Source of the DNA: Bacteroidia bacterium
GTDB taxonomy: Bacteria; Bacteroidota; Bacteroidia; Flavobacteriales; Flavobacteriaceae
Direction: 5' to 3'
DNA length: 45,765 bases
Assembly (NCBI GenBank): GCA_030429835.1
Contig: JAUIGC010000007.1
Coordinates: 1 to 45,765, forward strand
In this document: positions 1 to 45,765 of the stretch, piece after piece
Layout: every line of letters begins with the position of its first letter
How positions within the stretch are numbered: position 1 is the first letter of the stretch
Program-made: the position numbers and the translations under genes
Notes under the pieces: generated by a model
Seen by the model: the letters and a program-made list of their open reading frames with translations, nothing else
Database searches by the model: none
What the model was told of the DNA's origin: nothing

Positions 1-742
1 TGGAAGTTCTAAAAACACCATTTTCATAATAAAGATGATAGATGGAATTTGTGGATACCCTTGGATGACCATCGGTGTATGTGAAATCAATTCTATTGAC
101 CTCGTCCGTCGCAAACTTGGGATATGGTCTTTGAAGTCCAGAACCTGTAGTCCTTATAAGTTGTATTTGATCCTCCCATGTTATTCCTTCATCTCGAGAA
201 ATTGAGACTGTAGGATTATCGTTAATACCACGGTAAAAATTATAAATTGCGTTGCTCTCACCGGACAGTGAATATGTATTGGAAAAAAGATTTGTAGTGG
301 GCAAATCCCATTTATATTCAGAGCTCCAATCAGAAATGGTGCTTGGAGTTGTGTTATTTGAAATCCTATAATAAAACTCATTGCCCAAATGTCTGGTATG
401 CATCGCAAGTAATCTACCATCTGATAGAAGTGTAAGGGATGGGGCCACATGATCATCCTTTTGTTGAGAAGCAGTAGTAGAAATGATAGTTTCTGTCCCT
501 GTGCTGGTAATGGGATTATATCTTGTTAAACCAACTTGACCATTGCGTTTTGCGTAACCAACAAAGAGATACCCATTGTTATAAACGGCTCGTTCATCCA
601 TGCTCCAATTCCAGGCCCCATCCGGGGCTATATCCCTAATATCAGGGGTTCCTTGACCTATTATTTCTAAGGGAGATAATAGGACACAAAGAAGAAACAA
701 TATTATATATGTCTCATTTGACCAAAGGCGAAGCTTTTTCAT
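1..742 (-). CDS. BNR-4 repeat protein, secreted, truncated by window edge
   Basis: The reading frame opens at an ATG at 740-742 and stays open to the window edge, giving 247 visible residues; the C-terminal part lies outside. The N-terminus has a basic start (MKKLRLW) and a hydrophobic run ending near residue 30 (LSPLEIIGQG), a typical signal peptide. The mature part begins with a tryptophan-rich stretch (DGAWNWSMDERAVY) and carries one clear Asp-box, SRDEGITW, at about residues 182-189, plus repeated short beta-strand-like segments. This matches BNR-4 family beta-propellers, which in marine Bacteroidota often occur with polysaccharide-degrading enzymes; some relatives are lyases or glycosidases, others have no known activity. 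I infer an extracellular or periplasmic carbohydrate-active or binding protein. Its closest neighbours are a tRNA and the two sugar dehydrogenase fusions, transcribed away from it. Confidence 0.8.
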   Translation of the reverse strand, partial: MKKLRLWSNETYIILFLLCVLLSPLEIIGQGTPDIRDIAPDGAWNWSMDERAVYNNGYLFVGYAKRNGQVGLTRYNPITSTGTETIISTTASQQKDDHVAPSLTLLSDGRLLAMHTRHLGNEFYYRISNNTTPSTISDWSSEYKWDLPTTNLFSNTYSLSGESNAIYNFYRGINDNPTVSISRDEGITWEDQIQLIRTTGSGLQRPYPKFATDEVNRIDFTYTDGHPRVSTNSIYHLYYENGVFRTS

Positions 743-1036
743 TTCCAAAACTTAATTAAGTGTTCTTTCAAAGAAATGAATTTAATTCCAAATGCTTATG
801 ATACAATCGTTTTACCTAGAAAAATAAACGATTAAAGGTATAAATATGGATTTATGGTTAAGAAGATAAAACAAAAACAATTTTGAAGTATTGACTGATT
901 AGGTGGCCTACTGTTACTCTTTTTTTTTAATCTTAATTATTTTTGCTTTTTGTCGGAATGAAGTAACACCTTCAGAAATCAATATTGGTAGGAATAATGG
1001 CTAATATATTATTTTTAGTTATTTTCAACAATTCCT
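743..1036. other. A+T-rich intergenic region upstream of the BNR gene
   Basis: No gene is visible here. The region lies between the start of the minus-strand BNR gene and the terminator of the minus-strand tRNA, so it should hold the BNR promoter. The only structure I can point to is an 8-base inverted repeat, AATCGTTT at 805-812 and AAACGATT at 826-833, about 65 bases upstream of the BNR start codon. I found no clear TAnnTTTG promoter box on the minus strand. Confidence 0.5.
805..833. promoter_or_regulatory. Inverted repeat, possible operator
   Basis: Perfect 8-base arms AATCGTTT and AAACGATT are separated by 13 bases. The site is about 65 bases upstream of the BNR gene start, a reasonable place for an operator. 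There is no T-run on either side, so it is not a terminator. The regulator is unknown. Confidence 0.3.
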
Positions 1037-1073
1037 AAAAATAAAAAACCCCGGCGATTCTACCGGGGGTTTT
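1037..1073 (-). terminator. Rho-independent terminator of the tRNA gene
   Basis: Read on the minus strand, a CCCCGG stem (from 1063-1068) pairs with CCGGGG (from 1049-1054) around an 8-base loop. It is followed by a run of T (complement of the A-run at 1037-1048). It begins directly after the tRNA 3' end, as expected for a tRNA transcription unit. Confidence 0.75.
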
Positions 1074-1074
1074 G

Positions 1075-1165
1075 CGGAGGAAGATGGGATTCGAACCCAC
1101 GGAGGCGTTAACCTCAATAACAACCTGAAGTCGTTATTTGCATTAAACCACTCTGCCATTCCTCC
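1075..1165 (-). tRNA. Serine-type tRNA with UCA anticodon, atypical cloverleaf
   Basis: On the minus strand a cloverleaf can be drawn. The acceptor is GGAGGAA (1159-1165) paired with TTCCTCC (1076-1082), with discriminator G at 1075 and no encoded CCA. The D-arm starts GCAGAGTGGTT and is typical of tRNA-Ser. The anticodon loop is CTTCAGG (1124-1130), giving anticodon UCA. The variable region is long (1101-1115; stem GAGG/CCTC) and the T-loop is TTCGAAT. Two things are odd. The anticodon helix extends to 8 pairs (1131-1138 with 1116-1123, one G-U), and one extra base sits between the T-stem and the 7-bp acceptor, which could be read as an 8-bp acceptor with a mismatched last pair. UCA would read UGA, so this could be a selenocysteine-like, UGA-suppressor or allo-tRNA type, or a decayed gene. 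No selenocysteine genes are in the window. Confidence 0.75.
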
Positions 1166-1374
1166 TCTTCGAGGATAACTATAACGTAAATAGTCTCATA
1201 TTATTGTTTTTGCATCGGTTTTAACACTAATTGAATTTCTTTTTATCTGATTCTTAGTGTAATTTCGCGGCTTTGAAATTAAACGTTTTTATAGGTTCAT
1301 TGAACGATATTAATCTTTAAAGACTGTTTAATGTTATTTTTTTGTTGGTTGAATTTACTTACAACTTTTATGCT

Positions 1375-4300
1375 ATGAATAATTATTACGATTTTAATTC
1401 TAAAAAGCTTAAGAAATACCTTTATATATCATCTGTTACTGCTTTTGCCGCGGCTATTATGAGTTTCGGTCCGATGTTCTTCGGTCCGGGGATGGGGGAT
1501 CCTGAGCCTTTCAGCGTAGCGGTGGATACCGGATTTCCTGCTGACGGTGTCAGCACCCCTGCCTACGAGGAGGCCTTCCCTAACCTGAACTTCGACTCGC
1601 CCATAACCTTCGATCCGGTCCCCAACGACAATTCCAGGATTGTTGTGGCCCAATTGAACGGTAGGGTTTATTGGATTGGCTCCGACAACGGTACTACGAC
1701 AAAAACTGAGATCGTGAACTGGTCCGCGGAGGTGGGCGACCGCAACGAGGGGGCGGTCTGGGACGGCGGCTTTTTGGGCCTTGCGATCCATCCGGAGTTC
1801 GGTACGGACCCTGCGAAGAACTATATGTTCGCGTACTACTCCACGAACGCCTCTAACAACAACCTGGGCACCCCTCAGGACTTCAGGTGCAGTGTCGAGA
1901 ATTTCAGCGGCAACTATCTGGTGTTGGCACGTTTCCGGGTAGATCCGGTCACCATGTCCTATGTTCCCAACAGCCGCCAGACGATGATCCGTCGCGAGCT
2001 CTACAACACCACGCACCGTGGTGGAGGGATGACCTTCGGCCCCGACGGATACCTGTATATCACCACGGGGGACCAGGCGACCTATGCCAATGCGCAGGAC
2101 ATCGTTAACAACCTTGACGGCGGTGTGCTCCGCCTCGATGTGGACATGGACCTGGCGACCAGCCATGCGCCAAGGCGCTTCCTTCAGGATCCAGGGGTGG
2201 GCAACACCCATCCGGACAGCGAGGGCCAGGAAATGTCCGGGGCATATTACTATATTCCCAACGACAACCCTTTCAACGACCCCGCGGGGAGCGTTTTCGA
2301 GGAGTACTATACCATCGGTCATAGAAGCCCTCACCGGTTGACGATGGACTCGGCGACGGGCGACCTTTATATCGGGGAGGTCGGAGAGACCAAGCACGAG
2401 GAGGTGAATATTCTCAGGAACAGTCCCGCGACCGCCGGGAACAACTATGGCTGGCCTTTCAAGGAAGGGAATGCGGACTTCACGCCGCCCACACAGTCAG
2501 GTACGCCGTGTACCGCAAGTCCTTATCCCGATGCGGGAACGGTGGTCTATACGGCCCCTTTGACGGATTTCGTAAGGGACGATGCCTGGTCGATAATCGG
2601 GGGTTATGTGTACAACGGCTCCATAGCCCAGTACCAGGGGCGCTATATCGCCGGGGATTATGTTACCAACAAGTTGTTCGCGATAAACACCCAGAGCGGG
2701 GCCAAGGAAAATATCGGTGTGGGCCCGGGGGAGATGATCTCCTTCGGCCAGGACAGTAGCGGGGAGCTGTACATACTAAGACTGGGTAACAACGGCAATA
2801 GTGGCATCTACAGGTTAAAGGAGTCCATCGATATCAATGCGGCCCCTACGCTGCTTTCGGACACCGGGGTGTTCGTTACGGATATTGACGGGGATTTCTC
2901 GGATATCGGCCAGCTCAGCGTCAACGATGGTTTCATACCCTATGATATGATCCAGCCTTTCTGGTCGGACGGAGCGCTGAAGAGCCGCTGGATGGCCATC
3001 CCCAACAACGGGACGCACGATACTCCTGCGGAGCAGATCCAATGGTCGGAGGACGGCGATTGGCAGTTCCCCGTGGGCTCTGTGCTGGTAAAACATTTCG
3101 ATTACCCGGACGAAAGTAGGCCCAACCAGACCAGGAAGATAGAGACCCGTTTTTCGATAAAGGGAACGGACGGCAACTTTTACTTCCTCACCTATAAATG
3201 GAACACTTCGGAGACGGACGCGACCTTGGTGGACATGTCCACAGGGGAAACGGTAAGTATAGATATAACAAGAGGCGGTAACCAAGAAACCATAGAATGG
3301 CTGTACCCATCCAATTCACAGTGTTTGACCTGTCACAACCCTGCCTTGGGGGGTACCTTGGGGCCCAGGACGCGCAACCTTAACAGCGACTATGACTATA
3401 GTGCCAAGGGAGGTACGGTAGGGAACCAGTTGGTGACCTTGAGCCATTTGGGCATACTTGACCAGAACATCACTGATACCGATACCCCGGGCTACCAAAC
3501 GCACAAGGCGATCGATGACCTGAACGCCACGTTGGACGAGCGAGCTCGCTCGTACCTGGACAACAACTGCGCCTATTGTCACCAGCCGGCCACGGGCAAC
3601 CGGGCGGATTTTGACCTAAGGCTCTTCAATACGCTTTCCCAGACGGGTCTTTTGACGGCCGGGATCAACCAATCGATTCCCGCGATGGCCCCAGACCAGG
3701 AAATCGTATTTCCCGGGAATGCGGCCAAGTCGCAACTGTACCACAGGGCGAACAGTCTTGAGCCGGGCGTAAAGATGCCACCTTTGGCCAAGGGTATCGT
3801 GGACACGGAGGGCGTTGCCTTGCTTGAGGCATGGATCAACCAGCTGCAGCCTCCCGCACCGGCCCCTCCGTTAGGGGACTATAGGATCGTGAACCGTGCC
3901 TCGGGGCAGACCTTGCAGGTTCCCGATGCCAGCACGGCGGATGCGGCCAATGTTGCCCAAGGGGGGTATGCGGGTCTGGCGCACCAGAACTTTACCTTGG
4001 AGGATGCCGCAATTCCTGGTTATCACCAGTTGAAGGCCGTACATAGTGACAAATATCTGGACGTCGCCTCCGCTTCAATGGCCGACGGTGCGAATATCTG
4101 GCAGTATACAGGTAATGGTACCGATGCGCAGCTTTGGGAAATAGTGGATGCGGGCGACGATACCTACAATATAATAAGCAAGCTCAGCGGCTATTACCTG
4201 GGTACCGAGCCCAACGGCAACGTGGTGGTGGCCGCCGATAACGGAAGCGATATCTTCAGGTGGGAGTTTCAACCTACAGGTTCGCCTTTGGATTTAGGAA

Positions 4301-7300
4301 TAACAGTTGCCGAAGAACCTTTGGTAACTTCGGAAGATGGAACATCTGATGAAATCAGTATTGTTTTGGATGCTCCCCCAACAACGGACGTAGTTCTATT
4401 GTTGAACGGAATCCTAAATGCAGATGAATTTTCACTATCCGAAACTCAATTAACCTTTACTTCTGCAAATTGGGATACTCCTCAATTGGTAACGATAGCC
4501 GGTCTTGATGATACAGAAGTTGATGGTGTACAATATTACACGGTCGAAATAAGTGTTGTTGATGCACAGAGCGATCCTTTATACGCTGGTTACTCGGCAA
4601 CAATAGAAGGGTATAATTCTGACGATGATGGTGGTGGTGTGGGTCCACCGGCCTTAGGTATCTATAGAATTGTAAACCTTGCCAGTGGGCAAACCCTTCA
4701 AGTACCCAATGCGAGTACGGCCAATTTGGCAAATATTGCAGAAGGTGCATATGAGGGTCTAGATCATCAGCATCTTGAATTGGAGTATGCAGGTAATAAC
4801 CTGTATAAATTAAAGTTTGTGCACAGTGGCAGTTACTTGGACGTTGCCCAGGGATCCGCTGCGCCAGGAACAAATGTTTTACAATATGAGGATAATGGCG
4901 GTGATACGGATGCCCAGCTATGGGCAATTGAGGATGCCGGCAATGGAACATTCCATTTGGTGAGTCAGGCCGGTGGTCATTATCTTGGTACGGAACCTAA
5001 TGGTAATGTATATGTTCAAGTGGATGATGATAGTGATACATTTCGTTGGCAGTTTATGAATCCAAGCGGACCTTTGGGTAATGGACTTACTGTGACCCCA
5101 GACGTAATCGCTGTTTCGGAAGATGGCCAAACGGATATAATTAGCGTTGTACTAAATGCTGCTCCTGGGGAAGACGTGGTCTTAACTGTCGTTGGACTTT
5201 CCAATACAGATGAATTTAATCTGTCCCTGGCCGAGTTGACATTCAATAACGCCAATTGGGACGTTCCTCAGGAGGTCATGGTATCCGGTGTCGATGATAC
5301 AGAAATTGATGGGGTACAATATTTTCAAATAGAAATAGCAGTGGATCCCGCGAGAAGTGATGCAAATTATAACGGATTTTCTGTGGTAATCGATGGATAC
5401 AATTCAGACGATGATGGTGGTGGAGTAGGGGCTCCGGTAACTGGAATCTATAGAGTAATCAATAGGGCAAGTGGGGAAACCCTGCAAGTTCCTGACGCAA
5501 GTCTTTTAGATCAAGCCAATATAGCTGAAGGCACCTATTCCAATACAGACAATCAGCATTTTGAATTGGAGTATGCGGGTAACAATCTATACTCTTTAAG
5601 AGCTATCCATAGTGATAAATATCTGGATGTTGCTGCCGCTTCCACTGCAGTTGATACCAATATTTGGCAATATGAAGGTAACGGTTCCGATGCGCAATTA
5701 TGGCAGATAGTAGATGCTGGAGACGGCACTTTTTATTTGATCAGTGAGTTAAGTGGTTATTATCTAGGAACAGAACCCGATGGAAATGTTATTGTGAAGG
5801 CTAATGACGGTAGCGATACCATCAGGTGGGAGTTTACCTTTACAGGATACCCCCCAACTGCCGTTGCAACCTCGGATATTACTGAAGGGGAAGCACCTTT
5901 GGATGTTTCCTTTACTGGGGATGCTTCTACGGACGACATTGCGGTTACGGAGTACCTATGGGACTTTGGTGATGGTAGTACTTCCACTGAGGCGAACCCT
6001 ATACATACCTTTGCGGCTGCAGGTAGCTATGATGTGGTGTTAACGGTGACTGATGGGGGAGGATTGACAGATACGGCTACGGCAATTACCATAACGGTAA
6101 TTGCTCCTAACGGTGCTCCAACCGCGGTAGCAACATCTGATGTCAGTGAAGGAGAGGTACCTTTGGAAGTTTCTTTCACTGGAGATGGATCTACAGACGA
6201 TATCGGTATTACAAGTTATCTTTGGGACTTTGGGGATGGTAGTACTTCTACAGAGGTGAATCCAATGCATACATTCACCGCAGTTAATATCTATGAGGTC
6301 AGCCTAGCGGTAACCGATGCAGGAGGGCTAATGGATACTGCTACACTTACAATTACGGTCAATCCTGTAAACGAAGCTCCAACAGCAGTGGCCAGTTCGG
6401 ATATTAACGAGGGCGAAGCGCCTTTGGATGTTTCTTTCACCGGGGATAGTTCTACGGATGATGTTGCTATAACGGAGTATCTATGGGACTTTGGAGATGG
6501 TAGTACTTCTACGGAAGCCAATCCTATTCATACCTTTACTGATGCAGGAAGTTATGACGTTTTATTAACTGTTACCGATGCAGGAGGGTTGACCGATACG
6601 GCTTTGATTACCATTACAGTATATGCGGCAAACGGTGTTCCAACTGCGATTGCAACTTCGAATATTAGCGAGGGAGGTGCCCCATTGGAGGTTTCCTTCA
6701 TGGGAGATGCATCTACCGATGATTCTGGGATTACGGAATATCTATGGGATTTTGGGGATGGTGGTACTTCCACGGAAGCGAACCCAGTACATACCTTTAC
6801 TACTTTAGGTAGCTATGATGTGGTCCTGACGGTAACCGATGCAGGAGGGTTGACGGATACGGCAATGCTTACTATTATAGTATCTGCAGTTAACGGCGCT
6901 CCGACTGCGGTGGCCAGTTCGGACGTGACAGAGGGCGAAGCTCCTTTGGAAGTTTCTTTTACAGGTGATGCTTCTACCGATGATACAGGAATTTTGGAAT
7001 ACCTGTGGGATTTTGGTGATGGTGAAACCTCTACAGATGCTAACCCGGTACATACCTTCATGGAAGCGAACAGCTATGAAGTAACCTTGACTGTTACCGA
7101 TGGACAGGGACTTAGCGATAGCACCAGTATAACGATTGAGGTTTTGGATAATCAAACCAATTCACAAGATGTTGAAATCGTCATTGCGCCAAACCCGGCC
7201 TCACAATATGCCTATATCTATTTCAACAACGTATCAGTAGATAGAAATGAGATTATTGGCTTTACGATCCATGATACAGGTGGCCGATTGATCGGTCAAT

Positions 7301-7437
7301 ACATGGAGTCTGAGGTTTACAGTGAACAAGGTCTTTATACCATTCCAATGTTTGGACTTCGGGATGAATTTTATGCCATCACGATATCTTTTACAGAAGG
7401 GCCGCCAATTAGTAAAAGGGTAATCGTTAGAAACTAA
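1375..7437 (+). CDS. Secreted PQQ sugar dehydrogenase / diheme cytochrome c / ricin lectin / PKD fusion (copy 1)
   Basis: The protein is 2020 residues from the ATG at 1375; an upstream in-frame TTG at 1342 is less likely because the ATG gives a normal signal peptide (KKLKKYLYISSVTAFAAAIM). Domains in order: glucose/sorbosone dehydrogenase-like beta-propeller, about 70-480, with GGGMTFGPDGYLYITTGD and HRSPHRLTMD; a region resembling the SO2930/HNE_0200 diheme cytochrome family, about 495-825, with heme sites CLTCH (650-654) and CAYCH (732-736); ricin-type lectin domains at about 834-964, 1095-1227 and 1357-1487, alternating with Calx-beta-like segments; five PKD domains, about 1493-1925, each with WDFGDG; and a T9SS sorting tail from about 1935 (IAPNPAS, ending KRVIVRN). 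I infer an exported, surface-held enzyme that oxidises sugars and passes electrons to its own hemes. Bases 1451-4270 repeat exactly in the next gene and are G+C-rich, while the rest is A+T-rich. Confidence 0.88.
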   Translation: MNNYYDFNSKKLKKYLYISSVTAFAAAIMSFGPMFFGPGMGDPEPFSVAVDTGFPADGVSTPAYEEAFPNLNFDSPITFDPVPNDNSRIVVAQLNGRVYWIGSDNGTTTKTEIVNWSAEVGDRNEGAVWDGGFLGLAIHPEFGTDPAKNYMFAYYSTNASNNNLGTPQDFRCSVENFSGNYLVLARFRVDPVTMSYVPNSRQTMIRRELYNTTHRGGGMTFGPDGYLYITTGDQATYANAQDIVNNLDGGVLRLDVDMDLATSHAPRRFLQDPGVGNTHPDSEGQEMSGAYYYIPNDNPFNDPAGSVFEEYYTIGHRSPHRLTMDSATGDLYIGEVGETKHEEVNILRNSPATAGNNYGWPFKEGNADFTPPTQSGTPCTASPYPDAGTVVYTAPLTDFVRDDAWSIIGGYVYNGSIAQYQGRYIAGDYVTNKLFAINTQSGAKENIGVGPGEMISFGQDSSGELYILRLGNNGNSGIYRLKESIDINAAPTLLSDTGVFVTDIDGDFSDIGQLSVNDGFIPYDMIQPFWSDGALKSRWMAIPNNGTHDTPAEQIQWSEDGDWQFPVGSVLVKHFDYPDESRPNQTRKIETRFSIKGTDGNFYFLTYKWNTSETDATLVDMSTGETVSIDITRGGNQETIEWLYPSNSQCLTCHNPALGGTLGPRTRNLNSDYDYSAKGGTVGNQLVTLSHLGILDQNITDTDTPGYQTHKAIDDLNATLDERARSYLDNNCAYCHQPATGNRADFDLRLFNTLSQTGLLTAGINQSIPAMAPDQEIVFPGNAAKSQLYHRANSLEPGVKMPPLAKGIVDTEGVALLEAWINQLQPPAPAPPLGDYRIVNRASGQTLQVPDASTADAANVAQGGYAGLAHQNFTLEDAAIPGYHQLKAVHSDKYLDVASASMADGANIWQYTGNGTDAQLWEIVDAGDDTYNIISKLSGYYLGTEPNGNVVVAADNGSDIFRWEFQPTGSPLDLGITVAEEPLVTSEDGTSDEISIVLDAPPTTDVVLLLNGILNADEFSLSETQLTFTSANWDTPQLVTIAGLDDTEVDGVQYYTVEISVVDAQSDPLYAGYSATIEGYNSDDDGGGVGPPALGIYRIVNLASGQTLQVPNASTANLANIAEGAYEGLDHQHLELEYAGNNLYKLKFVHSGSYLDVAQGSAAPGTNVLQYEDNGGDTDAQLWAIEDAGNGTFHLVSQAGGHYLGTEPNGNVYVQVDDDSDTFRWQFMNPSGPLGNGLTVTPDVIAVSEDGQTDIISVVLNAAPGEDVVLTVVGLSNTDEFNLSLAELTFNNANWDVPQEVMVSGVDDTEIDGVQYFQIEIAVDPARSDANYNGFSVVIDGYNSDDDGGGVGAPVTGIYRVINRASGETLQVPDASLLDQANIAEGTYSNTDNQHFELEYAGNNLYSLRAIHSDKYLDVAAASTAVDTNIWQYEGNGSDAQLWQIVDAGDGTFYLISELSGYYLGTEPDGNVIVKANDGSDTIRWEFTFTGYPPTAVATSDITEGEAPLDVSFTGDASTDDIAVTEYLWDFGDGSTSTEANPIHTFAAAGSYDVVLTVTDGGGLTDTATAITITVIAPNGAPTAVATSDVSEGEVPLEVSFTGDGSTDDIGITSYLWDFGDGSTSTEVNPMHTFTAVNIYEVSLAVTDAGGLMDTATLTITVNPVNEAPTAVASSDINEGEAPLDVSFTGDSSTDDVAITEYLWDFGDGSTSTEANPIHTFTDAGSYDVLLTVTDAGGLTDTALITITVYAANGVPTAIATSNISEGGAPLEVSFMGDASTDDSGITEYLWDFGDGGTSTEANPVHTFTTLGSYDVVLTVTDAGGLTDTAMLTIIVSAVNGAPTAVASSDVTEGEAPLEVSFTGDASTDDTGILEYLWDFGDGETSTDANPVHTFMEANSYEVTLTVTDGQGLSDSTSITIEVLDNQTNSQDVEIVIAPNPASQYAYIYFNNVSVDRNEIIGFTIHDTGGRLIGQYMESEVYSEQGLYTIPMFGLRDEFYAITISFTEGPPISKRVIVRN
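1451..4270 (+). repeat. Long direct repeat, copy A (about 2820 bp)
   Basis: This segment recurs at 7715-10534 with a constant offset of 6264 bases and no indel. All stretches I compared by eye are identical, and the overlapping frames on both strands also translate identically, so synonymous sites match too. It covers the end of the signal peptide, the dehydrogenase, both heme sites and the first ricin domain. It stops exactly after the WEF that closes the lectin. Its base composition is G+C-rich (40 of 60 bases at 1741-1800, against 23 of 60 at 4441-4500). Confidence 0.93.
5854..7146 (+). repeat. Five tandem PKD-domain repeats
   Basis: Units begin at 5854, 6118, 6379, 6640 and 6901, so the period is 264 and then 261 bases. 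Each encodes an 87-88 residue PKD domain with a PTAVA-like start and a core close to EYLWDFGDG. They are similar but clearly diverged at DNA level, unlike the perfect 2.8 kb repeat upstream. They probably form a stalk or spacer between the lectin part and the sorting tail. Confidence 0.9.
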
Positions 7438-7450
7438 TTATTATTTTTAT

Positions 7451-7487
7451 AAAAAAAAGGGACAACATTCGTGTTGTCCCTTTTTTT
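7451..7487. terminator. Strong, symmetric rho-independent terminator
   Basis: GGGACAACA (7459-7467) pairs perfectly with TGTTGTCCC (7472-7480) around a TTCG tetraloop. There is an A-run on the left and a seven-T run on the right, so it can work in both directions. It lies 13 bases after the stop codon of the first fusion gene and separates it from the second, so the two copies are probably separate transcription units. Confidence 0.92.
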
Positions 7488-7523
7488 GTTGGAGTCGAGA
7501 CCATGTTTGTACTTAATGGGCGA

Positions 7524-7586
7524 TTCAAAATTTTGAAAGTTATATTGCTATTTATCGGATAAAATTATACTTATATCGATTTATCC
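7524..7586. promoter_or_regulatory. Palindromes upstream of the second fusion gene
   Basis: A perfect 14-base palindrome, TTCAAAATTTTGAA, is at 7524-7537. An inverted repeat, GGATAAA (7557-7563) with TTTATCC (7580-7586), follows. Neither is followed by a T-run. They lie 75-140 bases upstream of the ATG at 7663, in the only non-coding DNA between the two fusion genes, and are candidate operators. No promoter box is clear. Confidence 0.3.
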
Positions 7587-7662
7587 AGTTCAATATTTAT
7601 ATAAAAATTATTTAAATTAATTTTAACATTCTCCCCCAAATTTCATATTTAAGATATTCAAA

Positions 7663-10600
7663 ATGAAACACTTCAGGGGTAGGTTTTTATTGCTTTTTAT
7701 TACTGCTTTTGCTTCGGCTATTATGAGTTTCGGTCCGATGTTCTTCGGTCCGGGGATGGGGGATCCTGAGCCTTTCAGCGTAGCGGTGGATACCGGATTT
7801 CCTGCTGACGGTGTCAGCACCCCTGCCTACGAGGAGGCCTTCCCTAACCTGAACTTCGACTCGCCCATAACCTTCGATCCGGTCCCCAACGACAATTCCA
7901 GGATTGTTGTGGCCCAATTGAACGGTAGGGTTTATTGGATTGGCTCCGACAACGGTACTACGACAAAAACTGAGATCGTGAACTGGTCCGCGGAGGTGGG
8001 CGACCGCAACGAGGGGGCGGTCTGGGACGGCGGCTTTTTGGGCCTTGCGATCCATCCGGAGTTCGGTACGGACCCTGCGAAGAACTATATGTTCGCGTAC
8101 TACTCCACGAACGCCTCTAACAACAACCTGGGCACCCCTCAGGACTTCAGGTGCAGTGTCGAGAATTTCAGCGGCAACTATCTGGTGTTGGCACGTTTCC
8201 GGGTAGATCCGGTCACCATGTCCTATGTTCCCAACAGCCGCCAGACGATGATCCGTCGCGAGCTCTACAACACCACGCACCGTGGTGGAGGGATGACCTT
8301 CGGCCCCGACGGATACCTGTATATCACCACGGGGGACCAGGCGACCTATGCCAATGCGCAGGACATCGTTAACAACCTTGACGGCGGTGTGCTCCGCCTC
8401 GATGTGGACATGGACCTGGCGACCAGCCATGCGCCAAGGCGCTTCCTTCAGGATCCAGGGGTGGGCAACACCCATCCGGACAGCGAGGGCCAGGAAATGT
8501 CCGGGGCATATTACTATATTCCCAACGACAACCCTTTCAACGACCCCGCGGGGAGCGTTTTCGAGGAGTACTATACCATCGGTCATAGAAGCCCTCACCG
8601 GTTGACGATGGACTCGGCGACGGGCGACCTTTATATCGGGGAGGTCGGAGAGACCAAGCACGAGGAGGTGAATATTCTCAGGAACAGTCCCGCGACCGCC
8701 GGGAACAACTATGGCTGGCCTTTCAAGGAAGGGAATGCGGACTTCACGCCGCCCACACAGTCAGGTACGCCGTGTACCGCAAGTCCTTATCCCGATGCGG
8801 GAACGGTGGTCTATACGGCCCCTTTGACGGATTTCGTAAGGGACGATGCCTGGTCGATAATCGGGGGTTATGTGTACAACGGCTCCATAGCCCAGTACCA
8901 GGGGCGCTATATCGCCGGGGATTATGTTACCAACAAGTTGTTCGCGATAAACACCCAGAGCGGGGCCAAGGAAAATATCGGTGTGGGCCCGGGGGAGATG
9001 ATCTCCTTCGGCCAGGACAGTAGCGGGGAGCTGTACATACTAAGACTGGGTAACAACGGCAATAGTGGCATCTACAGGTTAAAGGAGTCCATCGATATCA
9101 ATGCGGCCCCTACGCTGCTTTCGGACACCGGGGTGTTCGTTACGGATATTGACGGGGATTTCTCGGATATCGGCCAGCTCAGCGTCAACGATGGTTTCAT
9201 ACCCTATGATATGATCCAGCCTTTCTGGTCGGACGGAGCGCTGAAGAGCCGCTGGATGGCCATCCCCAACAACGGGACGCACGATACTCCTGCGGAGCAG
9301 ATCCAATGGTCGGAGGACGGCGATTGGCAGTTCCCCGTGGGCTCTGTGCTGGTAAAACATTTCGATTACCCGGACGAAAGTAGGCCCAACCAGACCAGGA
9401 AGATAGAGACCCGTTTTTCGATAAAGGGAACGGACGGCAACTTTTACTTCCTCACCTATAAATGGAACACTTCGGAGACGGACGCGACCTTGGTGGACAT
9501 GTCCACAGGGGAAACGGTAAGTATAGATATAACAAGAGGCGGTAACCAAGAAACCATAGAATGGCTGTACCCATCCAATTCACAGTGTTTGACCTGTCAC
9601 AACCCTGCCTTGGGGGGTACCTTGGGGCCCAGGACGCGCAACCTTAACAGCGACTATGACTATAGTGCCAAGGGAGGTACGGTAGGGAACCAGTTGGTGA
9701 CCTTGAGCCATTTGGGCATACTTGACCAGAACATCACTGATACCGATACCCCGGGCTACCAAACGCACAAGGCGATCGATGACCTGAACGCCACGTTGGA
9801 CGAGCGAGCTCGCTCGTACCTGGACAACAACTGCGCCTATTGTCACCAGCCGGCCACGGGCAACCGGGCGGATTTTGACCTAAGGCTCTTCAATACGCTT
9901 TCCCAGACGGGTCTTTTGACGGCCGGGATCAACCAATCGATTCCCGCGATGGCCCCAGACCAGGAAATCGTATTTCCCGGGAATGCGGCCAAGTCGCAAC
10001 TGTACCACAGGGCGAACAGTCTTGAGCCGGGCGTAAAGATGCCACCTTTGGCCAAGGGTATCGTGGACACGGAGGGCGTTGCCTTGCTTGAGGCATGGAT
10101 CAACCAGCTGCAGCCTCCCGCACCGGCCCCTCCGTTAGGGGACTATAGGATCGTGAACCGTGCCTCGGGGCAGACCTTGCAGGTTCCCGATGCCAGCACG
10201 GCGGATGCGGCCAATGTTGCCCAAGGGGGGTATGCGGGTCTGGCGCACCAGAACTTTACCTTGGAGGATGCCGCAATTCCTGGTTATCACCAGTTGAAGG
10301 CCGTACATAGTGACAAATATCTGGACGTCGCCTCCGCTTCAATGGCCGACGGTGCGAATATCTGGCAGTATACAGGTAATGGTACCGATGCGCAGCTTTG
10401 GGAAATAGTGGATGCGGGCGACGATACCTACAATATAATAAGCAAGCTCAGCGGCTATTACCTGGGTACCGAGCCCAACGGCAACGTGGTGGTGGCCGCC
10501 GATAACGGAAGCGATATCTTCAGGTGGGAGTTTCTATCAAGTAGTGGGAATAATGATTTGGTCCTTTCGCCCATATCGGACGTGTCGGGCATGGTTGGGG

Positions 10601-11715
10601 ATTCTGTGGACTTTACGGTCACGGCCACTGGCGGCGATGAATCGGAGGCTTTGGTCTATGAACTTACGGGCGCCCCTGCGGGAGTCGATATCGACGCTTC
10701 GACGGGCCGTGTGACGGGCACGTTGGCGGTCGGTTCGGATACGGGCGGCCCCGGCCTTGACGGTATATATACGGTAACGGTCACGGCCACCAGGGGGACT
10801 TCCCCTGAGGCCACGGCCAGCTTTGTCTGGACGGTATCGGACGTTCCCGTTCCGTCGTCGGTGGTGTATAGGCTCAATGCCGGCGGTCCCTTGGTGGCTT
10901 CCGTAGACGATGGCCCGGACTGGAACGCGGACAACGTATCGGGCCCTAGCACGGGTACGGGCTTCACGGTGAACACGGGTACGGCGAGCACTGCGAACCA
11001 GGGTGTTTCCTATGCGAACCGTCATCCGTCGATACCGGCTTATGTGGACGCTGGGCTTTACGGTGCTCTTTTCGCAAGGGAGCGCTGGGACGCTGGCACG
11101 GCCCCTGAGATGACCTATAGCATCCCGTTATCTGACGGGGATTACGTGGTGAACCTGTACCTGGGTGACCATTACTATGCTACGGACGCCGTGGGGGACC
11201 GGGTGTTCTCGTTAACGTTGGAGGGTGTCACGGTACGTACGGGCCTTGACCTGGTCTCCGAGTTCGGCCACCGCCGTGGCGGGATGCTGAGCTATCCCGT
11301 GACGGTGAGCGGCGGCTCTCTGGAGGTCGGTTTTCTGCACGGAGCTTCGGAGAACCCCTTGATCAACGCGATAGAGGTGCTTGTTGATGGAAATGATTCA
11401 AATATTGTGCAATTACAAAGTAAAATTTTAGTCGATGAAATTAATCATTCCCTTGAAAGTGTTTCTATATCGCCCAACCCTGTTTTTAGAAATGAAAAAA
11501 TAACGGTACAATTTGCTTCATCTGCTGAATCTCTAGCACAAATTTCTATTTATGCTCTGAATGGGGCCCAGGTTTATGATAAATCTTTCATGACTATTAA
11601 GGGCCGCCATAATAGGATAGAGGTCCTACCGGGTAATTTGGATATGGGCATATACTTGGTAAAAATATCTACTTTGGGTAATGAAGTATATAAAAAAATA
11701 GTAGTAAAAAACTAG
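7663..11715 (+). CDS. Secreted PQQ sugar dehydrogenase / diheme cytochrome c / ricin lectin / malectin fusion (copy 2)
   Basis: The protein is 1350 residues from the ATG at 7663, with signal peptide MKHFRGRFLLLFITAFASAI. The first part is the same as in the preceding gene: glucose/sorbosone dehydrogenase-like propeller (about 60-470), diheme cytochrome region with CLTCH (642-646) and CAYCH (724-728), and one ricin-type lectin (about 826-957). After the lectin the sequence is unrelated to copy 1. It has a putative Ig domain (about 960-1062, with LTGAPAGVDIDASTGRVTGT), a malectin-like carbohydrate-binding domain (about 1068-1243, starting VYRLNAGGP), and a T9SS sorting tail (about 1265-1350, SISPNPVF to KKIVVKN). 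I infer surface-exposed, self-wired sugar oxidation with a different substrate-binding tail. The G+C-rich composition runs from about 7715 to 11384, then drops sharply at the sorting tail. It has its own upstream region after a strong terminator. Confidence 0.88.
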   Translation: MKHFRGRFLLLFITAFASAIMSFGPMFFGPGMGDPEPFSVAVDTGFPADGVSTPAYEEAFPNLNFDSPITFDPVPNDNSRIVVAQLNGRVYWIGSDNGTTTKTEIVNWSAEVGDRNEGAVWDGGFLGLAIHPEFGTDPAKNYMFAYYSTNASNNNLGTPQDFRCSVENFSGNYLVLARFRVDPVTMSYVPNSRQTMIRRELYNTTHRGGGMTFGPDGYLYITTGDQATYANAQDIVNNLDGGVLRLDVDMDLATSHAPRRFLQDPGVGNTHPDSEGQEMSGAYYYIPNDNPFNDPAGSVFEEYYTIGHRSPHRLTMDSATGDLYIGEVGETKHEEVNILRNSPATAGNNYGWPFKEGNADFTPPTQSGTPCTASPYPDAGTVVYTAPLTDFVRDDAWSIIGGYVYNGSIAQYQGRYIAGDYVTNKLFAINTQSGAKENIGVGPGEMISFGQDSSGELYILRLGNNGNSGIYRLKESIDINAAPTLLSDTGVFVTDIDGDFSDIGQLSVNDGFIPYDMIQPFWSDGALKSRWMAIPNNGTHDTPAEQIQWSEDGDWQFPVGSVLVKHFDYPDESRPNQTRKIETRFSIKGTDGNFYFLTYKWNTSETDATLVDMSTGETVSIDITRGGNQETIEWLYPSNSQCLTCHNPALGGTLGPRTRNLNSDYDYSAKGGTVGNQLVTLSHLGILDQNITDTDTPGYQTHKAIDDLNATLDERARSYLDNNCAYCHQPATGNRADFDLRLFNTLSQTGLLTAGINQSIPAMAPDQEIVFPGNAAKSQLYHRANSLEPGVKMPPLAKGIVDTEGVALLEAWINQLQPPAPAPPLGDYRIVNRASGQTLQVPDASTADAANVAQGGYAGLAHQNFTLEDAAIPGYHQLKAVHSDKYLDVASASMADGANIWQYTGNGTDAQLWEIVDAGDDTYNIISKLSGYYLGTEPNGNVVVAADNGSDIFRWEFLSSSGNNDLVLSPISDVSGMVGDSVDFTVTATGGDESEALVYELTGAPAGVDIDASTGRVTGTLAVGSDTGGPGLDGIYTVTVTATRGTSPEATASFVWTVSDVPVPSSVVYRLNAGGPLVASVDDGPDWNADNVSGPSTGTGFTVNTGTASTANQGVSYANRHPSIPAYVDAGLYGALFARERWDAGTAPEMTYSIPLSDGDYVVNLYLGDHYYATDAVGDRVFSLTLEGVTVRTGLDLVSEFGHRRGGMLSYPVTVSGGSLEVGFLHGASENPLINAIEVLVDGNDSNIVQLQSKILVDEINHSLESVSISPNPVFRNEKITVQFASSAESLAQISIYALNGAQVYDKSFMTIKGRHNRIEVLPGNLDMGIYLVKISTLGNEVYKKIVVKN
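7715..10534 (+). repeat. Long direct repeat, copy B (about 2820 bp)
   Basis: This is the second copy of 1451-4270. The left boundary is marked by two adjacent base differences (CG against TT at 1449-1450 and 7713-7714), with a further 13 matching bases beyond them. The right boundary falls directly after the codons for WEF. No transposase, terminal inverted repeat or target duplication is visible at either end. Confidence 0.93.
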
Positions 11716-11736
11716 TTTATCCGGTTTTTTACTGCT
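11691..11736 (-). terminator. Terminator of the acyltransferase gene, overlapping the end of the fusion gene
   Basis: The 13-base arms at 11700-11712 and 11724-11736 pair with one mismatch around an 11-base loop. Read on the minus strand the hairpin is followed by a seven-T run, so it fits the end of the minus-strand acyltransferase gene. On the plus strand there is no good T-run. It overlaps the last codons and stop of the plus-strand fusion gene, so it lies between two convergent genes. Confidence 0.55.
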
Positions 11737-11759
11737 ATTTCCATAAGTCAATAGTAGTA

Positions 11760-12815
11760 CTACAAAAGCTTGGATTTCAAAAATTTACTACCTTTTAATT
11801 CCACATATTTGTATGTCAAGGAAGATAGGCCTAAAACAAATACGCAACAGAAAAGTAATACGCCGATTTCAGTAAATGTATTTTGCTCTATTTTTAGAAT
11901 ACTAAAAAAGAATCTTGGTATAATCGTTATCCAAAGAAGATGATTTAGATACATGGAATAGGATATTTTACCCAAAAATTGTACAAAATTAGAATCCAAT
12001 ATTCTTGTAATATATCCATCAGTTTTCAATAAAATCAAAATTGACATAAAGAATATCAGGTTTATGGTGAAGTTTCCATTAAACTGTCTTAATCCAAAGG
12101 TGTCATGATGAATCATATATAGTACAGCTATTAGGGAAATAGGAATTAGGTATTCCATCCAATTTTTAAATGAAATATCCCTTTTACTTACCCGGAACAA
12201 TAGATAACCTAAACTAAAGGACACGAAAGCCCTTAAAAAGTAATAGTTTACAGGGGGTTCAAATTTTAGTATGAGCCCTAGAGAAAGGACAATAAGTATG
12301 GAGTAGAATATGGTCTTATTTCTTTTTGAGAAATAAACAGTGGCCAAACCAAAAACGATGTAAGATATCATTTCTGCAGAAATGGACCATGTTGGACTGT
12401 TCATACCACCATCGGTATTACCAAAAATAGGAGTGGAGTTGGTAAAAAGCAGGGAATCAACCGTGGCCAAAAGTAGAGCAGAAACACTCTCTGGAGTATT
12501 TATGAATCCTTCAAAAACTACATTACCTAGAAATTCAAAAATAAAGTACAGAAAAACGGTAAATACTAAGAGGGGATATAACCTTATAAACCTTTTTTTG
12601 AGATAAACCCAAAATTCATTTTTGTTTGCAATATTGTCATAATTATAGGAAATGACATAACCACTCAGTACAAAGAAGAACTCCACAAAAATCCAAGCTC
12701 CATTTTTAATAAAATTCTCGGAAATAAACTCTGGCAATATCCGTTTGTCATAATGATAAAAAATAATCATAAAGCTGAAAACGCCTCTAAGTCCATCTAA
12801 TTTGGTAATGCGCAT
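11760..12815 (-). CDS. Acyltransferase 3 (OafA/YrhL-like) membrane protein
   Basis: I chose the ATG at 12815 (351 residues), because it begins with the family's usual MRITKLDGLRG start; an in-frame TTG at 12872 would add 19 residues without similarity to the family. The start has the typical RGV-x-FMIIFYHYD pattern with a conserved His, then FFFVLSGYVISY, and about ten hydrophobic segments follow to the C-terminus. Family members move acetyl or other acyl groups across the inner membrane onto sugars. Here it stands at the left end of the polysaccharide locus, so I infer O-acylation of the polysaccharide or of a lipid-linked precursor. It converges with the sugar dehydrogenase fusion gene and is divergent from a GT2 gene. 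Confidence 0.87.
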   Translation of the reverse strand: MRITKLDGLRGVFSFMIIFYHYDKRILPEFISENFIKNGAWIFVEFFFVLSGYVISYNYDNIANKNEFWVYLKKRFIRLYPLLVFTVFLYFIFEFLGNVVFEGFINTPESVSALLLATVDSLLFTNSTPIFGNTDGGMNSPTWSISAEMISYIVFGLATVYFSKRNKTIFYSILIVLSLGLILKFEPPVNYYFLRAFVSFSLGYLLFRVSKRDISFKNWMEYLIPISLIAVLYMIHHDTFGLRQFNGNFTINLIFFMSILILLKTDGYITRILDSNFVQFLGKISYSMYLNHLLWITIIPRFFFSILKIEQNTFTEIGVLLFCCVFVLGLSSLTYKYVELKGSKFLKSKLL

Positions 12816-12898
12816 TGTATAATATTCTGTAAAGTTGATCTTGGCGCAATTATAACGCTTTTCAACCAACAACTATTATACAGTTAGAAACATTATCT

Positions 12899-12906
12899 TA
12901 ATTTTG
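12899..12906 (+). promoter_or_regulatory. Possible -7 promoter box (TAATTTTG)
   Basis: This fits the Bacteroidota TAnnTTTG consensus and lies 46 bases upstream of the GT2 start at 12952, in the divergent gap with the acyltransferase gene. No TTG is seen at the expected upstream spacing, so support is weak. Confidence 0.25.
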
Positions 12907-12951
12907 GGCTTAAATTTTAAATCTACCTTTAAAGTTTCTTAATTCCTAACT

Positions 12952-13977
12952 ATGCATTTAAGTATTCTCGTTCCTGTTTACAATGCTGAAAAACATATTA
13001 TTAATTGTTTGGAAAGCATTATAAATCAGGGAATCCCTGAGGAACATTACGAGGTAATACTAATAAATGATGGTAGCACGGACTCTACTCAAGAAATAAT
13101 CTCGGATTTTGTTGGGGACAAACCCAATATGGTTTTAATTCATCAAAGTAATCAAGGAAATGCTTCCACGAGGAATCGTTTATTTGATTTGGCCAAAGGT
13201 TCTTATATATACTGTTTGGATGCTGATGATTATCTAGTACCAAATTCTTTGTCTGTTGTTTTAGATTATGCTTTGCGCAATGAGTTGGATTTTGTAGGCT
13301 TTGAGTCAAAGGAGACCTCAACCTTACATAATGGGTTGGTCTCAACGTCAAGTTCTTTTGAACAAGTATCGGTGACTTCTGGAGAGACCTTTCTTAAGGA
13401 AAATTCACTCCCTAAAGTGGAAGTTTGGTGGTACTTTGTCAAGAGGGGTCTTTTAAAGGACTTCGGCATTCAAATGGATGACCTTATGATGGCTGATGTT
13501 ACCTTTACCTACAAACTGGTACTTGCTTCGCAACGCATGGCCATTTTGCCGGTGCACGCCCATTGGTATTTTCAGTCCCAGGATTCCTTAATGCGGAGCA
13601 AGGATAATATTGCTGCTCATAAATTGCGACTTGCGGACGCTACCTATGCCATGTCATTGGGGCTAAATGACCTGATTGAGAATCCGCAGAATTATCACCT
13701 AAAGGTAGATAGGATGGCAATGGGAGACCTTATTCAAAAGCGGGATTACTATACGTTCTTTATGATATTAAAATATCTAAGATTTGAAAAGAGCGGTAAA
13801 AAAACAAAACAAATTATCAATACGCTGGGGCAGAGGAAGATGTATCCCATAAAAAGTCTGATACGAATCCATGGATGTCCTTCCTTATTGGAAAAAATCA
13901 TTAATGTTTTGATCAATAATAAGAGGATATTATTTTTATTGATAGGAATAAGCTCCACGTTGAACAATAAGAAATGA
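12952..13977 (+). CDS. Glycosyltransferase family 2
   Basis: A 341-residue GT-A-fold glycosyltransferase. The N-terminus has LVPVYNAEKHI (6-16), the nucleotide-binding NDGSTD (39-44) and the metal-binding DADD (90-93). There is no N-terminal signal, so it should act at the cytoplasmic face, adding one sugar to the lipid-linked repeat unit. The C-terminal region after about residue 210 is less conserved and probably defines the acceptor. The gene is on the plus strand, in tandem with a FemAB-like gene 71 bases downstream and opposite to most of the locus. The sugar it transfers cannot be read from sequence. Confidence 0.9.
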   Translation: MHLSILVPVYNAEKHIINCLESIINQGIPEEHYEVILINDGSTDSTQEIISDFVGDKPNMVLIHQSNQGNASTRNRLFDLAKGSYIYCLDADDYLVPNSLSVVLDYALRNELDFVGFESKETSTLHNGLVSTSSSFEQVSVTSGETFLKENSLPKVEVWWYFVKRGLLKDFGIQMDDLMMADVTFTYKLVLASQRMAILPVHAHWYFQSQDSLMRSKDNIAAHKLRLADATYAMSLGLNDLIENPQNYHLKVDRMAMGDLIQKRDYYTFFMILKYLRFEKSGKKTKQIINTLGQRKMYPIKSLIRIHGCPSLLEKIINVLINNKRILFLLIGISSTLNNKK

Positions 13978-14048
13978 AGTAACCGGTTAATACATGTTCA
14001 AAACCTCTAACCCTATTTTAAATTTAAATTATAGAAATTAAAATAATT

Positions 14049-15131
14049 ATGTCTAAATCAACTTTAGAATCCATTACCCTTAATTCAGAAGCAGCAGCTA
14101 CCAATTATAGACAATCCATTTCCTTAATAGATAACACCAATCCATATTACAGTCTTGAGTTACTTAACAATCATTTGGAAAATCAAGAACTTTTATTCTT
14201 TAAATACAAAGTAAACGATGAGTTAAAGGTGGTCATGCCTTTTATTTTGAGAAAAATCGTAGTACATGGAAAGGAAACCGGTTATTTTGATGTAACCAGT
14301 CCTTGGGGATATAATGGACCTCTCTATGATACCAAAATGAGCTCTGATCTAATTTTGGATTATTGGTCTTTAGTGGATAATTGGTACGAGGAAAATAAGG
14401 TGGTTTCTGAATTCTTACGTTTTAATTTTAATCATAACTATGAACATTATACGGGAACCAAGGTACATACCTTAAGAAATGTAAAGGGCAATATATCGGA
14501 TTGGGATAATTTTTGGTCCAACTTAAAATCCAATACGAGAAACCAATTTAGAAAGGCCAAAAAGGAAGGATTGACTTTTGAAATTCATTATAAGGATATA
14601 CCGGAAGAAAAGGTAAAGGCTTTTTATGATGTGTACATTGGTACCATGGATAGACGGGATGCTATCGATTCCTTCTATCATCCCTTGGAGTACTTCACCA
14701 ATTTTGCCGCTCAGAACCCAGGAAAGTGTGCCATAGGTCTAGTTTATCAGGAGAATTTGCCCATTTCTTGCGAGTTGTTTTTAATTTCGAACGATACCAT
14801 GTACTCCTTTTTGGGAGGAACAAGTTCTGACCATTTTAAACTTAGGCCTAACGAATTTCTAAAAATAAATGCGATAGAATGGGCGAGAAGCGAAGGACTT
14901 GTTTTTTATATGATCGGAGGTGGACTTTCCAATAGCGAAACTGATAATCTGTATTTATACAAGAAAAAGTACTTTCCTTTTGATGAGGACATTCACTTTT
15001 ATACGGGTAGAAAAATAGTTGATAAAAAGGTATATTTGGAACTCTGCGAATTAAACCATCCAAACCCCAGTGAGTTAGTGGATGTGGAAAATGTGAGTGA
15101 AGGTTTTTTTCCAAAGTATCGGGAAAAGTAA
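14049..15131 (+). CDS. FemAB-like / GNAT-6 family transferase
   Basis: A 360-residue soluble protein. The middle and C-terminal part (about 150-320) resembles the FemAB-related GNAT fold seen in lipid II aminoacyltransferases and in polysaccharide loci. Recognisable segments are NTRNQFRKAKKEGL and LFLISNDTMYSFLGGTS, followed by LKINAIEWARSEGL. Classic FemAB proteins use aminoacyl-tRNA to add amino acids; other members use acyl-CoA. The family is my recognition and the substrate is unknown. In this locus it may put an amino acid or acyl group on an amino sugar. It follows the GT2 gene on the plus strand and ends one base from the convergent GT4 gene. Confidence 0.72.
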   Translation: MSKSTLESITLNSEAAATNYRQSISLIDNTNPYYSLELLNNHLENQELLFFKYKVNDELKVVMPFILRKIVVHGKETGYFDVTSPWGYNGPLYDTKMSSDLILDYWSLVDNWYEENKVVSEFLRFNFNHNYEHYTGTKVHTLRNVKGNISDWDNFWSNLKSNTRNQFRKAKKEGLTFEIHYKDIPEEKVKAFYDVYIGTMDRRDAIDSFYHPLEYFTNFAAQNPGKCAIGLVYQENLPISCELFLISNDTMYSFLGGTSSDHFKLRPNEFLKINAIEWARSEGLVFYMIGGGLSNSETDNLYLYKKKYFPFDEDIHFYTGRKIVDKKVYLELCELNHPNPSELVDVENVSEGFFPKYREK

Positions 15132-15132
15132 A

Positions 15133-16263
15133 CTACATACTTTTCAGTTCCTCGTAGACCTGTAATGTATTTTCTACCATTTTGCCGACCGTAAAATTGG
15201 CAAGTGCCTTTTGTTTACCATTTTTGGCCAATTTGCTTCTTAGCGTAGAATCAAGAAAAACACTTTCCAGATGTTGGGCAAGTTCTTGGGCGTTGTCCAT
15301 TTTAAAAATGAGTCCATCAACACCTGGCTCTATTTGATCGTATGCGCCATTGGAGTCGGACCTAATGGTACAGCACCCGCTCATCATGGCTTCCACGGCC
15401 ACCAAGCCAAAAGTGTCTGACCTCGAGGGGAGTACAAAAACATCAAAGAGTTGGTAAAAAGGTTTAGGATCCCTAAACCCAAGAACACTAAGGTTGTCCA
15501 ATCGTTGTTCTTTAAGCATGGTATCGAGCCAAACTTTTTGGTCTTCAGATTGATAGTCCCCAACAATGACTACATGAATCTGTTCTTTTATATTCTCAGG
15601 TAAAAATTTCCCTATTGCCTCAACAAGAATATCTGTTCCTTTTTGAGGTGTAATACGCCCAACCACCCCTATAATAAACTTGTTTTTGGGAATATTAAAT
15701 TCTGCCTTGAGACTTTCAAGGGTTTCCTTTGGTTCCTCCATCGCAAATCTTTCCGATATGCCATGGTATACCATTCGTATGGAGCTTTCCGGTGAACCCA
15801 TAACCTTTTTGGTAAACTCCTTGGAGCCCTCACTAACGGCTATCAATAGTGTAGGGTGTTTATAGCGCATATTGGGCCTAATGGTATCTGCATGAACCGT
15901 TGACACGTATTTTCTACCGATGAGTTTTGGTATAAACGTTAAGTTAGGCGAATGACAATGAATTACATCTGGATTGATTTTTTGCAAGAGCGAGGAAATC
16001 CTGACCAGACTGGAAATGGATAAAAGGCCTTTTTTTAACGGGTTGCCTTTGGGTTCCTTAAAATAATGTATAGGTATTCCTAAGGTATTGAACTTATTTT
16101 TAAGCTCATCAAAAAAAGAATTATCGGAGGCTTCCTTTATTTTAAAACCACTGGTAATAATATGCAGTTCATGACCCTGTTCAACCATTCCTTGGGCCAG
16201 GTCCCTAATATTCGTGGCCAAACCATCCTTGCCCAAACGCATAACGATGAATACGATTTTCAT
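15133..16263 (-). CDS. Glycosyltransferase family 4
   Basis: A 376-residue GT-B-fold glycosyltransferase. The N-terminal half begins MKIVFIVMRLGKDGLA; the donor half has VGRITPQKGTDIL (R203 and K208) and LPSRSDTFGLVAVEAM. The usual E-x7-E pair is D-x7-E here (D283 and E291), a conservative change. There is no signal peptide or membrane segment, so it acts on a lipid-linked acceptor at the inner face. It is the last gene of a minus-strand run that includes the chain-initiating sugar transferase just upstream (7 bases away), which suggests it adds an early sugar. The donor sugar is unknown. Confidence 0.9.
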   Translation of the reverse strand: MKIVFIVMRLGKDGLATNIRDLAQGMVEQGHELHIITSGFKIKEASDNSFFDELKNKFNTLGIPIHYFKEPKGNPLKKGLLSISSLVRISSLLQKINPDVIHCHSPNLTFIPKLIGRKYVSTVHADTIRPNMRYKHPTLLIAVSEGSKEFTKKVMGSPESSIRMVYHGISERFAMEEPKETLESLKAEFNIPKNKFIIGVVGRITPQKGTDILVEAIGKFLPENIKEQIHVVIVGDYQSEDQKVWLDTMLKEQRLDNLSVLGFRDPKPFYQLFDVFVLPSRSDTFGLVAVEAMMSGCCTIRSDSNGAYDQIEPGVDGLIFKMDNAQELAQHLESVFLDSTLRSKLAKNGKQKALANFTVGKMVENTLQVYEELKSM

Positions 16264-16270
16264 AGTACGG

Positions 16271-16912
16271 TTATTGGACGTTTTTAAATTCTGGCCATTC
16301 CTTTCTTTGTAAATCCATGGCCAACATAGCCGGGTTGGAATTGGGGTCGACTTCTATTTCACCGGGATTGAATATTTTCTGAATGGTTTTCCAGATGATA
16401 TACAGATCCTGTTTAAAACTCATGTTGTTCATGTATTCTATATCTTTTTCAAAACGCTCTTCCCAAGTCATATAATTTCTACCCGAAATTTGGGCCAACC
16501 CGGTAATTCCTGGACGAATAAGAAAACGAGGTTTTTCGCTTTCCCTGTAATAGGGAAGGTATCTGATTAAAAGCGGTCTAGGTCCTATAAGGCTCATATC
16601 GCCCTTGAGTACATTGATGAGTTGCGGTAGTTCGTCAATGGAGGTTTTTCTGATAAAGATTCCAAATGGGGTTAACCTATACTTGTCCGGTAGTAATTTT
16701 CCATCTTTCCCCTTCTTACTGTTCATGGTCTTTAATTTGATCACCGAAAAAATTTCTTGATGTTTTCCCGGTCTTTTTTGGGTGAAAAATGGATTTTCCC
16801 TAAAACTTATGGCTATAGCAATGATGGCGACCAGTAGGATAGGGGAAACTAGGATTAATCCAAAAAGTGCTAATAAAAAATCAAGGGGTCTTTTAACGTA
16901 TTTTCTGTACAT
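16271..16912 (-). CDS. Initiating sugar-1-phosphate transferase (PglC-like, monotopic)
   Basis: A 213-residue small phosphoglycosyl transferase. It has KRPLDF at the start, one hydrophobic re-entrant helix (about 11-35), FTQKRPGK (43-50), KLKTM, the catalytic Asp-Glu pair (93-94) inside SIDELPQLINVLKGDMSL, GPRP (110-113) and RPGITGLAQ. It lacks the extra N-terminal transmembrane domain of WcaJ/WbaP proteins, so it is the short PglC type. The reaction transfers a sugar phosphate from a UDP-sugar to undecaprenyl phosphate, starting the repeat unit. The PglF/PglE-type genes at 38489-41565 suggest that the first sugar is a 4-amino-4,6-dideoxy-HexNAc type. Confidence 0.92.
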   Translation of the reverse strand: MYRKYVKRPLDFLLALFGLILVSPILLVAIIAIAISFRENPFFTQKRPGKHQEIFSVIKLKTMNSKKGKDGKLLPDKYRLTPFGIFIRKTSIDELPQLINVLKGDMSLIGPRPLLIRYLPYYRESEKPRFLIRPGITGLAQISGRNYMTWEERFEKDIEYMNNMSFKQDLYIIWKTIQKIFNPGEIEVDPNSNPAMLAMDLQRKEWPEFKNVQ

Positions 16913-16923
16913 AGGTCATTCTC

Positions 16924-17967
16924 TTATTGGGTCCACTGGTTGATGGTAGCGGCAAAATAGTCCATATCACGGGCTTCATATCTAAAATCAATATGAATGT
17001 TTAATAAGAACTTATATTCGTATCTAATATTGTTTTGTGGCCAAAGTTCTGCAGGATATATCGATTTGGAGATCAAATGTTGCTTCATAAGCTTAAGGTC
17101 TTCGTACTCCTTAAAAACCAACAAAAGGCCAAAGGGTGTTGCTTCTCCTTTGGGAAGTACCTTAAAGGAGCTGTTTTCGTTGATTTTGGTGGTAACATAT
17201 TCCCAATTCTTTATTTTATGGGAGTTGTAATCCTTGAACAGGGCTTCCGTTAGCACCTTTTCATGGTTTGGCCGTAAAGTTTTTAGCTCTTGGGTTGTAC
17301 GCAATACATTCTCCCCATTGCCATAGAGATCTAAAAATTGTGTCTTTTCCTCAACAGAAGTGCAGGAAGCCTTTAATGCCATGGCCTTGTCTACCAGATC
17401 CCAAGCATGTTCCATACCGGTATTTTCTGCTGAAGTGCTCAATTGGGGCAAAGAAAGAGCCGCTTTGCTTTTTTTGGGTTTCCAGGCGATACCCCCCAAG
17501 GGTAGGGGAACGGTTTTTCTTAAAGAAGCAATGCAGAAATCTGCCTCGCTTTGTAAACATCCCGGGCTCAGCCAACCATGGGAATGGTCTTCACCGATCA
17601 AGGGCCTCTTTCCTGTAGGGATATCATTTCTTTTTAGACCCCAATAATTATTTACCAGTACTACATCGTTGGTGGAGAATTGCGAATAGTCTACTTGGGC
17701 CTCTGGATCAAATGGGTCTATGTCGTAGTATTTTAAATTGGGAAACCCTTTTTCCAACCACTCCTTTACAAATGGGCAATAATATTGTGGCAACCAAATA
17801 TGCCCAATGTCGTAGTTTTTGATTAGCATATCAAAAACATATTTCATGGCATATCTGCCGGCATAAAAAAGCTGATAGTCCTTTAAAAACCGGGTGGGTA
17901 TATCCGGAAGTTCATCCAAGTTTGTTTTGTGAAAAAAGGAGCCGAAACCGATTAGGTCTTTATTCAT
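16924..17967 (-). CDS. PLP-dependent (fold type I, DegT-like) protein of unknown role
   Basis: A 347-residue protein that I do not match to a named enzyme. Features of fold type I PLP enzymes are visible: FYAGRYAMKY near residue 35, WLPQYYCP near 58, an Asp in GEDHSHG (125-131) where these enzymes bind the pyridine nitrogen, and a likely PLP lysine K151 in SLRKTVPLPLGG. The spacing between Asp127 and Lys151 fits the DegT/StrS aminotransferases, but overall similarity to the canonical DegT gene in this window (38489-39625) is low. It lies 11 bases upstream of the sugar transferase in the same minus-strand run. It may make an amino sugar or a non-standard amine that decorates the polymer; this is inference. 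Confidence 0.65.
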   Translation of the reverse strand: MNKDLIGFGSFFHKTNLDELPDIPTRFLKDYQLFYAGRYAMKYVFDMLIKNYDIGHIWLPQYYCPFVKEWLEKGFPNLKYYDIDPFDPEAQVDYSQFSTNDVVLVNNYWGLKRNDIPTGKRPLIGEDHSHGWLSPGCLQSEADFCIASLRKTVPLPLGGIAWKPKKSKAALSLPQLSTSAENTGMEHAWDLVDKAMALKASCTSVEEKTQFLDLYGNGENVLRTTQELKTLRPNHEKVLTEALFKDYNSHKIKNWEYVTTKINENSSFKVLPKGEATPFGLLLVFKEYEDLKLMKQHLISKSIYPAELWPQNNIRYEYKFLLNIHIDFRYEARDMDYFAATINQWTQ

Positions 17968-18120
17968 GAGTTTTACGTTTTGTCTCTTTGAGAAAAATTT
18001 CGAATCTACCGGTCAATCGTTTTCAAAAATTTTTAACATGGCAAAGGAAACAAAATCCAATGATTCCTTTGGACTGTATTAATTTCTTTTTCAATTAAAA
18101 TTTTGATTTTAGATGAAAAA

Positions 18121-19269
18121 TTAGTCCAGAATATGGATGTATTCCTCGTGAAGTAATTTCCAAATTCTTTTTTGATCATATCTATCTACAATCATTTTAC
18201 GACATATTTCAGAAGAAAATGGAAGGTCCCTGTTTAAATAGATTCTTGTTTTCTCCTCCAATTGATAACTATCCTTAGGAGGAACAATATACCCATTGAC
18301 ACCGTCCACAATAATTTCATTGCAACCGTTAATATCGGTTGCAATGACAGGAATACCCATTGCTCCTGCCTGCATCACCACATTAGGAAACCCCTCACGG
18401 TAACTTGGAAAAATCATAGCCTCAGAAATAGCCAAATAAGGTCTTACATCTTTTAACCAACCCAATAATTTTATTTTTGGGTGCGTGTTTAGAATTTTTT
18501 CCGTTTTTGGCGAAATTGGGTCTAAGTCCCTTTCGTAGTCTCCACCAATCAGCAAGGTGACATTTTCAAATTCTTTGGATATGTTCACAAAGGCATCGAT
18601 AAGCTCATGAATGCCTTTGTCGTTTACAATACGACCTAAATAAACAAGCACTCTTTCTGAAGTAGGGATATTTAGGGATGACCGCAAAGCTTCGTTTTGT
18701 TCCTTTGTAAATAATGTGGGATTAAAATGTTCAATGTTAATACCATTGGAACTACCATCTCCAATAACATGTAATTTTTCTGCCTTTGTAAATCCTTCCT
18801 TCCTCACAAAATTATCCAAGCCTTTGGAATTGGGATAGATTTTGGTAGCACACGCATAGGTTATTTTTTCTACAAGATTTAGTAAAACCCTTTTTTTTCC
18901 TTTTGCTTCCATTAAGGGTAAACCGGCAATAGTATGCAACCGGTGTGGAACTCCAGCAAAGAAAGCTGCCAATAATCCTAAGGTTCCCGCTTTTGGAGTG
19001 TGCGTATGGACAATATCAGGTTTTTCCTTTTTAAAAAGGCGATACAGCTGCCAAACAGCCTTTAAATCCTTTAAAGGTGTTATTTTTCTGGTCATATTGA
19101 TTTCTATGGTCTTGATCCCCTCCTGCAGGGTTACTTCATCCAAAACCTTTTTATTGGACGAAATACCAATGACCTCATAGAATTGGTTCATGTAGGATAA
19201 CTGTCCTTTCAATAGAACCTTAAGGGAAGAAGCTACAGTAGTTACTCTAATAATTTTTTTATGTTCCAT
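18121..19269 (-). CDS. Glycosyltransferase family 4 (PglA/CapM-like)
   Basis: 382 residues from the ATG at 19269; a TTG three codons upstream is less likely. It has HTHTPKAGTLGLLAA near residue 88, the segment GDGSSNGI near 170 that is typical of PglA/CapM-type transferases, LVYLGRIVNDKGI (R213, K218) and PSYREGFPNVVMQAG. In the last motif the second acid of E-x7-E is Gln, which is common in this subgroup. PglA adds a HexNAc to undecaprenyl-PP-bacillosamine, so this is a good candidate for the second sugar after the PglC-like enzyme, but the specificity is inferred. A gap of about 150 bases separates it from the PLP gene. Confidence 0.9.
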   Translation of the reverse strand: MEHKKIIRVTTVASSLKVLLKGQLSYMNQFYEVIGISSNKKVLDEVTLQEGIKTIEINMTRKITPLKDLKAVWQLYRLFKKEKPDIVHTHTPKAGTLGLLAAFFAGVPHRLHTIAGLPLMEAKGKKRVLLNLVEKITYACATKIYPNSKGLDNFVRKEGFTKAEKLHVIGDGSSNGINIEHFNPTLFTKEQNEALRSSLNIPTSERVLVYLGRIVNDKGIHELIDAFVNISKEFENVTLLIGGDYERDLDPISPKTEKILNTHPKIKLLGWLKDVRPYLAISEAMIFPSYREGFPNVVMQAGAMGIPVIATDINGCNEIIVDGVNGYIVPPKDSYQLEEKTRIYLNRDLPFSSEICRKMIVDRYDQKRIWKLLHEEYIHILD

Positions 19270-19302
19270 TATGACCAACTGTTTTGTAGAGTAATAGTAA
19301 AT

Positions 19303-20358
19303 TTAAACACAGGTTTGATATAGTTCTTGGTGACGTTGGTAAATTTTGTCTATATCAAATTCAGTGCGAACCTTATGCTTAAAACGTTTTGCTTTTGAAA
19401 CTGCCGTATTATAATCCCTCATAAGTTCTATCATAGACAAATGGAAATTTTCAGTGTCCGCTAAATATCCTGTTTCTTCGGACAAAAAATCTGGAATACT
19501 TCCTACGGGTGTAGTTATGACAGGTAAACCTACGGAGCCAGATTCTAGAATAGATATGGGCATACCTTCCCAAAGTGAAGGCATTATTTGAGCATGAAAA
19601 TCTGGAAGGAGTAATGGCACATCATTCCTAAAACCTAATAGTTCTACATAGTCCTCCACGTGGAATTCCTTTATTTTCTCTTGTAGAGATGCAGCAAGTG
19701 GCCCAGTACCAATGAAGTAAATTTTAAAATTTGAGACTCCTTGTTCTATTATGTTCGTTATAATTTGTGGAACGGAAAGAGGATTTTTCTGTTCGGTTAG
19801 ACTCCCTAAAAATAAAAATTTAAATACAGTAGGTTTGCCCTGCTCATTATCCTTACTTCTCTTAAATTTAGAAAGATCGATACCATTAGGCAGAACAATA
19901 CTATTTTTTAAATACCACTTTCTTCCTCGCTCTGAAAAGATTATATCCTTACACCTTAAAGGTTTAGTAATAAAAAGTAATAATCTTCTAAGGACACTGC
20001 TTACCTGATTATTGTGTAAGGTGAAAACGATATTATGATTAAACCCACTTAATTTTAGAAAAATAGCGACGAAAAGCGCATGGAACATATGGCAGTGAAC
20101 AACGGGCCTTCCACCTAGATCTGAGAGAATGTTCTTTGCTTTCTTGATACCTTTTTTAAGTTGAGAGAATGAATCAATGTTTAAGAAATGACATTGAATA
20201 CCAGAATCTATAAATTTATGCTCGATATCATTTAGTCCTGTAACGGAAATAACAAGTATCTTTTTTCCATCGTTTTTTGCCCTTTTACTTAGGTCGAGAA
20301 CTAAATGTTCTGCACCTCCCCCGGACAATCCTGTAATGATATGGGTATTGTAGTTCAT
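19303..20358 (-). CDS. Glycosyltransferase family 4
   Basis: A 351-residue GT-B-fold transferase. The N-terminus has the glycine-rich acceptor-side loop GLSGGGAEHLV (10-20). The donor half has FLGSLTEQKNP (182-193) and a standard E-x7-E pair (E264, E272) in SLWEGMPISILESGSVGLP. The ATG overlaps the stop of the upstream GT4 gene by one base (TAATG), so the two are probably translated together. Sugar and linkage cannot be deduced. Confidence 0.9.
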   Translation of the reverse strand: MNYNTHIITGLSGGGAEHLVLDLSKRAKNDGKKILVISVTGLNDIEHKFIDSGIQCHFLNIDSFSQLKKGIKKAKNILSDLGGRPVVHCHMFHALFVAIFLKLSGFNHNIVFTLHNNQVSSVLRRLLLFITKPLRCKDIIFSERGRKWYLKNSIVLPNGIDLSKFKRSKDNEQGKPTVFKFLFLGSLTEQKNPLSVPQIITNIIEQGVSNFKIYFIGTGPLAASLQEKIKEFHVEDYVELLGFRNDVPLLLPDFHAQIMPSLWEGMPISILESGSVGLPVITTPVGSIPDFLSEETGYLADTENFHLSMIELMRDYNTAVSKAKRFKHKVRTEFDIDKIYQRHQELYQTCV

Positions 20359-21482
20359 TATCTGTTTATCTTGCTCAAAAATAATTCTTCGTAATCCTTA
20401 ATGATTTTTTGCTCATTATAACGTGAGATTACACTATTTCTAATTGCCTCTATATTCCACTCCTTTTTATAGGATAACATTATTTTTTGTAAATAATCCT
20501 CCGGTGTATCCGCAATATAACCGTTCACACCCTCAATAATTATTTCGTTGATACCTCCCGGTGCATTGAACGCTACAACTGGTGTACCTACGGCACAACT
20601 CTCCAACAATACATTTGGAAATCCTTCTACGAAGGAACCAAGAAGAAATAAATCATTTTTTTGAAGAAGTGATTGTACATCATTTGAAAAGGGAATGTGC
20701 TGAACATTTTCCTCAAGATTATTTTTTTTTATGGTACTGAAGACGACATCCCTCAAATCTCCATTGCCTACTATGGTGTAGGTGAAAGGTATCTGTAAGT
20801 TCTTTAATACTTCAATAATTCTAATATGGCCCTTTCTGTTTGTGAGGCTACCTATTGTAATAAGATTGTATGAATTATGTTTTTCTTTTTCTTCTTCTTC
20901 TTCTTTGAATTTTAGTTGAAACTTTTCAGATATTGGGTTGTTGATTATTGAAATTTTTTTCTCCTTAAATCCAAACACTTTCTTTACGTCCTCCGCCATA
21001 TCTTTGGACTGGCAGACCATTACGTCCAATCTGTTCATTAAAAAAGTGGAAAGCCATTTGGGCATTCTGCCCTTCATCTCTTGAACCTCAGAAAGTACAC
21101 TGATTACATTTACCTCGCGGCCTATAAAGACGGTCCTAGGGAATAAAAGCTTAAAAAAACCTAGAAGAATATTTACATGGCCAATGGTGCCAAAAACGAT
21201 ATCTGGTTTTCCTTTACGAAGAGTTTTAAAAATGGAACCAAAACTTTTGGAAACCCGCTCATGGTTTAAAAACACCACTGGGACCTCTTTTACCTCAAAC
21301 GTAGCATCTTTATTAGTGCCAATGACGTAAAGTGTACTATCAAATTTTGTTTTGTCTATTTTTTGGGCAATAAAGGAAACCACACGCTCAGCACCGCCCG
21401 CTCTTAGTGAAGGAATAAAAAAATAGATTTTAATTTTTTTCGACAATTTTGTATTTATTAGGTAACTAGTAATTTGTTCCAA
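20358..21482 (-). CDS. Glycosyltransferase family 4
   Basis: A 374-residue GT-B-fold transferase. It has FIPSLRAGGAERVVSFIA (22-39), TIGSLTNRKGHIRIIEVL in the donor half and LGSFVEGFPNVLLESCAVG with a normal E-x7-E pair. No ATG precedes the conserved start; I use the TTG at 21482, one base from the upstream gene's stop, but a TTG 12 codons later (LSKKIKIYFF) is possible. It is part of the tight minus-strand glycosyltransferase run. A glutamate-lysine run (FKEEEEEKEKH) lies between the two halves. Confidence 0.88.
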   Translation of the reverse strand: MEQITSYLINTKLSKKIKIYFFIPSLRAGGAERVVSFIAQKIDKTKFDSTLYVIGTNKDATFEVKEVPVVFLNHERVSKSFGSIFKTLRKGKPDIVFGTIGHVNILLGFFKLLFPRTVFIGREVNVISVLSEVQEMKGRMPKWLSTFLMNRLDVMVCQSKDMAEDVKKVFGFKEKKISIINNPISEKFQLKFKEEEEEKEKHNSYNLITIGSLTNRKGHIRIIEVLKNLQIPFTYTIVGNGDLRDVVFSTIKKNNLEENVQHIPFSNDVQSLLQKNDLFLLGSFVEGFPNVLLESCAVGTPVVAFNAPGGINEIIIEGVNGYIADTPEDYLQKIMLSYKKEWNIEAIRNSVISRYNEQKIIKDYEELFLSKINR

Positions 21483-21483
21483 T

Positions 21484-22419
21484 TTATAGGGATGGTTTCA
21501 AAATAAGCTCACTACCAAGTTTTTTGTCCCATATTTCAGGAAGAATTTTTTGATTTCCACCATCATGATGAAATGTAAGTTCGCCAAAGTATAATTTGCC
21601 ATCAACATCATACCAATCGACTCTTACATATATAAATGATTTTGCTAAATGTTCAGATAAGAGTATCATTTCATTTAATGTCGGCGGTTTTTCAATATCC
21701 TCCTCACTAGGATCAGTTGCTTTTCCGAAATCTTTTGGAGAGGACCATTTATAAGGTTCTCTCTCCCAGTCAATGTTATACCAATTTCTATAATGATTAT
21801 CCGTACCTCTTCCCATATCTACCTGAATCATTCTTACCTTGCCGTTAAAACAATGCAATTTATAATCAAAGGGTATATCACCGGACTCTGTTTGTAAGAG
21901 TTTTTCAACAATAATTAATGGTTTTATGTTCTTATACTGCCACTCTTTAGATTTTTTATAGTGATTATGTTTCAGTCTTTTTTCTAAAGTTATTCTTGAT
22001 TCTTCCCAATCCAAACTATTTTTATCCTTTACTATAATCCCTCCTCCACTGTCATGATTGGTTTTTATTATAAAAGGTGCATCAGGTAAATTTTTGGGGG
22101 TTAGGTCCTGCACTTGTTCTGTTTTTAAAATTAATGGAACCAAATACTTCTCTCCGATTTCATTTTTTATAAATTCACGAACCCTGTACTTATCTGCACA
22201 AATAGTGTGCAACTCTGTTTTATCATAAAGTTTTAACCAAATTATTTTTTCATTTAGGGTTTGAGGGTCAATTAAATTAGGATAGAAGCCATGTTTTTTC
22301 TTAAATCTTCTTTTTAAATAAATTTTGGTTGGAACTAGATTTTGATTTATCCAATGGTATATAAATTGAAGAGTTTTTCCTAATTGAGTTTTTCGATAAA
22401 TAATATTGAAAATATTCAT
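21484..22419 (-). CDS. TupA-like ATP-grasp protein
   Basis: A 311-residue protein with the pattern of the TupA-like ATP-grasp family: ADKYRVREFI (75-84), FIIKTNHDSGGG (116-127), a DYKLHCFNGKVRMI segment near 200, and the acidic metal-binding LYFGELTFHHDGG near 280. The family is named for TupA of teichuronopeptide synthesis in Bacillus; ATP-grasp enzymes join an acid and an amine using ATP. In this locus, with several uronic acid pathways, I infer an amide bond between a sugar carboxylate and an amino compound, or a related transfer. It lies one base from the downstream GT4 gene and 57 bases from the polymerase gene. Confidence 0.82.
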   Translation of the reverse strand: MNIFNIIYRKTQLGKTLQFIYHWINQNLVPTKIYLKRRFKKKHGFYPNLIDPQTLNEKIIWLKLYDKTELHTICADKYRVREFIKNEIGEKYLVPLILKTEQVQDLTPKNLPDAPFIIKTNHDSGGGIIVKDKNSLDWEESRITLEKRLKHNHYKKSKEWQYKNIKPLIIVEKLLQTESGDIPFDYKLHCFNGKVRMIQVDMGRGTDNHYRNWYNIDWEREPYKWSSPKDFGKATDPSEEDIEKPPTLNEMILLSEHLAKSFIYVRVDWYDVDGKLYFGELTFHHDGGNQKILPEIWDKKLGSELILKPSL

Positions 22420-22476
22420 TTTTTTAAGACAGATTTTTTTGATAAAAACGTCAAAATTTGCGTAATATTTGAAATA

Positions 22477-23604
22477 CTATGTTGATTTAATTTCTTGGAG
22501 CCTTTCTAATTTGACGTACACAAAAATTGACATGAATACTGTAATGAAATTATAGAAATAGCCGTGGCCTGCCATCATCGAAATAGCCAATACAATGATG
22601 GTATAAAAAATCCAAGGGTAATCATTGAAATTTTGAAAACTACGAAATATAAGATTTAAATATATTGACAATAATAGTAGTAAAGGGATAATTCCGGCTT
22701 CACCGATTATCATTAAGTATGTATTATGTACTCCTGGGTATCCTGGCTTTTGTCTTTGAAACTCTGTATATCCATATCCGAAAAAAGGCTTTTCAAAAAT
22801 CAAATCATAATATAAAGCCCAGGATTCATCTCTTCTATCTTTATTTACGGCACTGGTATCTCCTGGTTTTCCAGTTACTAAAGTTTCTAAAGCAGAGAAA
22901 CGAGATGTATTTAAGGTTAGACTACTTGAAAAAGATATTACAAGAATTAAAATAACACCACCTAAAATTGGAATTATTATGTTTTTTTTATTGTGATAAA
23001 TAGTTAATAAAGAAATAAGGACCCAAATAACAATAAATGTTCTTGAAAATGTAAATATACCTCCTAATGTAAATGCAATTTGACCAATAACCTTCCATTT
23101 AATGTCCTTAATCGCAAAACTTAATGCATATCCCAGTAAACATGCGCTACCTGCTAAATTTGGATTTAAGTAGAATCCACTAAAACGACCATAATCACTG
23201 GTTCCTCCTGGTTGCATCATTGGAAAGACTAATGCGTTGATGATTATACTCAAAGAACCAATCATCAAAATAAAAAATATTTCTTTTTCAGAAGTTTTTC
23301 TCAAAACGGCTGCACTACAAAAAGCCACAATTAAAAATCTGATATTTTCCTTTAAAAAATACAATTGATCAACCATTAAGGTACCGTGTAATGAACAAAT
23401 TATAAAATAGGAAAGTCCAATAAAAAAGAATGGATAAGCAGGTTTTCTATTGTTTTTTGAAAGAATAAAATAAGCCAATAAACCAATAGAAGTTCCATAA
23501 CTAGCTATGGAACCTAATGAGCCCCCAATATAGGATAATAAAAAGGATGGCATATACCATAATATCAATACAAGTATAGTCCACCTTATTAAGTTTAAAA
23601 TCAT
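22477..23604 (-). CDS. Wzy-like O-antigen polymerase / ligase family membrane protein
   Basis: A 375-residue, very hydrophobic protein with about ten membrane segments and one large polar loop in the second half. That loop carries FFGYGYTEFQRQ and then PGVHNTYLMIIGEAGIIPL, the pattern seen in the Wzy_C/O-antigen ligase family. It should polymerise flipped repeat units at the outer face of the inner membrane. A ligase role cannot be excluded from sequence, but it is the only such gene in the locus, and a Wzx-like flippase and Wzc-like kinase are present, so polymerase is more likely. Confidence 0.83.
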   Translation of the reverse strand: MILNLIRWTILVLILWYMPSFLLSYIGGSLGSIASYGTSIGLLAYFILSKNNRKPAYPFFFIGLSYFIICSLHGTLMVDQLYFLKENIRFLIVAFCSAAVLRKTSEKEIFFILMIGSLSIIINALVFPMMQPGGTSDYGRFSGFYLNPNLAGSACLLGYALSFAIKDIKWKVIGQIAFTLGGIFTFSRTFIVIWVLISLLTIYHNKKNIIIPILGGVILILVISFSSSLTLNTSRFSALETLVTGKPGDTSAVNKDRRDESWALYYDLIFEKPFFGYGYTEFQRQKPGYPGVHNTYLMIIGEAGIIPLLLLLSIYLNLIFRSFQNFNDYPWIFYTIIVLAISMMAGHGYFYNFITVFMSIFVYVKLERLQEIKST

Positions 23605-23781
23605 TAGTTTTTATTGTGACAGTGTTAATAAACTAGTATTGCAAACGCAAACGAAAATAAAGAAATTTAATTATAAAGATTCATATCTAATTTTTCATCA
23701 TTTTCAATTTTAAAAGTAATTAATCTCCTTTTTCTTCGTTTCTTGTTAAATTATCATATTATAAATTATAACTAAAAGAAA

Positions 23782-24837
23782 ATGGTTTTTATATCAATAA
23801 TTATATCTGTTTCGCTTAGAATATATAATTACAGTTCAAATTGGGCTTCCAAGTATAAACATTCGAAGAAAATAAAGAAATTAATAAAACTTTCAAATGC
23901 TGAAAAATTAAACTCAAAACAGATAAAAGAAATAAAAAGATTTTATGAGAATTATAACTTGAACGTCGATGTAAAATGGCATCAGTACTATTACCGGGGA
24001 AATGGAAAGTTTTCTGCTAGTTATATTAATGAGGATATATTTTATCGTAAATTAGAAAAGAAGTTAAATGATTTTAAATTTGTAGAAGCTCTTACCGATA
24101 AAAATTTACTTTCGTTCATATTTCCATTCGCTAACCAACCCAATACAGTTTTAAAAAATATAAATGGTTTTTACATTAATGATCATAATGAATTCCTTAG
24201 TAAAGCAGAAGTAGAGGATTCCCTTAAAATAAATAAGTTTTTAATAATTAAACCAACCATTGATACGGGAGGGGGTAAAAATGTTAAAATATTTAACCCG
24301 ACAGAGAAACATAATCTCTGGGAGTATCTGGAATCATATAACAAAAATTTCATTATTCAGAGAATTGTAGAACAGCATCCTGTAATGGCTGGTCTAAATA
24401 AAACCTCATTGAACACTTTAAGAATTATGAGCTTTCTAAATGGAAGTTCGGTTGAAGTTTTGTCAATAGTTGTTAGGATGGGAAAGGAAGGGTCGTTTAC
24501 TGATAATTCAACTACTGGTGGACTTTCATGTGGTGTAAATTTAGAAGGTAACTTGAATGCCGTTGGATTTCAAAATATTACCGGACATAGATTTGAATCC
24601 AATAATAATAACATACATTTTAGTACAATTAAAATTCCTTTTATGGATAAGGTTTTAGCCTTGATTAACAATCTTCATATGCGAGTTCCATATTTCAAAT
24701 TGATATCTTGGGACATTGCAATCGATAAAAATGAAAATATAGTCTTAGTTGAATACAATGTAAAGGGACAAGATATTAATTTGCATCAGTTAAATAATGG
24801 TCCTGTTTTAAATAGATTAATTTCTCTAATTGATTAG
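23782..24837 (+). CDS. Sugar-transfer-associated ATP-grasp protein
   Basis: A 351-residue protein of the ATP-grasp group found with polysaccharide loci. Visible elements are FLIIKPTIDTGGGKNVKIF (ATP-binding beta-strands and glycine loop, about 153-171), IQRIVEQHP, LNTLRIMSFL, a glycine-rich TTGGLSCGVNLEG, and the metal-binding end SWDIAIDKNENIVLVEYN. The first 16 residues are hydrophobic and may touch the membrane. The reaction is unknown; ATP-dependent carboxylate-amine ligation is the family norm. It is transcribed opposite to both neighbours and ends 3 bases from the convergent flippase gene. It is distinct from the TupA-like protein at 21484-22419. Confidence 0.82.
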   Translation: MVFISIIISVSLRIYNYSSNWASKYKHSKKIKKLIKLSNAEKLNSKQIKEIKRFYENYNLNVDVKWHQYYYRGNGKFSASYINEDIFYRKLEKKLNDFKFVEALTDKNLLSFIFPFANQPNTVLKNINGFYINDHNEFLSKAEVEDSLKINKFLIIKPTIDTGGGKNVKIFNPTEKHNLWEYLESYNKNFIIQRIVEQHPVMAGLNKTSLNTLRIMSFLNGSSVEVLSIVVRMGKEGSFTDNSTTGGLSCGVNLEGNLNAVGFQNITGHRFESNNNNIHFSTIKIPFMDKVLALINNLHMRVPYFKLISWDIAIDKNENIVLVEYNVKGQDINLHQLNNGPVLNRLISLID

Positions 24838-24840
24838 AAG

Positions 24841-26190
24841 TCATCTATTTTTCTTAATCTCTTTTATTGCAAAATTGTAAAGAATTATATTTTTAATTAT
24901 AACAACAACTGTTGTACAAATTGCAATGCCGTAAATACCGTAGTATTTAATTAAAATATAATCAAGAACAAAATTTATAACTATTGCAATTGCTGATACA
25001 TAAGCCATAATTGAATTCTTATTCATACTTGTTAAAAAGTTAACTATTACCATTCCACAGATAGCAAAGGGTACATATATCAAGAATATTTTCTGTACCT
25101 GAGCAACAGTTGCAGTATCATTACTTGTAAATTCTTTTCTTTCAAAAAATAGTGCAATCATATAATCAGATAGAAAGACACCTATTATTGTAATAAATCC
25201 GCTTATTACAAATAAATATTTTATAATTTTTAAAAAAATTTGATATGTCCTCTCTCTATTCTCATATAACATTTTGGAAAATTTTGGGAGCAAAACATTT
25301 GATATAGCAATAACTAGAATTCCCATAAGAAAAGATGGCACTTTTAACCCATAATTAATAGCTGTTATAGACCCGACTAGAAGTTGAGCGGCAAAAAACT
25401 GATCTATAACTGGATTCAAATTTGTTAAAAGCCCTGATGTCACCTTTGAAGGTACTTGTTGAAACATTAATTTTACATTTTTATTTTTAAAATTAGGCAT
25501 CCCAAAATTCAGTATGTTTTTCTTTTGGGCAATTATGAATAAAAAGACTAAAGTTACTATTGACCCAATTAGAGTTCCAATTGAAAGTGTGTATACACCA
25601 AAATCCTTTTTAAAAAAAACTAAACTTAAAATGATGAATAGAGGAATAAACAAACCGGGTAGGGAAGAAAGTAAAAATTCATTGCTGATATTTAAGAGTC
25701 CTCCTAAGAGAGAGGAAATCCCCCAGATTATTATGCACGGTGCAAGTATATAGAATTGTGTTTTTATTAAATAATAGTAGTTTTCAGTTTGTCCAGGAAA
25801 TGCATATTCTAAATAAGTATCTGTCAATAAGAAAGCAATAAGGAGGAAAAATACTGATACTAATAAAGTAATAATAAAGCCCGTAGATTGGAATGACCCA
25901 ATGTTTTTTCCTGTTTTCATTTCCATTATATAATTTGGAATAAAAACGCTCTTAAATGCACCTAGGAATACATTTTGAATAAAGCCAGGTACTAATGCTG
26001 CTATAAAATAAGTATCTAATGCTAGGGATAATCCAAAATTAGCAGCTACAAAAGTTTCTTTATAGAAACCCAAAAGCTTAACGAATAATGTAATTGATCC
26101 GACTATAAATAAGTTCCTTAAAGTGCTATTCTTCTTTAAGTTCATAGAACTTGTAAAAGGAATATTTTTCAGTACATTTTGAAGCTTCAT
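24841..26190 (-). CDS. MurJ/Wzx-like polysaccharide flippase (MOP superfamily)
   Basis: A 449-residue integral membrane protein with 12-14 predicted hydrophobic segments. The first segments (LFIVGSITLFVKLLGFYKE, then ALDTYFIAALVPGFIQN) follow the MviN/MurJ pattern, while its position inside a polysaccharide locus argues for the repeat-unit flippase job. It would move the undecaprenyl-linked unit to the periplasmic face for the Wzy-like enzyme. The chromosomal MurJ would be expected elsewhere, in a peptidoglycan context. Its start lies 11 bases from the end of the upstream GT4 gene, so they form a pair. Confidence 0.85.
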   Translation of the reverse strand: MKLQNVLKNIPFTSSMNLKKNSTLRNLFIVGSITLFVKLLGFYKETFVAANFGLSLALDTYFIAALVPGFIQNVFLGAFKSVFIPNYIMEMKTGKNIGSFQSTGFIITLLVSVFFLLIAFLLTDTYLEYAFPGQTENYYYLIKTQFYILAPCIIIWGISSLLGGLLNISNEFLLSSLPGLFIPLFIILSLVFFKKDFGVYTLSIGTLIGSIVTLVFLFIIAQKKNILNFGMPNFKNKNVKLMFQQVPSKVTSGLLTNLNPVIDQFFAAQLLVGSITAINYGLKVPSFLMGILVIAISNVLLPKFSKMLYENRERTYQIFLKIIKYLFVISGFITIIGVFLSDYMIALFFERKEFTSNDTATVAQVQKIFLIYVPFAICGMVIVNFLTSMNKNSIMAYVSAIAIVINFVLDYILIKYYGIYGIAICTTVVVIIKNIILYNFAIKEIKKNR

Positions 26191-26201
26191 TAAATCATTT
26201 T

Positions 26202-27326
26202 TTACCTTTCAAGTACTTCATTAATTAAACCTTCCCATTCTAGAACTACTTGATTTGCACTATATGTTTGAACCGCTAATTTAGCCTTCTTTCCAAAGTC
26301 AACACGCATTTCTTTTGAATTAACAAGCTCTCTTAATTTTTGTGCCAATTTTTCTTCGTCGTTCATAGGTACTAAAAAACCATTTACTCCATCTTCTATT
26401 AGTTCTGATGGTCCCGTAGGGCAATTTGTTGAAACACATGCAAGTCCGAAATACATGGCTTCTATCAAAGCGTTTGGAAAACCTTCATATACTGAACTAA
26501 AAGCAAATATTTTAGATTTAGAATAAATACTGGCTATTTCTTTGGTTTTTCCTAGAAATATCACCTTTTCTTCAATTCCTAATTCTTGTGAAAGATTAAG
26601 CAATTTTGTTTTCAAATGACCTTCGCCCGCTATAAGGAGTTTCCAATTAATAGGTGCTGCCAAATAAAATGCTTTTAGAAGGGTTTCTTGAGATTTTTGT
26701 TCGGTTAAACTACCAACATTGAGAATGATATTGTCCTTTTCTATTACCTTTTGAGTTGTTGAAGCAAATTCTGGTGAAATAGGATTTGGTAAGATTTTTA
26801 AATTCTTTCGTGGTACCTTTCCATGGAAATACTCTTTTATATCCTTTGTTTGTACAATTATTTTTTTGGCAAAAGGGTAAATCAAAAACCTCAAAATATT
26901 CCAAAAAGGATTAATTTTCTGTTTTAAAGGGTTATTTCTTTCACTAATTAAAACAGGGATATTATTTAATAATCCACATATTACGGCAATTATGTTAGCC
27001 TTGGTCATGAAAGATATTAAAATATCAATATTTGTATTTGCAGTCTGTAACTTTAAATTTTTTATAATTTTCAAATTAGTTTTAAAAGATTCACCAGTGT
27101 TTAAACTGGGATTAATTTCTTCTATAAGGTGAATTTGTTTAACACTTTCGTTCAATTTATAATATGAATCTCCCCGTGATTGTGTGAAGATTATAACTTC
27201 ATAATTTTCAATTAACTTATTGGCTAAAATAGTCATTACTCTTTCCGCTCCTCCTGTTGTATGCAATGCATTTATAAAAAAACCAATTTTTATTTTTTTT
27301 TTGTTTTTCATTTTAGGTGTAATCAT
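26202..27326 (-). CDS. Glycosyltransferase family 4
   Basis: A 374-residue GT-B-fold transferase. It has FFINALHTTGGAERVMTIL (16-34), ILNVGSLTEQKSQETLL in the donor half and FSSVYEGFPNALIEAMYFG with the standard E-x7-E pair. I used the ATG at 27326; the ATG at 27311 would remove five residues. The gene is A+T-rich like its neighbours and is co-directional with the flippase gene. The donor sugar is unknown. Confidence 0.9.
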   Translation of the reverse strand: MITPKMKNKKKIKIGFFINALHTTGGAERVMTILANKLIENYEVIIFTQSRGDSYYKLNESVKQIHLIEEINPSLNTGESFKTNLKIIKNLKLQTANTNIDILISFMTKANIIAVICGLLNNIPVLISERNNPLKQKINPFWNILRFLIYPFAKKIIVQTKDIKEYFHGKVPRKNLKILPNPISPEFASTTQKVIEKDNIILNVGSLTEQKSQETLLKAFYLAAPINWKLLIAGEGHLKTKLLNLSQELGIEEKVIFLGKTKEIASIYSKSKIFAFSSVYEGFPNALIEAMYFGLACVSTNCPTGPSELIEDGVNGFLVPMNDEEKLAQKLRELVNSKEMRVDFGKKAKLAVQTYSANQVVLEWEGLINEVLER

Positions 27327-27445
27327 TCTAAAATTTAATTAAATAGGGAATTTGATTAAATCAAATTGATATGCATTGAAAGAGAACAATTTATTGGTTT
27401 TTTTATTGTCTACCATTAAGTAATAATTCGGACTTAATTGATGAA

Positions 27446-27453
27446 TAATTTTG
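27446..27453 (+). promoter_or_regulatory. Possible -7 promoter box (TAATTTTG)
   Basis: This matches TAnnTTTG and lies 47 bases upstream of the plus-strand GT2 start at 27500. The spacing is the same as for the other plus-strand GT2 gene of this locus, but no well-placed TTG element is visible. Confidence 0.25.
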
Positions 27454-27499
27454 TTTTAGTTTTGCCAAAACTTTTCTAATTGAATTAATCATCATTAAA

Positions 27500-28462
27500 A
27501 TGAATAAAGAACCAAGTTTGAAGAAATATCTGCCTGTATTCAATGAAATTGTAGAATATAGTCCAAAATACAGATTCACAATTTTTGTACCTGTTTACAA
27601 TGCCGAAAAAACCATAAGAAAAGTTTTTGAATCTATTGAAAAACAAACATTTATAGATTTTGAGGTTATTGTGATTAATGATGGGTCTAAAGACAATAGT
27701 CACGGGGTGATTACTGAGATTCTTGATCGTTTCAAATTTCCTATAACATACCATAATAATGAGAAGAATCTTAATAAAATGGGAATTCTTTTTCAGGCGA
27801 TAGAGGAATCAAAAGGGGAGTTTTTTGTTATTCACGATGCCGATGATGAATGCTTTCCAAATGCTCTTGAAATTTTTAATGAACAATATAATTCTATTCC
27901 GGAGAATTTAAAGCCCAAAATCGGTGGAGTTACCTGTAGGTGCCAAAATCAGTTTGACAATTTGGTAGGCTGGGACTTTCCAGAGAATCCACTTTACAGT
28001 AATACTTTTGAAATTGCGGTTAAATATAGGCTGTCTTTTGAAAAATGGGGATTCGTAAAAACCCGATTATTAAAGAGCATCAAGGTAGATAGTTTTATTT
28101 TTGGCAAAGGATTAATTCCCGAAAGTTTTATTTGGATGACTTTGGCAAAAGAAGGCTTTATTACAAAATATTGCCATGATATATTGAGAATTTACCATGT
28201 GGATGTTCAAGACAGCCTTTCAACTAAATCCTATTCCCAGAAAGCTCTGGGAATGGCCTTGTATGCAATATTATTCTGTAATTTTTTCTATGAAGATTTT
28301 ATTTGGAAATATCCCAAGGACTTTTTAAAGAGGGTTTATTCTTTGTTAAAATCATCTATCTATCTAGATTATTCATTAGCAGTTTATTTAAGATCATTGG
28401 ATTCCAAAATGATTAAATTTTTATTAATATTAGCTTGGCCTTTTAGAAAAATTATTAAATAA
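27500..28462 (+). CDS. Glycosyltransferase family 2
   Basis: A 320-residue GT-A-fold transferase with FVPVYNAEKTI (29-39), NDGSKD (60-65) and DADD (113-116). A 24-residue N-terminal extension precedes the fold. There are hydrophobic stretches near the C-terminus (from about 240, and FLLILAWPF at the end) which may attach it to the membrane. It stands alone on the plus strand and ends 6 bases from the convergent lyase-like gene. Sugar specificity is unknown. Confidence 0.9.
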   Translation: MNKEPSLKKYLPVFNEIVEYSPKYRFTIFVPVYNAEKTIRKVFESIEKQTFIDFEVIVINDGSKDNSHGVITEILDRFKFPITYHNNEKNLNKMGILFQAIEESKGEFFVIHDADDECFPNALEIFNEQYNSIPENLKPKIGGVTCRCQNQFDNLVGWDFPENPLYSNTFEIAVKYRLSFEKWGFVKTRLLKSIKVDSFIFGKGLIPESFIWMTLAKEGFITKYCHDILRIYHVDVQDSLSTKSYSQKALGMALYAILFCNFFYEDFIWKYPKDFLKRVYSLLKSSIYLDYSLAVYLRSLDSKMIKFLLILAWPFRKIIK

Positions 28463-28468
28463 TGAATA

Positions 28469-30358
28469 TTAATTGAAATCTACTTGATTCATATATTCTT
28501 CTATATTTTGATATCCATCCCCATCAAAGTCATCCCGATAACTTTGATTCAAATTACCGAACTCTCTGATTTCCCAAGCATCCGACATTCCATCGTTGTC
28601 TGTATCATAATCTGATGGTCTTACATTGTTAGGAATAGCAGGTAGAATCCATTCACTAACCTTATGCCATTCCTTTTCTGTTCTATTTGAAACTATATTA
28701 AGAACATTAGAGTCAAAAGAATCTTGAAAAGTCTTAACCCTACCATCATTATCCAGATACTTATTAGCTCCTATATTTTTGTTAATTATCATATTTTGAT
28801 AAACTTGTTCTGGAGTAGATGGGTTAAGTTGATTTGGAATATTTGAAAGTGAATGTTTCGTATCAGTAAAAAATGATGACCCTAATGAGTTACTTCTATT
28901 TCCAAATTCTACCCAAATACTTTTATTGTTAATATTGGCATCTTCATAATATTCAAAACCTTCATAATAATTATCCATCGTATAGATAATTGGTGTAGTA
29001 TTCAAATTAAGTTCTTGATATGCATGACTGACTGTTGAATTACTTGGGGGTCTTCCGTGCCAATTTGCAATATGATTTAAAATTAAATGATAATAAGTGT
29101 TGCTCATTTTTGATGGTGGATCATAAATCAAATTATTAATCATTTCTGCTTGACCGTTAAAACTTATGTTTGCAGTACGGTTCCCACCTATTACAGCGTT
29201 TCTATTAAAACTAATATTATCAAATAAATCTTCTGGGTTTCCATCTTGATTAGGATTAACTCCAAAAACTGCGTTTGTATGTCCATCAGCGATTAGGCAA
29301 TCCTGTATTGTGATATTTTTAGCTCCATTGCCTTCGGCAGCTACGTGTCTGTCTATGTACACACCTACAACTTTATCATAGGCGAAAGAGGCACTACAAT
29401 TTGAGAGTATAATATTTTCTCCACCATAAAATAGAAAGGCCCATGTATAACTATCATCATCTGCTAATCCATTCGTGTTTCTCTTGTTACCTTGTCGGTC
29501 ATAAATTGGTCTACTTCGTAGGTATCTGAAAATTAAATTATTACCATCCCCAAATCGACCATTAATCCTAAAGGTGCCACCTGTTAAGGTAATGCCTCCT
29601 TCAGGCGCAGATTGTCCAAATATGGTTTTATTGTTAACATTTGGTATTCCGTCAAAACCAAATTGCCCCCCAACGCCACCTAACCCAAGTTGAATATTAC
29701 CGGAAATGTTGAAAACTATATACCCCACCTTTTCCTCTTGCATAGCCGCATATAAACCTCCCGTATAATATTCATCATTGTTGCCAGAGGCAGGGTAATA
29801 GGTCAATTTGGCATTTCTATCCAATGTATTAACAATCGCTAATGCTCTTCCTCTTCCTCCGGTAGCATTAGATCCCCCACCAAAAGCATTTGGAAACGCC
29901 TTAATATTTTCAGGATTTACGGTAACTGTGGCCTCTTCCCTATAGGTAGAATTATCCTCCGTGGTCACTTCCGTAGTATAGGTAAAGGTATCCTCCTGTA
30001 CGGGTTCTTGAACAGAGGCAGTGGTGGTTTCCTCTTGGGAAGACTGCACTTGGGGGCTGTAGGTCAAGGTATTGTCCTCGTTGATGACCACCTCCCCATT
30101 CTTGGGGATTGAGGTGTCCACAATGGTGACTTGGGTGTTGGCCCCAAAGGAGTCATTGTTTAATACATCCATGACAATCTCGTTTTGGCCCGGGGCCATA
30201 TAAAAACTATCATCGATCAACAGGGCGATACTTTGTAAATCGTTGTCCTTGGCGATTACATACTCAGATAATAAATCGGCATCCTTGCTACAGGAAAAGA
30301 GTGAAACGAACGCAAGGAGGACCAGACTCATCTTTAGTGGGGTGTTGATGGGGTGCAT
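28469..30358 (-). CDS. Lipoprotein pectate-lyase-like beta-helix protein
   Basis: From the ATG at 30358 it has 629 residues; an open frame continues upstream to 30499, but this start gives a clean lipoprotein signal with lipobox LFSC and Cys23. Next comes an Ig/cadherin-like domain (about 30-150, VLNNDSFGANTQV and NTLTYSP), then a right-handed beta-helix of the pectate lyase type (about 160-560), with AFPNAFGGGSNATGGRGRA at its entry and repeats such as NIILSNCSAS and NITIQDCLIADGH. The C-terminus has a calcium-binding type repeat (DYDTDNDGMSDAWE, about 580, and DDFDGDGYQNIEEY). I infer a surface or periplasmic polysaccharide lyase. In a locus making uronic-acid sugars it could trim or release the polymer. 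The upstream region has direct repeats and no other gene. Confidence 0.8.
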   Translation of the reverse strand: MHPINTPLKMSLVLLAFVSLFSCSKDADLLSEYVIAKDNDLQSIALLIDDSFYMAPGQNEIVMDVLNNDSFGANTQVTIVDTSIPKNGEVVINEDNTLTYSPQVQSSQEETTTASVQEPVQEDTFTYTTEVTTEDNSTYREEATVTVNPENIKAFPNAFGGGSNATGGRGRALAIVNTLDRNAKLTYYPASGNNDEYYTGGLYAAMQEEKVGYIVFNISGNIQLGLGGVGGQFGFDGIPNVNNKTIFGQSAPEGGITLTGGTFRINGRFGDGNNLIFRYLRSRPIYDRQGNKRNTNGLADDDSYTWAFLFYGGENIILSNCSASFAYDKVVGVYIDRHVAAEGNGAKNITIQDCLIADGHTNAVFGVNPNQDGNPEDLFDNISFNRNAVIGGNRTANISFNGQAEMINNLIYDPPSKMSNTYYHLILNHIANWHGRPPSNSTVSHAYQELNLNTTPIIYTMDNYYEGFEYYEDANINNKSIWVEFGNRSNSLGSSFFTDTKHSLSNIPNQLNPSTPEQVYQNMIINKNIGANKYLDNDGRVKTFQDSFDSNVLNIVSNRTEKEWHKVSEWILPAIPNNVRPSDYDTDNDGMSDAWEIREFGNLNQSYRDDFDGDGYQNIEEYMNQVDFN

Positions 30359-30754
30359 AAGTAGGTGAATTTTTTTAGGGTGAAAGATTTTTTCTTTTGG
30401 GGTACAATAATAGATTATTATTTTTTTTAAACGATGAAAGTTGCTTTTTTTTCGATGAAATGCAATTTTTAACTTGGGGATTCTTTTATTCAACGACAAT
30501 TTTTTCGGTTTATTTTTAGCGTTAAACTTCTTTTTTATGGAGCATACTTATTTGCTTTAAAAAATGTAATTAAGAAGCTTACGTGCAATCTAGGACGAAT
30601 GGATCTTTTAAATCGACGAATAGCACACTTTTTCTTTTAAAATCGATAAACGGCATGTTTTGTTAACATTTATTAAGAATTATCCAGTTTTAAAAGGTGC
30701 CCTATATTTTGTGGCGGTCTAAAACAAAAAGGGAAAAAGAAGGGCAATGTTACA
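30359..30754. promoter_or_regulatory. Intergenic region with repeated TCGAYRAA-like motifs
   Basis: There is no gene here. The sequence is A+T-rich and carries a degenerate repeated word: ACGATGAAA (30431-30439), TCGATGAAA (30452-30460), TCGACGAAT (30613-30621) and TCGATAAAC (30643-30651). The last two lie inside a longer imperfect direct repeat (about 30605-30627 and 30634-30656). This is the only regulatory space for the lipoprotein lyase gene, so these may be activator sites. Part of it (30359-30499) could be translated if an earlier start were used. Confidence 0.4.
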
Positions 30755-30795
30755 AAAAAGGGCCCGGGGTTTTGTTCAAAACCCCGGGCCTTTTT
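30755..30795. terminator. Strong rho-independent terminator after tviB
   Basis: The arms GGCCCGGGGTTTT (30761-30773) and AAAACCCCGGGCC (30778-30790) pair perfectly around a 4-base loop. There is an A-run on the left and a T-run on the right. On the minus strand it follows the tviB stop by about 18 bases, so it ends that transcription unit; it is symmetric enough to work both ways. Confidence 0.9.
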
Positions 30796-30812
30796 GCCTG
30801 TATGGCCATGAA

Positions 30813-32093
30813 TTATAATCGTGCGTCTACGTGATCGGTCAATATGCCTTTTACATCATAGATCACCCCGTTTTCTTTAAGCAGTGCCTTGAGTTCCAAA
30901 CTTAAAAATTCCCTATGTGCCACGGTTAGGACTACGGCATCAAACTTTTCCTTGGGTAGTTCGTTTATAATTTCCAGGTTATATTCATGGGTCACTTCCT
31001 CTTTGGAGGCCCAAGGATCGTAAATAGTAACATCCGTTCCATAGCTGGCAAGGTTGGTTATGACATCCACGGCCTTGGTGTTCCGTACATCTGGGCAGTT
31101 CTCCTTAAAGGTGATGCCGAGCACTAAAATGTTGCACCCTTTGATCTTGATATCCCTTTGCACCATCAATTTGACAACTTCAGAGGCCACATATTTGCCC
31201 ATGGTATCGTTCATACGCCTACCTGCCAAAATGATTTCTGGATGGTAGCCATATTCCTGTGCCTTTTGGGCCAAATAGTAAGGATCTACCCCTATACAGT
31301 GCCCCCCGACAAGCCCGGGCTTAAAAGGTAAAAAATTCCATTTGGTGCCTGCGGCCTCCAAGACCTGATGGGTATCGATGCCCATTAGGTTGAATATTTT
31401 GGCCAATTCGTTTACAAAGGCGATGTTGATGTCGCGTTGTGAGTTTTCAATGACCTTGGCGGCCTCGGCCACCTTGATCGACGAAGCCAGGTGTGTGCCT
31501 GCCGTTATGACGGAGGCATATAGGGCGTCCACTTTTTTTCCCACCTCTGGGGTGGATCCAGAGGTCACCTTTAAAATCTTCTCCACAGTATGCTCCTTAT
31601 CTCCTGGGTTGATACGTTCTGGGGAGTAACCTGCATAAAAATCGGTATTAAAGACCAATCCACTTTCCTTTTCCAATACGGGTATACATTCGTCTTCCGT
31701 CACCCCCGGATACACCGTGGATTCATAAATGACTGTATCCCCCTTTTTTAATACTTTACCAACGGTTTCGCTCGCTTTATACAATGGTGTAAGTATGGGT
31801 CTATTCGTTTTGTCCACAGGAGTAGGTACCGTGACTATATAATAGTTACAATCCGCAATTTTATCCAATTCATTGGTACAGTAAAGCCCTATGTTCATAT
31901 TCGGTTCCGTTACCAATACCTTCTTAAGAATGGCATCTTCTACTTCAAGGGTACTGTCGTGCCCGTTCATTAATTCCTTGATTCGACCTTCGTTGATGTC
32001 AAAACCAATGACCGGGTATTTGGTGGCGAATAAACGGGCCAGGGGCAATCCCACATAACCCAGTCCGATAATGGCAATTTTAGTGTTGTTCAT
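30813..32093 (-). CDS. tviB: UDP-N-acetyl-hexosamine 6-dehydrogenase (TviB/WbpO type)
   Basis: A 426-residue nucleotide-sugar dehydrogenase. It has the NAD-binding GLGYVGLPLA (10-19), the subgroup-specific GHDSTLEVED, the catalytic Cys266 in GGHCIGVDPYYLA, and the C-terminal substrate domain (ILVLGITFKENCPDVRNT). The TviB/WbpO/VipA group oxidises UDP-GlcNAc or UDP-GalNAc to the uronic acid using NAD. Next upstream on the same strand is a TviC/WbpP-type 4-epimerase, and the pair is the classic route to UDP-GalNAcA, as in the Vi antigen. A G+C-rich terminator follows the stop. A 7-base tandem repeat lies just upstream of the start. Confidence 0.92.
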   Translation of the reverse strand: MNNTKIAIIGLGYVGLPLARLFATKYPVIGFDINEGRIKELMNGHDSTLEVEDAILKKVLVTEPNMNIGLYCTNELDKIADCNYYIVTVPTPVDKTNRPILTPLYKASETVGKVLKKGDTVIYESTVYPGVTEDECIPVLEKESGLVFNTDFYAGYSPERINPGDKEHTVEKILKVTSGSTPEVGKKVDALYASVITAGTHLASSIKVAEAAKVIENSQRDINIAFVNELAKIFNLMGIDTHQVLEAAGTKWNFLPFKPGLVGGHCIGVDPYYLAQKAQEYGYHPEIILAGRRMNDTMGKYVASEVVKLMVQRDIKIKGCNILVLGITFKENCPDVRNTKAVDVITNLASYGTDVTIYDPWASKEEVTHEYNLEIINELPKEKFDAVVLTVAHREFLSLELKALLKENGVIYDVKGILTDHVDARL

Positions 32094-32125
32094 TTTTTAT
32101 TTTTTTAGCTAACGGCCTTTTGTGG

Positions 32126-32166
32126 TTGGCTTTTGGCTTTTGGCTTTTGGCTTTTGGCTTTTGGCT
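32126..32166. repeat. 7-bp tandem repeat (TTGGCTT), about 5.9 copies
   Basis: The 7-base unit TTGGCTT repeats almost six times without a mismatch over 41 bases. It sits 33 bases upstream of the tviB start codon, in a 206-base gap that also holds words like GTTTCAAG repeated in degenerate form. Such an array can change length by slippage. Because it is outside the coding frame, any effect would be on expression of tviB. Confidence 0.95.
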
Positions 32167-32299
32167 GTTTTTCTGTTTAAGGTTTTAAGTGTCAGGTTAT
32201 TATTTCAGAGTTTCAAGATTATAGTTCTAAGTTTCAAGTTTTAGCTTCATGTTTAAAATATTTACTCATTTCATTTGGCTAACAACTAATTCCTAACAT

Positions 32300-33295
32300 C
32301 TAGTTCCTCAAATTCTCCCAGTACCAGGCTACGGCTTCCTTTAGTCCTGTTTTTATATCATATTTTGGCTCGTAACCCAGTAAATTCTTTGCCTTATCCA
32401 CTGAGGCCAAAGAATGGGGTACATCCCCGGCACGTACAGGGCCGTAGGTGTTCTGAACATGGGCTATCTTCGGGTCATAGGTGCTAAGGTATTCTTTTAG
32501 CAAGGTTGTCAATTCGTTTAAATCCGTCCGTTCTCCAAAGGCTACGTTATATACGGTATTTATGGCTTCTTGGTTTTCCGTCACCAAGGCCCTGATATTC
32601 ATTTGGACAACATTGTCGATATAGGTGAAATCCCGGGAGTATGCACCGTCCCCGTTTATTACCGGGGATTCATGTCTCATCAATTGTAATACGAATTTAG
32701 GAATCACCGCGGCATAGGCCCCATTGGGGTCTTGACGCCGTCCAAATACATTAAAATAGCGCAATCCAATGGTTTCCATACCATAGGTTTTGCTAAAGAC
32801 ATCGGCATATAATTCGTTAACGTATTTTGTTATGGCATAGGGGGAAAGGGGTTTTCCTATAATATCCTCCACTTTGGGCATGTTCTTGGAATCCCCGTAC
32901 GTAGAGGAACTTGCTGCGTATACAAAACGTTTGACTTTGGCATCCCTAGCGGCGACCAGCATATTTAAGAAGCCCGACACGTTGACGTCATTACTGGTGA
33001 TAGGATCATTGATGGATCTTGGTACCGAACCCAAGGCTGCCTGGTGTAAGGTATAATCCACCTCATTACAAGCCTTTTGGCAGTCTTCCAAATTGCGAAT
33101 GTCCCCTTCAATAAGATTGAATTTGGAATGCTCCATAAAAGGAGCGATGTTTTCCCTTTTTCCTGTGGCGAAATTATCCAGACAGGTAACTTGGTTTCCA
33201 TTTTCCAACAAGGCTTCGCATAGGTTGGAACCTATAAAGCCGGCACCACCGGTTACTAAAATATGATAATTTGGATTTAATCTGAATACATTCAT
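32300..33295 (-). CDS. tviC: UDP-GlcNAc 4-epimerase (TviC/WbpP type)
   Basis: A 331-residue short-chain dehydrogenase-type epimerase with GGAGFIGSN (16-24) for NAD and the catalytic Y153-x3-K157 in LSPYAITKYVNELYAD. Segments such as HQAALGSVPRSINDPITSN and LRYFNVFGRRQDPNGAYAA are very close to WbpP/TviC, which prefer UDP-GlcNAc/UDP-GalNAc and their uronic acids. It works with the dehydrogenase gene downstream to make UDP-GalNAcA. The start overlaps the end of the SGNH gene by 4 bases (ATGA), tying sugar synthesis and acylation genes into one transcript. Confidence 0.93.
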   Translation of the reverse strand: MNVFRLNPNYHILVTGGAGFIGSNLCEALLENGNQVTCLDNFATGKRENIAPFMEHSKFNLIEGDIRNLEDCQKACNEVDYTLHQAALGSVPRSINDPITSNDVNVSGFLNMLVAARDAKVKRFVYAASSSTYGDSKNMPKVEDIIGKPLSPYAITKYVNELYADVFSKTYGMETIGLRYFNVFGRRQDPNGAYAAVIPKFVLQLMRHESPVINGDGAYSRDFTYIDNVVQMNIRALVTENQEAINTVYNVAFGERTDLNELTTLLKEYLSTYDPKIAHVQNTYGPVRAGDVPHSLASVDKAKNLLGYEPKYDIKTGLKEAVAWYWENLRN

Positions 33296-34236
33296 TCTGG
33301 CAGTAATTTATTTTCTTTAAGTCTGTTATGAATTTCCTTGGTAAATATTTCTGCTCCGATATGCGAAAGGTGCGTGTTGTCTTTCCAGTTTTTCAATGAT
33401 TTATCTGATTCGAAAAAATCAGTATAATTCCAATACGTTATATCTTCATTTTCAAGAATGTTTTTAATTTTCCTATCGTCATTTTTACAATTATCTTCAT
33501 AGATTGGAGATGTAAAAAAAATTAATTTTTTATTATTTTCTTTACAAAAATCTCTGATTTCTCTGATATACTTGAGATAAATATCATTTATAGCTAAATT
33601 ATTTTTACATTCATTTTTTTTTAAACTTTTCAATTGATTTTGAAAAATTTTCTTTTGTTGTGAAGAAACCATAATAGGGTCGTATCCTGAATATGGCCGG
33701 AAATTATATTTTGAAATAAAATAGTTTTTTACGATTCCAAAAAAATATCCGTTGTAAACCTGGCTAAAGAAAAATTTTTGGATTGGACTATTTTTATTTA
33801 ATGTTGTCATTTCATTCTTTACTATTTGATTCTGATGCAGAAACATAGATAACTTATTTATATCATTTCCGTCATAAGAATCTATAAAACAACTCTGGGC
33901 GGAAAAGTGTAATAGTACTAGTTGACTTTTATCTTGTGGCAAGTTTTTAATTAAAGTGGCTGCAAATGCAATTTCTGTAGCATCTAAGCCCATATTAAAG
34001 GATTTGGTATGGATTTTTTCGGTATTTATGTGATGATTGGCTCTAGAACTTCCAAAAACTATAAAATCTAAATCATTTTTAACATTCAAAAATTGATTTA
34101 CCTTACCTATTCTTCCTGTATAAACTTTTTTAGCTACTTCATTAATACCGTAATACACAATTTTGTCCAGAATGAATGCAAAAAATACTACAAGTAAAGT
34201 AAGTTTGACTATATATAGCAATGATAGTTTAGACAT
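33292..34236 (-). CDS. SGNH-like membrane-anchored acyltransferase partner
   Basis: A 314-residue protein with one N-terminal membrane helix (about 7-23) and a periplasmic domain. The nucleophile block is FGSSRANHHI (S63/S64) and the distal block is D286-N-T-H289 in DNTHLSHIG, both in the right order for an SGNH hydrolase or transferase such as DltD or the alginate acetylation factors. It is adjacent (3 bases) to the MBOAT gene, the usual arrangement for two-part O-acetylation machines. I infer transfer of acyl groups to the polysaccharide in the periplasm. The protein is strongly A+T-coded (many Lys and Asn), more so than the flanking epimerases. Confidence 0.75.
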   Translation of the reverse strand: MSKLSLLYIVKLTLLVVFFAFILDKIVYYGINEVAKKVYTGRIGKVNQFLNVKNDLDFIVFGSSRANHHINTEKIHTKSFNMGLDATEIAFAATLIKNLPQDKSQLVLLHFSAQSCFIDSYDGNDINKLSMFLHQNQIVKNEMTTLNKNSPIQKFFFSQVYNGYFFGIVKNYFISKYNFRPYSGYDPIMVSSQQKKIFQNQLKSLKKNECKNNLAINDIYLKYIREIRDFCKENNKKLIFFTSPIYEDNCKNDDRKIKNILENEDITYWNYTDFFESDKSLKNWKDNTHLSHIGAEIFTKEIHNRLKENKLLPE

Positions 34237-34239
34237 ACA

Positions 34240-35658
34240 TTAAAATTGAAAATAAATAAAATTGTCTGATTTTGAATAGAACAAGTTCATTAATATAATT
34301 ATAACACTACTGATAATGACAATTTTTAACATGCTGAAATTAGCCCCATATTTTTCAAGCCTTATATTTTTTTTAAATAAATAAAAATCAAAGGTTAAAC
34401 CAATACAAAGAACAAATATGGAGTTAATCATGATACTCATATCTCCAATGAATGGTTTCTCATAGTGAAAAGAAAAGATACTTTTTAAAGCATCGGTTGC
34501 GATATCCAAGGTAGGAGCCCTAAAAAATACCCATGCCAATAAGACTATAGTAAATGTAAGTGGATATCCTAGATATGATATTTTCTTTATAAAATTAAAT
34601 TTAGTTTGGGAGTTAATAAACTTTTCAATACTAAGTACAACACCGTGAATACCTCCCCAAATAATAAAGTTCCAAGAACTACCATGCCATAGTCCTCCCA
34701 AAAGCATGGTAAGCATAAGATTTCTATACGTAATTTTTATTCCTTTTCTATTGCCTCCAAGGGATATGTACAAATAATCCCGTAGCCAAAAAGAAAGTGA
34801 CATATGCCATTTACGCCAAAACTCTGTCAAAGATTTGGAAAAATATGGAAGGTTAAAATTTTGATTAAACCTAAAACCCAATAGTTTAGCAGTACCTATA
34901 GCGATATCTGAATATCCCGCAAAATCAAAATAAATTTGATACGAATAAAAAATGGTGGCGATTAAAACCGTACTAGAATTATACTGGCTAGGGTTTTCAT
35001 ATATAGTATCCACAAAAATCCCTAAATTATCTGCAATGACAATTTTTCTAAAGAGTCCGATAAGTATTTGTAAAATACCTTCATTAAACCATTCCTTTTT
35101 TAAAAATCTTTTTTTCTCTATTTGTGGGAGAAGATTGGAAGCTCGTTCAATGGGGCCTGCCACCAACTGTGGGAAAAATGCGATATAGGTGAAAAAGGAT
35201 ATAATATTTTTGGTAGGTTTAAAATCCTTTCTATAAATATCAATGGTATAACTTAAGGTCTGAAAGGTGTAGAAGCTTATACCTACGGGTAGAATGATAT
35301 CCAATGTGAGATTATTTGGTTCCCAGCCAAAAATCCCGACGGCCTGAGTGAAGGATTCCGCAAAAAAATTATAGTATTTAAAAATGGATAGAAAACCCAA
35401 ATTAGCAACCAAGCTTACCAATAACCAGAATTTTCGATGTTTTGTGTTTTCTGAATTGTGGATTTTTAAACCAGCGACAAAGTCAATTATGGAACTCAGT
35501 ACAATTAAAGATAGAAAACGCCAGTCCCACCATGCGTAAAAGATATAACTTGCAATCAACAACAAGATATTTTGCAGACCGAGTCTTTCGTTCAAGAACC
35601 AATACAGAACAAAAACAATGGGGAAAAAAATTAGAAAATCTATAGAATTGAATAACAT
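34240..35658 (-). CDS. MBOAT family O-acyltransferase (AlgI/DltB-like)
   Basis: A 472-residue polytopic membrane protein, typical length for the AlgI group. It starts MLFNSIDFLIFFPIVFVLYW, has VAGPIERASNLLPQI near 165 and FWRKWHMSLSFWLRDYLYI near 280. It carries the MBOAT histidine H325 in LWHGSSWNF and a second His (H338) in GGIHG. It would pass acyl groups across the membrane to the SGNH partner encoded just downstream. Together with the OafA-like gene at 11760-12815 this gives the locus two separate acylation routes. Confidence 0.92.
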   Translation of the reverse strand: MLFNSIDFLIFFPIVFVLYWFLNERLGLQNILLLIASYIFYAWWDWRFLSLIVLSSIIDFVAGLKIHNSENTKHRKFWLLVSLVANLGFLSIFKYYNFFAESFTQAVGIFGWEPNNLTLDIILPVGISFYTFQTLSYTIDIYRKDFKPTKNIISFFTYIAFFPQLVAGPIERASNLLPQIEKKRFLKKEWFNEGILQILIGLFRKIVIADNLGIFVDTIYENPSQYNSSTVLIATIFYSYQIYFDFAGYSDIAIGTAKLLGFRFNQNFNLPYFSKSLTEFWRKWHMSLSFWLRDYLYISLGGNRKGIKITYRNLMLTMLLGGLWHGSSWNFIIWGGIHGVVLSIEKFINSQTKFNFIKKISYLGYPLTFTIVLLAWVFFRAPTLDIATDALKSIFSFHYEKPFIGDMSIMINSIFVLCIGLTFDFYLFKKNIRLEKYGANFSMLKIVIISSVIIILMNLFYSKSDNFIYFQF

Positions 35659-35707
35659 GCTGGTATTCTATGTTTCAGAAAGCCTATCAACTTTGGGTTT
35701 TTGGATT

Positions 35708-36742
35708 TTATTTGGTTAAATCTCTGTAATAGGATTTATACCAATCTATGAAACGTTGTACCCCTTCTTTTATTGGCGTATTGGGACGATAATCATAATC
35801 TTTTATCAAATCATCCACATTGGCCCAGGTTTTTTCTACGTCCCCAGGTTGCATGGGCAACAACTCCTTTTTGGCGGTTTGCTGTAAACTCTCTTCAATG
35901 GCGGTAATAAAATCCATCAATTTTACAGATTTGCTATTGCCAATATTGTAGACTTTGTATCGATTCTTTTTGGGCTCATCAATGGCTATAGGACCTTCCA
36001 TTATGCGAACTACACCTTCCGTTATATCGTCGATGTAGGTAAAGTCCCTTTCCAGTTTCCCATTATTGAACACCTTGATGGGGTTGTTCTTCATAATGGC
36101 ATCCGTAAACAGGAACATGGCCATATCCGGTCTACCCCAAGGCCCATAAACCGTAAAAAAGCGCAACCCAGTCGTTTTAAATCCATAAAGATGGCCATAG
36201 GAATGGGCCATTAGTTCGTTACTTTTCTTGGTTGCTGCATACAAACTTACGGGATGGTCTACGGAGTCCGTAGTTTCAAAGGGAATTTTTTCGTTTAGCC
36301 CATATACGCTGGAACTACTGGCGTACACCAAATGTTTGACCTTAAAGTTGCGGCAGCACTCCAGAACATTCAAAAAGCCCACCAAGTTACTGTCCACATA
36401 GGCTTCTGGGTTTTCCAAACTATAGCGGACCCCTGCCTGGGCAGCAAGGTTGCACACGGTATCAAAGGCATATTGTTGAAACAATTTGGGTAATCCCTCC
36501 CGATCTTCCAAGGCCATACGTACAAAGGAAAAATTGGGATGACTTTCACTTTTCACTTCCTTTCCAAATATTTCGGCATTTATTTTTGGAATCCCCAATT
36601 GTTTTATGCGGTCGTATTTGAGGTTTACATCATAATAGTCATTAATATTGTCCAGGCCTACGACGGTGTGTCCTTTTTCCAAGAGCGACTTGGATACAAA
36701 ATAGCCTATAAAACCTGCGGCTCCTGTAACTAGAATATTCAC
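35708..36742 (-). CDS. UDP-glucuronate 4-epimerase (CapI-like)
   Basis: A 344-residue extended SDR epimerase. NAD-binding GAAGFIG is at 7-13, and the catalytic pair Y168-x3-K172 is in SLYAATKKSNE. The starts DNINDYYDVNLKYDRIKQL and FTVYGPWGRPDMAMFLFT are the hallmarks of the CapI/UDP-GlcA 4-epimerase subgroup. It converts UDP-glucuronate to UDP-galacturonate. The substrate is provided by the UDP-glucose 6-dehydrogenase encoded 119 bases upstream on the same strand. Confidence 0.9.
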   Translation of the reverse strand: MNILVTGAAGFIGYFVSKSLLEKGHTVVGLDNINDYYDVNLKYDRIKQLGIPKINAEIFGKEVKSESHPNFSFVRMALEDREGLPKLFQQYAFDTVCNLAAQAGVRYSLENPEAYVDSNLVGFLNVLECCRNFKVKHLVYASSSSVYGLNEKIPFETTDSVDHPVSLYAATKKSNELMAHSYGHLYGFKTTGLRFFTVYGPWGRPDMAMFLFTDAIMKNNPIKVFNNGKLERDFTYIDDITEGVVRIMEGPIAIDEPKKNRYKVYNIGNSKSVKLMDFITAIEESLQQTAKKELLPMQPGDVEKTWANVDDLIKDYDYRPNTPIKEGVQRFIDWYKSYYRDLTK

Positions 36743-36861
36743 TTGCTAATTATTTTTAAGTTTGAATGGAATGTAGTGCTGATATCTGGTCCTTTAAATT
36801 GATTCTTACCCCAATCAGCTCCTTACTGCAAGGGGGAAAGAGTCTCATAATTGAAATTTCC

Positions 36862-38259
36862 TTAGGATTGACCTATTTTGTAATAGTTAAAGCCGATATC
36901 CTCCATGGTTTCCTTATCTAAAATTCTACGACCATCAAAAACAAAGGCCGGTTTCAACATATTTTCAAAGATGTTGTTCCAATCATACGTTTTGAATTCA
37001 TCCCACTCCGTTAAAATGGCAATGGCATGCGCCTCTTTGGTTATCTCAATAGGTTCTTTAACGACCTGTAACAAATCCCTGTTTTCTTTAAGACTACGGG
37101 TGCCCAGATAGTCCAGGTCGGCATAAATTCGCTCTTCGGGTACCTTTGGGTCATAAACCACGACTTGGGCCCGTTCCTCCAATAGGGCATCTGCAACCGC
37201 AATGGCGGGAGATTCCCGGGTATCATTGGTGTCTTTTTTAAAGGCCCAACCATAGAGCACTATTTTTTTTCCTGAAACGGTATTGTATAGGGTTGATATA
37301 ATATTTTCAGCAAACCTTCTTTTTTGATAGTCATTGGCAATGATAACTTGCTCCCAATAATCGGCTACCTCGTTCAGGCCATACGATCTTGCTATATAGA
37401 CCAAGTTTAAGATGTCCTTTTGAAAACATGAACCCCCAAAGCCCACGGAAGCGTTTAGGAATTTTGGGCCGATCCTACTATCATAACCAATGGCCCGCGA
37501 AATTTCCTGTACATTGGCATCCGTTTTTTCGCACAATGCGGAAATGGTATTGATAGAGGATACCCTTTGTGCCAAAAAGGCATTGGCGACCAGCTTTGAA
37601 AGTTCCGAAGACCACACATTGGTCTGTAAAATACGCTCTTTGGGAAGCCAATGCTCATACACTGCGCTTAAGGCATCCTTTGCCGCCTGGCCCTTTGGGG
37701 TGTCGTTCCCCCCGATCAGCACGCGATCGGCATTCAAGAGGTCATCAATGGCCGTACCTTCTGCCAGGAATTCTGGATTGGACAAAATTTCAAAATGGAC
37801 GGAGTTTCCCGTATTGTCCAAAATATTCTGTATGGCCTGTGCCGTACGCACGGGCAATGTGGATTTCTCCACTACAATCTTATCATCCTTGGCCACTTTG
37901 GCTATATTCCGGGCACATAGTTCAATATATTTTAAATCTGCGGCCTGCCCCTTTCCCTTTCCATACGTTTTGGTAGGGGTATTGACCGAAATAAAAATCA
38001 TTTGGGCCTCTTCGATGGCCTTATCCACATCCGTAGAAAAAAAGAGGTTTTTTCCCCTGCTTTCCGCCACTATTTCCTTTAGGCCGGGCTCATAAATTGG
38101 AAGTGTATTCAAATCTTCCGTATTCCACTGTGCAATACGTTCTTCATTAATATCTACTACGGTTACCTGAATTTCCGGACATTTATTGGCAATGACGGAC
38201 ATGGTCGGTCCGCCCACATAACCAGCACCTATACAACAGATTTTTGTAATCTTTTTCAT
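36862..38259 (-). CDS. ugd: UDP-glucose 6-dehydrogenase (eukaryotic-like type)
   Basis: A 465-residue enzyme, longer than the 390-440 residues of common bacterial Ugd and with the animal-type signature [14 protein letters not shown] (12-25), [10 protein letters not shown] and the catalytic Cys278 in [19 protein letters not shown]. It oxidises UDP-glucose to UDP-glucuronate with NAD. It is the first gene of the minus-strand run and is divergent from the plus-strand aminotransferase operon, with 229 bases between them that must hold both promoters. Its product feeds the CapI-like epimerase. Confidence 0.94.
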
Positions 38260-38457
38260 TTTATTGATTAGGGATTAAAAGACAAAGATGAAAAATAAAA
38301 TAGGTATTAAAAAGCCAAAGGATATGAAAAAGGCGAAATATCCCATAGCCTCGTTAAAAAGAATCCCACCGGACCTTTAACCGATAAATTATAAACCTTA
38401 GACGATTTATGTCCTTAATTGTATTGATTGAGCACGATAATAGTTAATTTTGAGAAC

Positions 38458-38465
38458 TATATTTG
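38458..38465 (+). promoter_or_regulatory. Possible -7 promoter box of the export operon (TATATTTG)
   Basis: This matches the Bacteroidota TAnnTTTG consensus and lies 23 bases before the TTG start of the aminotransferase gene, which would give a very short leader. No well-spaced TTG upstream element is seen. It would drive the aminotransferase, dehydratase, Wza-like and Wzc-like genes. Confidence 0.35.
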
Positions 38466-38488
38466 CAACCCTAAATTAGTACAACCAT

Positions 38489-39625
38489 TTGAAAACCATT
38501 GCAACACCTACTAAAGTTTGGCTTTCTTCACCCCATATGGGTGGTGAGGAGCTAAAATACGTGCACGAGGCCTTTGATACCAATTGGGTAGCTCCCTTGG
38601 GCCCCAATGTAGACGCGTTTGAGAAGGCTATTGAAAGTGAATTGGGAAATGGGGCACATGTAGCTGCCCTGAGCTCCGGAACCGCCGCCATCCATTTAGG
38701 TTTAAAATTGTTGGGTGTCGGTCCCGGCGATGAAGTCTTATGTCAGAGCTTTACTTTTTCTGCATCCGCCAATCCTATTTTATACCTGGGTGCGTCGCCT
38801 GTTTTTGTGGATAGTGAAACGGATACTTGGAACATAAGTCCGGCCTTGCTTAGGGAGGCCATTCTGGATAGAATACAAAACGCTAAGAAACCTAAGGCCA
38901 TCATAGCCGTACATTTATATGGGATGCCCTATAAAATTGAGGAGATACGATCTATTGCAGATGAATTTGAGATCCCCGTTCTAGAGGATAGTGCAGAAGC
39001 CCTTGGAAGTTCTTATAAGGGTACAGCATGTGGAAGCTTTGGTGATATAGGCATTTTATCCTTTAACGGGAACAAGATCATTACTACCTCCGGTGGGGGC
39101 GCATTGGTAACCAAGGATAGGAGCTTACGGGATAAGGCCATCTTTTTGGCCACGCAGGCACGGGACGATGCACCACATTACCAGCACAGCCACGTAGGGT
39201 ACAACTATAGAATGAGCAATGTTTTGGCAGGTATTGGTCGAGGACAAATGGAAGTTTTGGGGGAACGGGTATCTGCGCGAAGGAGCAATTACGAATATTA
39301 CCGTAATAATCTATATTCCTACAAGGATATTTCATTTTTACCAGAGCCAAAAGAATGTTTTTCCAATCGCTGGTTAAGTTGTATCTTGACCTCTAGTTAC
39401 GAGATGCGGGAACAACTACGAATGGCTCTATTAGACGAAAATATAGAGTCAAGACCCTTATGGAAACCACTTCATATGCAACCTATATTCGATGGGTATG
39501 AGCAATTTATGGATGGCACTTCCGAGACCCTTTTCAACAAAGGGTTGTGTCTGCCTAGTGGATCCAATCTTACACAGCATGATTTGGAACGAGTTTTGGC
39601 CGTAATTAAAAACGTTTTAGCATGA
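38489..39625 (+). CDS. DegT/PglE-type sugar aminotransferase
   Basis: A 378-residue PLP enzyme starting with TTG at 38489; no ATG lies before the conserved WLSSPHMGGEEL. It has SSGTAAIHLGLKLLGVGPGDE, the PLP-binding acid in LEDSAEALGSS and the Schiff-base lysine K196 in SFNGNKIITTSGGG. This group aminates 4-keto-6-deoxy-UDP-HexNAc. It overlaps the PglF-type dehydratase gene by 4 bases (ATGA), and the two together make UDP-4-amino-4,6-dideoxy-HexNAc. No PglD-like acetyltransferase is seen in the window. Confidence 0.9.
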   Translation: MKTIATPTKVWLSSPHMGGEELKYVHEAFDTNWVAPLGPNVDAFEKAIESELGNGAHVAALSSGTAAIHLGLKLLGVGPGDEVLCQSFTFSASANPILYLGASPVFVDSETDTWNISPALLREAILDRIQNAKKPKAIIAVHLYGMPYKIEEIRSIADEFEIPVLEDSAEALGSSYKGTACGSFGDIGILSFNGNKIITTSGGGALVTKDRSLRDKAIFLATQARDDAPHYQHSHVGYNYRMSNVLAGIGRGQMEVLGERVSARRSNYEYYRNNLYSYKDISFLPEPKECFSNRWLSCILTSSYEMREQLRMALLDENIESRPLWKPLHMQPIFDGYEQFMDGTSETLFNKGLCLPSGSNLTQHDLERVLAVIKNVLA

Positions 39626-41565
39626 TTCAAAAGTACATTACCTATAATGCCGAGCGATACGCGTCCAAATGGTTGGTTTTGGCAATAGACCTGTGTACCG
39701 TGGCGTTTGCATTTTTATTGTCATACCTTATTCGTTTTAATCTGACCTTGGATTTTGAAGTGGCCAAACTTTTGGTCCAATTGCCCTTGGTGGTAGTAAC
39801 GGCATTGATCGCATTTTTAATAGTGGGATCTTATAAGGGAGTAGTAAGGCATACGGGCGTCCGCGATGTATATAACATTTTCAATGCCGTATGTTTATCC
39901 AGTATTTTGGTGATTTTTATAGTGCTTGTCAATAGAACCTTCGGGGTGTTAAATCTATTCACTATACCGTTATCCATTATCATCATCAATAGTTTAATAA
40001 CTTTTATAGGTCTTACGTCTTCCCGCTTTGTCTTTAAGTCACTTTATAACGGAATGCATCAAAGCAATAGGCCCTTTAAGAATATCCTGATTTATGGTGC
40101 GGGCGATTCTGGGGTATTGACTCATGGCGCCATCACGAACCACGCACAGAGCGAGTATAGGGTGGTAGGGTATATAGATAGGGACGCCAAGAAAATTGGG
40201 AAAAAAATCAATGGTGTTCCTGTTTTTGCAAGACGGACACTTACGAAGGATTTTATCGAGAAAAATAAAATAGCCGAGATTATTTTTTCCATCCAGAATA
40301 TTGATTCCCTAAAACTTAGAAAGACGGTAGAGGGTCTAGTGGATTATCCCGTCGTGGTTAAAATTGTTCCGCCCATCGAAGATTGGATCAATGGGGAATT
40401 GAAGGTTTCACAAATAAAGCAGGTACAAATAGAGGATCTGCTGGATCGGGCTCCCATCAATATCAAGAATAGCAAAATTGAAATGGAACTCCTTAATAAG
40501 AGTATCATGGTTACCGGGGGAGCGGGTTCCATTGGGAGTGAAATTGTTAGGCAAATATGTAATTACTCCTACAAATCCCTTATTATTATCGATTCTGCAG
40601 AGTCTGCACTATATGATTTGCAGCAGGAGTTAAAGCAAAATGGGTGTCATAACTTTATCCCTATCGTTAGTGATATCAGGGATAAAAATAGAATGAACGC
40701 CATTTTTACGGAACATTGCCCAAATATGGTCTTTCATGCAGCGGCGTACAAACACGTGCCCCTGATGGAATACAATTCCTATGAGGCTATTAAAATCAAC
40801 GTTGCAGGTACAAAAACCATTGCCGATCTTTCATTGATTCATGGAGTAGAAAAGTTTGTATTCGTATCCACGGACAAAGCGGTAAACCCCACCAATGTCA
40901 TGGGTGCCTCTAAACGTATTGCAGAGATGTACATTAGCTGCATGCAAAAGGAAAATAAAACAAAATTTATAACTACAAGGTTTGGAAATGTACTGGGTTC
41001 CAATGGTTCAGTGATACCCTTATTCCGTAAGCAAATTGAAAAAGGTGGGCCGTTAACCTTGACCCATAAGGATATCACCCGTTATTTTATGACCATACCG
41101 GAAGCATCGCAATTGGTATTGGAGGCTGGAGCCATGGGCGAAGGCGGGGAGATTTTCATCTTTGATATGGGTGAATCGGTCAAGATCTTTGATTTGGCCA
41201 AAAATATGATCAAGTTATCCGGATTACGTTATCCTGAGGATATTGACATTAAAATTACGGGATTACGCCCAGGGGAAAAGCTTTATGAGGAGTTATTGGC
41301 CAATGGAGAAAACACCTTGCCCACCTATCATCAAAAAATAAAAATAAGTAAGGTAAGGGAGTTGGATTATGGTAAGGTCAGATCTCAAATTGATGAACTC
41401 TGTATCACCAATATGTTTTTTAACGGTAATACCATCAAGTTGATGAAGGAAATCGTGCCGGAATACGTATCCCAAAATTCAACTTTAAGTGAATTTGATA
41501 AAGTTGATGACCCTAAATTAAAAAATCTTAAAAGTAACCCCAACCTTAAAATTGTTCAACCCTAA
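39622..41565 (+). CDS. pglF: UDP-GlcNAc 4,6-dehydratase, membrane form (PglF/WbpM/CapD-like)
   Basis: A 647-residue protein: four N-terminal membrane helices (about 15-130), a first Rossmann-like domain (GAGDSGVL near 155), and the catalytic SDR domain with GGAGSIG (299-305), T417-D418-K419 in STDKAVNPTN, and M427-x3-K431 in place of the usual Tyr-x3-Lys. This is the pattern of the long PglF/WbpM dehydratases. It makes the 4-keto-6-deoxy sugar used by the aminotransferase encoded just upstream. The C-terminus (after about 560) is variable. A Wza-like gene follows 20 bases later, so these form one operon. Confidence 0.94.
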   Translation: MIQKYITYNAERYASKWLVLAIDLCTVAFAFLLSYLIRFNLTLDFEVAKLLVQLPLVVVTALIAFLIVGSYKGVVRHTGVRDVYNIFNAVCLSSILVIFIVLVNRTFGVLNLFTIPLSIIIINSLITFIGLTSSRFVFKSLYNGMHQSNRPFKNILIYGAGDSGVLTHGAITNHAQSEYRVVGYIDRDAKKIGKKINGVPVFARRTLTKDFIEKNKIAEIIFSIQNIDSLKLRKTVEGLVDYPVVVKIVPPIEDWINGELKVSQIKQVQIEDLLDRAPINIKNSKIEMELLNKSIMVTGGAGSIGSEIVRQICNYSYKSLIIIDSAESALYDLQQELKQNGCHNFIPIVSDIRDKNRMNAIFTEHCPNMVFHAAAYKHVPLMEYNSYEAIKINVAGTKTIADLSLIHGVEKFVFVSTDKAVNPTNVMGASKRIAEMYISCMQKENKTKFITTRFGNVLGSNGSVIPLFRKQIEKGGPLTLTHKDITRYFMTIPEASQLVLEAGAMGEGGEIFIFDMGESVKIFDLAKNMIKLSGLRYPEDIDIKITGLRPGEKLYEELLANGENTLPTYHQKIKISKVRELDYGKVRSQIDELCITNMFFNGNTIKLMKEIVPEYVSQNSTLSEFDKVDDPKLKNLKSNPNLKIVQP

Positions 41566-41585
41566 TTTTTAGCGTCTTACCAAAG

Positions 41586-42392
41586 ATGCCATCACGTACT
41601 ATTATGTTAAAAAACACTTATTTTATTAAAGGTATTTTCCTTGTCATTTTCACTGGAGCCTTACTGACCTCCTGTGCCTCTAAAAAGGAAATCGTGTATT
41701 TTCAAGATGCCCAGAATTATGAAACCATTGTAAGCGACAATAGCTACGTCAATACGTTTAAGATTGACGATGTGGTACGTATCAATGTGTCTACCTTAGA
41801 TCCAACTGCCAGTGCGCCGTTCAACATTTATATGAGCATGCAGGAAAGTGGTATAGGTAGTGGGGCAAGGCCCCAGCAATTGGACTACATTGTGGATAAA
41901 AAGGGCGAAATTGATTTTCCGGTTTTAGGGAATGTTAAAATTGTTGGATTGACCCCAGCAGAAACCAAGGACTTGCTGAAGGAAAAACTAAAGCCCTATT
42001 TAAAAGACCCCATCATCAACATACGTTTGGTCAATTTTGAGGTTACCGTATTAGGACAAGTGAATAGACCTGGGACCTATCCCGTAAATGGAGAGCAGAT
42101 AACGGTGTTGGAGGCTATTGGTTTGGCCAACGATTTGAATATAAAGGGAAGAAGGGATAATATTTTGGTTATTCGTGATTTTAATGGTACCAAGGTATAT
42201 ACCAGGATAGACTTGACCAGTAAGGATGCCTTAAATTCCCCCGTGTATTATCTAACACAAAACGACGTGGTGTATGTAGAGCCCAATAAATCCGCTGTAT
42301 CCCAATCTACCTTGGATAACAGGGCGGGATTGGCCGTTTCCATTGCTTCATTGGTGATCACTACCAGCGTAATTTTGTTGACCAGAAACTAA
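41586..42392 (+). CDS. Wza-like polysaccharide export lipoprotein
   Basis: A 268-residue outer-membrane export protein. Lipobox LTSC with Cys30 from the ATG at 41586 (Cys24 if the ATG at 41604 is used; I cannot decide between them). The polysaccharide export domain follows (about 50-150, YIVDKKGEIDFPVLGNVKI), then an SLBB domain (about 155-225, VTVLGQVNRPGTYPV). It ends with a C-terminal hydrophobic helix (SIASLVITTSVILL) as in many Bacteroidota forms, and is shorter than the E. coli protein. It would form the exit pore with the Wzc-like protein encoded 30 bases later. Confidence 0.92.
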   Translation: MPSRTIMLKNTYFIKGIFLVIFTGALLTSCASKKEIVYFQDAQNYETIVSDNSYVNTFKIDDVVRINVSTLDPTASAPFNIYMSMQESGIGSGARPQQLDYIVDKKGEIDFPVLGNVKIVGLTPAETKDLLKEKLKPYLKDPIINIRLVNFEVTVLGQVNRPGTYPVNGEQITVLEAIGLANDLNIKGRRDNILVIRDFNGTKVYTRIDLTSKDALNSPVYYLTQNDVVYVEPNKSAVSQSTLDNRAGLAVSIASLVITTSVILLTRN

Positions 42393-42422
42393 CACTATAC
42401 TCATCGCATTCAAATTAATTTC

Positions 42423-44789
42423 ATGAATATTTCCAATAGTAAAGAGGATATTAAGCATGTTTTGACCACCTATCTAAAACAATGGAAGTGGTTCGTGCTA
42501 TCCGGTATCCTAGCGCTTGTGCTTGCTTATATCAATATTAGATATACCATTCCTGAGTATTCTGTACAAGGTCAAATACAAATTGTGCAGGAAAAAAATT
42601 CTACCAACCAATTAAGTGTTTTTCAGGACCTTAATTTTATGGGGGGAACTTCTAGACAGGTCACCGATGAGATTGAAATTTTGGCCTCAAGATCCAATTT
42701 TATTGAAGTTGTAAAGGAATTGGGGCTTAATACCGAGGTGAAGGCAGTAGGTAATATTCTTAGTTCCGAAATTTATGGTAACCTTCCTTTTAAAATGAAC
42801 TTTATTGCCGCAGATTCACTTATTAATAACGCCAAATACGGTTTTTTCCTGGAATTTACATCAGCCTCTACCTTTGCCTTTAAGGAAGAGGAAGATGCTC
42901 CCTCCAAGGTATATTCTTTTGGAAATGGTATACCTACACCCGTAGGTGACATGATTATTACTCCCAACGTAAAGAACCCAAAAGGCTTGCAGGGCAATGT
43001 GTATAAGGTTTCATTGTCTCCAGTGGATCATGTGGCCCGATCTTTAAAGGCGGCAGTAGCAATCACTCCAACGGATGAACTTTCCAATATACTGGACATT
43101 ACCATGACCAGTTCCATACCTCAAAAAGCCAAGGACGTTATTGACAAATTAGTTGAGGTCTACAATAAAAATGCCGTTGAGGAAAAACGACGTATCGCAG
43201 ATGCCACTTCAGAATTTATAAACAACCGAATACAACTCATTTCTGGAACCTTAAGCAATGTGGATCAAGATGCCCAAGAGCTTTTAACACAGAAGGGTAT
43301 GACCGGATCAGGATTGGAAGTAGGTGCCGCTGTACAGGTAAGTGCAGGAAGTAGACAGAATTTGGAGAATGCCAAGGTGCAGTTGCAAATGGTCAGTGGG
43401 CTAAAGGAATATGTTGAAGGGGAAACCGGTTATGAGGAAATGCCCGTGGTGGATGTGGGTAATGGTGCAATTTCACAAGCAACTATGCAGTATAATCAGT
43501 TGGTGGCAGAAAGAAAACGTTTGCTCAAAAGTGCAGATGAACAAAACCCCATGATCGTAAACTTGGACGAGCAGTTGGATGGAATCAAAAATACCATGCA
43601 ATCCAGTTTGGCATCCCTGGAAAGAAATGTAGGAATGAATGTTAGCACATTACAGAGCCAGTTGGGTAGGATTCAGGGAACCATATACTCCGCTCCTGAA
43701 AATCAACGGGAACTAAGAAATATTACCCGTAAACAGGAGACGACAGAGTCTCTCTACTTATATCTTTTGCAAAAGAGGGAAGAGTCTCAGATAGCCTTTG
43801 CCTCTGCAGAGCCCAAATCCAATGTTATCGACCAGGCTTATGTGTCCAGTCCTACTCCGGTAAAGCCTAAAAAGGCCATCACCTATCTTGCTGCTTTAAT
43901 GTTAGGTATGTTGGTTCCCTTTGGGGTCATTTATAGTAAGGAACTTCTGGATACTAAAATTCATAATAAGCATAATCTGGAGGACATAACTAAGGATATT
44001 CCGGTTTTAGGGGAGCTTCCCAGTTTAGGAAAAAAAGATCAAAAACTTATTTTAAAGGATGATCGATCTGTTCTTGCTGAGGCCCTGCGAATCCTTAGAA
44101 CCAATTTGGACTACTTGATCAAGTCCAAAACTGCTGTAGATCATAAGAAGAATAATAAGATTTTTATAAGTTCAAGTGTCCCCGGAGAAGGTAAGACCTT
44201 TATATCCACTAATTTGGCCATGATTTTGGCCAGTACCCATAAAAAGGTATTGTTAATTGGGGCGGATATACGAAATCCTAAATTCTATTCCTTTTTTACC
44301 GGGGATTCTGTTGATAAAATGAAAAGTGCAAGTAAGAACAAGGATGCTGGACTTACGGAGTATATTTTTAATGATAAAATAGAAGTTAGCGATATCATCA
44401 ACCCTATGTTGGTCCATCATAATACCGTCGATGTAATCTATTCGGGAAAGATTCCTCCAAACCCGTCAGAACTATTAATGAGTTCCAGGGTAGGGGAGTT
44501 GTTTGAAAAAGTTTCGGAAATGTACGACTATGTCATTGTGGATACAGCACCTCTAATGGTGGTAAGCGATACATTACTGATAACACCTTATTCAGATTTC
44601 CTTATATATGTTACAAGAGCTGGTGTAACCGATAAAAATGCGGTTCAATTCCCACTTCAACTAAAGGAAGAGGGAAAATTGAAAAACCTTTCTTTTGTGG
44701 TAAACGATGTTAGCTTGGATAATCTTGGATACGGCGGAAAATATGGCTATGGCTATAGCAAAACAACCAAGAAATGGTGGAAATTTTAA
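42423..44789 (+). CDS. wzc: Wzc-like polysaccharide co-polymerase and tyrosine autokinase
   Basis: A 788-residue protein. It has an N-terminal Wzz domain with membrane helix 1 (about 21-40), a periplasmic coiled-coil region (about 260-440), membrane helix 2 (about 485-505), and a C-terminal BY-kinase: Walker A SSVPGEGKTF with K591, Walker A' near 609-617 and Walker B VIVDTAPLM with D707. The first Asp of Walker A' is Gly (GADIRNP). The tail has four Tyr (770, 774, 776, 778) for autophosphorylation. It sets chain length and export together with the Wza-like protein. The matching phosphatase is encoded convergently at 44999-45742. Confidence 0.94.
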   Translation: MNISNSKEDIKHVLTTYLKQWKWFVLSGILALVLAYINIRYTIPEYSVQGQIQIVQEKNSTNQLSVFQDLNFMGGTSRQVTDEIEILASRSNFIEVVKELGLNTEVKAVGNILSSEIYGNLPFKMNFIAADSLINNAKYGFFLEFTSASTFAFKEEEDAPSKVYSFGNGIPTPVGDMIITPNVKNPKGLQGNVYKVSLSPVDHVARSLKAAVAITPTDELSNILDITMTSSIPQKAKDVIDKLVEVYNKNAVEEKRRIADATSEFINNRIQLISGTLSNVDQDAQELLTQKGMTGSGLEVGAAVQVSAGSRQNLENAKVQLQMVSGLKEYVEGETGYEEMPVVDVGNGAISQATMQYNQLVAERKRLLKSADEQNPMIVNLDEQLDGIKNTMQSSLASLERNVGMNVSTLQSQLGRIQGTIYSAPENQRELRNITRKQETTESLYLYLLQKREESQIAFASAEPKSNVIDQAYVSSPTPVKPKKAITYLAALMLGMLVPFGVIYSKELLDTKIHNKHNLEDITKDIPVLGELPSLGKKDQKLILKDDRSVLAEALRILRTNLDYLIKSKTAVDHKKNNKIFISSSVPGEGKTFISTNLAMILASTHKKVLLIGADIRNPKFYSFFTGDSVDKMKSASKNKDAGLTEYIFNDKIEVSDIINPMLVHHNTVDVIYSGKIPPNPSELLMSSRVGELFEKVSEMYDYVIVDTAPLMVVSDTLLITPYSDFLIYVTRAGVTDKNAVQFPLQLKEEGKLKNLSFVVNDVSLDNLGYGGKYGYGYSKTTKKWWKF

Positions 44790-44861
44790 ATACCAATAAT
44801 ATTCGGAAATAAGCCAAGCCCTACAATCACGGGTATCCACATCTAGTACCGTAAAAAATCT

Positions 44862-44902
44862 ACCCCGTTTTCAGGGTTTTCCTTGAATACGGGGTGTTTT
44901 TT
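44862..44902 (+). terminator. Terminator after the Wzc-like gene
   Basis: ACCCCGT (from 44862) pairs with ACGGGGT (to 44895), and the stem extends inward through a partly paired segment to a small loop. A T-run at 44897-44902 follows. It lies about 70 bases after the stop and ends the plus-strand export operon, facing the convergent phosphatase gene. Confidence 0.65.
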
Positions 44903-44998
44903 GTATTCATTTAAATCTTGGAATTTGGTGTTTGGGATTTTTTGGCAATTAAATTCCTGAGATTTTTCCCCTGTTCTGTTGAAACTGCCTAACCCACC

Positions 44999-45742
44999 TT
45001 ATTTTCGAAAATTATAGGTCGTCCTTTCTAGGATAGGCACTAGTTTTTCCAGGGTAGTATCTTTGAGTTTTATTTCCTTAAGAGCAGTTAGTTGTCTGGT
45101 GTTATGAATGTCCGTCGCTACAAAGTCCAACAGATTATTATCCAATAGGGACAAGGCTGTATTCTGTACCTCTTTGCCATAATATCCCGATACTGACAAT
45201 ATGTTCAATTGGAGGAGCATGCCCTTCTTTTTGAACTCTTCAAAGGATTTGATTTTTCCATGTAGAAAATTATAGCGTTCAGGATGGGCCAAGATGGGAT
45301 AGAGTTTGTTTTCAGAAATTTTTTCTACCATATCGAATAGATTCAGGGAAGGCTGTAAATAGGACATCTCTATGAGGATGTAGTTATCCGCAAGAGGCAT
45401 TATCTTATGTTCTTCCAACCTACTCTCAAATCCGGCATCGATCATATGTTCCGCGGCAGCTTCTATATGAACATGTTTTAAATCGTTCATTTTCAAAGCA
45501 TTTTGTAACAAAGACAAGGCTTTATTTATCGTTTCCGGTGAGTTGGGATAATAGTTTTCCATGATATGGGGCGTACAGATAAAATGCGTTACGCCAAACT
45601 CAGCAAAACCTTTAATAAGTGCTAACGAATCTTCAACCGTTTTTGCACCATCGTCTATGCCCGGAAGAATGTGGTTATGGATGTCCACAAAGCCCTCTAA
45701 GTAGTCTATCAAAAATTTCTTCTTTGTAAAAAAACTGAACAT
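44999..45742 (-). CDS. CpsB/YwqE-type protein-tyrosine phosphatase (PHP family)
   Basis: A 247-residue PHP-fold protein. Metal-binding histidines are in VDIHNHILPGIDDGAKT (H22, H24) and CTPHIME (H59), with later LAHPERYNF and VATDIHN motifs of the family. The usual length is about 250, so it is complete. CpsB/YwqE enzymes remove phosphate from the tyrosine tail of BY-kinases. This one faces the Wzc-like gene tail to tail, so it is the obvious partner to control chain length or export by phosphorylation cycling. Its promoter is outside or at the window edge. Confidence 0.92.
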   Translation of the reverse strand: MFSFFTKKKFLIDYLEGFVDIHNHILPGIDDGAKTVEDSLALIKGFAEFGVTHFICTPHIMENYYPNSPETINKALSLLQNALKMNDLKHVHIEAAAEHMIDAGFESRLEEHKIMPLADNYILIEMSYLQPSLNLFDMVEKISENKLYPILAHPERYNFLHGKIKSFEEFKKKGMLLQLNILSVSGYYGKEVQNTALSLLDNNLLDFVATDIHNTRQLTALKEIKLKDTTLEKLVPILERTTYNFRK

Positions 45743-45765
45743 TTAATTTATTTAAAATGGTTTTA

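Follow-up and report, generated by a model that had tools for sequence, protein, structure and literature searches.

A 2.8-kilobase block apparently copied between two neighbouring genes for predicted secreted enzymes in Maribacter is unusually GC-rich

Long-lasting concerted evolution of paralogous genes in bacteria is known from tufA/tufB and other gene pairs, in which the paralogues within a genome are more alike than the orthologues between species and conversion runs within the bounds of the shared sequence (PMC6053082, PMC5485169). The terms 'GC content' and 'biased gene conversion' do not occur in the former, nor 'gc-bias' and 'biased' in the latter. Whether gene conversion is GC-biased in bacteria is disputed. 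It was proposed from intragenic recombination by a higher GC content, strongest at third codon positions, where recombination is frequent (Lassalle et al., 2015, PMC4450053). That work compares recombining with non-recombining genes, and the terms 'paralog', 'ectopic' and 'multigene' do not appear in its main text. In eukaryotes, the near-identical inverted arms of primate X-chromosome palindromes, kept alike by conversion, reportedly become GC-richer (PMC8981503). Literature searches, including those on M. flavus and tuf, revealed no recognizable report of GC enrichment in homogenized bacterial paralogues or repeats, as far as titles and abstract openings of openly licensed PMC papers allow this to be judged; a GC-rich PE_PGRS pair is reported (PMC1762029), and in a study of E. 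coli ribosomal operons (PMC8022953) neither 'gc content' nor 'gc bias' occurs.

Here, two neighbouring genes of a Maribacter metagenome bin (GCA_030429835.1) are described, which are located on contig JAUIGC010000007.1. The window, i.e., the whole stretch of DNA analysed, comprises 45,765 nucleotides and corresponds to one entire contig. The locus features the following parts, all on the forward strand:

1375..7437 (+), gene 1, a predicted secreted GSDH-cytochrome c-ricin lectin protein with two further ricin lectins (also found as matches at 4645-5055 and 5428-5835) and five PKD domains; the ORF opens with a TTG at 1342 (1342..7437, 2031 aa), but the ATG at 1375 is the likelier start
7663..11715 (+), gene 2 (1350 aa), the same block followed by He_PIG, malectin and a type IX secretion sorting domain
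1451..4270 (+), shared block, copy 1, with the end of the signal peptide, GSDH, a cytochrome c segment with CLTCH and CAYCH (weak Pfam matches, E 3e-4 and 2e-4) and the first ricin lectin; GC3 0.707
7715..10534 (+), shared block, copy 2, identical to copy 1 at 2820 of 2820 bases; GC3 0.707
1436..1450 (+), short leftward extension of the homology in the signal peptide, with 2 mismatches against 7700-7714
4271..7434 (+), gene 1 tail, not shared, GC3 0.343, with internal repeats about 72-79% identical (one 31-bp stretch 94%)
10535..11712 (+), gene 2 tail, with He_PIG at about 10561-10839, malectin at about 10861-11373 and the sorting domain at about 11467-11706; GC3 0.567 overall, 0.58-0.73 in 60-codon bins up to malectin and 0.23-0.33 after it
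7452..7487 (+), stable hairpin with a T run after gene 1 (z -6.1), terminator-like, from which a separate transcription of gene 2 is inferred as probable, although a consensus scan listed no terminator there

The enzyme part matches the GSDH family of sugar dehydrogenases (PF07995) in two stretches, with 97.8 and 98.9 bits against a curated score of 25. In contrast to the GSDH-family structures 2g8s, 2ism and 3a9g, hits to which cover only parts of the domain, it is joined to a cytochrome c segment and a ricin lectin; the sugar dehydrogenase function is a prediction from sequence alone. Upstream, a tRNA-Sec reading remains no more than a possibility.

A sequence-only reading had pointed to an apparently perfect identity of the two segments and had named a base-by-base alignment as its test. 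This alignment was carried out and the observation holds: no mismatch was found in 2820 positions, the maximal exact match is exactly 1451-4270/7715-10534, and identity amounts to 17-39% in 100-bp windows wholly outside the block. Both copies lie in frame in the two long ORFs. The right edge is indeed located just after the RWEF that ends a ricin-type lectin domain, as had been stated. Still, the bin consists of 337 contigs, some as short as 1.6 kb, and therefore looks like a short-read assembly. Long exact repeats are hard for short reads, and an assembler can pass a tandem repeat as a simple loop and print both copies alike, so that a few real differences could have been smoothed away and exact identity might partly reflect this. 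Searches of the own genome for a 16S gene and a DDE transposase, meant to judge the assembly, returned no match. The M. flavus contig also ends inside gene 2. Nevertheless, an assembly artefact with only one real copy is very unlikely, since the separately assembled M. flavus shows the same pair in the same place, its assembly separates 24 differences in the last 200 bp of the block, and the order across both copies and their flanks is the same in both species.

In M. flavus, the two copies differ at 28 positions, which lie only at the ends of the same 2820-bp block (4 at block positions 5-12 and 24 at 2619-2817), with none over the 2606 bp between. Silent differences between copies were found at 0 of 635 sites in the window and at 0 of 596 in the M. 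flavus interior, against about 325 of 589 between the species there, i.e., about one change per silent site (dS about 1.0). The copies cluster by genome, inside the gene-1 clade. Thus, they resemble their neighbour and not their orthologue. M. spongiicola features gene 1 directly followed by an unconverted gene 2 with an orthologous malectin tail but a deeply diverged enzyme part, and gene-2-type heads are kept in the window and M. flavus. The 3' end of the M. flavus pair has a dS of 0.67, so tracts differ in extent and age. An attempt to polarize these 3'-end differences by the window gave no direction, as the window matches each copy equally (8 and 8 of 22 codons) and silent sites are saturated. 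Genes 1 and 2 of G026 and G027 (G numbers denote further genomes of the comparison) also cluster by species pair (95/99), perhaps due to an older conversion, with silent divergence near saturation (dS 1.55 and 1.68 within the genomes). The frameshifted gene 1 of G010 was left out of the trees and of the GC3 comparison of blocks and tails.

The interpretation given by the sequence-only reading, either a very recent duplication or ongoing gene conversion, is supported in part: conversion is, whereas simple recent duplication is not, being disfavoured by the M. flavus synteny and the old gene 2 in M. spongiicola. An independent recent duplication in each species with the same end points would also leave the copies closest within each genome. 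Still, it is very unlikely given the same limits, the same order and alignable flanks in both species over about 9.8 kb, the older gene-2 type of heads and tails and the older divergence retained at the M. flavus ends; the duplication is older than the species split. The further idea of one enzyme with two tails fits the anatomy, but the block already includes the first lectin, so the contrast is two more lectins plus five PKD domains against He_PIG plus malectin. That the block acts as a swappable cassette is not shown; its edges are about where the homology of genes 1 and 2 ends. The compositional step had not been mentioned.

Accordingly, the pair is best explained, with high confidence, as two old tandem paralogues in concerted evolution, whose enzyme part is kept identical by recurrent gene conversion. 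In this view, gene 1 overwrote the middle of gene 2 in the ancestor of the window species and M. flavus, leaving the signal peptide and malectin tail of gene 2, and each lineage has since gone on homogenizing the block up to or near the limits of homology. The identity of the copies, their clustering by genome, the shared limits and the unconverted ends are results of the sequence comparison, whereas non-reciprocal transfer and its direction, the copying of one direct repeat from the other by presumably RecA-dependent break repair, any GC bias of this process, and the transcription and enzymatic function of the genes are inferred. In contrast to the concertedly evolving pairs mentioned above, only the enzyme part of two otherwise different, predicted secreted multidomain proteins is homogenized here, and the block has a composition unlike the rest of gene 1.

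Third-position GC of the block is 0.707 in the window and 0.682/0.694 in M. flavus, but 0.34 in the gene-1 tails and 0.186-0.375 in the blocks of nine orthologues without a near-identical partner. In gene 1 of the window it falls from 0.8 to 0.2 between neighbouring 20-codon bins at the block edge. None of 134 sampled ORFs of the window genome (maximum 0.494) and none of 302 sampled M. flavus ORFs (maximum 0.609) reaches 0.65. Two of 20 stretches taken from the own genome read N throughout and gave no ORF, which made a GC value from 20 heads unusable. In gene 2, the high GC3 does not stop at the block but runs on to the end of malectin, so that the contrast is weaker (0.704 against 0.559); the malectin module was found once in its genome (bin 82.6% complete), and an F5/8-type-C tail in G031 is likewise GC3-rich and found once.

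Selection on synonymous codons or RNA of the enzyme part, for example for high expression of gene 2 with gene 1 merely receiving the GC-rich version, would agree with the GC-rich stretch beyond the block in gene 2 and with M. flavus, where the 3' end that escaped the last conversion is GC-rich in gene 2 and poorer in gene 1. Nevertheless, this seems improbable. Six M. flavus ribosomal-operon ORFs have GC3 of only 0.28-0.42, so translational preference points the other way; G rises as much as C, including at fourfold sites; and GC3 drops within the same ORFs at the gene-1 block edge and at the gene-2 sorting domain.

Alternatively, the block and the malectin module might have been imported from a GC-rich relative and then duplicated or copied, the composition having nothing to do with conversion. 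Sharp edges are also what an import would give, He_PIG-malectin and F5/8-type-C modules are GC3-rich even where they were found once, and a tree of the gene-1 tail, calculated to confirm vertical descent, does not place the window and M. flavus beside G031. Still, the latter tree has long branches that meet, whereas the protein tree of the block does place both beside G031 (support 93) and rpoB puts M. flavus with G030/G031 too (92), so descent of the block looks vertical, and the nine other gene-1 blocks measured are AT-rich. At the third-position turnover of the gene-1 tail, assuming a stationary tail and equal age, even a GC3 of 1.0 would have faded to about 0.58, against 0.70/0.67 seen. 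Import is not excluded but appears unlikely.

A survey of 590 ORFs, from which ORFs under 400 codons and repeats under 150 bp were left out, showed self-repeats of 80% identity or more to be GC3-richer than the rest of their ORF in 15 of 17 cases, counted by hand, although most of these ORFs came from loci selected because of this family or malectin, some are orthologues, and two pairs are neighbouring pieces of one locus (13 or 14 of 15 when merged). Repeats under 80% were richer in 4 of 18 ORFs, or in 4 of 16 without gene 1 of the window and of M. flavus. Evenly spaced stretches of four genomes plus 30 rpoB loci alone yielded four ORFs with repeats of 80% or more, three GC3-richer and one poorer. 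Counterexamples are a G034 gene with 90-97% repeats of lower GC3 (0.206 against 0.255), a G010 piece with a slightly lower value (0.638 against 0.656) and a nearly flat G006 gene (0.301 against 0.288). A tandem whole-gene pair in G001 (GC3 0.412, no rest to compare) and a short M. flavus ORF (0.481 against 0.462 in 13 codons) were uninformative. The F2 end of the M. flavus pair, not converted lately, also speaks against a GC bias of conversion, as it stays GC-rich.

GC-biased gene conversion is the best but unproven reading of the composition, as the single-copy malectin module of gene 2 is GC-rich as well and GC-rich import is not excluded. Mismatches would be resolved towards G/C more often than towards A/T, so that the converting block has moved to a GC3 of about 0.7 while the rest of gene 1 stays AT-rich, a further step that is inferred and only slightly more likely than not. 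It is about as likely as not that such conversion acts between repeats inside bacterial genomes strongly enough (log odds about 1.5 in gene 1, taking its tail as baseline) to double silent GC in a converting segment while neighbouring codons of the same gene stay AT-rich; homogenized repeats across Maribacter genes would then be a set of natural replicates. Unlike the comparison of recombining with non-recombining genes by Lassalle et al. (2015), this locus offers the contrast inside one gene, one half being homogenized and the other not, with orthologues that lack a near-identical partner and a second species as controls, which makes the disputed question directly testable. It also suggests that a bacterium can keep one secreted enzyme body identical under two different sets of binding tails.

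The window is one whole contig of a Maribacter metagenome bin, which comprises 3.56 Mb in 337 contigs and is 82.6% complete. Two ORFs on the + strand share a block without a difference in 2820 bases, while outside this block the identity falls to 17-39% in 100-bp windows. The features concerned are as follows.

1076-1166, - strand: a 91-nt tRNA-like gene, called tRNA-Sec (anticodon tca)
1342..7437, + strand: ORF of gene 1
1451-4270: shared block in gene 1
7663..11715, + strand: ORF of gene 2
7715-10534: shared block in gene 2
11760-45742: mostly a polysaccharide (capsule or O-antigen type) synthesis and export cluster with glycosyltransferases, Wzy-like, MurJ-like, Wzz, an export protein and sugar-nucleotide enzymes

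The shared block runs from the end of the signal peptide through a GSDH (glucose/sorbosone dehydrogenase) domain, a cytochrome c segment, which has weak Pfam matches, with CLTCH and CAYCH read from the sequence, and one ricin-type lectin. Gene 1 continues with two more lectins and five PKD domains, gene 2 with He_PIG, malectin and a sorting domain. A strong hairpin with a T run follows gene 1, although a consensus scan listed no terminator there. The bin looks like a short-read assembly, and a loop in the assembly graph could smooth rare differences between the copies. The tRNA-like gene was typed Val, unknown or Ile at similar length in loci of Maribacter flavus and of two further Maribacter genomes, G003 (M. 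spongiicola) and G020. SelA matches just over the cut-off, but spanning only 42 of 367 positions, occurred in 3 of 4 genomes searched, so that a Sec system is neither shown nor excluded.

Of 36 genomes of the genus searched, 19 have a match at E<=1e-150. The nearest is that of M. flavus KCTC 42508, which features the same two genes in the same order, although its contig ends inside gene 2 and the remainder of the gene lies at the end of another contig. Its copies are 99.0% identical over the same 2820-base block, and the 28 differences lie only at block positions 5-12 and 2619-2817. Between the two species, in contrast, the block is about 82% identical, with a silent divergence of about 1.0. 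Between the copies of the window there are 0 differences at 635 silent sites, and in the interior of the M. flavus block 0 at 596. By the rule of three, silent divergence between copies is thus under about 0.005 in each, some 0.5% of that between the species.

In a protein tree of enzyme segments (38 rows), the four copies of the two species group by genome and lie inside the clade of gene 1 segments. M. spongiicola has gene 1 directly followed by a gene with a malectin tail 43-50% identical to that of gene 2, but the enzyme segment of the latter gene forms a deep, long branch. In addition, gene 2 of the window and of M. flavus keeps a short head like those of the gene 2s of M. spongiicola and of the Maribacter genomes G026 and G027, unlike gene 1 heads. 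So gene 2 was overwritten between its head and its tail by gene 1 sequence before the two species split, and homogenization has continued. In M. flavus, the last 68 codons of the block have diverged (dS 0.67) while the rest has not, so tracts of different age exist. The edges lie about where the homology of gene 1 and gene 2 ends. The enzyme segments of genes 1 and 2 of G026 and G027 group together (support 95/99), as if an older homogenization had happened in their ancestor, with a low third-position GC (GC3) of about 0.2.

The GC3 of the block is 0.707 in the window and 0.682/0.694 in M. flavus, whereas the gene 1 tails have 0.343 and 0.335, and the blocks of nine other gene 1 orthologues, none with a near-identical partner, 0.186-0.375. 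In gene 1 of the window, GC3 falls from 0.8 to 0.2 between neighbouring 20-codon bins at the edge, with bins of 0.45-0.8 in the 200 codons before and 0.2-0.55 in the 200 after. In gene 2, however, it does not fall at the edge: the He_PIG-malectin part has 0.58-0.73 per 60-codon bin and the sorting domain 0.23-0.33. In a sample of 134 ORFs of the window's genome, GC3 has a mean of 0.401 (sd 0.049) and a maximum of 0.494, and in 302 ORFs from 400 kb of M. flavus a mean of 0.453 (sd 0.077) and a maximum of 0.609, with 1.9% of 60-codon windows at 0.65 or more. Both C and G rise in the block, at fourfold sites too. First and second positions are at the top of the range of the orthologues but change little (GC1 0.54 against 0.49-0.53, GC2 0.445-0.448 against 0.39-0.45). 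Six M. flavus ribosomal-operon ORFs have a GC3 of 0.28-0.42. The tail of gene 2 of G026 (positions 12738-18467 of its locus) includes about 720 codons (twelve 60-codon bins) with GC3 rounding to 0, presumably a simple repetitive stretch.

A block imported from a GC-rich source would offer a different explanation of this composition. The rpoB tree of 30 genomes groups M. flavus with the Maribacter genomes G030 and G031 (support 92, with these rows flagged for unusual composition), and the block tree puts both species beside G031 (support 93), as vertical descent would. Nevertheless, the tree of the gene 1 tails disagrees, with long branches meeting. Judged from third positions of codons that encode the same residue in both species, the gene 1 tail has lost most of its ancestral strong/weak state (relaxation 0.377). 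With that turnover, even an all-G/C block at the split would now be at 0.58, yet it is 0.70 and 0.67. Under the assumptions of a stationary tail and of equal ages of block and tail, something has kept pushing the block to G/C.

Repeats within the same ORF were further examined in 590 non-redundant Maribacter ORFs of at least 400 codons, where they were binned by identity and their GC3 was compared with the rest of that ORF. Counted by hand, 15 of 17 ORFs have GC3-richer repeats at 80% identity or more, and 4 of 18 below 80%. Two pairs of the 17 are neighbouring pieces of one locus, and merging them gives 13 or 14 of 15. Examples come from different domain types, e.g., Big_2 repeats beside a BNR domain in M. 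flavus (0.68-0.74 at 90% identity or more, against 0.31), F5/8-type-C plus Big_2 (0.77 against 0.37), He_PIG-malectin (0.54 against 0.24), and PKD (0.42 against 0.22). The first of these is a BNR_4 gene near gene 1 (positions 4326-7184 of its locus, - strand), which carries four Big_2 domains in near-identical repeats. In the evenly spaced sample, a gene of genome G007 (positions 15086-18565 of its locus, - strand) with unknown domains (one weak, sub-threshold Pfam match) features 80-90% repeats at GC3 0.71 against 0.36 in the rest. Still, one gene of genome G034 is lower in its repeats (0.206 against 0.255), one piece of genome G010 slightly lower, one gene of genome G006 nearly flat, and some differences are small. 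Moreover, GC-rich modules exist that were found once in their genomes. In the evenly spaced samples and rpoB loci alone, only four ORFs with repeats of 80% identity or more occurred, three richer and one poorer. As the other loci were fetched for this family or malectin, the survey supports but does not prove a general rule.

Concerted evolution itself is known, for example, for tuf (PMC6053082; PMC5485169). In contrast, a GC bias of gene conversion is disputed in bacteria. It was proposed by Lassalle et al. (2015; PMC4450053), whereas the direction of conversion in Haloferax was not governed by GC, with an AT bias being cited in the same work (PMC8223754). The literature searches listed no paper recognized as reporting GC enrichment in homogenized bacterial paralogues. 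The conversion events, the overwriting of gene 2 and any bias in the resolution of mismatches are inferred from assembled sequences alone. Gene conversion between the two genes is well supported, with high confidence. GC-biased resolution is an inference that seems about as likely as not, or slightly more so, and the malectin module of gene 2 needs a further assumption, for example that it was recently multi-copy, as in M. spongiicola. Nevertheless, such a bias is the simplest single account of why composition and homogenization share a border in gene 1.
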